This document shows positions 1 to 32,042 of a DNA stretch of 32,042 nt, piece by piece. The DNA is from a virus. Each line of letters starts with the position of its first letter. Positions within the stretch are counted from its first letter, which is position 1. Position numbers and translations under genes: made by a program. The notes below the pieces were generated by a model that searched no databases, was not told the DNA's origin, and saw only the letters and a program-made list of their open reading frames with translations. The DNA is taken from positions 1-32,042 of the IMG/VR virus record IMGVR_UViG_3300040751_003118; one strand, 5' to 3'.

Positions 1-227
1 GGCGCTTGCACGCGTCGATCAATTATCTCATACCCGTCGGGAATTAGATCAAGTCTACCTATTGGTATTGATACGATATTGCGTATCAGGGGTCGAACTG
101 TTTTGAGAACAATCGGAGGATCGCTGGGCATTCTCGGAGGCAGCGTATAAGTCAGCTCTTTCTCTAGCCGTTCTAAAAATTTGGCGTCCCCCTGTATTTG
201 TATTCTGTTCTTTAGAACGGCTTTCAC
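1..227 (-). CDS. Probable phage DEAD/DEAH-type helicase, N-terminal fragment
   Basis: A GTG codon at 227-225 follows a perfect AGGAGG Shine-Dalgarno at 232-237 and opens a frame that runs without a stop off the left edge (75 codons seen). The translation begins MKAVLKNRIQIQG and contains DPPIVLKTVRP, VSIPIGRLDLIP and a YEIIDRR element. I recognise this as the style of N-terminal region found before the motor domain of UvsW/D10-like phage helicases, but no Walker motif is inside the window, so the function is a family-level inference. A different frame over the same bases (55-264) has an ATG but no ribosome site and looks like a shadow. It lies 36 bases after the amidotransferase gene. Confidence 0.55.
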   Translation of the reverse strand, partial: MKAVLKNRIQIQGDAKFLERLEKELTYTLPPRMPSDPPIVLKTVRPLIRNIVSIPIGRLDLIPDGYEIIDRRVQA

Positions 228-263
228 GCCACCTCCTAATATAAAAATAAGTAAGATTACTCA

Positions 264-1778
264 TTAATATGCTACCTGTCTCAAAAATTCAATATCGAGA
301 TTACGCCATTTCTTTTGCAGATTATCGTGATTATTATCCCAGGGGCTAGACCACCCTGTTTTCTTTGCTCGATACCTGACATGATCGGGGAGAAACTCCT
401 TCATAGTTTCTCGCATAAAATACTTAGTAGTACAACGATCTGCATATTCAGGAAGCTGCTTAAACTTATCCTTACTATTAATACTAATTACATATTTAGC
501 GTAATTTTGAGTAAGAAAAGGAATTCTAGATTCCATTCCAAACATTCCAATAGTTTGGTCTGTTGCTAGAATATTTTGCTCAGAAGTTGTCATCAAGTCT
601 ACAAAAAATGAGTTATTTTGTAAATCAGTACCAAAAACTCCTTTGGGGAACGATGGATCTTTTAGAGAAGTTTTCATTAACCTTTTGCACTGCTCATCAT
701 CGTCTCTTCTATCGTGATGAGTGTACCCAGTAAAAAGTTCATCTCCACTGTCTCCAGTAAGAATTACTTTACAGCCACTTCTTGATGCTGCTTTTGCGAG
801 TAGGTATCGAGGAGCTTGACGGTTACAATCTGCCCACGGGTAGTGTGTATTTGCTAGCCACATTTTACCGTATGAGTATCTATCGTCTCGATCCAATACT
901 ACTTTATTGATGGGAAGACCTAGCCAATCGGCAGTGATTATTGCCATCTGTTTTTCACCATCAAATCCTTCATGTGCCCAATAAGTGGCTTTTTGAGAAA
1001 GATTATACCCACAAGTCCAAAGTTCTACATCAACTTTTTCTTTCGCAAGTATAGAGGCGACAACAGTACTGTCTAATCCTCCAGAAAGAAACATTCCTAG
1101 TTTTTGCTTAGTTTTTGCTACTTTAAGAACGCTTTCTTTTGTTCGTTCAATAAACTCCTCTGGATCAAACTCCGTAGATCTAATTTTGTAACTGTCCCAT
1201 AAATTTCTACGGTAGACTCCTTTCTTCTCGAAGTCGATCTCAAGAATTTCTCCGGGACCTAGTTTATTGATTCCTTTATAGATTGATTCAGACCCAAAAC
1301 ATTGTCCAAAAACTTGGTAAGTATTTAGTTTTTTAGTGTCAATCTCTTTATGAACAAAACTTTTAAGACTTGTTGCAATTGTAAATGCTCCATTTTGCTG
1401 CCCCCACCAGAGAGGCTTTGCACCAAAATGATCACGAACTGCAAAAACTTTTCTTTCTTTTGGCTTGTATAGAACAAAAGCACCTTGCCAGTCAGTATTT
1501 TGTACAAAAGTAAACCCGTACTTATCTAACCCTTTTGCTAGCCATTCTGTATCATTTGCAATTGGAGAATCAAACATTTCTCCATTAAATGCTAGAATAT
1601 TTCCAGCGGGAGTCACATATGGCTGAAACTGTTTTTCTCCATTAATATCAAGTAGAGCATGAGCAATAGCTACATGATCATCTTTCCAAATACGAAACCC
1701 GTCGGGGCCTCGGTGAATTTGTTTTTGCAAAGCAATTTTTGCAATTCCAGGGTTTGTTGTAAATACGAATCCACACAT
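264..1778 (-). CDS. Asparagine synthase (glutamine-hydrolysing)-like amidotransferase
   Basis: This 504-aa protein has both halves of an AsnB-type enzyme. The N-terminus is MCGFVF, putting the class II glutaminase nucleophile Cys at residue 2, followed by RGPDG, LDINGEKQFQP and AFNGEMFD. The second half carries the ATP pyrophosphatase P-loop SGGLDSTVV (about residue 232) and a later GDSGDELFTGY. Known chemistry is ATP-dependent amidation of a carboxylate with glutamine ammonia; the acceptor could be aspartate or a sugar or peptide carboxylate. It is slightly shorter than E. coli AsnB. Its ATG overlaps the stop of the glycosyltransferase gene (TAATG), so it is the last member of a translationally coupled cassette with sulfotransferase and QueC-like genes, which favours a tailoring role over bulk asparagine supply (inference). 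Confidence 0.85.
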   Translation of the reverse strand: MCGFVFTTNPGIAKIALQKQIHRGPDGFRIWKDDHVAIAHALLDINGEKQFQPYVTPAGNILAFNGEMFDSPIANDTEWLAKGLDKYGFTFVQNTDWQGAFVLYKPKERKVFAVRDHFGAKPLWWGQQNGAFTIATSLKSFVHKEIDTKKLNTYQVFGQCFGSESIYKGINKLGPGEILEIDFEKKGVYRRNLWDSYKIRSTEFDPEEFIERTKESVLKVAKTKQKLGMFLSGGLDSTVVASILAKEKVDVELWTCGYNLSQKATYWAHEGFDGEKQMAIITADWLGLPINKVVLDRDDRYSYGKMWLANTHYPWADCNRQAPRYLLAKAASRSGCKVILTGDSGDELFTGYTHHDRRDDDEQCKRLMKTSLKDPSFPKGVFGTDLQNNSFFVDLMTTSEQNILATDQTIGMFGMESRIPFLTQNYAKYVISINSKDKFKQLPEYADRCTTKYFMRETMKEFLPDHVRYRAKKTGWSSPWDNNHDNLQKKWRNLDIEFLRQVAY

Positions 1779-2317
1779 TAAAACTTTAATTCCCTACTAG
1801 CTTGATGTTGTACAATTGCCGGAGCGTGAACATCCATAAAGTCTATTGCAGCATAGTAATCTGGAAGTCTACTCCAAGACTCAGAGTTATGGTTTAAAAT
1901 CTCTGCTAGAGTGATTTGATCCCATTCTTCTGGAGAAGCTTTTTGTGATGTTACCCATTCTTCTGCAATTCGTATTGCATCATCTGTTTTAGGCCAGTAC
2001 ATAGTATTTGCTACTAGCTCCCACTTCGTTCTATCACTAAACTTTACTACAGGACAAAGAATTTGCTTTTTTGTTCTGAAGTATTCCCACTCAATTGGAG
2101 TCATAAATTCAGCATCAGCATCCACATATAGAATACCTTCTTCAGATTCTAGTAAACATTTTAATACAAACTCTGCTTTAATAGCACAGTTTTTAACCCA
2201 GCTTCCTCGACTTGGAATAGCTTCTACATAATGGTTTACATTCCATTTATCCATGGAGGTAAGCAATCTTTGTACTACCTCCGAATATTCTGGAGTATAA
2301 AATGCTACTGCCTTCAT
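1778..2317 (-). CDS. GT-A-like nucleotide-sugar glycosyltransferase
   Basis: The 179-aa protein starts MKAVAFYTPEY and has a GILYVDADAEF segment near residue 83, the DxD-type metal and nucleotide-sugar site of small GT-A transferases, preceded by a KNCAIKAEFVLKCL helix typical of the 'nucleotide-diphospho-sugar transferase' group. It is short, so only the catalytic core is present. The ATG is preceded by GGAGGATACGC and overlaps the sulfotransferase stop (ATGA). Donor and acceptor cannot be predicted. Neighbours (sulfotransferase upstream, AsnB-like downstream) suggest that it builds or decorates a small glycan or modified base together with them. Confidence 0.65.
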   Translation of the reverse strand: MKAVAFYTPEYSEVVQRLLTSMDKWNVNHYVEAIPSRGSWVKNCAIKAEFVLKCLLESEEGILYVDADAEFMTPIEWEYFRTKKQILCPVVKFSDRTKWELVANTMYWPKTDDAIRIAEEWVTSQKASPEEWDQITLAEILNHNSESWSRLPDYYAAIDFMDVHAPAIVQHQASRELKF

Positions 2318-2982
2318 GCGTATCCTCCAATTTCCATATCTTCTGCAAAAAAGTCTTTAACTCTATTCATTAGCGTAGGTGTCCATTTGATTTCTTTTTT
2401 AAAGGCTTCAGGAGATACCATTTGCTTTCTTTCTTCGAGTCCGTATTCTTTCCAGATAGTCTTATCTTCTAGTCTAAAAATCTTGATATTTTCTCTAGGT
2501 GCTTTTCGTGGTAGAAAGTATTTTTGACTGTACATAAGAGGCTTCAGATTTAGAGCAGTAGGAAAATTAACCAGCCACCAATTATATTTTTGCCACTGAT
2601 CAAAGAAAATCTCAATTTTATGTTTTTCATTTGCTTCTAGAGACATTTCTACCCATTCTTCAAAAGGCGTATGCTTAATCATTTTTCTATAACGAAGAAA
2701 CTTATAAGTACTTTCCCATCGAGTAATCGGATGCCTCATTTGTGTTATAAACTGCCAATCTGGGTAATAAGGTTTAAGCATCGTATAACTAGCGTGCTTA
2801 TTATAGATTAAAAGATCTTGCTGAAAATACTCGTATTGAAAAACGGGAGGACGATCGTGCTCCCAATTCCATACTTTTTGACCTGATAAACTTTTATATT
2901 TTATATCAAATGCGTCATCAATTGCACTTCCGCCACATTTCGGAATGTGGATAAAAACTAGTTTCAGTTGTCCAACTAGCAT
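2314..2982 (-). CDS. Sulfotransferase-family protein
   Basis: The 222-aa protein opens with LKLVFIHIPKCGGSAIDDAF, the 5'-phosphosulfate loop that binds PAPS in carbohydrate-type sulfotransferases. About 65 residues later comes MRHPITRWESTYKFLRY, matching the 3'-phosphate binding motif (R.P..R..S.Y). Both cofactor signatures are therefore present and an active PAPS-dependent sulfotransferase is plausible. AGGGG lies just upstream of the ATG. The stop overlaps the glycosyltransferase start. Sulfation of a host envelope sugar or of a phage product is an inference from context; some phage members of this family may act on other substrates. Confidence 0.75.
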   Translation of the reverse strand: MLVGQLKLVFIHIPKCGGSAIDDAFDIKYKSLSGQKVWNWEHDRPPVFQYEYFQQDLLIYNKHASYTMLKPYYPDWQFITQMRHPITRWESTYKFLRYRKMIKHTPFEEWVEMSLEANEKHKIEIFFDQWQKYNWWLVNFPTALNLKPLMYSQKYFLPRKAPRENIKIFRLEDKTIWKEYGLEERKQMVSPEAFKKEIKWTPTLMNRVKDFFAEDMEIGGYA

Positions 2983-2991
2983 TAGTAGCCC

Positions 2992-3483
2992 CTAGACTTT
3001 TCTCCAAGAGTCTCTCTTTTTTGTTGTTGTTGTTTCGTACAGTAACCATGGCAGTCCTCTATCATATAGAATTCCTGCCCATTTTTGTTCTGGCTGGAGA
3101 GGCCGGGTTAGCGTGAATGGAAAGGGTATGTTCTTGACCCACAATACTGTCGCGACTTCCTTCTTTTCTTGCTTTCTTATTCTATGGTATTTTAACTGTA
3201 CATTCCTTCTTTTTTCATAAATAAACGGTCTGCCCAAATAATCAATATAAAACTTTCCTATACGTTTAAATACTGATACTTGGTCAGACAGCATTAAACG
3301 AAGGCTATACAGACTCTTCATCGGAGTCTGCAACCTTCGTATTCCTAGCGTAGCGCCTGGCATATTTCTATCGTCAAGCACTTCATCTTCTATCCAGAGT
3401 ATGCCGTCTATTAATTCAACATTATCTGTGTGTATGGCGAAAATGGGGAATTGGACCTTGCTCAAGTCGTTCACTACGTTCAT
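2992..3483 (-). CDS. Unknown cassette protein, 163 aa
   Basis: I do not recognise this family. Reading from the ATG at 3483 gives MNVVNDLSKVQFPIF, then a region rich in hydrophobic and basic residues (GIRRLQTPMKSLYSLRL, FYIDYLGRPFIYEKRR) and a C-terminal WAGILYDRGLPWLLYE. There is no membrane segment or signal peptide. A TTG six bases upstream would add two residues but has no better ribosome site. The 5' end overlaps the preceding gene by 62 bases, longer than usual here, so a later start is possible though none is obvious. Its position between an unknown GNAT-like protein and the sulfotransferase suggests a role in the same cassette. Confidence 0.7.
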   Translation of the reverse strand: MNVVNDLSKVQFPIFAIHTDNVELIDGILWIEDEVLDDRNMPGATLGIRRLQTPMKSLYSLRLMLSDQVSVFKRIGKFYIDYLGRPFIYEKRRNVQLKYHRIRKQEKKEVATVLWVKNIPFPFTLTRPLQPEQKWAGILYDRGLPWLLYETTTTKKRDSWRKV

Positions 3484-4021
3484 GGGCAAAAATATGATCT
3501 GCCTTTTCTTTGGGCTCTAGCTCTATAACGTAGAGATACCCAGGAAAGCCATATTCATCTACATTTTCACCAATTTTCTTCATATACGGCAGATTATCGA
3601 AGATAGGAGCAACTTCTTTATATACTGTAAACATACCGTTTGCAGCACCATAAATTTCAGTATACCACTCCGGGCTATGTAGACAAATTTCCGCAGTTGA
3701 AGGCGGAAAAAGAGAAATTCGTGGATCTAATACTACTGCTCGATCACAAATAGGATAGAAATATTCTTGACCATCATCGCCGATAGTAATCTGATCTGGC
3801 CATCGAGTTCTATTTACTGCAACAAGCATACCATTGTGCCAAATCATATTAAACCAAGCGTCGTCATCATATTGGTCTACAACTTGCACAAATCTTTTAT
3901 TATGTACAATTAACCCTTCTACTCGAAGGTACATAATCTGTTTGTATTGTTCTAGAGTAAGTTCGTTAAATGGAACACAAATTTTTGTAAAATTTTCAGT
4001 AACTTGCTTAAACATAATCAT
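3422..4021 (-). CDS. Unknown protein with LuxI/FeeM-like (GNAT-fold) features, 199 aa
   Basis: Starting MIMFKQVTENFTKIC, the protein has YLRVEGLIVHNKRF followed by VVDQYDDDAWFNMI, HNGMLVAVNRTR. The order 'R..Y/V near the N-terminus, D.YD..A, then a strand with R' resembles acyl-homoserine-lactone synthase and N-acyl amino acid synthase (FeeM) proteins, which are GNAT-fold acyltransferases. The resemblance is by eye only and could be chance. No signal peptide or membrane segment is visible. It overlaps the upstream gene by 14 bases and the downstream one by 62, so it is transcribed with the SDR-QueC-sulfotransferase cassette. Confidence 0.65.
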   Translation of the reverse strand: MIMFKQVTENFTKICVPFNELTLEQYKQIMYLRVEGLIVHNKRFVQVVDQYDDDAWFNMIWHNGMLVAVNRTRWPDQITIGDDGQEYFYPICDRAVVLDPRISLFPPSTAEICLHSPEWYTEIYGAANGMFTVYKEVAPIFDNLPYMKKIGENVDEYGFPGYLYVIELEPKEKADHIFAHERSERLEQGPIPHFRHTHR

Positions 4022-4430
4022 ACCCTAGCTCAATATAGCTGTGACACCCGCTGGGAGCTGGTCTGTGCTTTCTGATTCCTCCAGGGTAAAGAATAGCAGA
4101 ACCAAAAGGTGCTTGAATAGAATTAGCTTCTTCCGCTTCTTTCCACCAAAATTGCCACATCTGTCTATCTAGCGGAATATAACAAACAACAGGCATTTCA
4201 AAACCGCTGCTGCTCCAGGGAATACTAGTACCTTTTTCATTCCATACAAACTTTCCATTTACATAGTATAGAGGAAGCCTAGACTGTGCGATAATACTAT
4301 CAGAAACTTCAGTCTGAAATGTTTCAATAATATTAGTGTCTTCCGGGTACGCAAACAGGTGCCTACGAAGAAAGTTAAGAAGGTCTCTAGGATAGATATT
4401 CTCGATAAAAAAGGGTCTTTGTAAACTCAT
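4008..4430 (-). CDS. Unknown protein, possible beta-helix/cupin-like, 140 aa
   Basis: The 140-aa product begins MSLQRPFFIENIYPRDLL, as do many small 2OG-Fe(II) oxygenase-like proteins, and ends with GSAILYPGGIRKHRPAP followed by SYIELGYDYV, which looks like the C-terminal strands of a double-stranded beta-helix (a basic residue and His after a 'lyPgg' turn). No clear H-x-D metal motif is present (PVVCYIPLDRQ is at that place), so if it is related to oxygenases it is probably degenerate. Start and stop overlap neighbours by 4 and 14 bases, showing tight coupling with the QueC-like gene upstream. Confidence 0.65.
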   Translation of the reverse strand: MSLQRPFFIENIYPRDLLNFLRRHLFAYPEDTNIIETFQTEVSDSIIAQSRLPLYYVNGKFVWNEKGTSIPWSSSGFEMPVVCYIPLDRQMWQFWWKEAEEANSIQAPFGSAILYPGGIRKHRPAPSGCHSYIELGYDYV

Positions 4431-5200
4431 CTTTTTCTCATACTCTTTGAGTATTCTCCCCAGGTTCTACTATAATACTCTTTTCCTTCTTGGTAGCGAA
4501 ATACGGCATCCGCAGCTAGCCTCTTTGCATTTGTAAGTTCCATGCACTTAAAACATTTTCCACACGGAGCGTAGCCTTTCATTTCGCCATCAACTTTAAT
4601 CTTGCCTTGTGGATTTGGGCAGGTCCAAATTAAGTCTACAGCTTCTGGAGCATATCGCATAATAAGAGCAATTAACTCAGCTTTTGTAAGAAACTCCATT
4701 GGATTTCTAATTTCGGGGGTTCTTTGAAGCGCTTCTAAAGTAACTCCACTACTATCTAGGCAATCACTCATGTAATTTGCCATAATTTTTCGATATTCTC
4801 TCATTTGTAGTCTCCAGCGCATATCATCTTCTGCACTGCCAGCTACAATAAACCACTTCCAAGGATACTGCGAAAAAGTAAGCACATTTGTCATAAAAGA
4901 GGACATTGCAGTAATGATAGGAGCTACAACACCTCCTGCACCCACTGGGATTGAGCTAGAATCCCAGCCAAACGGTACTCCAAAAAATTCTGCTTGAGCT
5001 TGAGAATGCCATCGCATAGCTTCTCCAAACTCACCCGCTTGTGGCATGTACCAATGACCTGCAAAAACTACCATTTCAGGATCATTCATACAATAAATAA
5101 GGTTTGCTAGACTCTCAGTACCGCCGCTCATCGGAAGATAAGTGTTGGTCTTAGGGTCTAAATTGTTCATTAGCTTTGATGCTTCGATTAAACTTTCCAT
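4427..5200 (-). CDS. QueC-like PP-loop ATPase (7-cyano-7-deazaguanine synthase family)
   Basis: The 257-aa protein has a PP-loop motif PMSGGTES near residue 23 and, near the C-terminus, a zinc site made of WTCPNP and APCGKCFKCMELTNAKR, i.e. the C...CGxCxxC arrangement of QueC, along with EFLTKAELIALIM before it as in QueC. QueC converts 7-carboxy-7-deazaguanine to preQ0 with ATP and ammonia. The P-loop is SGGTES instead of the usual SGGLDS and the middle is divergent, so a related adenylating or amidating reaction on a different substrate is possible. No other preQ0 gene (FolE, QueD, QueE) or transglycosylase is visible in the window. The start overlaps the SDR stop by 13 bases. Confidence 0.7.
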   Translation of the reverse strand: MESLIEASKLMNNLDPKTNTYLPMSGGTESLANLIYCMNDPEMVVFAGHWYMPQAGEFGEAMRWHSQAQAEFFGVPFGWDSSSIPVGAGGVVAPIITAMSSFMTNVLTFSQYPWKWFIVAGSAEDDMRWRLQMREYRKIMANYMSDCLDSSGVTLEALQRTPEIRNPMEFLTKAELIALIMRYAPEAVDLIWTCPNPQGKIKVDGEMKGYAPCGKCFKCMELTNAKRLAADAVFRYQEGKEYYSRTWGEYSKSMRKR

Positions 5201-5862
5201 CTATTGCCCGTTATACTTTTTGTAAGATTAATACTATCTCTTAGTTCTTCATACATAACATTAGCAGCAGTTTCTCTTGCTTTATCTACTTCTTCTTTAG
5301 AATTAATCAAGTGAGATACTAATATTTCAGGAATTAAGTATGGTTGTGGAGCAATAAGATTTACTAGAATCATTGCTGCTTCGTATGCAGGAATCATTCC
5401 TCCTTGGGGCACTAATCTAGTATCTACATACCCAAAACTTACATTATGTAGTCTACACTTACTATTTACAGGGTACTCTTGAGAAGCTTCTAGCACATAT
5501 TTAGAAAGCTCTCTTTTTTCTTTTTCATATTGTGAGGCTTCAAAAGTGTTTATATATGCTGCTAGAGAGCCTGTATTAATAATTACCTTTTCTTGCTTTT
5601 TCCACTTCTTATGGAGAGTTCTTAAAAGATTTATCTGAGCATTAGGCATCCAGGCATTATTAAATACAATATCAGGCCCCCACTCTAAAATAGCTTGAGC
5701 AGTTTTTAAGCCTGTTCCTTCAATTAGGTTATAGCCTGTGGAACGACTATACCCACGGACATCATATCCGTGGGTATAGCACCAATCATAAACTTCTTTA
5801 CCAATACCGGAAGTATGTCCGGTAATAGCAACCTTTTTTCGTTTAAGTTTGGGGTAGTTCAT
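5188..5862 (-). CDS. Short-chain dehydrogenase/epimerase-like protein (SDR)
   Basis: From the ATG at 5862, preceded by GAGG six bases upstream, the 224-aa protein reads MNYPKLKRKKVAITGHTSG. The TGHTSGIG sequence is the Rossmann nucleotide-binding TGxxxGIG motif of classical SDRs, and YSRSTGYN follows the second strand. A VIINTGSLAAY block supplies the catalytic Ser region, and SQYEKEKREL supplies the YxxxK pair, so the active-site triad looks intact. It would oxidise, reduce or epimerise an alcohol or sugar with NAD(P). A longer reading frame extends upstream inside the polymerase gene but lacks a ribosome site. It overlaps the polymerase end by 20 bases and is the first gene of the cassette. 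Confidence 0.8.
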   Translation of the reverse strand: MNYPKLKRKKVAITGHTSGIGKEVYDWCYTHGYDVRGYSRSTGYNLIEGTGLKTAQAILEWGPDIVFNNAWMPNAQINLLRTLHKKWKKQEKVIINTGSLAAYINTFEASQYEKEKRELSKYVLEASQEYPVNSKCRLHNVSFGYVDTRLVPQGGMIPAYEAAMILVNLIAPQPYLIPEILVSHLINSKEEVDKARETAANVMYEELRDSINLTKSITGNRWKV

Positions 5863-8125
5863 AACTTTCCTCGTAGTACTCCGACCACTTGCCCATTGAG
5901 TAGTCGTCTCCAACTTCAACGTCGCATCCAACTGGGCAACCGGGAATCGAAATACCTCGGTCTTTTTGGACGTATTCTACTAGAGATTTGCAGTATTCGT
6001 CGACTAAATCCTCACGAACCTCAGCCAGAATAGAGTCATGTACTAGAGCAAAGATTTTTGCATCCATTCCAGTACGCACAATGTGTTTCTGCATATCAAT
6101 TGCCCCAAGCAAATTAATATCAGAGGCTACTGATTGTACTAGAAAGTTGATTCCACTTCTTACTTCGTGTGATGCGATCCCTTGGTCCTTACTTTGAGCG
6201 TTCGGCAGCCTGCGTTTTCGACCAAGCTGGCTATAAATAAATGCGTTATTCTTAATGAAAGCAGCAGAATTATCTAACCAGCTACGAAGATTCGGGAACG
6301 CTTTGAAGTAGTCTTTAATTACTTCGGCAGCATCATTAATTGAAAACTCGGTTCCTGAATCTTTTGTGACCTGCCAACTAATTTTAGCAGGTCCAGCACC
6401 ATACATAATACCAAAGGTTACTGCTTTAGCTTGTTGACGCTTTGCTTTATAAAGAGTATCGACTTCTTCCACATCGCAAGGAAGTTTGAACACTTGCTTG
6501 GCAATGGTAGAGTGAAAGTTGCCTCCTGTTCGAAAAACATCCATCAAGCCTTTGTCTTTAGCTAATACTGCGGCAACATATACTTCAGCAGTAGTTAAGT
6601 CCATTGCAACAATCTTATAGCCTGGACGAGCTTTAATACACCCTTTTACTGTGGGATTATCCCGAGGGAGCTGTTGCATATTTAGTTTGCCAGAGGAAGA
6701 TAGACGACCCGACGTAGTACCGTGAAGATTAAAACCAGTACGAAGTCGGCCATCCCGATCTAGATTCGCAAGAATCTTATCAAGATACGTCGTCTTGATC
6801 TTCATTTTTTGGCGAATATCCAAAATTAGCTTGGGGACTTCGTGCTGTTCAGCCAATTCAGCTAGAACTTCTGCATCAGTGGAATCAGCGCCTGTACCCG
6901 TTTTCTTACCCGTTGGGGTTAAGCCAATATAATCGTACAAGAGCTTACGAAGCTGCGCAGTACTATTAGGGTTGAAATTCTTCCCTTCTAGTTGTTCAAA
7001 CTTTTTAACTTCTGGATACTCATACAGACGAGTAACGGCATTCTCAATATCTTGTGTCATCGTCTGCTGACCTAACCGAAGTCGATCTTCGTCAAACGGA
7101 ACACCATTAGATTCAATTTGCTTTAGAAAGTTACAGCCAGGAATAAGGATGTTTTCATACACCCAAGTAAGCTGCTTATTCTTAGCAAGAGCAGGGCTCA
7201 TTTTTTGATACAACGCAAAAGTAACAACAGCATCCATTGCTGCGTACTTATACATTACGTCAAAAGGAATTAAATCATAACTAAAATCTTCTTTGAGAAT
7301 ACCATGTTTACGCCGGTATTCAGCACTCCAATCTTCTAGCTCCTTTTCATAATCGCCATAAGGCGTATGCTTCAGAGCTAGAGTTTTGAGACCGTGAGTG
7401 CCTGGATTTTCGTCAAACATATAGTGCATAAGCATAGTATCATCAAACTTAGGGAATTTAAAGTTGAAGTGATACTCAAACCACTGCAAATCGAATTTTG
7501 CATTGTGGAATACTACAGTTTTACGATTGAATAGCTCCTGAAAAAGAGCCTCGACTTCTTCATCTACAACTTCTACGTCAATGTATGCGCCATGGTCAGG
7601 CTCGTAAGCCAAACAAATGCCTAGCATATATCCGTCTCGACAAGCAAGAGCAGAAGTTTCTGAGTCAAGTGCGATGAAGTCATAAGGAGCCTCAAGTGCA
7701 TTTTTCAAATATGAAACACACTGCTCCTTAGTCTTAATACCGTAACACTTATCTTCTCCAAGCTGCATTTGTGTGAGATCACCAGAGACATAGCCACTAA
7801 TACTCTCTACAGCATCTTCAAAGGCTTTCTTTACTTCAGGCTTGAATTTAATTGCAGCCGGACTAACAAGCCCCAAAAACTTTTTATCAATAATCTTACC
7901 ATTATATTCCGTAATGGAACTTTTACGAGTAAAATGCTTGAAAGGCTCAGACCCGACTAGAATAATCCACTCATACTTATCAACGTCGATTTCAAGATCA
8001 ACGTCTTTTTTCATTACCTTTTTTACTCCACTATCGGAACAGAGAGCAAATCTCTGAAACTCAAAAGGAAAGTACTTGTCAAAGTTGACAGAAGAAGGCT
8101 TTGATTCAATAAGAGCGATTGACAT
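5843..8125 (-). CDS. polA: Family A DNA polymerase with 3'-5' exonuclease
   Basis: The 760-aa protein is a Pol I-type replicative polymerase without a 5'-nuclease domain. The proofreading domain shows Exo I (FIALDSETSAL), Exo II (VFHNAKFDLQWF) and Exo III (YAAMDAVVTF). The polymerase domain has motif A with VAMDLTTAEVYV (Asp and Glu conserved; the usual DYSQIELR is divergent), motif B RQQAKAVTFGIMYG (R, K, F, Y all in place) and motif C ALVHDSILAEV. The residue equivalent to E. coli Phe762 is Phe. The ATG overlaps the primase stop (TAATG), so primase and polymerase are translated together. It replicates the phage genome with the DnaB-like helicase encoded upstream. Confidence 0.95.
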   Translation of the reverse strand: MSIALIESKPSSVNFDKYFPFEFQRFALCSDSGVKKVMKKDVDLEIDVDKYEWIILVGSEPFKHFTRKSSITEYNGKIIDKKFLGLVSPAAIKFKPEVKKAFEDAVESISGYVSGDLTQMQLGEDKCYGIKTKEQCVSYLKNALEAPYDFIALDSETSALACRDGYMLGICLAYEPDHGAYIDVEVVDEEVEALFQELFNRKTVVFHNAKFDLQWFEYHFNFKFPKFDDTMLMHYMFDENPGTHGLKTLALKHTPYGDYEKELEDWSAEYRRKHGILKEDFSYDLIPFDVMYKYAAMDAVVTFALYQKMSPALAKNKQLTWVYENILIPGCNFLKQIESNGVPFDEDRLRLGQQTMTQDIENAVTRLYEYPEVKKFEQLEGKNFNPNSTAQLRKLLYDYIGLTPTGKKTGTGADSTDAEVLAELAEQHEVPKLILDIRQKMKIKTTYLDKILANLDRDGRLRTGFNLHGTTSGRLSSSGKLNMQQLPRDNPTVKGCIKARPGYKIVAMDLTTAEVYVAAVLAKDKGLMDVFRTGGNFHSTIAKQVFKLPCDVEEVDTLYKAKRQQAKAVTFGIMYGAGPAKISWQVTKDSGTEFSINDAAEVIKDYFKAFPNLRSWLDNSAAFIKNNAFIYSQLGRKRRLPNAQSKDQGIASHEVRSGINFLVQSVASDINLLGAIDMQKHIVRTGMDAKIFALVHDSILAEVREDLVDEYCKSLVEYVQKDRGISIPGCPVGCDVEVGDDYSMGKWSEYYEESYELPQT

Positions 8126-8964
8126 TATCCGTATAACCGTTTTTTCAGTCTGTTAATTTGGTCTACCGTAAGATTACCGGGGTCGGTATTGTCTGGTAGT
8201 GTTATCACTTGAACTGATAATTCCATTTCTTCAGCTAGTGTTTTTACTTGTTGTGCTGCTTTCTTGCCTGCTGGATCTCCATCAAACATAATGTCGATAC
8301 CAGTAACTCCTTGGAGTTTTAATAAAGAAAGTTTTACCCAATCCACTTGCTGTGTGCCAAAACAACACACGGTATTTTTTAAGCCTTTGTCCCAAAGATT
8401 AAGAGCATCAAAAATACCTTCAACTAGAATAACTCTATTGCGAACGGGTTTAACCTTAGCAGGACAAAGAGGCATCTTCACACCGTGAGGATAAATATAA
8501 TATTTATTCTCACCGATACCACTAATAAGTCTGCCAAGAAGTGCTACAGTTTTTCCTCTAACATCTCGAATAGGAAAAATAATTCGACCCTCAAATTTAG
8601 GTACGTTCCAAGTGAACGCTTGCCAGATTTTCAAAGTTTCCTCTGAAATGTTTCGAAAACCACCTCCTTTCCACTCTATGCGATCTTCCGGCAGTTTTAG
8701 TCCTACAGTTGAGGCTCGGGTTTTTGCTATCTTCTCTTTGATTCGATGAACTCGAACTTCGGAAGGACTAGCTGGGGCTCCAAAGTATGTAAAGATGTTG
8801 CCTTTGAAGCCACAAGAAAAGCAGTGCATTGTACCAGTAATTTTATCGACCCTGAGAGACGGATTAGAATCGTCATGCTCTGGATTTAGACACTGAATGA
8901 GAGCGTCTCTTCCTTTTACGGAAAACTGGATGCCTTTCTCTTGTAAGAGATCTACTGCTATCAT
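8125..8964 (-). CDS. DNA primase (zinc finger and TOPRIM)
   Basis: The 279-aa protein has a primase zinc site, CLNPEHDDSNPSL then MHCFSCGF (C-H-C-C), in the first 60 residues. A TOPRIM domain follows with VILVEGIFDALNLW (catalytic Glu) and GIDIMFDGDPAGKKA (DxD). It is half the length of DnaG and lacks a helicase-binding tail, as in small phage primases. It would lay RNA primers for the polymerase encoded immediately downstream. A consensus promoter ends 7 bases before the ATG and there is no room for a Shine-Dalgarno sequence, so the message from that promoter should be leaderless or nearly so. No other suitable start is seen, and the zinc site needs this N-terminus. Confidence 0.92.
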   Translation of the reverse strand: MIAVDLLQEKGIQFSVKGRDALIQCLNPEHDDSNPSLRVDKITGTMHCFSCGFKGNIFTYFGAPASPSEVRVHRIKEKIAKTRASTVGLKLPEDRIEWKGGGFRNISEETLKIWQAFTWNVPKFEGRIIFPIRDVRGKTVALLGRLISGIGENKYYIYPHGVKMPLCPAKVKPVRNRVILVEGIFDALNLWDKGLKNTVCCFGTQQVDWVKLSLLKLQGVTGIDIMFDGDPAGKKAAQQVKTLAEEMELSVQVITLPDNTDPGNLTVDQINRLKKRLYG

Positions 8965-8971
8965 AACAACT

Positions 8972-9010
8972 ATTATACCAGGCTAGGGAGGTTTTGTCAA
9001 GAACTATTTT
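8972..9010 (-). promoter_or_regulatory. Promoter P1 (consensus family), leaderless primase start
   Basis: On the minus strand: conserved upstream box AAAATAGTTC (9010-9001), -35 TTGACA (9000-8995), 17-nt spacer, -10 TATAAT (8977-8972). The expected start site (about 8965) coincides with the primase ATG at 8964. The stop codon of the upstream methyltransferase (9004-9006) is the TAG inside the upstream box. Confidence 0.9.
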
Positions 9011-9576
9011 TTAAAAACTAGTCTTTCTCCACGACCTCTCGCTTCTAAATAAATTAACTCAGTATGGCAAGTTTGATGTTTACGAATTTTTTCTTCCCAC
9101 CATTCTTTTGATTTGATAGTTACATGAGCATTACTGCCATCACTAAGCTTGGCTCTAGCAAGATAAGAAGCTACCGTTGCAAAGACAAACTGTGTTCCTC
9201 CACTATACCAATATTCTAAAACTTCATCAATCCTTTCTTCTGGAATGTGTTCTAGAACATCTGCACTTACTACTGACTGAAACTCATGGGGTTCAGGTGC
9301 TTTTGAGTATGCAGGAATTCCAATATCAAATAGAATAATCTTCTCGATGTCCCAGAGTTTATGAATCTCTCTAGTCTTATATGAGTATGCTTTTCCGCAA
9401 CCAAAATCCAACATAGTAGTGCCCGGAAACTGCCGAGTAAGATCTTGAACATTCCATGTCCAGAGCATCATCTGCTCGCCTATCATACTCAACTTATCTT
9501 TCCTAGAATGAATTTCAGTATATTCTTCAATCATTCTTTTAGTGGCAAAGTCTGATACTTTTACATTAAGGTCCAT
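9004..9576 (-). CDS. Class I SAM-dependent methyltransferase (paralogue 1)
   Basis: The 190-aa protein has the SAM-binding motif I MLDFGCGKAYSY and a later VVSADVLEHIPEERIDEVL, the acidic motif and post-motif helix of Rossmann methyltransferases. The element KLSDGSNAHVTIKSKEWW is shared, nearly residue for residue in layout, with the protein at 17456-18022, so the two are paralogues. The catalytic target is unknown; this type is frequent in tailed phages. The ATG at 9576 has only a weak ribosome site and overlaps the end of a 54-aa gene by 11 bases. The stop codon is buried in promoter P1. Confidence 0.8.
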   Translation of the reverse strand: MDLNVKVSDFATKRMIEEYTEIHSRKDKLSMIGEQMMLWTWNVQDLTRQFPGTTMLDFGCGKAYSYKTREIHKLWDIEKIILFDIGIPAYSKAPEPHEFQSVVSADVLEHIPEERIDEVLEYWYSGGTQFVFATVASYLARAKLSDGSNAHVTIKSKEWWEEKIRKHQTCHTELIYLEARGRGERLVFKK

Positions 9577-9730
9577 TATAAAATTCCAGAGAGCCTTCCC
9601 AAATTAGCCAACGAATGTAGAAATTATGTTCACCCCAAGTCGGCTCTGTATCATATACTAGTGTGGGTAGAAAGTAAAAAGTTTTTTCATACTTCCACAG
9701 ATTATTCAAGTTAAACGTGTATCCTTTCAT
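9566..9730 (-). CDS. Small unknown protein, 54 aa
   Basis: This reading frame fills the gap between the peroxiredoxin and methyltransferase genes exactly: its ATG overlaps the peroxiredoxin stop (ATGA) and its TAA overlaps the methyltransferase start. The product starts MKGYTFNLNNLWKYEKTF and is very rich in aromatic residues (five Trp, five Tyr), with TEPTWGEHNFYIRWLIW near the end. No family is recognised. The coupling geometry matches that of real genes in this genome, which is the main support. Confidence 0.65.
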   Translation of the reverse strand: MKGYTFNLNNLWKYEKTFYFLPTLVYDTEPTWGEHNFYIRWLIWEGSLEFYNGP

Positions 9731-10302
9731 ACTCTATCCAAAATATACTCTGGGTTGGTATAGAAGTAAGGATCTTCTTTACAATTATCCTCCTTACCTC
9801 CTTCAATAAACCATTTTTCAACTCGTCCATTATTTAGTACAACAGCATACCGCCAAGAGCGCCGTCCAAAGCCTAGATTCTCTTTGTCCACGAGCATATC
9901 CATTCCTTCAGTAAAATCGGCGTTTCCATCAGGAATTGGCTTGACGTTCTGTACTCCCTGCATTTCGAACCACTTATTCATTACAAACGTATCATTTACC
10001 GAAACACAGTAAATCTCATCAATACCTTTCTTTTGAAACTCTGGATATAGTGCATCAAAATTAGGAAGTTGATAGGTCGAGCAGGTAGGAGTAAAAGCTC
10101 CTGGGAGAGAAAAGATAATTACTCGCTTACCTGCTACGAAATCAAAAGTCGTTTTTGCTTCCCAACGAAAAGGGTTGGGGCCTTCAATACTTTCATCACG
10201 CACTCGAGTATGAAAAATCATGTTCGGCACGAGTTGAGGAAGCTGCCTCCATGAGTACTCAGTGTAATCCTCTAGATCATCTTCGTGGGTGTAAATTTCC
10301 AT
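9727..10302 (-). CDS. Peroxiredoxin (Prx5-like)
   Basis: The 191-aa protein contains FSLPGAFTPTCSTYQLPNF near residue 90, the PGAFTPTCS active site with the peroxidatic Cys characteristic of the atypical 2-Cys Prx5/AhpE-like group. DEIYCVSVNDTFVMNKW then matches the following strand-helix unit. Further Cys residues (EIYC, DNC near the C-terminus) could serve as resolving thiols. It would reduce peroxides in the infected cell using thioredoxin or glutaredoxin. No thioredoxin gene is seen here. The ATG at 10302 has GGAG ten bases upstream and overlaps the ParB-like gene by 26 bases. It is an unusual accessory gene for a phage and may protect replication or the oxygen-using enzymes of this genome. 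Confidence 0.85.
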   Translation of the reverse strand: MEIYTHEDDLEDYTEYSWRQLPQLVPNMIFHTRVRDESIEGPNPFRWEAKTTFDFVAGKRVIIFSLPGAFTPTCSTYQLPNFDALYPEFQKKGIDEIYCVSVNDTFVMNKWFEMQGVQNVKPIPDGNADFTEGMDMLVDKENLGFGRRSWRYAVVLNNGRVEKWFIEGGKEDNCKEDPYFYTNPEYILDRV

Positions 10303-10804
10303 CTAAAACTCCTTTATGTTCCCAGGGGAGTTCATCCCCTAATTTTTCAAATTCTGTCATTGGTATATTACTAGGGTCTTTCTCGTCAATATAATACTGA
10401 CTTTTCCAAGCTAGTTCGATTGTCTGAAACCAAACAGCAATTGCTTTATTCCTAAACTCTAAGTCCCCCCAAAGATAAAAACAGTTCCAGTATTCTTTGT
10501 CAAATCTTGCAACTCGAATTGGCTGAAAAAGCACTGGATGACTTGGCTCTCTTAGCTTTAGATCAAAACAAGCTCTAAGTCTTTGGCTTCCTACAATTGG
10601 ATACCAACTTGGCATTGTAAGTATAGGAGCTTTAATGCCATGCTCGCTTACACTTTCTAAAAGTTTATCATTTAGAGGAACTCTGCCAATATTTTGCCAA
10701 ATTTCTGCTTCGTGTAATAATTCTTCAGGGGTTCTAACGTACCAGGTAGTTGGAGGAATTGCTACTACTTCACCTGTTCCTCTACTGATTCTATCGTACG
10801 CCAT
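10277..10804 (-). CDS. ParB/sulfiredoxin-fold protein, 175 aa
   Basis: In the 175-aa product, VSEHGIKAPILTMPSW is followed by YPIVGSQRLRACFDLKL, matching the ParB N-terminal layout 'i...Gi..PI.v....y.ivdG.rRl.Aa..lg'. The arginine following GSQ would sit in the nucleotide-binding loop. No HTH DNA-binding half is seen, so it is probably a stand-alone CTPase- or nuclease-type ParB domain, and not a partition protein. Similar layouts occur in 11520-12242 and 28261-28677. The ATG at 10804 has a poor ribosome site and may be coupled to a 41-aa frame ending at 10765. Confidence 0.6.
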   Translation of the reverse strand: MAYDRISRGTGEVVAIPPTTWYVRTPEELLHEAEIWQNIGRVPLNDKLLESVSEHGIKAPILTMPSWYPIVGSQRLRACFDLKLREPSHPVLFQPIRVARFDKEYWNCFYLWGDLEFRNKAIAVWFQTIELAWKSQYYIDEKDPSNIPMTEFEKLGDELPWEHKGVLDGNLHPRR

Positions 10805-10890
10805 TCTACTGTTCCGTCCGTATAAATAAAGGCTGTTCTAGCCCCGTAATTAACTATGCTCAATAAGATTCTTGAAGGGGAAGATTTCAT
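10765..10890 (-). CDS. Possible small protein, 41 aa
   Basis: An ATG-initiated frame bridges the 45-base gap between thyX and the ParB-like gene, overlapping both by about 40 bases. The product begins MKSSPSRILLSIVNYGA and contains FIYTDGTVEWRTIESVEEQ, a protein-like strand pattern. The ribosome site is weak and most of the frame overlaps other genes, so this is a candidate only. It would explain how the ParB-like gene, which has no good Shine-Dalgarno, is translated (coupling). Confidence 0.4.
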   Translation of the reverse strand: MKSSPSRILLSIVNYGARTAFIYTDGTVEWRTIESVEEQVK

Positions 10891-11530
10891 AGATTACTTT
10901 ACCAATCTCTTGAGCTATGTCGATGTGCTCTTTTTGAGTACCGTTTGCTCCTCTTAGCTCGATGTAATGAATCCAACTCCTCAGAGTCCCATTCATGTAC
11001 ATCCGACTCACCGTATTGCCCTCGGGTAAAACTACTCTTGCTTGCTCTTTTGCGATACCATTTTGGGTGGCCCATTGATATGCTTCCTTTGCTTTATCAA
11101 TTACTTCTTGTTGGCGTTTTTGCCATTCAACATCAAGTTCAGAGTCAATACCGTCGTCAATACTATTCTGACGGTTTTTAGGATCTTGAAGTCTTGTTTC
11201 TCTAATTTCAAAACTCAACTCCGTGGTTGGGTCTGCGTAACGCTGGGAAAATTCTTGGAAGCTAAACGATCGGTGCCGTAATATTTGTCTCGCAATGTCT
11301 CTGGTGGTTTCGATCTCCATACAAACAGAGACCATTTCAAAAGGCGACCAATGTTTGTGTTTAATTAAGTATTTAAGCAATTTTTCAGAAGTTTCAGTAT
11401 TCATCTGATTACTAGGATTGCTTACGCGAGCAGCATAGGCAACTAAATTTTGCAAACTATAGGGCATGGGTTCATCTTCCAGAGGATTACCTCTGTGGCC
11501 CACACTATAACTAATTAATTTAACTTTCAT
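10850..11530 (-). CDS. thyX: Flavin-dependent thymidylate synthase ThyX
   Basis: The 226-aa protein carries the diagnostic ThyX motif RHRSFSFQEFSQRY (RHRxxSxxxxSxRY) near residue 83 and later RMYMNGTLRSWIHYIELR, the substrate-binding region. ThyX makes dTMP from dUMP with methylene-tetrahydrofolate and FAD, supporting phage DNA synthesis. The length is normal for the family. The ATG at 11530 overlaps the previous gene by 11 bases. Since ThyX normally makes thymine itself, its presence does not by itself indicate modified pyrimidines. Confidence 0.95.
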   Translation of the reverse strand: MKVKLISYSVGHRGNPLEDEPMPYSLQNLVAYAARVSNPSNQMNTETSEKLLKYLIKHKHWSPFEMVSVCMEIETTRDIARQILRHRSFSFQEFSQRYADPTTELSFEIRETRLQDPKNRQNSIDDGIDSELDVEWQKRQQEVIDKAKEAYQWATQNGIAKEQARVVLPEGNTVSRMYMNGTLRSWIHYIELRGANGTQKEHIDIAQEIGKVIYEIFPFKNLIEHS

Positions 11531-12242
11531 ATTTTGGCCTGTAATATAACCTGTCCCATCTTTCTGGGCTATAGTTAAAAAAGTATTGTAAGAATAATTG
11601 ATAAATACCTATTACATCAAAAATCTCGTAATGATCTTGATCACTGTGGGTAGTTCCAATGCTGTAAAATTTTTCGTTTGCTACCCAAGGAGTAAACCCA
11701 GTTTTTCTAGAGAGAAAGTCCCACTTATTTTTTAAGTATTTGTCCTTTAAAGGAATGTGCGTTACAAATAAATTATCAAAAGTATGCAAGTCGTATTGAT
11801 CTTCCCATGCAGGGGGAACATTACTTCGATGCTGCATTCTCCATCTTATATCTCTATTTCCTTTGTGGTCTCTTTCTAGTGGTTTGATTCCATTAAAAAG
11901 TCCTTCATATTGTTTTCTACTTTTACAATGAAAGTCAATTACCCAGCCTTTGAGAGGGCGTTCCGGTAAAAGTTTTCTAAGCAAAACTCTATTTAAACCA
12001 GGATGAATCTTAAAATTTTTTGTTGTAACGTTTGACCAAACCAATACTGGATCTACAAAGCCTTCTCGAAGAACAGAATCTATAAAGTAATAAAGTCTCC
12101 ATGCAATTCTAGTTTTATTATGATTTAGCCATCTTTTTACTTTAGGGTCTGGAGGAAGCTGACTTAGTACTTTTTCATCTATATCAATTTCAAAAAGAGC
12201 ACAGCGGTATTGTTCAAATGAAGTATGGTTATAAGTCATCAT
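11520..12242 (-). CDS. ParB-like-fold candidate, 240 aa
   Basis: The start is taken as the ATG at 12242 (MMTYNHTSFEQ); a GTG at 12251 would add three residues. The section GFVDPVLVW then NFKIHPGLNRVLL and GWVIDF has the layout of a ParB/Srx core ('dPvlV....y.i..G.nR.....l....v..vv'), with GLNR in the place of the GxxR loop. The C-terminal half is aromatic and unassigned (HTFDNLFVTHIPLKDKYL; THSDQDHYEIFDVIGIY). The function is unknown. It sits between helicase and thyX, overlapping both, which suggests a replication or nucleotide-related role (inference). Confidence 0.6.
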   Translation of the reverse strand: MMTYNHTSFEQYRCALFEIDIDEKVLSQLPPDPKVKRWLNHNKTRIAWRLYYFIDSVLREGFVDPVLVWSNVTTKNFKIHPGLNRVLLRKLLPERPLKGWVIDFHCKSRKQYEGLFNGIKPLERDHKGNRDIRWRMQHRSNVPPAWEDQYDLHTFDNLFVTHIPLKDKYLKNKWDFLSRKTGFTPWVANEKFYSIGTTHSDQDHYEIFDVIGIYQLFLQYFFNYSPERWDRLYYRPKYES

Positions 12243-13593
12243 AGCTTTCACCAGTTCCCATCATTTCTTCTTTCATCTTCTGTCGCTCGTCAGGGTCCAT
12301 TGCACTGTTCGGACCAATCTTCAAGCAGTCCCAATCAATTTCAGATATGAAAGATTGCATTTCACCACTACGCATTTTATCACAGCGGAACTTGATACAG
12401 TTTTCTTCTCTGCCCCAATGTTGAAGGGTATAAGCAGCATCAACAGCGTCAAGAATACCTTTTGAGAATCTTGCGTTACCTTGAACATCTGTTTGAAAAG
12501 CAGAAATTACTAGACAGTTTTGTTCTTGTGCTAGAGCTTTGAGACCTTTACTAATCTCAATTTGCTCAGTCCACTCATACTGTCCTCCTTTACTTGGAGC
12601 GTTGTGACGACGCACCTGGTTTAGATAGTCAACTACTACTAGTCCGAGATCAGGATATTGTACTTTCTTTTGACGAACCGTACTAATAACCTTTGCAAGA
12701 GTCAGAGAAGGATCATAAAATACTTCTAGCTGATTTTCTTTTTTCAGGGAATAGTTACGGCTGAGATCATAATGAAACTTATCAAACTCTTGGCTGAGAT
12801 CATACTTTGAAAGAATATCTTCGGCTCCTTCAAACCGATCTGCCCACCATTGTCCGATTTTAGTCCATTCTTTATCGAATAGGTTGCGTTTCATTAGACG
12901 ACCAAGAGGGATACCCGTACTCATTGCAGCCATACGCTGCAAGATTGGACGAGTGTCCATTTCGATCGTAAAGTAAAGGACAGAATGCCCGCGCTCTCTA
13001 GCACTCACTGCAATGTTACAGCAAGTAAATGACTTACCATGACCACGTTGCGCCCCCACAACGACCAAGTCTCTGGGAGAGAAGGTATAATTCAGGTCAT
13101 AATCAGTGTTAAGTCCAAGAGGTAGATACTGGGAAAGTTCTTCTTCAGAATCGAAAAGCTCAATATCTTCCATAGACTCGCTGTCTGTAGAAGTATCTAC
13201 TTTATCTTGCACTTGCACTACGATTTCTTGCAAAGCGTCAATATTTTCTTTAGCATCTGCAAGCGTAATAGTATTGTCGAGAAAAAACTCGATACGGGAT
13301 AGGATTTCAGATTGAGTAAACTGATCTTTTAGGTACTCTAGCAGCTCTCCTGCTGGAGTATCTGTTTCGACAGCCTCTATCGCATAAATCTTTTCTTGAA
13401 GCTCACGCGAACGCACTTCGTATTTGAGATTCTCAAACGAAGGTAGAGCTTGAAACTTATGAACGTGCTTATCTACTATCTTCCAGAGCTTTTGATAATC
13501 GCCCTCGGGTAGATAGTGTTGTTTAAGCCTATTCCAAGTCTCAAAATCGTTATGCGATAAAAGTTGCTTGAGCAGCGCGCTCTCAATTGCCAT
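12229..13593 (-). CDS. Replicative DnaB/gp41-like DNA helicase
   Basis: The start chosen is the ATG at 13593 (MAIESALLKQLL), which has GGGAGAG five to eleven bases upstream; a TTG at 13605 overlaps that ribosome site and is less likely. The 454-aa protein has Walker A VVGAQRGHGKSFTCCN near residue 190, FTIEMDTRPILQRMA (the helix after motif 1a of DnaB), Walker B LGLVVVDYLNQV, and VISAFQTDVQGNARFSKGI, the motif H4 region. The N-terminal 130 residues resemble a DnaB N-domain. It unwinds DNA for the primase and polymerase encoded downstream. The gene follows a UUCG-capped hairpin that may attenuate its transcription. Confidence 0.93.
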   Translation of the reverse strand: MAIESALLKQLLSHNDFETWNRLKQHYLPEGDYQKLWKIVDKHVHKFQALPSFENLKYEVRSRELQEKIYAIEAVETDTPAGELLEYLKDQFTQSEILSRIEFFLDNTITLADAKENIDALQEIVVQVQDKVDTSTDSESMEDIELFDSEEELSQYLPLGLNTDYDLNYTFSPRDLVVVGAQRGHGKSFTCCNIAVSARERGHSVLYFTIEMDTRPILQRMAAMSTGIPLGRLMKRNLFDKEWTKIGQWWADRFEGAEDILSKYDLSQEFDKFHYDLSRNYSLKKENQLEVFYDPSLTLAKVISTVRQKKVQYPDLGLVVVDYLNQVRRHNAPSKGGQYEWTEQIEISKGLKALAQEQNCLVISAFQTDVQGNARFSKGILDAVDAAYTLQHWGREENCIKFRCDKMRSGEMQSFISEIDWDCLKIGPNSAMDPDERQKMKEEMMGTGESYDDL

Positions 13594-13600
13594 GTTCTCT

Positions 13601-13639
13601 CCCAAAGAAAAGCAGAGAGGACCGAAGCCCCCTCTGCTT
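13601..13639 (-). terminator. UUCG-capped terminator or attenuator before the helicase gene
   Basis: The minus strand can form a 13-bp stem (13639-13627 with 13622-13610: AAGCAGAG and GGGGC, with two G-U pairs) closed by a TTCG tetraloop at 13626-13623 and followed by TTTTCTTT. It lies between the HTH-repeat gene and the helicase ATG. The U-tract is interrupted, so partial read-through, lowering helicase relative to the HTH protein, is likely. Confidence 0.75.
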
Positions 13640-13660
13640 GACTAGACAAACAACGCGCTA

Positions 13661-14377
13661 TTAGACTCGTTCTTTACGAGCAGAACCGTCGTAGTCAGCG
13701 CAGGCCAGGCCACGACGCGTAAGCATCGTCTTGACACCACGAACGGTTTTGCCGATCGCTTCTGCGACTTCTTCAACAGTCATTCCAGTAACATCCAGGT
13801 CAGCGAGCGGGTCGGATTTGCTCGTGCCTTTGGTTTCACGCTGTTTCGGGATAGCTGCAATCGTGCCTGCACGCAGGAGCGAAAGAGCCTTACCACGGAT
13901 GGAGTTGACTTCGCGGCCCATTGCTTCTGCAATGTCCTCGATGAAGGCACCTTCATTGACCAGTGCAACGAATTGTGCTTCTTCTGCTTCGGTGTAGGTC
14001 TTAACTGCTTCCACTTTGGGAGCAGGACGCACATGAGCAGTCAACTGCATAGAAAGGACTTTGCCCTGGATCGACTTAGCAGAGAACTCGCCGCCAGCAA
14101 AATGCTCAGCAATTTCTGCATAGGTATAAGTACCAGAGTTGTCCTGAACGAAGGCTGCAAGAGTTGCCTCTTGATCTTCGGTAAACGACTTGCCTGCACC
14201 AGCAGAAGCAAGTTCAACATCATAACCCATTTTCCGGAGCTTAGACGACACAGAGCGAACAGAGGTTTCGAGATCTGCTGCTGCTTGTGCGACCGTAGCT
14301 TGAGAAACGGGGCTTTCACCATCAACGAACGATGCAAGTTGTGCAGTACGCTCGTCAGTCCACTTCGGTAGAGCCAT
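13661..14377 (-). CDS. HTH-repeat DNA-binding protein, 238 aa
   Basis: The protein is built from three to four related helix-turn-helix-like units of about 45-50 residues: WTDERTAQLASFV with VRSVSSKLRKMGY; FTEDQEATLAAFV with AKSIQGKVLSM; YTEAEEAQFVALV with NSIRGKALSLLR; and MTVEEVAEAIG with RGVKTMLTRRGL. Each unit has an acidic start, a central A..A helix and a basic last helix, as in Myb/SANT or sigma-4-like folds. This predicts a nucleic-acid-binding protein, perhaps a transcription or replication accessory factor. Codon use is visibly richer in G and C than its neighbours, suggesting high expression. The ATG has GGAG upstream and a strong terminator-like hairpin follows. The 21997-22443 protein has a similar unit. 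Confidence 0.8.
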   Translation of the reverse strand: MALPKWTDERTAQLASFVDGESPVSQATVAQAAADLETSVRSVSSKLRKMGYDVELASAGAGKSFTEDQEATLAAFVQDNSGTYTYAEIAEHFAGGEFSAKSIQGKVLSMQLTAHVRPAPKVEAVKTYTEAEEAQFVALVNEGAFIEDIAEAMGREVNSIRGKALSLLRAGTIAAIPKQRETKGTSKSDPLADLDVTGMTVEEVAEAIGKTVRGVKTMLTRRGLACADYDGSARKERV

Positions 14378-14382
14378 TTTAT

Positions 14383-15144
14383 TTATTCTCCAATAAACGT
14401 CACTAAGTTATCAACAATTTGAACACCCCGTTCCCGAGCTGCTCGTGTTTTGGCGGATTCAATGCCAGACTCATTTACAAGATGAGTACAGTCTTTTGTA
14501 AGACTAGTTTTTACTACATAACCGTAGTTTTCTAAATACCTCTGGGCTTCAGCTTTGCTTTTAAACGAACTTAATTTTCCACTGATACAAATAATACCAG
14601 CACAAGGTCCACTAACGGTGGTAACGTTTTTCGTCGTAAAGCTAAACGGAAGGAGTTTGTCTAGGTCGTAAGCAAAGAACTCCTCATCTAACCAATCTAC
14701 TAGATTGGCTGTGGCTTTCGGACCAATACCGGCTTCTTCACAGGTTTGGGGTGTAATATCTTCGATGGAAGATACTACGGAACATAACTTTTTAGAAGCA
14801 GATTGACCGATAAGCGGTATAGAAAAAGCTGGAAGCACAAGTTCTAGATCGGCTTGTTTAGACTTCTCTATCTCCTGGATTAGTTTTTGTGCCAGCTTTT
14901 CGGAGCCTAGTTTTTCTGTAATCTCCTCAACAGAAAGCTCATAGAGGTCTGCATAGTCTTGGAGTTCCAACTTATGCAAAGTTGCAGGGCCAAGTCCCTT
15001 AATTTTAAGAGTAGAAGCAAAGTGCTCTAGTTTTTTCTGCCACTGTGCTGAGCAGTCTTTGTTTACACAAAAGAGCTGGGGCTCCTCAAATACAACGGGA
15101 CCGTTGCACGCAGGGCACTGCTCGGGCAGTTGAATCAAAGACAT
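14383..15144 (-). CDS. ligB: NAD-dependent DNA ligase, C-terminal subunit (zinc finger, HhH, BRCT)
   Basis: This 253-aa protein is the second half of a bacterial LigA. It starts directly with the four-cysteine zinc finger (CPACN, then CVNKDC), then helix-hairpin-helix repeats (IKGLGPATLHKL; IPLIGQSASKKL; AGIGPKATANLVDWL) and a BRCT domain (CISGKLSSFKSKAEAQRYL; THLVNE; GVQIVDN). It has no adenylation lysine, which is supplied by the 18965-19903 gene. T5-like phages are known to encode split NAD ligases. It has its own promoter (P2), a 20-nt leader and a GAGGG ribosome site. The two halves are presumed to assemble into one enzyme sealing nicks with NAD+. Confidence 0.9.
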   Translation of the reverse strand: MSLIQLPEQCPACNGPVVFEEPQLFCVNKDCSAQWQKKLEHFASTLKIKGLGPATLHKLELQDYADLYELSVEEITEKLGSEKLAQKLIQEIEKSKQADLELVLPAFSIPLIGQSASKKLCSVVSSIEDITPQTCEEAGIGPKATANLVDWLDEEFFAYDLDKLLPFSFTTKNVTTVSGPCAGIICISGKLSSFKSKAEAQRYLENYGYVVKTSLTKDCTHLVNESGIESAKTRAARERGVQIVDNLVTFIGE

Positions 15145-15170
15145 TTACTTTCCCTCATTTCTATTTATAT

Positions 15171-15210
15171 ATTATATCGAAACTTTTACCATATGTCAAG
15201 AACTTTTTTG
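15171..15210 (-). promoter_or_regulatory. Promoter P2 (consensus family)
   Basis: Minus strand: AAAAAAGTTC box (15209-15200, one base different from the other five copies), -35 TTGACA (15199-15194), 17-nt spacer, -10 TATAAT (15176-15171). The start site near 15164 gives a leader of about 20 nt with GAGGG before the ligase C-half ATG. It lies just downstream of the small 47-aa gene. Confidence 0.88.
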
Positions 15211-15221
15211 GGGAAGCTGCC

Positions 15222-15365
15222 TCAATTCTTTGCATCAAAATTTTGATCTTCATCATCTTCGTATACAAAAGTATCTTCTTTATAACTCTTGCGAAGTTTG
15301 CGTTCAAACCACCAGATTCTAATTTCAATCCACCAGTTATTTAAGTAGTTTTTTATCGAAGCCAT
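15222..15365 (-). CDS. Small unknown protein, 47 aa
   Basis: An ATG at 15365 inside the end of the SGNH gene opens a 47-codon frame that fills most of the apparent gap before promoter P2. The product has an aromatic/basic N-terminal half (MASIKNYLNNWWIEIR, WWFERKLRKSY) and an acidic tail (YEDDEDQNFDAKN). No family is recognised and no membrane segment is clear. The strong, non-random residue pattern and the location in the only intergenic space of this operon support it as real. Confidence 0.65.
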   Translation of the reverse strand: MASIKNYLNNWWIEIRIWWFERKLRKSYKEDTFVYEDDEDQNFDAKN

Positions 15366-16098
15366 TTTTCTTTATATCCTTAATAATTTTATCTGCCATA
15401 AATTCATGAGCTTCTTCTAGTGGATGATCTTTCTCTCCAATCGGCAAATCATTTTGTTTACATAGATCGTAAAAACCAGGCTCCAGAATGCAAGGCAATT
15501 CTTTGATTACCTGGGCCTTAGAAAGCTCAATAGAGATCTGGTCAACACTAGTGCATTCCCAGGTCTCCCAGTCTAGAATATCTAGAAACTTCACAAACTG
15601 AGTACTAGAGAAAGTATAAAATAAGTAAGGTATGTCTAGAGCTTCTAGAAAATACTTTGTACTAATCATGTATTGAAGGGTATACCTCAAATTCCAAGGT
15701 ACATTTCTAACTTCTTTTTGGTACCCGTTAAGAAGTTTATAGTGCTGAACACTTTGATCTACACTTTTACTAATATTACATGCTGTGTTTACTCTCATGG
15801 TGTCACGATCTACAGCATACTTTTTCCAAGTAGAGTTCTTCCAACCCCACTTTCCGCGAGCATAATGAAAAAATTCCATTCGATTAGGCCCGGACCACAT
15901 AATAACTGCAAGTTTTGGTTTTTTGAGCAGCATATCTGTAGTAGTAGTTCTCCAAATTCTATCATTTGCAGAACCTACTTTTGAGTTATTCCACTCGGGC
16001 AGTCTATATTTATCTGATACTAGTTTAGAAAACCTAGTTCCAAAAATATCCTTTAATTCATACCCGTAAGTGAAGCTGCATCCATTAAAATAAATCAA
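15337..16098 (-). CDS. SGNH/GDSL-like hydrolase
   Basis: The 253-aa protein starts at a TTG that overlaps the upstream stop (TTGA), giving MIYFNGCSFTYGYEL, which fits SGNH block I (catalytic Ser in GCS). Block II is VGSANDRIWR, block III is MWSGPNRMEFF (a variant of GxND), and a late KDHPLEEAHEF can supply the Asp/His of block V. The enzyme would be an esterase or deacylase. Phage members of this family are mostly uncharacterised. It follows the carbamoyltransferase directly, so it may remove or transfer an acyl or carbamoyl-type group in the same pathway (inference). Confidence 0.7.
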   Translation of the reverse strand: MIYFNGCSFTYGYELKDIFGTRFSKLVSDKYRLPEWNNSKVGSANDRIWRTTTTDMLLKKPKLAVIMWSGPNRMEFFHYARGKWGWKNSTWKKYAVDRDTMRVNTACNISKSVDQSVQHYKLLNGYQKEVRNVPWNLRYTLQYMISTKYFLEALDIPYLFYTFSSTQFVKFLDILDWETWECTSVDQISIELSKAQVIKELPCILEPGFYDLCKQNDLPIGEKDHPLEEAHEFMADKIIKDIKKNGFDKKLLK

Positions 16099-17459
16099 AA
16101 TACTTTTACCTTGTACTTCTTCTCAAAGTCTAGAGCATCTTGCTCATTGTTTACCATTGGTTGCCCTTTGATATTCAAAGAGGTGTTCAGAAGCATGGGT
16201 ACTCCTGTAATTTCATAAAATTCTTCTAGAATTTGTCGAAATACTGAGCGACTATGTTGTGGTACTAACTGAACTCGCGCAGTTCCGTCTACATGAGTAA
16301 TTCCCTCATAATTATGCTTTGCTTCCGCTACGAATTGCATATATTCATTCATAGGGCCTTCAAAATACTCACTTGCAAATTCACTAAGAATAGCAGGAGC
16401 AAAGGGACGAAACTTTTGGCGGCGCTTTACATTATTTAATCGACGTTTAATATTTGATACACGAGGATCGCCCAGCAAACTGCGATTGCCAAGTGCGCGA
16501 GGACCAAACTCAGCTTGACCGTGCGCGACTCCGGCCACTCCTTTTTTGGCAAGGTACTGAGCAACTTCTCTAGGATTAATCTGTCTGTCAATGCTATACC
16601 CCAAATAAGTATCTTGAAAATGAACTTTCTGGTTAAGGTACCCAAGAGCAGCCCCAAGAGAGCTTCCAGCATCGCCGGGACTTGGCATAATCCAAATATT
16701 ATCAAAATATGCTGCAAGCTTAGAGTTAGCTACACAATTGAGTGCAACTCCTCCCCCGTAACATAAATTGTGCCCCATATTTCTCCAGGGCGTAATAAAA
16801 TCTATAATTTCTTTTTCAATAAGAGCTTGAGCACTTGCTGCAATATCCTCTGGTCGATGCCCTTTAAAGTCGTTTAGAGAAAAACCTCGATGAAGATTGC
16901 GACTAAGGCAATCGTCCATGCCAATGCAGGGATTCCCAAAAGCAGCCATGCCCATGGTGATGTATTCATCTTCGTTAGCTCGAAGTCCGATTCGTTTGGT
17001 GATCGCACTGTAAAATAGCCCTAAAGAGAAAGGGTACCTTCTCTCCTCAACCAGTACTAACCCGCGGGGGCCTGGTTTCCAAATACTAGCGGTTTGCCAT
17101 TCTCCAATAGCATCTATTACTGCAATAACACATCCAGTGTGATCGAAAGGAGAGGTATAATAAGCGGCTGCTGCATGAGCTTCGTGATGTGATACAAAAT
17201 CGTCACATAATTCTGCAATGCTAGAAACTCTAGCAGATTGTCCATGCTGCAATCTCCTTTGATTCTTTAAACTTACGTCTTCATAATAAACTCTAAGATC
17301 GTGAGGATTTGCTGTAATTAACTCGTAAGGAATCCTAGGATCATTCTTGATCCGAGTATACCTCTCAGAATGAGTAGCAAATTCTATTTCTTTTGTATCT
17401 GAGTTTACTACTGCGACTGCACCATCATGAAATCCTTCACTAATACCTAATACTTTCAC
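16095..17459 (-). CDS. Carbamoyltransferase, NodU/TobZ/CmcH family
   Basis: The 454-aa protein begins at a GTG (MKVLGISEGFHDGAVAVV), whose first bases overlap the upstream stop (GTGA) with GGAAA upstream. It has the N-terminal Kae1-like signature FVSHHEAHAAAAYYTSPF (metal-binding His residues) and the C-terminal YrdC-like signature HGQAEFGPRALGNRSLLGD. Family members make carbamoyl-AMP from carbamoyl phosphate and transfer it to a hydroxyl of sugars, antibiotics or nucleosides; family members of metaviral origin are reported to carbamoylate 5-hydroxymethylcytosine in DNA. It is shorter than the usual 550-600 residues. The genes just upstream encode a methyltransferase and a 2OG oxygenase that could create or protect the hydroxyl acceptor (inference). 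Confidence 0.9.
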   Translation of the reverse strand: MKVLGISEGFHDGAVAVVNSDTKEIEFATHSERYTRIKNDPRIPYELITANPHDLRVYYEDVSLKNQRRLQHGQSARVSSIAELCDDFVSHHEAHAAAAYYTSPFDHTGCVIAVIDAIGEWQTASIWKPGPRGLVLVEERRYPFSLGLFYSAITKRIGLRANEDEYITMGMAAFGNPCIGMDDCLSRNLHRGFSLNDFKGHRPEDIAASAQALIEKEIIDFITPWRNMGHNLCYGGGVALNCVANSKLAAYFDNIWIMPSPGDAGSSLGAALGYLNQKVHFQDTYLGYSIDRQINPREVAQYLAKKGVAGVAHGQAEFGPRALGNRSLLGDPRVSNIKRRLNNVKRRQKFRPFAPAILSEFASEYFEGPMNEYMQFVAEAKHNYEGITHVDGTARVQLVPQHSRSVFRQILEEFYEITGVPMLLNTSLNIKGQPMVNNEQDALDFEKKYKVKVF

Positions 17460-18022
17460 CGTTTTTCCAATACTAAAATATACTCGTTTTTAGGGTGCGG
17501 GTTTTTATGTTTATCATACCAATGTCTGAAACTAAACTCTTGATGAACAATTTTTACGTCCATATTCTTTAAAATCTTAGGACGCCACCAAGTATCTTCT
17601 TCTACAATTAAATGAGCATTTCTTCCATCTGCCAACTTTTTTGCAGCAGGTGAACAACAAATTAAAAGATAAGCACACTTTGTAAAGAGCATTCCCATAT
17701 GTGTAAGTACATCATCAATATGTTCAGGCTCAATATGTTCTAAAACATCTGTACTAATAAGCATATCAGAGGGCTCAGTCGGACGCTCAATAAATTCAGC
17801 ATAGCCAGGGTCATACCCTGTGCAGTTTCCATACTGCTCTTTAAGAGTATTTACTAAAACTCCTTTTCCGCACCCGTAATCAATAAAAGTTTTTGCCCCG
17901 TATTTTTTAATCCAGGGCTCTAAAAATTTGATATTAGTTCTTCCACCAAAACTTCCAAATGATTTTCTTCTATTATGAATTTCATTTAGTTGTTCGATAT
18001 AATAATCACTGATTAATTTCAT
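17456..18022 (-). CDS. Class I SAM-dependent methyltransferase (paralogue 2)
   Basis: The start at 18022 (MKLISDYYIEQLNEIHNRR) overlaps the oxygenase stop (ATGA); a longer frame upstream lacks support. The 188-aa product has motif I TFIDYGCGKGVLV, YDPGYAEF, LISTDVLEHIEPEHIDDVL and KKLADGRNAHLIVEEDTWW. These blocks match the order and spacing of the 9004-9576 protein, marking them as paralogues of a phage family with unknown target. Coupling to both the oxygenase and the carbamoyltransferase suggests that the three act on the same molecule. Confidence 0.82.
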   Translation of the reverse strand: MKLISDYYIEQLNEIHNRRKSFGSFGGRTNIKFLEPWIKKYGAKTFIDYGCGKGVLVNTLKEQYGNCTGYDPGYAEFIERPTEPSDMLISTDVLEHIEPEHIDDVLTHMGMLFTKCAYLLICCSPAAKKLADGRNAHLIVEEDTWWRPKILKNMDVKIVHQEFSFRHWYDKHKNPHPKNEYILVLEKR

Positions 18023-18612
18023 TCTACATTTAGACTGTGTGCATGGTGGCGCGACTCTAGCCACATACAATAAGAAAGTCTTTCTCCAGAAATAAGGGGT
18101 GTTACTTTATGTTTATGAATAGAAGTAAACATAAGGAGATCGCCCTTATTGACTTGAATAGGAGTAGGAAACCCTTCCATCAGTAAATCTCCTCCAGTAT
18201 ATTCATTTGAGTCATTTAATGGAATAATAGCAGAGTATCTTCTAATTCTTTCCCAATTTTTTAGCATCTGAAGATTAAAAATAGCATCCTGATGCCAATC
18301 ATACTTATGGCCTGGTTCAGAATATCTATAAATACTAGAAGTAATAGTGCAGTTTTTTAAGTCCGGGATTCTATAAGTATTTTTATTAAAAGAACGTAAA
18401 CATTGTACAATTTCAACATTTAGAGAATTTTGAGTAATTAAATTAGCTACTTCTCTTCGACCATATTTAACATTTACAGGCCTCCAAGAAATAATTTTAT
18501 TTAGTACTTCCTCAATATATTCTTCCGACCAAAAGTTCTCCACAATACCAATTATATTGCAATGGTCTTGGGGTGAAGTAAGAAGTTTTATTTTTGTAGT
18601 TTTTAATTGCAT
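18019..18612 (-). CDS. 2OG-Fe(II) dioxygenase (prolyl-4-hydroxylase-like)
   Basis: The 197-aa protein shows a complete double-stranded beta-helix iron site: HKYDWHQDAIF (H-x-D), then TGGDLLMEGF, GDLLMFTSIHKHKVTPL (distal His) and SGERLSYCMWLES (Arg for 2-oxoglutarate). It should hydroxylate a substrate using O2, Fe(II) and 2OG. It lies between a GIY-YIG gene and a methyltransferase and overlaps both, in the stretch that separates the two ligase halves. Confidence 0.85.
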   Translation of the reverse strand: MQLKTTKIKLLTSPQDHCNIIGIVENFWSEEYIEEVLNKIISWRPVNVKYGRREVANLITQNSLNVEIVQCLRSFNKNTYRIPDLKNCTITSSIYRYSEPGHKYDWHQDAIFNLQMLKNWERIRRYSAIIPLNDSNEYTGGDLLMEGFPTPIQVNKGDLLMFTSIHKHKVTPLISGERLSYCMWLESRHHAHSLNVE

Positions 18613-18974
18613 CTTTTCTTTGGAAAGCTATCTAAGATTTTGCTATCAATTCTAAAGCACTCAGTATGGCCCCCGAACTTATGAGTAGGATGGAATTTAT
18701 CCGCTGCAAATTCTTTGTGCAGTTGTTGTTCAGCTTGAAATACTTCATATAATGTAGCTGAGTAAGTTCGTTGAATTCTGAGATCATATCCTGTAAAGCC
18801 CCTACTCCTTTTAATAACGTGTCGCCAGTCTTTGCCGCTGGCAATCCCTACTTTAATACATTCGCGTTCAAAAGTTGTTTTATTAACTAGAATGACACCA
18901 TAAAGAACTCCTTCACGATTGCGTTCTTCAGGGCGTTTTGCAAAATAAGTTTCGTTATATACACCTACGGACAT
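18603..18974 (-). CDS. GIY-YIG / T5orf172-like nuclease domain protein
   Basis: The 123-aa protein contains VLYGVILVNKTTF, ECIKVGIASGKDWRHVIKRS, RGFTGYDL, LYEVFQAEQQLHKEF and FGGHTECFRID. The order 'lYg.il...KvGia.....R......E..l...f...g.tEcF' matches the GIY-YIG fold of the T5orf172/Mug113 type, with the catalytic Arg and Glu apparently present. It could be a homing-type endonuclease or a host-DNA nuclease. Its ATG overlaps the stop of the ligase adenylation gene, i.e. it sits exactly at the point where the ligase is broken in two. Confidence 0.65.
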   Translation of the reverse strand: MSVGVYNETYFAKRPEERNREGVLYGVILVNKTTFERECIKVGIASGKDWRHVIKRSRGFTGYDLRIQRTYSATLYEVFQAEQQLHKEFAADKFHPTHKFGGHTECFRIDSKILDSFPKKRCN

Positions 18975-19903
18975 TTACGCACCACTCTAGGAATAATTTC
19001 TCCACTACGAATAACTTCAACATTGCACCCTATCTCTAATTCAAGACTACGAATATATTCGATATTGTGCAATGTTGCTCGAGATACTACTGCTCCGTCA
19101 ATTTCTACGGGCTCTAGAATTGCTGTTGGTGTGATTACTCCGCTTTTGCCAGTATTCCACTCAACATCAATTAGTTTTGTTACTAGTCCGTGCTTTCTTT
19201 CTTTGAGAGCATACGCAGCACGTGGATGATGAGCTGTATATCCCAAGGATTCAAAATGATCATAATTATCTACTCGGATTACTTTTCCGTCCTGGGGAAA
19301 CTCGTCCCACGGTCCATCTAAAACTGTCTTAAACCCCCAATCAGAAAGAACTTTCATGCTCTCTGTAAAAGTTTCTCTAGGACGAGGCCAAATGTCATAG
19401 GCAATAAAAGTTAGATCCTTTTCTTTAAATTCGTCTGCACTTTTTAAGCCAAGAGCACCTGCTGCATAATTCCTAGCATTCTTAATAGTCTTGGGAGCTA
19501 CTACTTCTCCAGTAATCTGGAAATGTGTATCTATCATTGGCTTGATAATATTTGGTACTAGATGTTGAATTTTAGTAGAAATATCTAGGCCTTCTTCACC
19601 ATTTCCACGAGTAATTGCACATCCAAAAAACTGATAAATATAATTAATAGAGATAGCAGCGCCATCTAATTTAGGAGTTTCTACTGTAGGTACACCGTAG
19701 TTTGGCGGCTCAGTTTCTCCAATAAACACTTTTTGAAGCGAATACATTTTTCGCTTATGTTTAAATTTTACACTGTGACCGTCTACATTATATCCAATAC
19801 TTTCTTCGTGATCTTTAATAAGCGCATCGTATTCTTCATCTGAAATGATGGGCATACCTTTGTAGTACTGGTCTTTAACGTGTTTAATCCAAGGAGTTGT
19901 CAC
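18965..19903 (-). CDS. ligA: NAD-dependent DNA ligase, adenylation and OB subunit
   Basis: The 312-aa protein carries the N-terminal part of LigA. An Ia-like start (YYKGMPIISDEEYDALIKD) is followed by the nucleotidyltransferase motif ETPKLDGAAISI with the adenylated Lys (KxDG), then ITRGNGEEGLD, ITGEVVAPK, NYAAGALGLKS and TKLIDVEWNTGKSGVITPTA leading into the OB fold (EIGCNVEVIRSGEIIPRVV). It stops right after the OB fold, where LigA would continue with the zinc finger. The rest is found 3.8 kb downstream (14383-15144). It overlaps the TauD-like gene by 4 bases at its start. Confidence 0.92.
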   Translation of the reverse strand: MTTPWIKHVKDQYYKGMPIISDEEYDALIKDHEESIGYNVDGHSVKFKHKRKMYSLQKVFIGETEPPNYGVPTVETPKLDGAAISINYIYQFFGCAITRGNGEEGLDISTKIQHLVPNIIKPMIDTHFQITGEVVAPKTIKNARNYAAGALGLKSADEFKEKDLTFIAYDIWPRPRETFTESMKVLSDWGFKTVLDGPWDEFPQDGKVIRVDNYDHFESLGYTAHHPRAAYALKERKHGLVTKLIDVEWNTGKSGVITPTAILEPVEIDGAVVSRATLHNIEYIRSLELEIGCNVEVIRSGEIIPRVVRKCP

Positions 19904-20697
19904 ATTACAGCCTTATAATAGTTAAAAGCAATTCGATGTAAAAGTCGTTTGTCCATGTGTTCAAACTGGTGTCTTTTATGAACACTTAGCCACTGCTCAC
20001 TAATAACAACATCACCATCTTCCCAGTGATGATCGTATCTATACTTATCTTGGAGAACGTGATTTTTTAAGCGTTGAAATAACTCGCCTTTAAATCCGCC
20101 CATAATCTGGAGAAACGGAAAATACAGCCCTCGCACTCCCGCTTCATTAGTATGTACAAGGTGCCATTCATTTTTTGAGTGATGTTCTGGAAATAATTCT
20201 TTTTCTTCTGTATACATCCCCACTTTGTAGCCACAAGTAAATTTTTGTGATTCCAATGCTTCTTTAACATGCGGAAGGAGGTCATCATAAGCCATTTTCA
20301 TGTTAATCCAGCTAGTGATACTTCCTTTTGAGCCTTTTACAGCGTATAGCCATACCATACTATGACGATTGGCATTTGATGCTTGATTACAATGCCAATC
20401 GAGGTCTGATTTGTGCCCGAACAATCCTTCTTTGCCATCTTTATTTTTTTCTCCTGTTACTCTTACAACATATTCGTTGATAGCAACATGCTTCGAGAAA
20501 GGAGCTAAAATATAATGGCAATCTCCACACCACTTACAAAGCTCAAGTTCTCGTTGATGGGTCAGGCTTTGATTTTTGATAACTACAACTAGATCAGTAG
20601 CAGTTATCATAATAATACGGTGCATTTCTTCTTTAGAAATACTATTTAGATCTACATCGTAAATTTCTGTAACCCAACCGCGTTTTCTAATTTTCAT
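19900..20697 (-). CDS. TauD/TfdA-like 2OG-Fe(II) dioxygenase
   Basis: The 265-aa protein has the overall layout of the TauD family: VVVIKNQSLTHQRELELCKW (the 'f....l...q...f...fG' region), LDWHCNQASN at the H-x-D/E position, a turn GSKGSITSWINMKMAYDDL like the 'GGdT.f.n...Ayd.L' segment, and SVHKRHQFEHMDKRLLHRI with distal His and Arg. In place of the usual Asp in HxD there is Asn (HCN), so iron binding needs checking. It probably oxidises a small molecule. Start and stop overlap neighbours (ATGA on both sides), linking it to the 195-aa protein and LigA. Confidence 0.7.
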   Translation of the reverse strand: MKIRKRGWVTEIYDVDLNSISKEEMHRIIMITATDLVVVIKNQSLTHQRELELCKWCGDCHYILAPFSKHVAINEYVVRVTGEKNKDGKEGLFGHKSDLDWHCNQASNANRHSMVWLYAVKGSKGSITSWINMKMAYDDLLPHVKEALESQKFTCGYKVGMYTEEKELFPEHHSKNEWHLVHTNEAGVRGLYFPFLQIMGGFKGELFQRLKNHVLQDKYRYDHHWEDGDVVISEQWLSVHKRHQFEHMDKRLLHRIAFNYYKAVM

Positions 20698-21281
20698 TGG
20701 CCACTAATCCTAGAAGCGTAGTCTGCAATATCTTCGTCCCACCACTCGGGCTTTTCACGATGTTTCCAGGTGCATCCCTTCTTAATTGCTGCTTTGTCCT
20801 TCATATAGAACATTTGATAAGACTTTACAGGGTCCTCGCTTTTTAACTCGTCTGGCATAGCCTGAGCAAAAGGTGTGAGTCCAATATTTGGTAAAGAAAT
20901 ATCAGGAAGTTTAAGAATTACTTCGCCAACAGATTTGTGAGACTTGCCCCCGTAACGATAGCCATACTCATCATTGAGAGCCAGAGCGTAACAGAAAAGC
21001 CATTCGTAATTTTGTTGAGAAGTACGAGCCCAAATAGTACAAGGGTGATTGTACATAGTAGGAAGGTAAGGATAATGCCTAGGAGTATCCGACTTTCGCT
21101 GTGAGATTGTTCCCCATTCATCAGATGTAAGTTTCCTTGGTACATAGCCCACGAATTTGTCAATCCAGTGGACAGTACATAGCATTTGTGCGGCCTCGAG
21201 CGGCATTTTGATGATATGAGCATCAATATGCCACTCAGCACACTTGTCTAGGTCGGTATCGTGTAGTATAAATATATTCAT
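20694..21281 (-). CDS. Conserved phage protein of unknown function, 195 aa (leaderless start)
   Basis: The N-terminus MNIFILHDTDLDKCAEWHID then AHIIKMPLEAAQMLCTVHW is a pattern (C..xH.D.H..KM..E.aQ.L) that I recognise as recurrent in tailed phages without an assigned role; a relation to pyrimidine-dimer glycosylase-like proteins has been suggested for similar sequences, but I cannot confirm it. A Trp/His-rich middle (HYPYLPTMYNHPCTIWARTS) follows. Promoter P3 ends 6 bases before the ATG, so the transcript should begin on the start codon, with no Shine-Dalgarno. Confidence 0.75.
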   Translation of the reverse strand: MNIFILHDTDLDKCAEWHIDAHIIKMPLEAAQMLCTVHWIDKFVGYVPRKLTSDEWGTISQRKSDTPRHYPYLPTMYNHPCTIWARTSQQNYEWLFCYALALNDEYGYRYGGKSHKSVGEVILKLPDISLPNIGLTPFAQAMPDELKSEDPVKSYQMFYMKDKAAIKKGCTWKHREKPEWWDEDIADYASRISGQ

Positions 21282-21287
21282 GATTAT

Positions 21288-21326
21288 ATTATACTAGACG
21301 AGAAAGGAATTGTCAAGAACTATTTT
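21288..21326 (-). promoter_or_regulatory. Promoter P3 (consensus family), leaderless start
   Basis: Minus strand: AAAATAGTTC (21326-21317), TTGACA (21316-21311), 17-nt spacer, TATAAT (21293-21288). Seven bases after the -10 is 21281, the A of the ATG of the 195-aa protein. The stop codon TAA of the upstream gene (21328-21330) is two bases from the box. Confidence 0.9.
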
Positions 21327-21327
21327 A

Positions 21328-21627
21328 TTACTGGTAGATCTTGTCCAGCAGATCTTTGAAATGAGTCTCAAGAATATTTTTAGTTTCAGCAAGGGAAAGA
21401 ATCTCCACTAATCCTTCAAACAAATTTCTAGAATTATCAAAGTCTAACTGCATTGCAACTCCATCACTTGTAGGCTTCCATTCTTCATCGAAGTCCTGAT
21501 AGTATTTTCGAAGGTGCAAGTATTCAACTCCGCGAAAAGTATTTACTGTGAGATAAAGTTTTTCGTGAGTTTTTTGGTTATAATGTATTTCTTTTTCATA
21601 AAGAGGTGCGGACTCAAACTCTATCAT
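21328..21627 (-). CDS. Unknown protein, 99 aa
   Basis: The ATG at 21627 is preferred (MIEFESAPLYEKEIHY), overlapping the previous gene by 14 bases; a TTG at 21654 would add nine residues and increase the overlap to 41. The product has alternating strands (KLYLTVNTFRGVEYLHLRKYY) with a later helix (LFEGLVEILSLAETKNIL). This looks like the small single-stranded-DNA or RNA binding 'PC4-like' layout (strand-strand-helix, basic/aromatic: 'FRGVEYLHLRKYYQDFDEEWKPTSDG'-type), which is only a suggestion. Confidence 0.65.
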   Translation of the reverse strand: MIEFESAPLYEKEIHYNQKTHEKLYLTVNTFRGVEYLHLRKYYQDFDEEWKPTSDGVAMQLDFDNSRNLFEGLVEILSLAETKNILETHFKDLLDKIYQ

Positions 21628-21883
21628 TTTTAAGCACTGCCGATAGAGGTACAATTGAAGTCACGTTATCGGGACTGAGAAGTCTATAAGAATCAGTGTC
21701 CCAGCAAAAGAGCAGTACCTGATCGTCTGTAGGCTTTGCTCTATTTCTCTTTGTTTGAATATAGTCGTTATCGAAGTCCAGAGTGCATACGTTGTACTTT
21801 AGTCTATTTGAATTTTGACTTCTGTAAGTGATGATTGCATCGCCACACTCTTCGACTTTCGCTACAAATTCCTCTTTTGTCAT
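21614..21883 (-). CDS. Unknown protein, 89 aa
   Basis: Starts MTKEEFVAKVEECGDAIITY at an ATG with AGGAAA eight bases upstream. It has several short beta strands (ITYRSQNS, KYNVCTLDFDN, VLLFCWDTDSYRLLSP) and no recognised motif. It is the first gene after the UUCG-capped hairpin that follows the small HTH protein, so its expression probably depends on read-through from promoter P4. Confidence 0.65.
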   Translation of the reverse strand: MTKEEFVAKVEECGDAIITYRSQNSNRLKYNVCTLDFDNDYIQTKRNRAKPTDDQVLLFCWDTDSYRLLSPDNVTSIVPLSAVLKNDRV

Positions 21884-21941
21884 GCGGTTTCCTAGTTACC
21901 TTACTACTTAGTACTAACCCGCATGGTGTATATCGCGAGAT

Positions 21942-21976
21942 GCACGAAAACACCAGAGAACGAATTCCCTGGTGTT
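21942..21976 (-). terminator. UUCG-capped terminator after the small HTH gene
   Basis: On the minus strand a 12-bp stem (21976-21965 with 21960-21949, AACACCAG plus GGAA) is closed by a TTCG loop (21964-21961) and followed by TTTTCG. Its design is the same as the hairpin at 13610-13639. The 21884-21996 gap contains no other clear element. Confidence 0.75.
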
Positions 21977-21996
21977 CCGAGCACTTTAAAGTATGA

Positions 21997-22443
21997 TTAG
22001 TCAGCTTCGTTGATTTTAGTGATAACTTCTGCAAAATACTTTGCAGCTTTACCAGTCAACTTACTAATAATCGCATCGTCAGGTTCAATTCCTGCGTCAG
22101 AGAGAGCGGCACGAACTGCGTCTTGAGCATCTGCTACAGAGACACGACCGCCGCCACCACCGCTGGAAGTACGAGCACTACCAGAAGCAGGAGTTTTCTT
22201 CACATACACTTCAGCACGAGAAAGAACCATGCGAACACCATTTGGGCTCTCGCCTAATTCGGATGCAATCTCTTTCACAATTTCCATGCTGTTTTCGGGA
22301 GTAGGGTTCTGAGAAGTATACATCTCAATTGCCCGTGCCTTCATATCATCGTCCCAAGCCACTCGTTTTCTCCTTGGTTTAGTGGTTGAACCTGGACAGC
22401 TACCGAGAGCTGCAAGTTGTTGTTGATAAAATCTATCGCCCAT
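21997..22443 (-). CDS. Small HTH protein with Gly/Ser linker, 148 aa
   Basis: The N-terminal half holds one HTH-like unit related to the repeats of the 13661-14377 protein: VAWDDDMKARAIEMY, EIVKEIASELGESPNGVRM and VLSRAEVYVKK. A low-complexity linker (TPASGSARTSSGGGGGR) leads to a C-terminal helical domain (SVADAQDAVRAAL, DAIISKLTGKAAKYFAEVI) that may dimerise. A nucleic-acid-binding role is inferred. It has its own promoter (P4), a 21-nt leader and a terminator, and more G/C-ending codons than its neighbours, so it is probably abundant. Confidence 0.78.
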   Translation of the reverse strand: MGDRFYQQQLAALGSCPGSTTKPRRKRVAWDDDMKARAIEMYTSQNPTPENSMEIVKEIASELGESPNGVRMVLSRAEVYVKKTPASGSARTSSGGGGGRVSVADAQDAVRAALSDAGIEPDDAIISKLTGKAAKYFAEVITKINEAD

Positions 22444-22470
22444 AAACTTGTTTCCCCAGTTGATAGATAT

Positions 22471-22509
22471 ATTATACAGAGAAACAGGGTTGTTGTCAAG
22501 AACTATTTT
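22471..22509 (-). promoter_or_regulatory. Promoter P4 (consensus family)
   Basis: Minus strand: AAAATAGTTC (22509-22500), TTGACA (22499-22494), 17-nt spacer, TATAAT (22476-22471). The predicted start near 22464 leaves a 21-nt leader with GGGGAA before the ATG at 22443. The TAG in the box is the stop codon of the upstream 115-aa gene (22503-22505). Confidence 0.9.
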
Positions 22510-22850
22510 TGGAATCTATAGTAGCCAAAAGTGAGAAGATCTTTTTTTACAATTGGTTCAACTTGTTCGAGTAATGCGTCATCGTACCAGCGTTGCCAAC
22601 CCTCAATTGGAGGAGGCACTGCTTTAAACTCGCTGGGATCTAGTTCAAATAGTTCAACTTCTGTTGCTAGAGTTTCAGCATGGAGCACTTTAGTCGTTTT
22701 AAGTAAATCCGCTTGTGGCTTAATATTATGACTAGCCAGCCAGGCTCCAAAGCCAATTTTAATCCAGCTATCAAGATAAAGTCGGACTAGCCTTTCATAA
22801 GGGTTTCTAACTATACTATAGGAGCTTATGGTAATTGGCTCTTCTTTCAT
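22503..22850 (-). CDS. Truncated sulfotransferase-like protein, 115 aa
   Basis: Near its N-terminus is SYSIVRNPYERLVRLYLDSW, the 3'-phosphate-binding motif of the carbohydrate sulfotransferase family (VRNPyeRl.S.Y). The C-terminus (LLEQVEPIVKKDLLTFGYYRF) matches the usual family ending in which a helix is followed by 'dl..fgY'. The P-loop (HIPKCGG-type) that should precede by about 60 residues is absent: the protein starts 13 residues before the motif. It may be a relic, a regulatory half or part of a split enzyme. It overlaps the upstream 71-aa gene by 35 bases. Confidence 0.6.
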   Translation of the reverse strand: MKEEPITISSYSIVRNPYERLVRLYLDSWIKIGFGAWLASHNIKPQADLLKTTKVLHAETLATEVELFELDPSEFKAVPPPIEGWQRWYDDALLEQVEPIVKKDLLTFGYYRFQK

Positions 22851-23031
22851 TATCTAGTTCTCTAACAAGTGAGTAAATATCATCAATCTTATATCTTGTC
22901 CAAGGCTCACAAATCTCTTTAGACAAAATCGGTTGTAGTCTAATTAGCTTATCTAAAAGAGCATTTAACTTTGCAGTTAACTGTTCTTCGCCCTCTCGAG
23001 TTCTAGTAATGCCATAATTAAGTGTTGTCAT
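22816..23031 (-). CDS. Unknown helical protein, 71 aa
   Basis: MTTLNYGITRTREGEEQLTA begins a largely helical, charged protein (LNALLDKLIRLQPILS; DDIYSLVRELDNERRAN) without a recognised motif. The ATG overlaps the end of the 76-aa gene by 14 bases. Nothing in it indicates function. Confidence 0.6.
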   Translation of the reverse strand: MTTLNYGITRTREGEEQLTAKLNALLDKLIRLQPILSKEICEPWTRYKIDDIYSLVRELDNERRANYHKLL

Positions 23032-23248
23032 GGCCTAACCAATCGTCATACCATTCATTAATAATATTAAGACGTTCAGCCGCTTCTGCCATTTTTCCTA
23101 TTTCAAAATCCATCGCCTCAATAATTCCAGAATGCTCACCAATACCAGCAGGATTTGCCATATATACAGCAAGATTGGCCGAGGATTTTTCGTACTGTCC
23201 TTGGTAGTACGAAATAAGAGCTTGATACATATGTGCTTTAAGAGTCAT
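23018..23248 (-). CDS. Conserved small phage protein, 76 aa
   Basis: The sequence MTLKAHMYQALISYYQGQYE then SANLAVYMANPAGIGEHSGI and EAMDFEIGKMAEAAERLNII resembles a small helical family often seen in tailed phages ('Y...k..A...i..yl.npvGIGEHs.i.e.i...i.k.a.a...l'). No function is known. A helix-loop-helix with the conserved GIGEHS turn is predicted. It overlaps the membrane-protein gene by 11 bases. Confidence 0.7.
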   Translation of the reverse strand: MTLKAHMYQALISYYQGQYEKSSANLAVYMANPAGIGEHSGIIEAMDFEIGKMAEAAERLNIINEWYDDWLGHDNT

Positions 23249-23504
23249 TTTTTAGTATTCCTTCTAAGTAACTTTTAATGAAGTGAAGTCTATGTTGCTT
23301 GCTTACTAATGGTACAACTAACAAAGGAACACCAACAAAAGTCACCGCTCCAAAGAAAAATAGATTTATATATCTATATCTATAAACTGTATTATTTGGA
23401 TTAATCTGTCCTAGAAACTGCATCGCTGGAAAGTAAATGGTATAAATGACCATTAACCAAGTTGATAACCAGAGAGCTGCTATTAGACTATACTGAAACT
23501 CCAT
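23238..23504 (-). CDS. Small membrane protein with two transmembrane segments, 88 aa (holin candidate)
   Basis: Two hydrophobic segments are plain: about residues 5-30 (LIAALWLSTWLMVIYTIYFP) and 48-67 (NLFFFGAVTFVGVPLLVVPL), with a basic tail (KQHRLHFIKSYLEG). No holin gene is otherwise evident in the window and the 88-residue, two-segment layout is compatible with one, but it lies 6 kb away from the lysozyme/spanin block, so this is weak. Confidence 0.65.
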   Translation of the reverse strand: MEFQYSLIAALWLSTWLMVIYTIYFPAMQFLGQINPNNTVYRYRYINLFFFGAVTFVGVPLLVVPLVSKQHRLHFIKSYLEGILKNDS

Positions 23505-24201
23505 GTTCTTCCAAATGTTTTAGACTTCCTAGATCATATGCTGCTGCATAGGCATAGAAGCCTCCTTTCTCAATAAAAGGAAATAAGGAATCATCGGAGT
23601 TTCCTCCTAATTCTGAAACATAAATTTTATATGCTTTTGCACTGTATTTTTTCTCATAATCTACAGTAGCAACTCCTTTTTGAGAGTCTTGTTTTGCAGT
23701 GGTAAGCTCTTCAATAATTTCAGCCGGAGCATTATGAAGCGCACTCCACACTTTTTGTCCTGGAACAAATTCTTCTGCCATGCAGTTATCGGGCAGTAAA
23801 TCTCCTAGAGGACTTTTAGCAGAAGAAGGAATTTTTTCAGGAATTCCTAAACGTTCAATAATTGCCTTTACAAATGAAGGAGAACGAAAGAGGCGTTTTG
23901 CAATTGCAGAGACTGGTTCGCCCTCTAAGTAATCTTCTGCAATCTGTTTAATCTCCATAGAGTTGGCTGCTTTACCACGGTTTTGCTTTTTGCGCTTTTC
24001 GCTGAAAGCTTTCTTCTCTAGAAAACCATCAATAATTTTTTGAAGTCGAGTCGTATTGTACGCAATGTTCAATACTTCACAGGCTTCTTTTTTCGTAATA
24101 GGTTTAGTTTCCGAGGAACTCGGATGCAGTAGACTTATCACCTTCTGAATATTCGCCGCCGTCAAGTTTTCGGTCTTTCCAGCTTTGATTCTTTTGGCCA
24201 A
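23488..24201 (-). CDS. HTH-containing protein of unknown function, 237 aa
   Basis: The likely start is a TTG at 24201 with GGGAG upstream; no in-frame ATG lies nearby. The N-terminal third has ITKKEACEVLNIAYNTTRL, an HTH-like unit, then a basic region (EKRKKQNRGK) and EGEPVSAIAKRLFRSPSFVKAIIERL, a second HTH of resolvase type. The C-terminal part (VPGQKVWSALHNAPAEIIEE, YSAKAYKIYVSEL, GGFYAYAAAYDLGSLKHL) is unrecognised. Its 5' end overlaps the DUF3310-like gene by 98 bases, the longest clear overlap between two well-supported genes in this part of the window. It may be a DNA-binding regulator. Confidence 0.7.
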   Translation of the reverse strand: MAKRIKAGKTENLTAANIQKVISLLHPSSSETKPITKKEACEVLNIAYNTTRLQKIIDGFLEKKAFSEKRKKQNRGKAANSMEIKQIAEDYLEGEPVSAIAKRLFRSPSFVKAIIERLGIPEKIPSSAKSPLGDLLPDNCMAEEFVPGQKVWSALHNAPAEIIEELTTAKQDSQKGVATVDYEKKYSAKAYKIYVSELGGNSDDSLFPFIEKGGFYAYAAAYDLGSLKHLEEHGVSV

Positions 24202-24469
24202 GAGTTTTCTCCCTTTCTGCTTCAGTCATACCAATAAGAATAATTGCATAGTGAATTACTTTGTACAAGTCGTCAATATTCTTCCCGTTTTTCTTTCCCC
24301 AACGAGAAGCATATTTAATAATATTTCCAATACAGAAACCTTCTCCATGGTTTGCAGAGAAGATCATTTCAGTAGGCTGAATATCTCCCTTATAGTGTTT
24401 GCTATAAGTGGACTCTACATATTCAGTTAGCCATTGAAGGACTTTATCTTCCTGATACTTATACTTCAT
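24104..24469 (-). CDS. DUF3310-like protein, 121 aa
   Basis: The block GDIQPTEMIFSANHGEGFCIG followed by NIIKYASRWGKKNGKNIDDL and YKVIHYAIIL matches the small phage DUF3310 family ('hY....qpie.i......f..GN.iKYi.R...Kng.eDL.Ka..Yl'), sometimes labelled nucleotide kinase-like without proof. It starts MKYKYQEDKVLQWLTE. The C-terminal 30 residues overlap the next gene. A nucleotide-related function is only a guess. Confidence 0.75.
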   Translation of the reverse strand: MKYKYQEDKVLQWLTEYVESTYSKHYKGDIQPTEMIFSANHGEGFCIGNIIKYASRWGKKNGKNIDDLYKVIHYAIILIGMTEAEREKTLGQKNQSWKDRKLDGGEYSEGDKSTASEFLGN

Positions 24470-25103
24470 TATTCTCCCTCGGTACAGAGGACCAGAATCC
24501 TATTTGAGTCAATCTACCTGTTTCCTTTGAATCTCCAAACCAAGAGAGTGTTGGAGCATGAAAATTAATTCCCGGGTAAATAATACAACGATTAAATACA
24601 TTTTCAATAGTAATATGAGGAATCCAATCGTCTTTATCAGCTAAGTCCGAATCTTCTAATCTGCCAAAAAAATGATTGCTTCCTTTATTCTTTTGTCCTC
24701 CAAATCCTCTCTCTTTATGGTAATAAAGAGTAGTACCAGAGTTACGAGGAGGATCGGGGTGTAGATAAATTACAGCAGCCCAAAAGTTTAGATTCTCATT
24801 CATCCAACTAGAGTAGTCATGATGAATCCAATTGATGCCGTACTTTTCTTGCCAAGCATTATGGTAAGCTGTATTAGTCCAGTTTGTTTTCCAGTCTATA
24901 ATACGCTCGCCTGTGATCTCTTGAAATCTTTTCTTTAGATAATTTTGATTAGAAGGCCAGGGATTAAATGCTCTACGACCAGGATAATTCCATCTAGTGT
25001 GTCCATTTGATTCGATTAGTCCCGGCTTAAATTGAAGAGTCAAGCCAAACTTTCTAGCCTGGTAAGGATCTGGGTAGAAATTATCTACAATAAAGTATCT
25101 CAT
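24459..25103 (-). CDS. 2OG-Fe(II) oxygenase-like protein (DUF6445-like), 214 aa
   Basis: The N-terminus MRYFIVDNFYPDPYQARKF is typical of a phage oxygenase group that begins with a 'vDdFl.dP...R..al' element. Then come IHHDYSSWM (H-x-D), LNFWAAVIYLHPDPP, GTTLYYHK, RCIIYPGINFHAP (distal His) and GRLTQIGFWS (Arg). The iron and 2OG residues are therefore in place. The substrate is unknown. It overlaps both neighbours (ATGA upstream, 11 bases downstream), in the operon driven by promoter P5. Confidence 0.78.
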   Translation of the reverse strand: MRYFIVDNFYPDPYQARKFGLTLQFKPGLIESNGHTRWNYPGRRAFNPWPSNQNYLKKRFQEITGERIIDWKTNWTNTAYHNAWQEKYGINWIHHDYSSWMNENLNFWAAVIYLHPDPPRNSGTTLYYHKERGFGGQKNKGSNHFFGRLEDSDLADKDDWIPHITIENVFNRCIIYPGINFHAPTLSWFGDSKETGRLTQIGFWSSVPRENNEV

Positions 25104-25306
25104 CCCTGCAACTGATCAAGAACGTCAATACCTCCCTCAATCTTTGCAAGGTATTCTTTTAGTCGATCAACTTCTCCTTTTGCAAGAGCAAGTTTTCTTT
25201 CCGTATCTTCTCGCTGAACATCCAGTGCTTTTCTCATAAGAGGAATCTGTTCAACTACTTTAACTTTAGGGGCCATGACTCCATAAAGCTCATTATCTTT
25301 CGCCAT
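25100..25306 (-). CDS. Small coiled-coil protein, 68 aa
   Basis: After MAKDNELYGVMAPKVK the rest is a heptad-patterned helix (IPLMRKALDVQREDTERKLA; GEVDRLKEYLAKIEGGIDVL), predicting a coiled coil of about 45 residues. No catalytic motif. It overlaps the 72-aa gene by 14 bases and the next start by 4. Confidence 0.65.
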   Translation of the reverse strand: MAKDNELYGVMAPKVKVVEQIPLMRKALDVQREDTERKLALAKGEVDRLKEYLAKIEGGIDVLDQLQG

Positions 25307-25511
25307 TATTCAATCTCCAGGCGCTCATTAACTGCTGATAACCGTTTTTCTTAATAAGTTTAAGAGGACGACGAAGTTGCACTTTCTGAAGCGCAGTTTC
25401 AAACCATTCGGTTCGTTGTTCGTCAGTCCATTCCATGGGAAGCAGTGCTCGATGGCCTTTGTACTCATAAGCACGCATTCCGTCTACTTCTGTTGTATTA
25501 AACTTATCCAT
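25293..25511 (-). CDS. Unknown protein, 72 aa, first gene after the structured leader
   Basis: MDKFNTTEVDGMRAYEYKGH is followed by ALLPMEWTDEQRTEWFETAL and KLIKKNGYQQLMSAWRLNN; no family recognised. The only Shine-Dalgarno-like sequence, AAGGAGAGG, lies 13-21 bases before the ATG, slightly far, and is the strand that pairs with the 5' part of the leader, so translation of this gene may be controlled by RNA structure. Confidence 0.65.
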   Translation of the reverse strand: MDKFNTTEVDGMRAYEYKGHRALLPMEWTDEQRTEWFETALQKVQLRRPLKLIKKNGYQQLMSAWRLNNGER

Positions 25512-25720
25512 AATAAGTTAGAAACCTCTCCTTCCCTACGGTGTCTCACGACAAGCTGCGGGCATACTTTCTTTAAGGTGAAAACTCTTCATCTGAAAGT
25601 TAGGCTGTCTGTTAATAGCTTAACCAGCGTTCACACGCCTAGCGGTTAAGTAAATAGAGTTAGTCATCCAAAAAGTCAGTTCACTTACGGAGAGGTTTCT
25701 CCAAAGTGTTTCTTCTGACT
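25512..25720 (-). ncRNA. Structured 5' leader of the P5 operon (candidate RNA switch)
   Basis: Transcripts from P5 should begin at about 25720, exactly at a three-tier hairpin: 25720-25715 with 25679-25674 (AGTCAG/CTGACT), 25708-25704 with 25686-25682 (CACTT/AAGTG) and 25702-25698 with 25693-25689 (GGAGA/TCTCC, loop AACC), followed by TTTTT. A second hairpin (25650-25644 with 25625-25619) contains GCGT-GTGA-ACGC, a GNRA tetraloop. A third is at 25601-25583. The apical AGAAACCTCTCC (25700-25689) is fully complementary over 12 nt to GGAGAGGTTTCT (25531-25520), which includes the ribosome-site region of the first gene. The two pairings are mutually exclusive. Structures were found by eye; no known riboswitch class was recognised. 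Confidence 0.65.
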
Positions 25721-25726
25721 GTATAT

Positions 25727-25765
25727 ATTGTATCAAAACAATAAGATTTTGTCAAGAACTATTTT
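25727..25765 (-). promoter_or_regulatory. Promoter P5 (consensus family)
   Basis: Minus strand: AAAATAGTTC (25765-25756), TTGACA (25755-25750), 17-nt spacer, TACAAT (25732-25727; the only copy with a changed -10). The TGA stop of the upstream cupin-like gene (25752-25754) lies inside the -35 hexamer. Start site about 25720. Confidence 0.88.
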
Positions 25766-26507
25766 TAAGAACTCTTGCAACTTCCTCTTCAATTCCGCTA
25801 GTATAGTCTAGCCAGGGCATCCTTTTCTGAGGCCTACCTTTAACCCAGTGAGGAGACTCATTAAAGTGAAAAGAGATAGAAATTCGAGGACTAAGAGTTT
25901 GTACTTTATGATATAGCTTTTTAGGAAGATAAAGTAAATCCCCGTCGTCTAGATCTACCACCTGAGCCAGAGTAGCCTCGTTGGGCTTACATTCGTGCTG
26001 AAATTCATTATAAATGAACCATCGAACTTTTCCGCTCACATGAAACAAAAAATTATCCGTGGAGTCGGCATGAATCGGAAAACAATGGGCATCTTTTTTA
26101 CTTGAACAGTATAAATTTGCCTGCCCTATACCATAGTACTGCTCAAATTCTTCGCATTGATTCCAGAGTGTTTCATTTAGAAACTCGCTCAAAGTCAGAA
26201 TAAAAGAACAACCTCTCCACCACGCTCCATGAATAGCTTTAATATCTACTTTCTTCCTAGCTTTTTTGTGGCAGTAACGGCCTCCGTTTCCTTCCATGTT
26301 GACAATTTGAAGCTGCGGCATTCGTTTATGACCGTTTCTTCCGTCACCGTTTAGATAAATTTCTAGTTCTCGCCAAGAGAAGTGATTACTAAATCTATTT
26401 TCAGGATGTTTAGCAATAAAAGGCTTTTTACCTTTATAATCTTCTAGAAATTCTTCCATGCTCATAGGTAGAAGTTCTTCTAGTGTATACGCATAGCTTT
26501 TTGTCAT
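25752..26507 (-). CDS. Cupin/JmjC-type oxygenase-like protein, 251 aa
   Basis: The ATG at 26507 overlaps the previous stop (ATGA); a TTG at 26516 is the only longer start. The N-terminal part (MTKSYAYTLEELLPMSMEEF, KKPFIAKHPENRFSNHFSW) resembles the start of JmjC/RoxA-type ribosomal oxygenases. The core has FPIHADSTDNFLFHVSGKVR (H-x-D), VVDLDDGDLLYLPKKLYHKV (distal His) and PRISISFHF, close to the PF08007-like pattern. Such enzymes hydroxylate protein side chains, e.g. ribosomal proteins; here the target may be a host or phage protein (inference). Confidence 0.78.
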   Translation of the reverse strand: MTKSYAYTLEELLPMSMEEFLEDYKGKKPFIAKHPENRFSNHFSWRELEIYLNGDGRNGHKRMPQLQIVNMEGNGGRYCHKKARKKVDIKAIHGAWWRGCSFILTLSEFLNETLWNQCEEFEQYYGIGQANLYCSSKKDAHCFPIHADSTDNFLFHVSGKVRWFIYNEFQHECKPNEATLAQVVDLDDGDLLYLPKKLYHKVQTLSPRISISFHFNESPHWVKGRPQKRMPWLDYTSGIEEEVARVLKNSS

Positions 26508-27007
26508 TTGAACCAAACCACCAAAGAATGTCGGATGCCCTCAGTTACGGGAGTAACTTGGTGTCTCATATCACTGGGAAAGAGCACTGCATCTTGCTGT
26601 TTTAAATAAACTTCGCCCGTGCCTTCAAATTCCATATGCCCTCCCTTAAATTCAAAAGGATTAGAAATTAGAGCAGACATACTAAGAGTACGTTGTGCGA
26701 GCGTTTTATCATCGTGATGCCACTTATAATAGTGGCCTTCTTCATATGTACTTAGCTGGAATATTTCTGCCTCTCGTTTTCCATACCCTAACTCTTTTAC
26801 CCAATTTTCGATAAACTGAAAGTAAATAAGCGTGCTGGGGTTTCGTCTGGCATATCTACAGAGAGAAATACGATGTTCTGTGATGGACATTCGGCCCTTT
26901 CCATCACCCGTTAGGGCCTGGACTGGGAGATACGTTTCCAGGATTTCTTGTGCCCATTCATACAAAAAATTGGGTAGTCTTATAACTTTTGGGGATCGCT
27001 GATCCAC
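26504..27007 (-). CDS. 2OG-Fe(II) dioxygenase (prolyl-4-hydroxylase-like), 167 aa
   Basis: The GTG at 27007 is chosen because GGAGG lies four bases upstream; it gives MDQRSPKVIRLPNFLYEWAQ. The iron site is HYYKWHHDDKT (H-x-D), with FKGGHMEFEG, DAVLFPSDMRHQVTPV (distal His) and GIRHSLVVW (Arg), as in PKHD-type hydroxylases. It should use O2, Fe(II) and 2OG. It overlaps the glycosyltransferase-like gene by 28 bases and the cupin gene by 4, so two oxygenases and one transferase are made together. Confidence 0.85.
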   Translation of the reverse strand: MDQRSPKVIRLPNFLYEWAQEILETYLPVQALTGDGKGRMSITEHRISLCRYARRNPSTLIYFQFIENWVKELGYGKREAEIFQLSTYEEGHYYKWHHDDKTLAQRTLSMSALISNPFEFKGGHMEFEGTGEVYLKQQDAVLFPSDMRHQVTPVTEGIRHSLVVWFK

Positions 27008-27753
27008 GCTACCTCCTGTGCATTTTGCCAAAGAATCTCCATAATATCCTGACGAGGATGCGTTGATTTTCCATGAGGGCTATAAATAGGATGCCACGGT
27101 TGCGTACTTAGAGCCGTAAAGTGAACGTGCTTAATCTGGTCAAGCGGAAGCATCTGCTGATACTTTCTGTCAAAGCTTGGAGGCAGGTGAGAAGTATTAT
27201 GCCCGTCAAAAGAATTCCACTCAGGTCCAATTTGTTTTACATAGGGCAAAGATTTCTGTCTGTACGGCTGGCCTAGTCCTTCAAAGAAAGGCCACTTGTA
27301 AGTCCCTTTCTGTTTTGCAATTTCGCTTATCGGCGCCATGTGGCCTTTTGCTTTTTCGCAATCCATCAGTACTACGCTGTCTGCCCACCATCCTCTTTCG
27401 TATGGTGTATGTTTCCATTTATTGCCGTTTGCCATGAAGGTATCCCAGACCATTCCAAAAGGCTTACCTTCTAAATCGGTTTCCCATAGCTCTGCAATGT
27501 CACTGAGATTCATTTGGTCTACATCAGTATAGATTGCTTTTCCCTTAAATCCGCATAGCTCAGGAATTGCATATCTAAAACAGGTAAAAGGAGTCCCCCA
27601 GCCCCAGCGATTCCACTGAGGAAACTTTTTAGGACGTAAAAAAGTAATATCTAGTTTTTCTTTTGTATTCTTAAATAGGCTATGAAGATAGATTTTTTCA
27701 ATCCAAGTATCCTCATGATCACTAGTTCCGATAAAAATTCTAATTTTTGACAT
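26980..27753 (-). CDS. GT-A-like glycosyltransferase, 257 aa
   Basis: From the ATG at 27753, MSKIRIFIGTSDHEDTWIEK leads into LDITFLRPKKF and AIYTDVDQMNLSDIAELW, the DxD motif of GT8-like transferases acting on nucleotide sugars. Then ERGWWADSVVLMDCEKAKGH and KHVHFTALSTQPWHPI (HF.....PW.) follow, again as in GT8-type enzymes (glycogenin-like ending). An upstream ATG (27771) lacks a ribosome site. Substrate unknown. It sits between an unknown gene and two oxygenases, so a hydroxylation-then-glycosylation pair is possible (inference). Confidence 0.72.
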   Translation of the reverse strand: MSKIRIFIGTSDHEDTWIEKIYLHSLFKNTKEKLDITFLRPKKFPQWNRWGWGTPFTCFRYAIPELCGFKGKAIYTDVDQMNLSDIAELWETDLEGKPFGMVWDTFMANGNKWKHTPYERGWWADSVVLMDCEKAKGHMAPISEIAKQKGTYKWPFFEGLGQPYRQKSLPYVKQIGPEWNSFDGHNTSHLPPSFDRKYQQMLPLDQIKHVHFTALSTQPWHPIYSPHGKSTHPRQDIMEILWQNAQEVAWISDPQKL

Positions 27754-28261
27754 CTTCAGCGCCCATTTCAAAATAAAAAAACTTAGTACCAGGAGCTAAA
27801 ACTAGAGTAGCTAGCTCGGGCTTTTCAAACACATAAAACTTTTTCTCTGGTCCCAAGTACTTTGTTTTTCGGTCGTTCCATTTGTATAAGATTGGATCGT
27901 AAATAGAAAGAGTGCGAAGAGCTTTATGATAATCGTTTTTTACTATTGTTATAAATGATTTTCCTGGATCAATAAACCCAAACCCGTAGGGACCATTAGA
28001 AGCAATAGACATTGGAATAGCAAAAGAGGCATCATTAGCCTCACTATAAGATAAATAGTGAACGTACTCTTTTCCTGTTATTTCTCTAAGAAAAGCAAAG
28101 ATTTCCTCCCTTCTTTCTCTCCAGAAAGGGGCAGTAGAATTATAAGGAGGATTCATTAATTCATAGTATGGATACGTAGGAGTTCTAGGAAATCTCCAGT
28201 TTCTTCCTGCGCTCATAAACTCTACTGAATCTTTTGCAAGATCCTTAAATACACGCTTCAT
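27740..28261 (-). CDS. Unknown protein, 173 aa
   Basis: The ATG at 28261 overlaps the ParB-like stop (ATGA). The product contains TPTYPYYELMNPPYNSTAPF, YVHYLSYSEANDASFAIPMS, GFGFIDPGKSFITIVKNDYH and LVLAPGTKFFYFEMG. A possible double-stranded beta-helix is hinted at by the late 'L.PGTkf.Y' strand, but there is no metal motif. I do not recognise it. The acidic end overlaps the glycosyltransferase start. Confidence 0.65.
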   Translation of the reverse strand: MKRVFKDLAKDSVEFMSAGRNWRFPRTPTYPYYELMNPPYNSTAPFWRERREEIFAFLREITGKEYVHYLSYSEANDASFAIPMSIASNGPYGFGFIDPGKSFITIVKNDYHKALRTLSIYDPILYKWNDRKTKYLGPEKKFYVFEKPELATLVLAPGTKFFYFEMGAEDVKN

Positions 28262-28677
28262 CAATAACCTCTAATTGCTAACATCGCACTATGAGCCCAA
28301 TGAATATCAGGCACAATGATAGCAGAAATACTTGTAAAGCCTAGGGATCTTGCAGCAGTAATTCTCTGTCCTCCAGTAAAAGCCAACCAGGAGGCTGTTT
28401 TGTTGTAGGGAAGAATTAGACGAGGAGTTACAAACTCTACTGACTTATCGTAATTTTCTCTTGTATTTTCCAAAAGAATAATAGGAAAGAATAGCCCATA
28501 GATTTTTAGACTATGGGCTACTGTTTTATACCCTGGCTGATCTTCTCGTTCTGCAACGGGAATTGTAATATCTGCCATCTCTATATTTTGTACTATAAAA
28601 TTTTCTTCAAGTAAGTCTCCCTCTTTCCAAAAGAAGGTTTGAATTGTGTCAGCTTGCTTCGCTTTCAATAAACTCAA
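28261..28677 (-). CDS. ParB/sulfiredoxin-fold protein, 138 aa
   Basis: The start is taken as a TTG at 28677 with GGAG seven bases upstream. In the product, VAHSLKIYGLFFPIILLEN is followed by LAFTGGQRITAARSLGFTSI and SAIIV, which is the ParB/Srx core ('...l...G...Pi.v......y.v..GgqR..Aar.lG...i.aiiv'). Only this domain is present. The function is unknown; stand-alone ParB-fold proteins in phages include nucleases and CTP-binding regulators. It has relatives in layout at 10277-10804 and 11520-12242. Confidence 0.68.
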   Translation of the reverse strand: MSLLKAKQADTIQTFFWKEGDLLEENFIVQNIEMADITIPVAEREDQPGYKTVAHSLKIYGLFFPIILLENTRENYDKSVEFVTPRLILPYNKTASWLAFTGGQRITAARSLGFTSISAIIVPDIHWAHSAMLAIRGY

Positions 28678-29323
28678 CTACGTTCTCCGCCATTTTACCG
28701 TATCGAGGTGGAATTGCAAAATCAATAACCATTCTAGGGCTAGCGCCTGTATTCCTGTCGCACATCCATACTTCTCCAGTTGGCGGATATGTTGAGAAAA
28801 TACAAGTCCAGCCCGGAGCATCAATTAGCTTAATTTGATCATTGCCGTATCTAAACAAGGTATATCCACTAGATCTATTATGAATGAATCTAATAGAATG
28901 GTGTGGTTTTTTCCAATTATTGTGCCAACCAGTAAATCCAACTTTTGGACCTTGAACGCATAAAGTATCAAGATACCAAGCAGTATGCGCACCGTTTGGA
29001 ATACCTGCTTTAAATGTCTCTTTTAAAAAATGTTTTACTACTTGAAAATCATTCTTATTATGGTTTGGCGTTCCTCCTTGGCCCGGTCTGAGAGCATTAT
29101 AGGGAGGGCCAGCACTAGCTGCTGAGAAATCTACATAATTATGTTCTTCAGGAACGCCATCAAAAAGTAGATCTTGTTTTAGTTCCTCTAGTCTTGCATA
29201 TGTCACAAGAGGTGCAGGAGAACTAGTAAAAACATGAGGCATTTTATAGAATGCACGAGCAAATGTATCGAGCTTGTACAGCATCCGATTATTCGCTAGG
29301 TTTACTTTCCTTATCATCGACAT
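28649..29323 (-). CDS. 2OG-Fe(II) oxygenase-like protein, 224 aa (iron site divergent)
   Basis: The C-terminal half reads GFTGWHNNWKKPHHSIRFIH, GYTLFRYGNDQIKLIDAPGW and TCIFSTYPPTGEVWMCDRNT, then SPRMVIDFAI. This parallels a phage oxygenase group with 'WH.n...p....y.......S.fRy.....i..yD..GW......lWH.v.....RiSi.F'. Here the first His is followed by NN and not x-D, and the distal His is replaced (VWMC), so the iron site may be lost. The ATG at 29323 overlaps Rz1 by 35 bases; an ATG at 29284 would remove the overlap but also lacks a ribosome site. Confidence 0.62.
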   Translation of the reverse strand: MSMIRKVNLANNRMLYKLDTFARAFYKMPHVFTSSPAPLVTYARLEELKQDLLFDGVPEEHNYVDFSAASAGPPYNALRPGQGGTPNHNKNDFQVVKHFLKETFKAGIPNGAHTAWYLDTLCVQGPKVGFTGWHNNWKKPHHSIRFIHNRSSGYTLFRYGNDQIKLIDAPGWTCIFSTYPPTGEVWMCDRNTGASPRMVIDFAIPPRYGKMAENVVEFIESEAS

Positions 29324-29690
29324 TTGTGACAGTCCGATAGTATACGATCACTTCCTTCATTTCTAGAATGTAGCGTCGTAACTCTTGCATATTATATGCC
29401 ATCAATTCGTAGTCAGGAATAGTCATTGCAGTAAACACTAACTGCCCTGATTCTTTTTGTACTCTATCTAGAAACTCCTCCATATTGGCTTCGGATACTA
29501 CATACCAATATGGCTCTTTTAAATCAATTTCCTTTGGCATTACCGGCTGCTTGATTTTGATCTGCACCGGCTTTGTCACTATTTTCACTTCGGGGGGTTT
29601 TGGTTTCAGCAAGCTGCACCCCGTCATCATCGAGACGATCAAGCTCGCGGCTATCATTCTCGATGGTATCGAATACTTGTTTTGTACCAT
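29289..29690 (-). CDS. Rz1: Rz1-like outer-membrane spanin lipoprotein
   Basis: The 133-aa protein has a short basic N-terminus, a hydrophobic stretch and a lipobox: RMIAASLIVSMMTGC with Cys25 as lipidation site. It is followed by a proline/lysine-rich linker (LLKPKPPEVKIVTKPVQIKI), typical of Rz1. The ATG lies inside the Rz gene in another frame (overlap 29524-29690) and the gene runs 235 bases beyond the Rz stop, so the pair is overlapping but not embedded. The C-terminal half is longer than in lambda Rz1. It would join Rz to bridge and fuse the two host membranes, indicating a Gram-negative host. Confidence 0.85.
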   Translation of the reverse strand: MVQNKYSIPSRMIAASLIVSMMTGCSLLKPKPPEVKIVTKPVQIKIKQPVMPKEIDLKEPYWYVVSEANMEEFLDRVQKESGQLVFTAMTIPDYELMAYNMQELRRYILEMKEVIVYYRTVTNVDDKESKPSE

Positions 29691-29991
29691 TGTTTACTCG
29701 TTTCTCTATCAAACCAGGCTTTGCAGCAGCTAATTTACTTAGGTTATGGCGCGCGAATATGTCCAAGTAACGATTCATTTCATTCTGGATTTCGTTGCTT
29801 CGGCGCCGCATCTCGTCTAACGCTTCTGTCTGTGTTTCTCGTGCTTCCTCAAGGGCGTTAATTGTCTCCTCCTGCTGTGCCATTCCAAAGCGGAGAGCAT
29901 CTGTTTCTGCTCTCAACGCTTGGTTTTCATTAAAGAAATAATAGCACGCAGCTCCCAAAACGATTGTAACGCCCCCAAGAATTTGCCACAT
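29524..29991 (-). CDS. Rz: Rz-like inner-membrane spanin
   Basis: The 155-aa protein has an N-terminal transmembrane anchor (ILGGVTIVLGAACYYFF, residues 4-20) followed by a long charged helix (QALRAETDALRFGMAQQEET; ARETQTEALDEMRRRSNEIQ) that predicts a periplasmic coiled coil, and a disordered acidic/Gln/Asn tail (the tail overlaps the Rz1 coding frame). This is the Rz layout. The ATG overlaps the lysozyme stop (TAATG), so lysozyme, Rz and Rz1 are translated in order. Confidence 0.85.
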   Translation of the reverse strand: MWQILGGVTIVLGAACYYFFNENQALRAETDALRFGMAQQEETINALEEARETQTEALDEMRRRSNEIQNEMNRYLDIFARHNLSKLAAAKPGLIEKRVNNGTKQVFDTIENDSRELDRLDDDGVQLAETKTPRSENSDKAGADQNQAAGNAKGN

Positions 29992-30434
29992 TATACAGCT
30001 TCCAATCTCACCATCAAGCGCTCGGCTCGATTAGTTACTTGACGATACCAACGAGAGTCTCTACCTTCTACTGCGGCCTCTTTCCAATCACCTGCTTCTA
30101 GCGCAGCATTGAATTTTTTGAAGCCGGAAAGGCGAGGACGCCCCATATTAAACATCATATTAACCACGACCTCTTGGACTTCGGCTGGGAACGCTTCAAA
30201 ACCAGATCCGTATAGTCGATGACATTCTCCAATTGCGGTGTCAAGGTCATGCTCAAAGGCTTGCCAGACTCTTTCTTCGGAAATCGGCGTTCCCACAGGC
30301 GCTTCAAATTCTGGGTCAGCGTCAGTGATAAGATGGCCCACCCCGAACGTAGGGAGGTCCAAGTGATCGAGATATACCTCATACTTGACTCCTTCGTCTA
30401 CCTTGAGTTGCTCAAAAACTGCTTCTCTATTCAT
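29991..30434 (-). CDS. GH24 lysozyme (T4 lysozyme-like endolysin)
   Basis: The 147-aa protein carries the T4-lysozyme triad with exact spacing: Glu14 (KVDEGVKYEVY), Asp23 (YLDHLD) and Thr29 (PTFGVGHLI), as in T4 Glu11-Asp20-Thr26. Later blocks VVNMMFNMGRPRLSGFKKFN and WYRQVTNRAERLMVRL match the family. There is no signal peptide or SAR segment, so it needs a holin to reach the cell wall; no certain holin is seen. The ribosome site is weak and the ATG is embedded in the end of the 36-aa gene, implying translational coupling. Confidence 0.93.
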   Translation of the reverse strand: MNREAVFEQLKVDEGVKYEVYLDHLDLPTFGVGHLITDADPEFEAPVGTPISEERVWQAFEHDLDTAIGECHRLYGSGFEAFPAEVQEVVVNMMFNMGRPRLSGFKKFNAALEAGDWKEAAVEGRDSRWYRQVTNRAERLMVRLEAV

Positions 30435-30537
30435 AATTTTTATACTTTAGCTTGCCGCGCTTCATTGCCTTTTTACGGTCAACGTAAACCTTTGCCTTGT
30501 TGAACTTGCGGCTGAACTTTGCGACTGGATTCTTCAT
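30427..30537 (-). CDS. Very small basic phage protein, 36 aa
   Basis: The frame encodes MKNPVAKFSRKFNKAKVYVD and RKKAMKRGKLKYKNYE, with about 14 Lys/Arg in 36 residues. I recognise the 'MKNPV.k...kfnka.v..DrkK..krg..k' pattern as a conserved tiny protein of many tailed phages with unknown function, perhaps nucleic-acid-binding. GAG lies five to seven bases upstream of the ATG. It overlaps the zinc-ribbon gene by 59 bases and the lysozyme ATG by 8. Confidence 0.72.
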   Translation of the reverse strand: MKNPVAKFSRKFNKAKVYVDRKKAMKRGKLKYKNYE

Positions 30538-30646
30538 GTTTTCTCTTTAGCTCCTCTTCAGCACACTTCATTGAGCAATGCTGTATATTTCCTACTGTAA
30601 TAACTAATCGAAACTCTCTACCACAGTTAGTACAATTACGATACAT
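30479..30646 (-). CDS. Small zinc-ribbon protein, 55 aa
   Basis: The start at 30646 has TTGGAGAT upstream and gives MYRNCTNCGREFRLVITVGN, then IQHCSMKCAEEELKRKHEE: two CxxC/CxxxC pairs (CTNC and CSMKC) forming a probable treble-clef or ribbon zinc site, followed by a basic tail. A longer frame reaching 30898 crosses the leader hairpins and is not supported. It is the first gene after promoter P6 and its structured leader. Confidence 0.72.
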   Translation of the reverse strand: MYRNCTNCGREFRLVITVGNIQHCSMKCAEEELKRKHEESSRKVQPQVQQGKGLR

Positions 30647-30892
30647 ATTATCTCCAATGAAGTGAGGGGGCGAGAGTGCCCCCTCGGAGGGTAAATAACC
30701 AACTTCGTTTAGGGTCCAGGAGCAGGTCCGGAAATTAAGAACAAAGAGGTGGTCGAATGACCGTCTGCTAAGTTCTTGGAGTAGATATTGGATCACCTCC
30801 TTCGAGCTTCGCTTGCTGCTGGTACAGCCCAAAATGTTCGCTCTTCTGCCCTTAACTACAAAAAAAGAGTGGATCAGGAACCCCCAATCCAC
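30647..30892 (-). ncRNA. Structured 5' leader of the P6 lysis operon
   Basis: No ribosome-site-supported gene lies between P6 and the zinc-ribbon gene. The roughly 245-nt leader starts with a terminator-like hairpin (30860-30895), contains an exact AAGGAGGTGATCCAA at 30802-30788, possible pairing of AAGGAGGTG with a downstream CACCTCTTT (9 pairs, one G-U), a GGTC-ATTC-GACC hairpin, an alternative AAGAAC/GTTCTT stem, and an 8-bp GC stem (30685-30678 with 30671-30664) just before the Shine-Dalgarno of the first gene. This amount of structure suggests a regulatory RNA or leader. Confidence 0.55.
30788..30802 (-). promoter_or_regulatory. Perfect extended Shine-Dalgarno without a start codon
   Basis: The minus strand reads AAGGAGGTGATCCAA, complementary over at least 13-15 nt to the conserved 3' end of bacterial 16S rRNA (TTGGATCACCTCCTT). 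No ATG, GTG or TTG lies at a usable distance downstream; the only GTG is inside the motif. It may be a ribosome standby or decoy site, or be sequestered by the CACCTCTTT 40-50 nt downstream. Confidence 0.6.
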
Positions 30893-30895
30893 TCT
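30860..30895 (-). terminator. Terminator-like hairpin at the very start of the P6 transcript
   Basis: A 9-bp stem (30895-30887 AGAGTGGAT with 30874-30866 ATCCACTCT) with a 12-nt loop is followed by seven T on the minus strand. P6 should start near 30892, inside the first arm, leaving 6 pairs in its own transcript; a transcript reading in from upstream would form the whole terminator. So it may end the upstream operon while becoming a 5' stabilising or attenuating hairpin for P6 RNA. Confidence 0.7.
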
Positions 30896-30898
30896 CAA

Positions 30899-30937
30899 AT
30901 TATATCAAAATTTGGACCTCATGTCAAGAACTATTTT
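30899..30937 (-). promoter_or_regulatory. Promoter P6 (consensus family)
   Basis: Minus strand: AAAATAGTTC (30937-30928), TTGACA (30927-30922), 17-nt spacer, TATAAT (30904-30899). The stop of the 43-aa gene (30937-30939) touches the box. It is expected to drive the zinc-ribbon, lysozyme and spanin genes and those beyond. Confidence 0.9.
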
Positions 30938-31068
30938 TAATCTTCATATTCTATGAGCTTCTCTTTCCGCAAATATTCAAGTGTTCGCAGAATCCCAAAT
31001 CGAAGCCCAACATGATACCCAGCTATTCCACAAAATGCGCATACTACAATCCATTGAGGTAAATTCAT
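30937..31068 (-). CDS. Small single-pass membrane protein, 43 aa
   Basis: The ATG overlaps the stop of the 100-aa gene (ATGA). The product MNLPQWIVVCAFCGIAGYHV then GLRFGILRTLEYLRKEKL has one hydrophobic segment (residues 6-27) and a basic C-terminal helix. It could be a pinholin/holin-like or other membrane protein close to the lysis genes, but one segment of this length is not diagnostic. Confidence 0.65.
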   Translation of the reverse strand: MNLPQWIVVCAFCGIAGYHVGLRFGILRTLEYLRKEKLIEYED

Positions 31069-31367
31069 CGACCAATTTTCTTAATATCATCTAGTGGAAT
31101 CACTTGATATGCACCTTTGTTATAGGGAATACTAATCGTATAATTACTACTTACTTCTTGCTTGTAGCTGGTATTCTCTGGCGTACTAAGAGTCTCTGCT
31201 TGGCGACTTTGGTACTGACGATTCTCCGCCATTCGACTTTGGGCGTAAGAATTGGTGGGCACGCGTAAAGTCGACAATGAACTCCGCTGGCGTGAGCGTC
31301 GAGAACGGGTCGTCGAGCGGATTCGTCGTCCACTCGTAGTGTGCTTCAAGCTCCCATGTATAATCAT
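31065..31367 (-). CDS. Arg/Ser-rich conserved phage protein, 100 aa
   Basis: The N-terminal half is very basic (RRIRSTTRSRRSRQRSSLST) and the C-terminal half reads NYTISIPYNKGAYQVIPLDD. I recognise this two-part layout (basic start, 'Y.g....gia..hKsn.vPv' end) from a recurrent family of small phage proteins of unknown function. Its first 182 bases are also open in another frame with a protein-like translation (31186-31371). GAGG lies ten bases before the ATG. Confidence 0.65.
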   Translation of the reverse strand: MIIHGSLKHTTSGRRIRSTTRSRRSRQRSSLSTLRVPTNSYAQSRMAENRQYQSRQAETLSTPENTSYKQEVSSNYTISIPYNKGAYQVIPLDDIKKIGR

Positions 31368-31371
31368 TCAT
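31186..31371 (-). CDS. Possible overlapping gene, 61 aa
   Basis: A second frame starts four bases upstream of the 100-aa gene at the ATG 31371, at optimal distance (6 nt) from GAGG, and encodes MNDYTWELEAHYEWTTNPLD then PFSTLTPAEFIVDFTRAHQF. The first 45 residues look like a normal acidic, aromatic protein, unlike a random shadow; the tail (PKSNGGESSVPKSPSRDS) does not. Both frames may be used. Confidence 0.45.
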   Translation of the reverse strand: MNDYTWELEAHYEWTTNPLDDPFSTLTPAEFIVDFTRAHQFLRPKSNGGESSVPKSPSRDS

Positions 31372-31555
31372 CTTCATCCTCTACATAGAAATAACGACAC
31401 GGAACGTGTGAAAACTGCTTTGCCCACTTAATTACTTCAGTGTTCGGATAGCCATTGAAAATTAGCCACATATCTACGTCTTCCACATCCTCTGGAATTG
31501 CTTTTGGAAATCCAAAGCGCCATCCATCAGGCGGATCAATCATTTTAACAGCCAT
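31364..31555 (-). CDS. Conserved small phage protein, 63 aa
   Basis: The sequence MAVKMIDPPDGWRFGFPKAI then PEDVEDVDMWLIFNGYPN and VPCRYFYVEDEDE matches a small family seen in many phages ('MiDPPsGWryGFPk..p.......wl...GYP'), of unknown function. It is the first gene after the tRNA and its stop overlaps the two following starts. Confidence 0.75.
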   Translation of the reverse strand: MAVKMIDPPDGWRFGFPKAIPEDVEDVDMWLIFNGYPNTEVIKWAKQFSHVPCRYFYVEDEDE

Positions 31556-31578
31556 TTTAACTCCTTACCCCCTCAATT

Positions 31579-31654
31579 TGGCGGTCGTGATAGGACTCGA
31601 ACCTATAACCTACGGCTTAGAAGGCCGTTGCACTATCCATTGTGCTACACGACC
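31579..31654 (-). tRNA. tRNA-Arg(UCU)
   Basis: A 76-nt cloverleaf on the minus strand: acceptor GGTCGTG (31654-31648) with CACGACC (31589-31583), discriminator G and encoded CCA (31581-31579); D arm GCAC/GTGC; anticodon stem ACGGC/GCCGT with loop CTTCTAA (anticodon TCT, reads AGA); five-nt variable loop; T arm ATAGG-TTCGAGT-CCTAT. AGA is common in the surrounding genes, so it probably supports phage translation. It begins directly after the stop of the upstream oxygenase gene. Confidence 0.95.
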
Positions 31655-32042
31655 CTAACAGTAGCGAAGATACGTTGAAAGCAGATAGCGAGGAGTGTCT
31701 CCCATAACTGCACTGTGTGGGTACATCCACATCGGCGGAAAGAGGACCATCGTACCCGCTTGGGCTTGGATAAACGTATCTCCGAATTGTGTGCCGCCAG
31801 AGTTGTTTAGGTACACAAAAGCGGCTAGAAATCTGTCACTTGACGACTTATTCATAACGTCAGTATGCTCTACGAACATTCCGTCAGTCTCGTATCGCTT
31901 GATACGATAGCTTTCGTAACAATACTTGCCTGGAAAGAAAACAAACTTTTGACGTTGAATAGTGTCTTTGAATCGCTCATGCACTGTTACCTGAGGAAAC
32001 CGAGCGTTGGGAGTGCTGAGATCCACTTGAGTGAATCGCATT
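31655..32042 (-). CDS. 2OG-Fe(II) dioxygenase, C-terminal part (cut by the window edge or starting at 32041)
   Basis: The 128 residues seen include GMFVEHTDVMN (H-x-D), RFLAAFVYLNNSGGTQFGDT, MVLFPPMWMYPHSAVMGDTP (distal His) and RYLLSTYL (Arg), the complete iron/2OG core of a prolyl-hydroxylase-like enzyme. An ATG is present at 32041, but family members usually have 60-100 more residues ahead of this core, so the gene most likely continues beyond the edge. The stop TAG abuts the tRNA 5' end. Confidence 0.78.
   Translation of the reverse strand, partial: MRFTQVDLSTPNARFPQVTVHERFKDTIQRQKFVFFPGKYCYESYRIKRYETDGMFVEHTDVMNKSSSDRFLAAFVYLNNSGGTQFGDTFIQAQAGTMVLFPPMWMYPHSAVMGDTPRYLLSTYLRYC

Follow-up and report, generated by a model that had tools for sequence, protein, structure and literature searches.

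Eight coupled genes lie between DNA polymerase and helicase

The window, the whole stretch of viral DNA that was analysed, is 32,042 nucleotides long. Near one end, eight genes lie between those for a DNA polymerase and a replication helicase (Table 1). All eight open reading frames were confirmed; they are on the minus strand and are translationally coupled. The order of transcription is SDR, PP-loop, 140 aa, GNAT-like, 165 aa, sulfotransferase, glycosyltransferase and AsnB-like. The start of the SDR gene overlaps the end of the polymerase gene. The subsequent junctions measure −13 (SDR/PP-loop), −4 (PP-loop/140 aa), −14 (140 aa/GNAT), −68 (GNAT/165 aa, counted with a TTG start for the 165-aa frame), +9 (165 aa/sulfotransferase), −4 (sulfotransferase/glycosyltransferase) and −1 (glycosyltransferase/AsnB-like). 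Thus, the coordinates given in an earlier, sequence-only reading of this DNA, and its statement that nearly all the genes are coupled by overlaps, were borne out. Homologues occupy the same place in dozens of contigs; hence, these are genes and not chance reading frames. We found no paper that describes the gene set, in agreement with the same reading, which knew of no characterised phage pathway with it. PADLOC returned no match for the window proteins.

In the polymerase-to-helicase stretch of relatives, 319 of 395 junctions overlap or abut. Tight coupling is therefore not special to this cassette, and we ruled out the overlaps alone as evidence for a pathway.

Table 1. Genes of the polymerase-to-helicase interval, with positions in the window.
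Feature	Position	Strand	Remarks
Replication helicase, 5' end	3..227	−	Bounds the insert; cluster g9/c14; Eos96 ~40% identical to relatives
AsnB-like glutamine-dependent amidotransferase	264..1778	−	Core gene close before helicase
GT-A-like glycosyltransferase	1778..2317	−	VDADAE motif; variable accessory gene
PAPS-type sulfotransferase	2314..2982	−	Variable accessory gene
165-aa T5-type replication-module protein	2992..3489	−	phrog_4386; outside the biosynthetic insert
GNAT-fold acyltransferase, ElaA/LuxI/FeeM type, long form	3422..4021	−	Core gene
140-aa protein, probable degenerate c24-family member	4008..4430	−	hhalign, alignment and shared slot
PP-loop ATPase, QueC/Cap9-like	4427..5200	−	Core gene
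SDR	5188..5862 (alternative start 5931)	−	Classical short-chain dehydrogenase, FabG-like motif type
T5-type DNA polymerase	5843..8125	−	Other boundary of the insert; phrog_17 1.9e-150; 46% to Demerecviridae phages

Insertions flank an ancestral T5-type gene

The marine phages share a gene order with the T5-type replication module of the Demerecviridae phages Eos, PL1 and PSTCR5: ligase B, D5-like, DnaB, primase, polymerase, 165-aa protein, helicase, SbcD and SbcC. In Eos, PL1 and PSTCR5 the polymerase, 165-aa and helicase genes abut with nothing between them. The 165-aa protein gave profile matches to Eos97 (E = 1e-10) and to counterparts from Providencia (1.6e-11) and Proteus (1e-5), all encoded directly after DNA polymerase. 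We counted gene content over 40 marine loci, each spanning polymerase to helicase, and the 165-aa gene is present in all 40. The third unknown of the sequence-only reading, which had placed it in the cassette, is instead an ancestral gene of the replication module between polymerase and helicase, as profile matches and synteny indicate.

The remaining seven were inserted around the 165-aa gene, some before and some after it. The marine phages differ from Eos, PL1 and PSTCR5 in carrying these extra genes at its flanks. We propose that two insertion hot-spots surround this old gene in the replication operon of uncultured marine phages; the window genes would be their current contents. The slot between LigN and a carbamoyltransferase likewise collects varied genes. 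In this widespread marine group, comparison with the T5-type module is a way to tell inserted accessory genes from those of replication.

A core of three genes recurs among variable neighbours

Among the 40 loci, the AsnB-like gene is present in 40, the GNAT gene in 39 and the PP-loop gene in 28. The SDR gene was found in 19, the sulfotransferase gene in 14, the glycosyltransferase gene in seven and the 140-aa gene in one. The first three recur jointly across many polymerase lineages, while the last four occur independently of each other in relatives, the outcome that the sequence-only reading itself had named as refuting it. Hence, the view that all eight genes make up one pathway was not supported, and what stands of the proposed biosynthetic unit is its PP-loop, GNAT and AsnB-like core. 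The best reading is that the set is a modular insert with a core ATP-dependent acyl-amide pathway, and not a single inherited eight-gene pathway.

The SDR matches Pfam adh_short (4.9e-6), and its relatives contain the motifs TGxxxGIG (31 of 32) and YxxxK (all 32). In one subclade the SDR gene is the first inserted gene after DNA polymerase. The sulfotransferase matches phrog_3347 (7.8e-5) and contains IPKCGG and RHPITRW; a PAPS-type RxPxxR motif is present in 51/51 sulfotransferases. The glycosyltransferase match to Pfam Nucleotid_trans (8.6e-4) is below the Pfam cut-off. Every cassette gene but the 140-aa one has clear relatives elsewhere. The 140-aa gene occupies the slot of the c24 family between the PP-loop and GNAT genes, and its product weakly matches the 16-member c24 profile (hhalign P 5e-4). 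In the alignment, the conserved WH of c24 is missing from it. The 140-aa protein is thus a probable degenerate c24 member, predicted to be double-stranded-beta-helix/2OG-oxygenase-like. The PHROG label 'ferrochelatase' for this family was treated as unreliable.

Sulfotransferase, glycosyltransferase and a NodU-like carbamoyltransferase are enzymes that could remodel surface glycans. Amidation, sulfation, glycosylation and carbamoylation would then alter host lipopolysaccharide or capsule in the course of infection, for instance to block superinfection. Some relatives encode a sugar-phosphate nucleotidyltransferase (TIGR02199, 4e-22). In addition, the marine phage-like contig L174 has a distant AsnB-like gene beside radical SAM, DegT-type aminotransferase and GDP-mannose-dehydratase-like genes, and its cupin is 70% identical to that of the window's phage group. 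However, the SDR belongs to the classical TGxxxGIG type and not to the extended type of the sugar epimerases, sulfotransferase and glycosyltransferase genes are missing from the majority of loci with the core, and we recognised no gene for transport or polymerisation. We regard this explanation as improbable.

The PP-loop protein is QueC-like with a variant phosphate loop

The predicted structure of the PP-loop protein (AF2, pLDDT 88) has Cap9 of type IV CBASS as its best Foldseek match in the PDB (9nto_B, E 3.3e-5, target TM-score 0.69). The protein also matches phrog_1550 (3.4e-8). All 58 PP-loop proteins have a C-terminal zinc motif, C(x)nCxxCxxC, which in the window protein reads CxnCxxCxKC. 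Thus, fold and zinc motif support the earlier call of a QueC-like PP-loop enzyme. The phosphate loop has a variant form, SGGxE(S/C) or SAG, in 54 of the 58. The sequence SGGxDS occurs in none of the 58, nor does any of the QueC substrate motifs YxQxHxxE, VPxRN and YPDC, as defined in PMC13329287. Searches for relatives gave nothing in cultured phages (tblastn) and nothing in 85,000 genomes. The window PP-loop and GNAT proteins lie on long tree branches.

QueC enzymes serve 7-deazaguanine DNA, and the cassette sits amid genes for polymerase, primase and helicase. Hence, the enzymes might make a modified base, or attach one, as protection for phage DNA. A TobZ/NodU-kind O-carbamoyltransferase is conserved nearby (window positions 16095-17459), and a phage member of this family carbamoylates 5-hydroxymethylcytosine (PMC8670742). 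Against this, the SGGxDS and substrate motifs are absent, and searches recovered neither a transglycosylase (TGT; PF01702, 0/48), nor a thymidylate-synthase-type enzyme (PF00303, 0/48), nor QueD (PF01242, 0/23); these absences are no proof because the records are partial. The canonical routes to a modified nucleoside, one of the products suggested by the sequence-only reading, that is TGT, thymidylate-synthase-type hydroxymethylase and QueD, were thus not found in these records. We consider DNA hypermodification quite unlikely.

The match to Cap9 raises a further explanation. Two defence systems employ proteins of the QueC family (PMC13279940, PMC13329287), and a phage relative of Cap9 and QatC could interfere with such immunity, perhaps as a competitor for the nucleobase or a partner protein. 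PADLOC, however, did not match the window PP-loop protein, every member retains the zinc motif, as an active enzyme would, and pairing with an acyltransferase at two sites fits biosynthesis better. Counter-defence is therefore highly improbable. Protein deazaguanylation by Cap9 or QatC requires a partner (CD-NTase or QatB) with a modifiable N-terminal glycine. We screened the GNAT for this feature, and no GNAT row of alignment A1 starts with Met-Gly.

PP-loop and GNAT genes are paired at two sites

The strongest link in the cassette is between the PP-loop and GNAT genes. In loci fetched with polymerase, the two were within two genes of each other in 38 of 44 cases. A higher count, 88 of 90, was set aside because it is biased by GNAT-based fetching. 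A second, distant site (site B) has the arrangement GNAT-radical SAM-PP-loop in 13/13 loci. Three genomes (G050, G051 and G052) have pairs at both sites. The site-B PP-loop genes form one clade (support 97/97). In one genome, G012, the PP-loop protein falls within the site-B clade and the GNAT within the site-A clade; hence, a split pair has been kept. Some partial contigs show a PP-loop gene without GNAT (L056, L058) or a GNAT gene without PP-loop (L066, L067).

This pattern bears on the explanation that there is no shared pathway, and that separate accessory genes, each with its own job, have gathered at permissive spots between replication genes. The SDR, sulfotransferase, glycosyltransferase, oxygenase and 140-aa genes vary freely, nearly all junctions overlap whatever the genes, and the LigN-carbamoyltransferase slot gathers varied genes too, all in favour of this explanation. 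Against it, the pair is found at two unrelated sites, is doubled together in three genomes and is retained, one gene of each, after a split. We consider it unlikely.

The GNAT fold resembles that of ElaA and acyl-homoserine-lactone (AHL) synthases

The GNAT model (AF2, pLDDT 89) gave Foldseek matches to 1xeb, ElaA, EsaI (E 8e-6), LasI (7e-5) and FeeM (5e-3), and a profile match to 1xeb (1e-9). Among viral models, the nearest is one from Roseobacter phage RDJL Phi 2 that is annotated as an AHL synthetase. Comparison of the predicted structure therefore agrees with the LuxI/FeeM-like features noted previously. Short-form GNAT proteins gave no match in cultured phages. The R/QxxGxG/A loop that binds CoA matched anywhere in only five of 73 GNAT proteins, twice at the N-terminus and three times at a non-conserved spot. 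The GNAT thus lacks the canonical acyl-CoA P-loop. Residues R33, F37, D52 and D155 are conserved in alignment A1 and are candidate counterparts of the LuxI signature residues.

Absence of the acyl-CoA loop, the GNAT-like fold and an acyl carrier protein (ACP) in the same phage lineage are likenesses to AHL synthases and FeeM-type N-acyl amino acid synthases. In contrast, the closest solved structures are ElaA-type, and identity to both ElaA-type proteins and AHL synthases is 11-19%. OlsB-type aminolipid N-acyltransferases (PF13444) offer another comparison, since the lineage also has a FabG-like SDR and an ACP. However, the PF13444 matches are weak (8 of 26 members, best 0.0039, below the family cut-off), and no OlsA-type O-acyltransferase was recognised.

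Acyl-ACP serves PF13444 acyltransferases, N-acyl amino acid synthases and AHL synthases alike; its 3-hydroxyacyl form comes from FabG (PMC11631085). An ACP with an intact GxDSL motif is encoded in 11/11 long-GNAT contigs that extend beyond SbcC and in 0/6 short-GNAT contigs. The window belongs to the long-GNAT lineage. That ACP tracks the long/short split could be lineage inheritance. The ACP gene adjoins SbcC. In E. coli the SMC complex MukBEF is supported by ACP, according to work that PMC11705849 cites; hence, the phage ACP may serve SbcCD instead.

The AsnB-like protein has the motifs of an amidotransferase

The AsnB-like protein matches Pfam Asn_synthase (2e-35) and 1ct9 (1.3e-24). It has an N-terminal Cys2 glutaminase domain and an SGGxDS synthetase domain, and Cys2, SGGxDS and G(D/E)(S/G)xDE are present in 41/41 phage proteins, as in AsnB-type glutamine amidotransferases. 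Its motifs identify it as an amidotransferase of this type. The score for asparagine synthase sensu stricto was not reached (TIGR01536, 8e-56, 190 bits, cut-off 267), and identity to other phage and cellular copies is ~23-31%. Genome searches gave generic copies only, at 23-31% identity. Homologues of GNAT, c24 and the 165-aa protein were missing from their neighbourhoods, which gave a single marginal match to PP-loop. The L174 AsnB query recovered five phage loci only. Because the AsnB-like gene is universal in the group, its co-occurrence with GNAT is little informative.

A proposed acyl-amide pathway and its relation to known systems

We favour, with a probability of roughly 0.55, the reading that GNAT, PP-loop and AsnB-like enzymes act on one substrate, and that two insertion hot-spots surround the 165-aa gene. 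The three enzymes probably make or attach one amide compound. In the first step, the PP-loop enzyme would use ATP to activate a carboxylate, which would pass to an amine or ammonia. The GNAT would then move an acyl group to an amine, with ACP as putative donor in the long-GNAT lineage. Finally, the AsnB-like enzyme would amidate a further carboxylate at the expense of glutamine. Tailoring by SDR, oxygenases, sulfotransferase, glycosyltransferase or radical SAM enzymes would differ among phages. The substrate could be a free small molecule, a lipid or a macromolecule.

The N-acetylglutaminylglutamine amide pathway combines an AsnB-like amidotransferase, an acyltransferase and an ATP-dependent ligase, and hence the same three chemistries: acyl transfer, ATP-driven ligation and amidation. 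Its ligase is an ATP-grasp enzyme; the phages have the PP-loop enzyme in that place. The AsnB-like protein matches TIGR03104 (9e-27) far below the 570-bit cut-off, and the comparison is an analogy only.

The PP-loop/GNAT pairing cuts the eight-gene puzzle to a question of two or three genes. Tentatively, and as a rather unlikely extension, GNAT and PP-loop may be an undescribed two-enzyme system for ATP-driven acyl conjugation. An SGGxE branch of QueC and a LuxI-like GNAT, fed by ACP in one lineage, would during replication mark a nucleotide, lipid or protein with an acyl-amide. The QueC family (PF06508, including Cap9 and QatC) is known from the modification of tRNA and DNA and from two anti-phage systems. 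The phage proteins share with it the Rossmann-like PP-loop fold, the C-terminal zinc motif and a length of ~220-270 aa, and the QueC-like fold is common to the protein-deazaguanylating enzymes Cap9 and QatC. They differ in their altered phosphate loop and substrate motifs, in having no queD or TGT gene found in the partial records and in having GNAT as constant neighbour. Such a phage-borne branch, tied to an acyltransferase, would bring new chemistry to the QueC family, on the phage side.

Gene content between polymerase and helicase

The window is a complete IMG/VR virus record of 32,042 bases, and almost every gene lies on its minus strand. All eight open reading frames of the cassette proposed in the sequence-only reading were found in place. 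The proposed coupling was also borne out; from the polymerase gene onward, seven of eight junctions overlap and the other is a 9-base gap. Pfam and PHROG searches supported the SDR, the AsnB-like enzyme, a sulfotransferase-like protein, a QueC-like match and, weakly, a nucleotide-sugar transferase. They gave no confident name for the GNAT, 140-aa or 165-aa proteins.

Table. Coordinates of features in the window and in related loci
Feature	Record	Position	Remark
Cassette	window	264-5862	SDR ATG at 5862, AsnB-like stop at 264
ThyX-like thymidylate synthase	window	10850-11530	
NAD-dependent DNA ligase, split	window	14383-15144, 18965-19903	two genes
Second accessory hot-spot	window	15337-19903	
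Carbamoyltransferase	window	16095-17459	NodU/TobZ-type
Oxygenase-like	window	18019-18612	by eye or Pfam
Oxygenase-like	window	19900-20697	by eye or Pfam
Oxygenase-like	window	24459-25103	by eye or Pfam
Oxygenase-like	window	25752-26516	by eye or Pfam
Oxygenase-like	window	26504-27031	by eye or Pfam
Oxygenase-like	window	31655-32041	by eye or Pfam
Radical SAM-AsnB cassette	L174	7054-13026	
Curli/CsgG-like, FecR-like, CHASE2-like genes	L086	13184-16665	by eye

The window polymerase is 46% identical to those of T5-type phages. Searching viral contigs with it returned 80 marine-type loci; about 25 distinct polymerase lineages are among those fetched. We counted gene content in 40 loci spanning polymerase to helicase, including the window and some near-duplicates. 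The AsnB-like and 165-aa genes were present in all 40, the GNAT in 39, a small protein (c8) in 38 and the PP-loop gene in 28. The SDR (19), sulfotransferase (14), glycosyltransferase (7) and oxygenase-like families c22 (19) and c24 (17) were variable, and the 140-aa gene occurred in the window only. The eight genes had been read as one pathway; as a fixed set, this does not hold for the SDR, sulfotransferase, glycosyltransferase and 140-aa genes, which come and go independently.

The gene order ligase subunit B, D5-like, DnaB, primase, polymerase, 165-aa, helicase, SbcD, SbcC is shared with the stretches read of Eos, Proteus phage PL1 and Providencia phage PSTCR5. In these phages, polymerase, small protein and helicase genes abut or overlap, with nothing inserted around the small protein, which the window 165-aa family profile matched at 1e-10, 1e-5 and 1.6e-11, respectively. 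Hence, the 165-aa gene, previously counted as a pathway member, belongs to the ancestral replication module, and the other seven genes are insertions flanking it. The DNA ligase is also split as in T5-type phages. Among the 80 loci, the ThyX-like gene is confined to the window and its close relative L003. In L086, on the contig of another relative (L062), the tabulated genes adjoin structural genes.

The 140-aa gene takes the slot of c24, between PP-loop and GNAT genes. It resembles c24 weakly (hhalign P 5e-4), lacks the conserved WH and is probably a decayed or repurposed member. Six or more genes in the 32 kb look oxygenase-like (2OG, TauD or JmjC-like).

The GNAT and PP-loop genes recur as a pair

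In the polymerase-fetched loci, a GNAT lay within two genes of the PP-loop gene in 38 of 44 cases. Of the six exceptions, four map to a different site, where three adjoin a radical SAM gene and the fourth is at the edge of its contig; in L056 and L058 the PP-loop gene has no GNAT nearby. A GNAT-profile scan revealed this second site, with the order LigN, GNAT, radical SAM, PP-loop, carbamoyltransferase, SGNH, ligase. A separate scan, using its PP-loop protein as query, found the GNAT-radical SAM-PP-loop trio in 13 of 13 new loci. Contigs G050, G051 and G052 carry both pairs. Second-site PP-loop genes form a single clade (97/97 support). The PP-loop gene of G012 falls in this clade; its only GNAT groups with those from the polymerase-to-helicase site. 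Thus, one of each was kept though the pair was split. It is chiefly this recurrence, split pair included, that argues for a shared function.

Relatives carry the trio where the window has its second hot-spot, encoding the N part of the NAD-ligase, a 2OG oxygenase, a methyltransferase, the carbamoyltransferase and a DUF6071-like protein. Many relatives keep the carbamoyltransferase. The family includes a phage enzyme that carbamoylates 5-hydroxymethylcytosine (PMC8670742); no hydroxymethylase to accompany the window gene was found here.

Predicted activities

The PP-loop model was confident (pLDDT 88); its best match in the PDB was Cap9 of type IV CBASS, then TtuA. All 58 PP-loop proteins keep the QueC zinc motif. 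None has SGGxDS; in 54 the motif reads SGGxE(S/C) or the SAG variant of it. Each of the three motifs marking canonical QueC (PMC13329287) is absent from all 58. TGT, thymidylate synthase and QueD were not found in the searched records, which are partial. The protein is a QueC-like enzyme, probably with a substrate different from that of QueC.

Of the AsnB-like proteins, 41 of 41 retain Cys2 and SGGxDS along with the acidic motif. Asparagine synthase scored 190 bits, under the family cut-off of 267, and other amidotransferase families matched less well. The predicted function is glutamine-dependent amidation.

The AlphaFold2 model of the window GNAT was also confident (pLDDT 89). In the PDB it matched ElaA-like GNATs (1xeb, with a TM-score on target of 0.75), two AHL synthases (EsaI, LasI) and FeeM; its top viral match, from Roseobacter phage RDJL Phi 2, is annotated as an AHL synthetase. 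The sequence profile found 1xeb (1e-9) and ElaA (8e-5), PF13444 matched weakly, and a motif test found no usual CoA-binding loop.

A probable modular biosynthetic set in a T5-type replication operon

The best-supported account is a modular biosynthetic set, inserted in a T5-type replication operon, with the GNAT, PP-loop and AsnB-like enzymes as functional core. We infer that these three may make one acyl-amide product. L174, a phage-like contig of marine origin that was placed in the bin of a Porticoccaceae MAG, carries a radical SAM-AsnB-DegT aminotransferase-sugar dehydratase cassette. Its cupin is 70% identical to one from this phage group, which suggests gene exchange between the two.

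GNATs are long (~200 aa, as in the window) or short (~160 aa). An acyl carrier protein (ACP) gene immediately follows SbcC in 11 of 48 records (G001, G002, G003, G004, G006, G007, G008, G017, G020, G021, G032), its GxDSL attachment motif intact in all 11. Judging coverage from SbcC positions, 11 of 11 long-GNAT contigs reaching far enough have it; the window ends short of that place. None of six short-GNAT contigs does (G009, G011, G012, G014, G015, G039; G011, showing no GNAT itself, was assigned by lineage). ACP is the source of acyl chains for AHL synthases, for OlsB-type enzymes and for N-acyl amino acid synthases (PMC11631085). The split between long and short GNATs is, however, also phylogenetic; an ACP adjoining the SMC-like SbcC could act with SbcCD instead of in acyl transfer; and phage ACPs as such are already known (PMC11705849).
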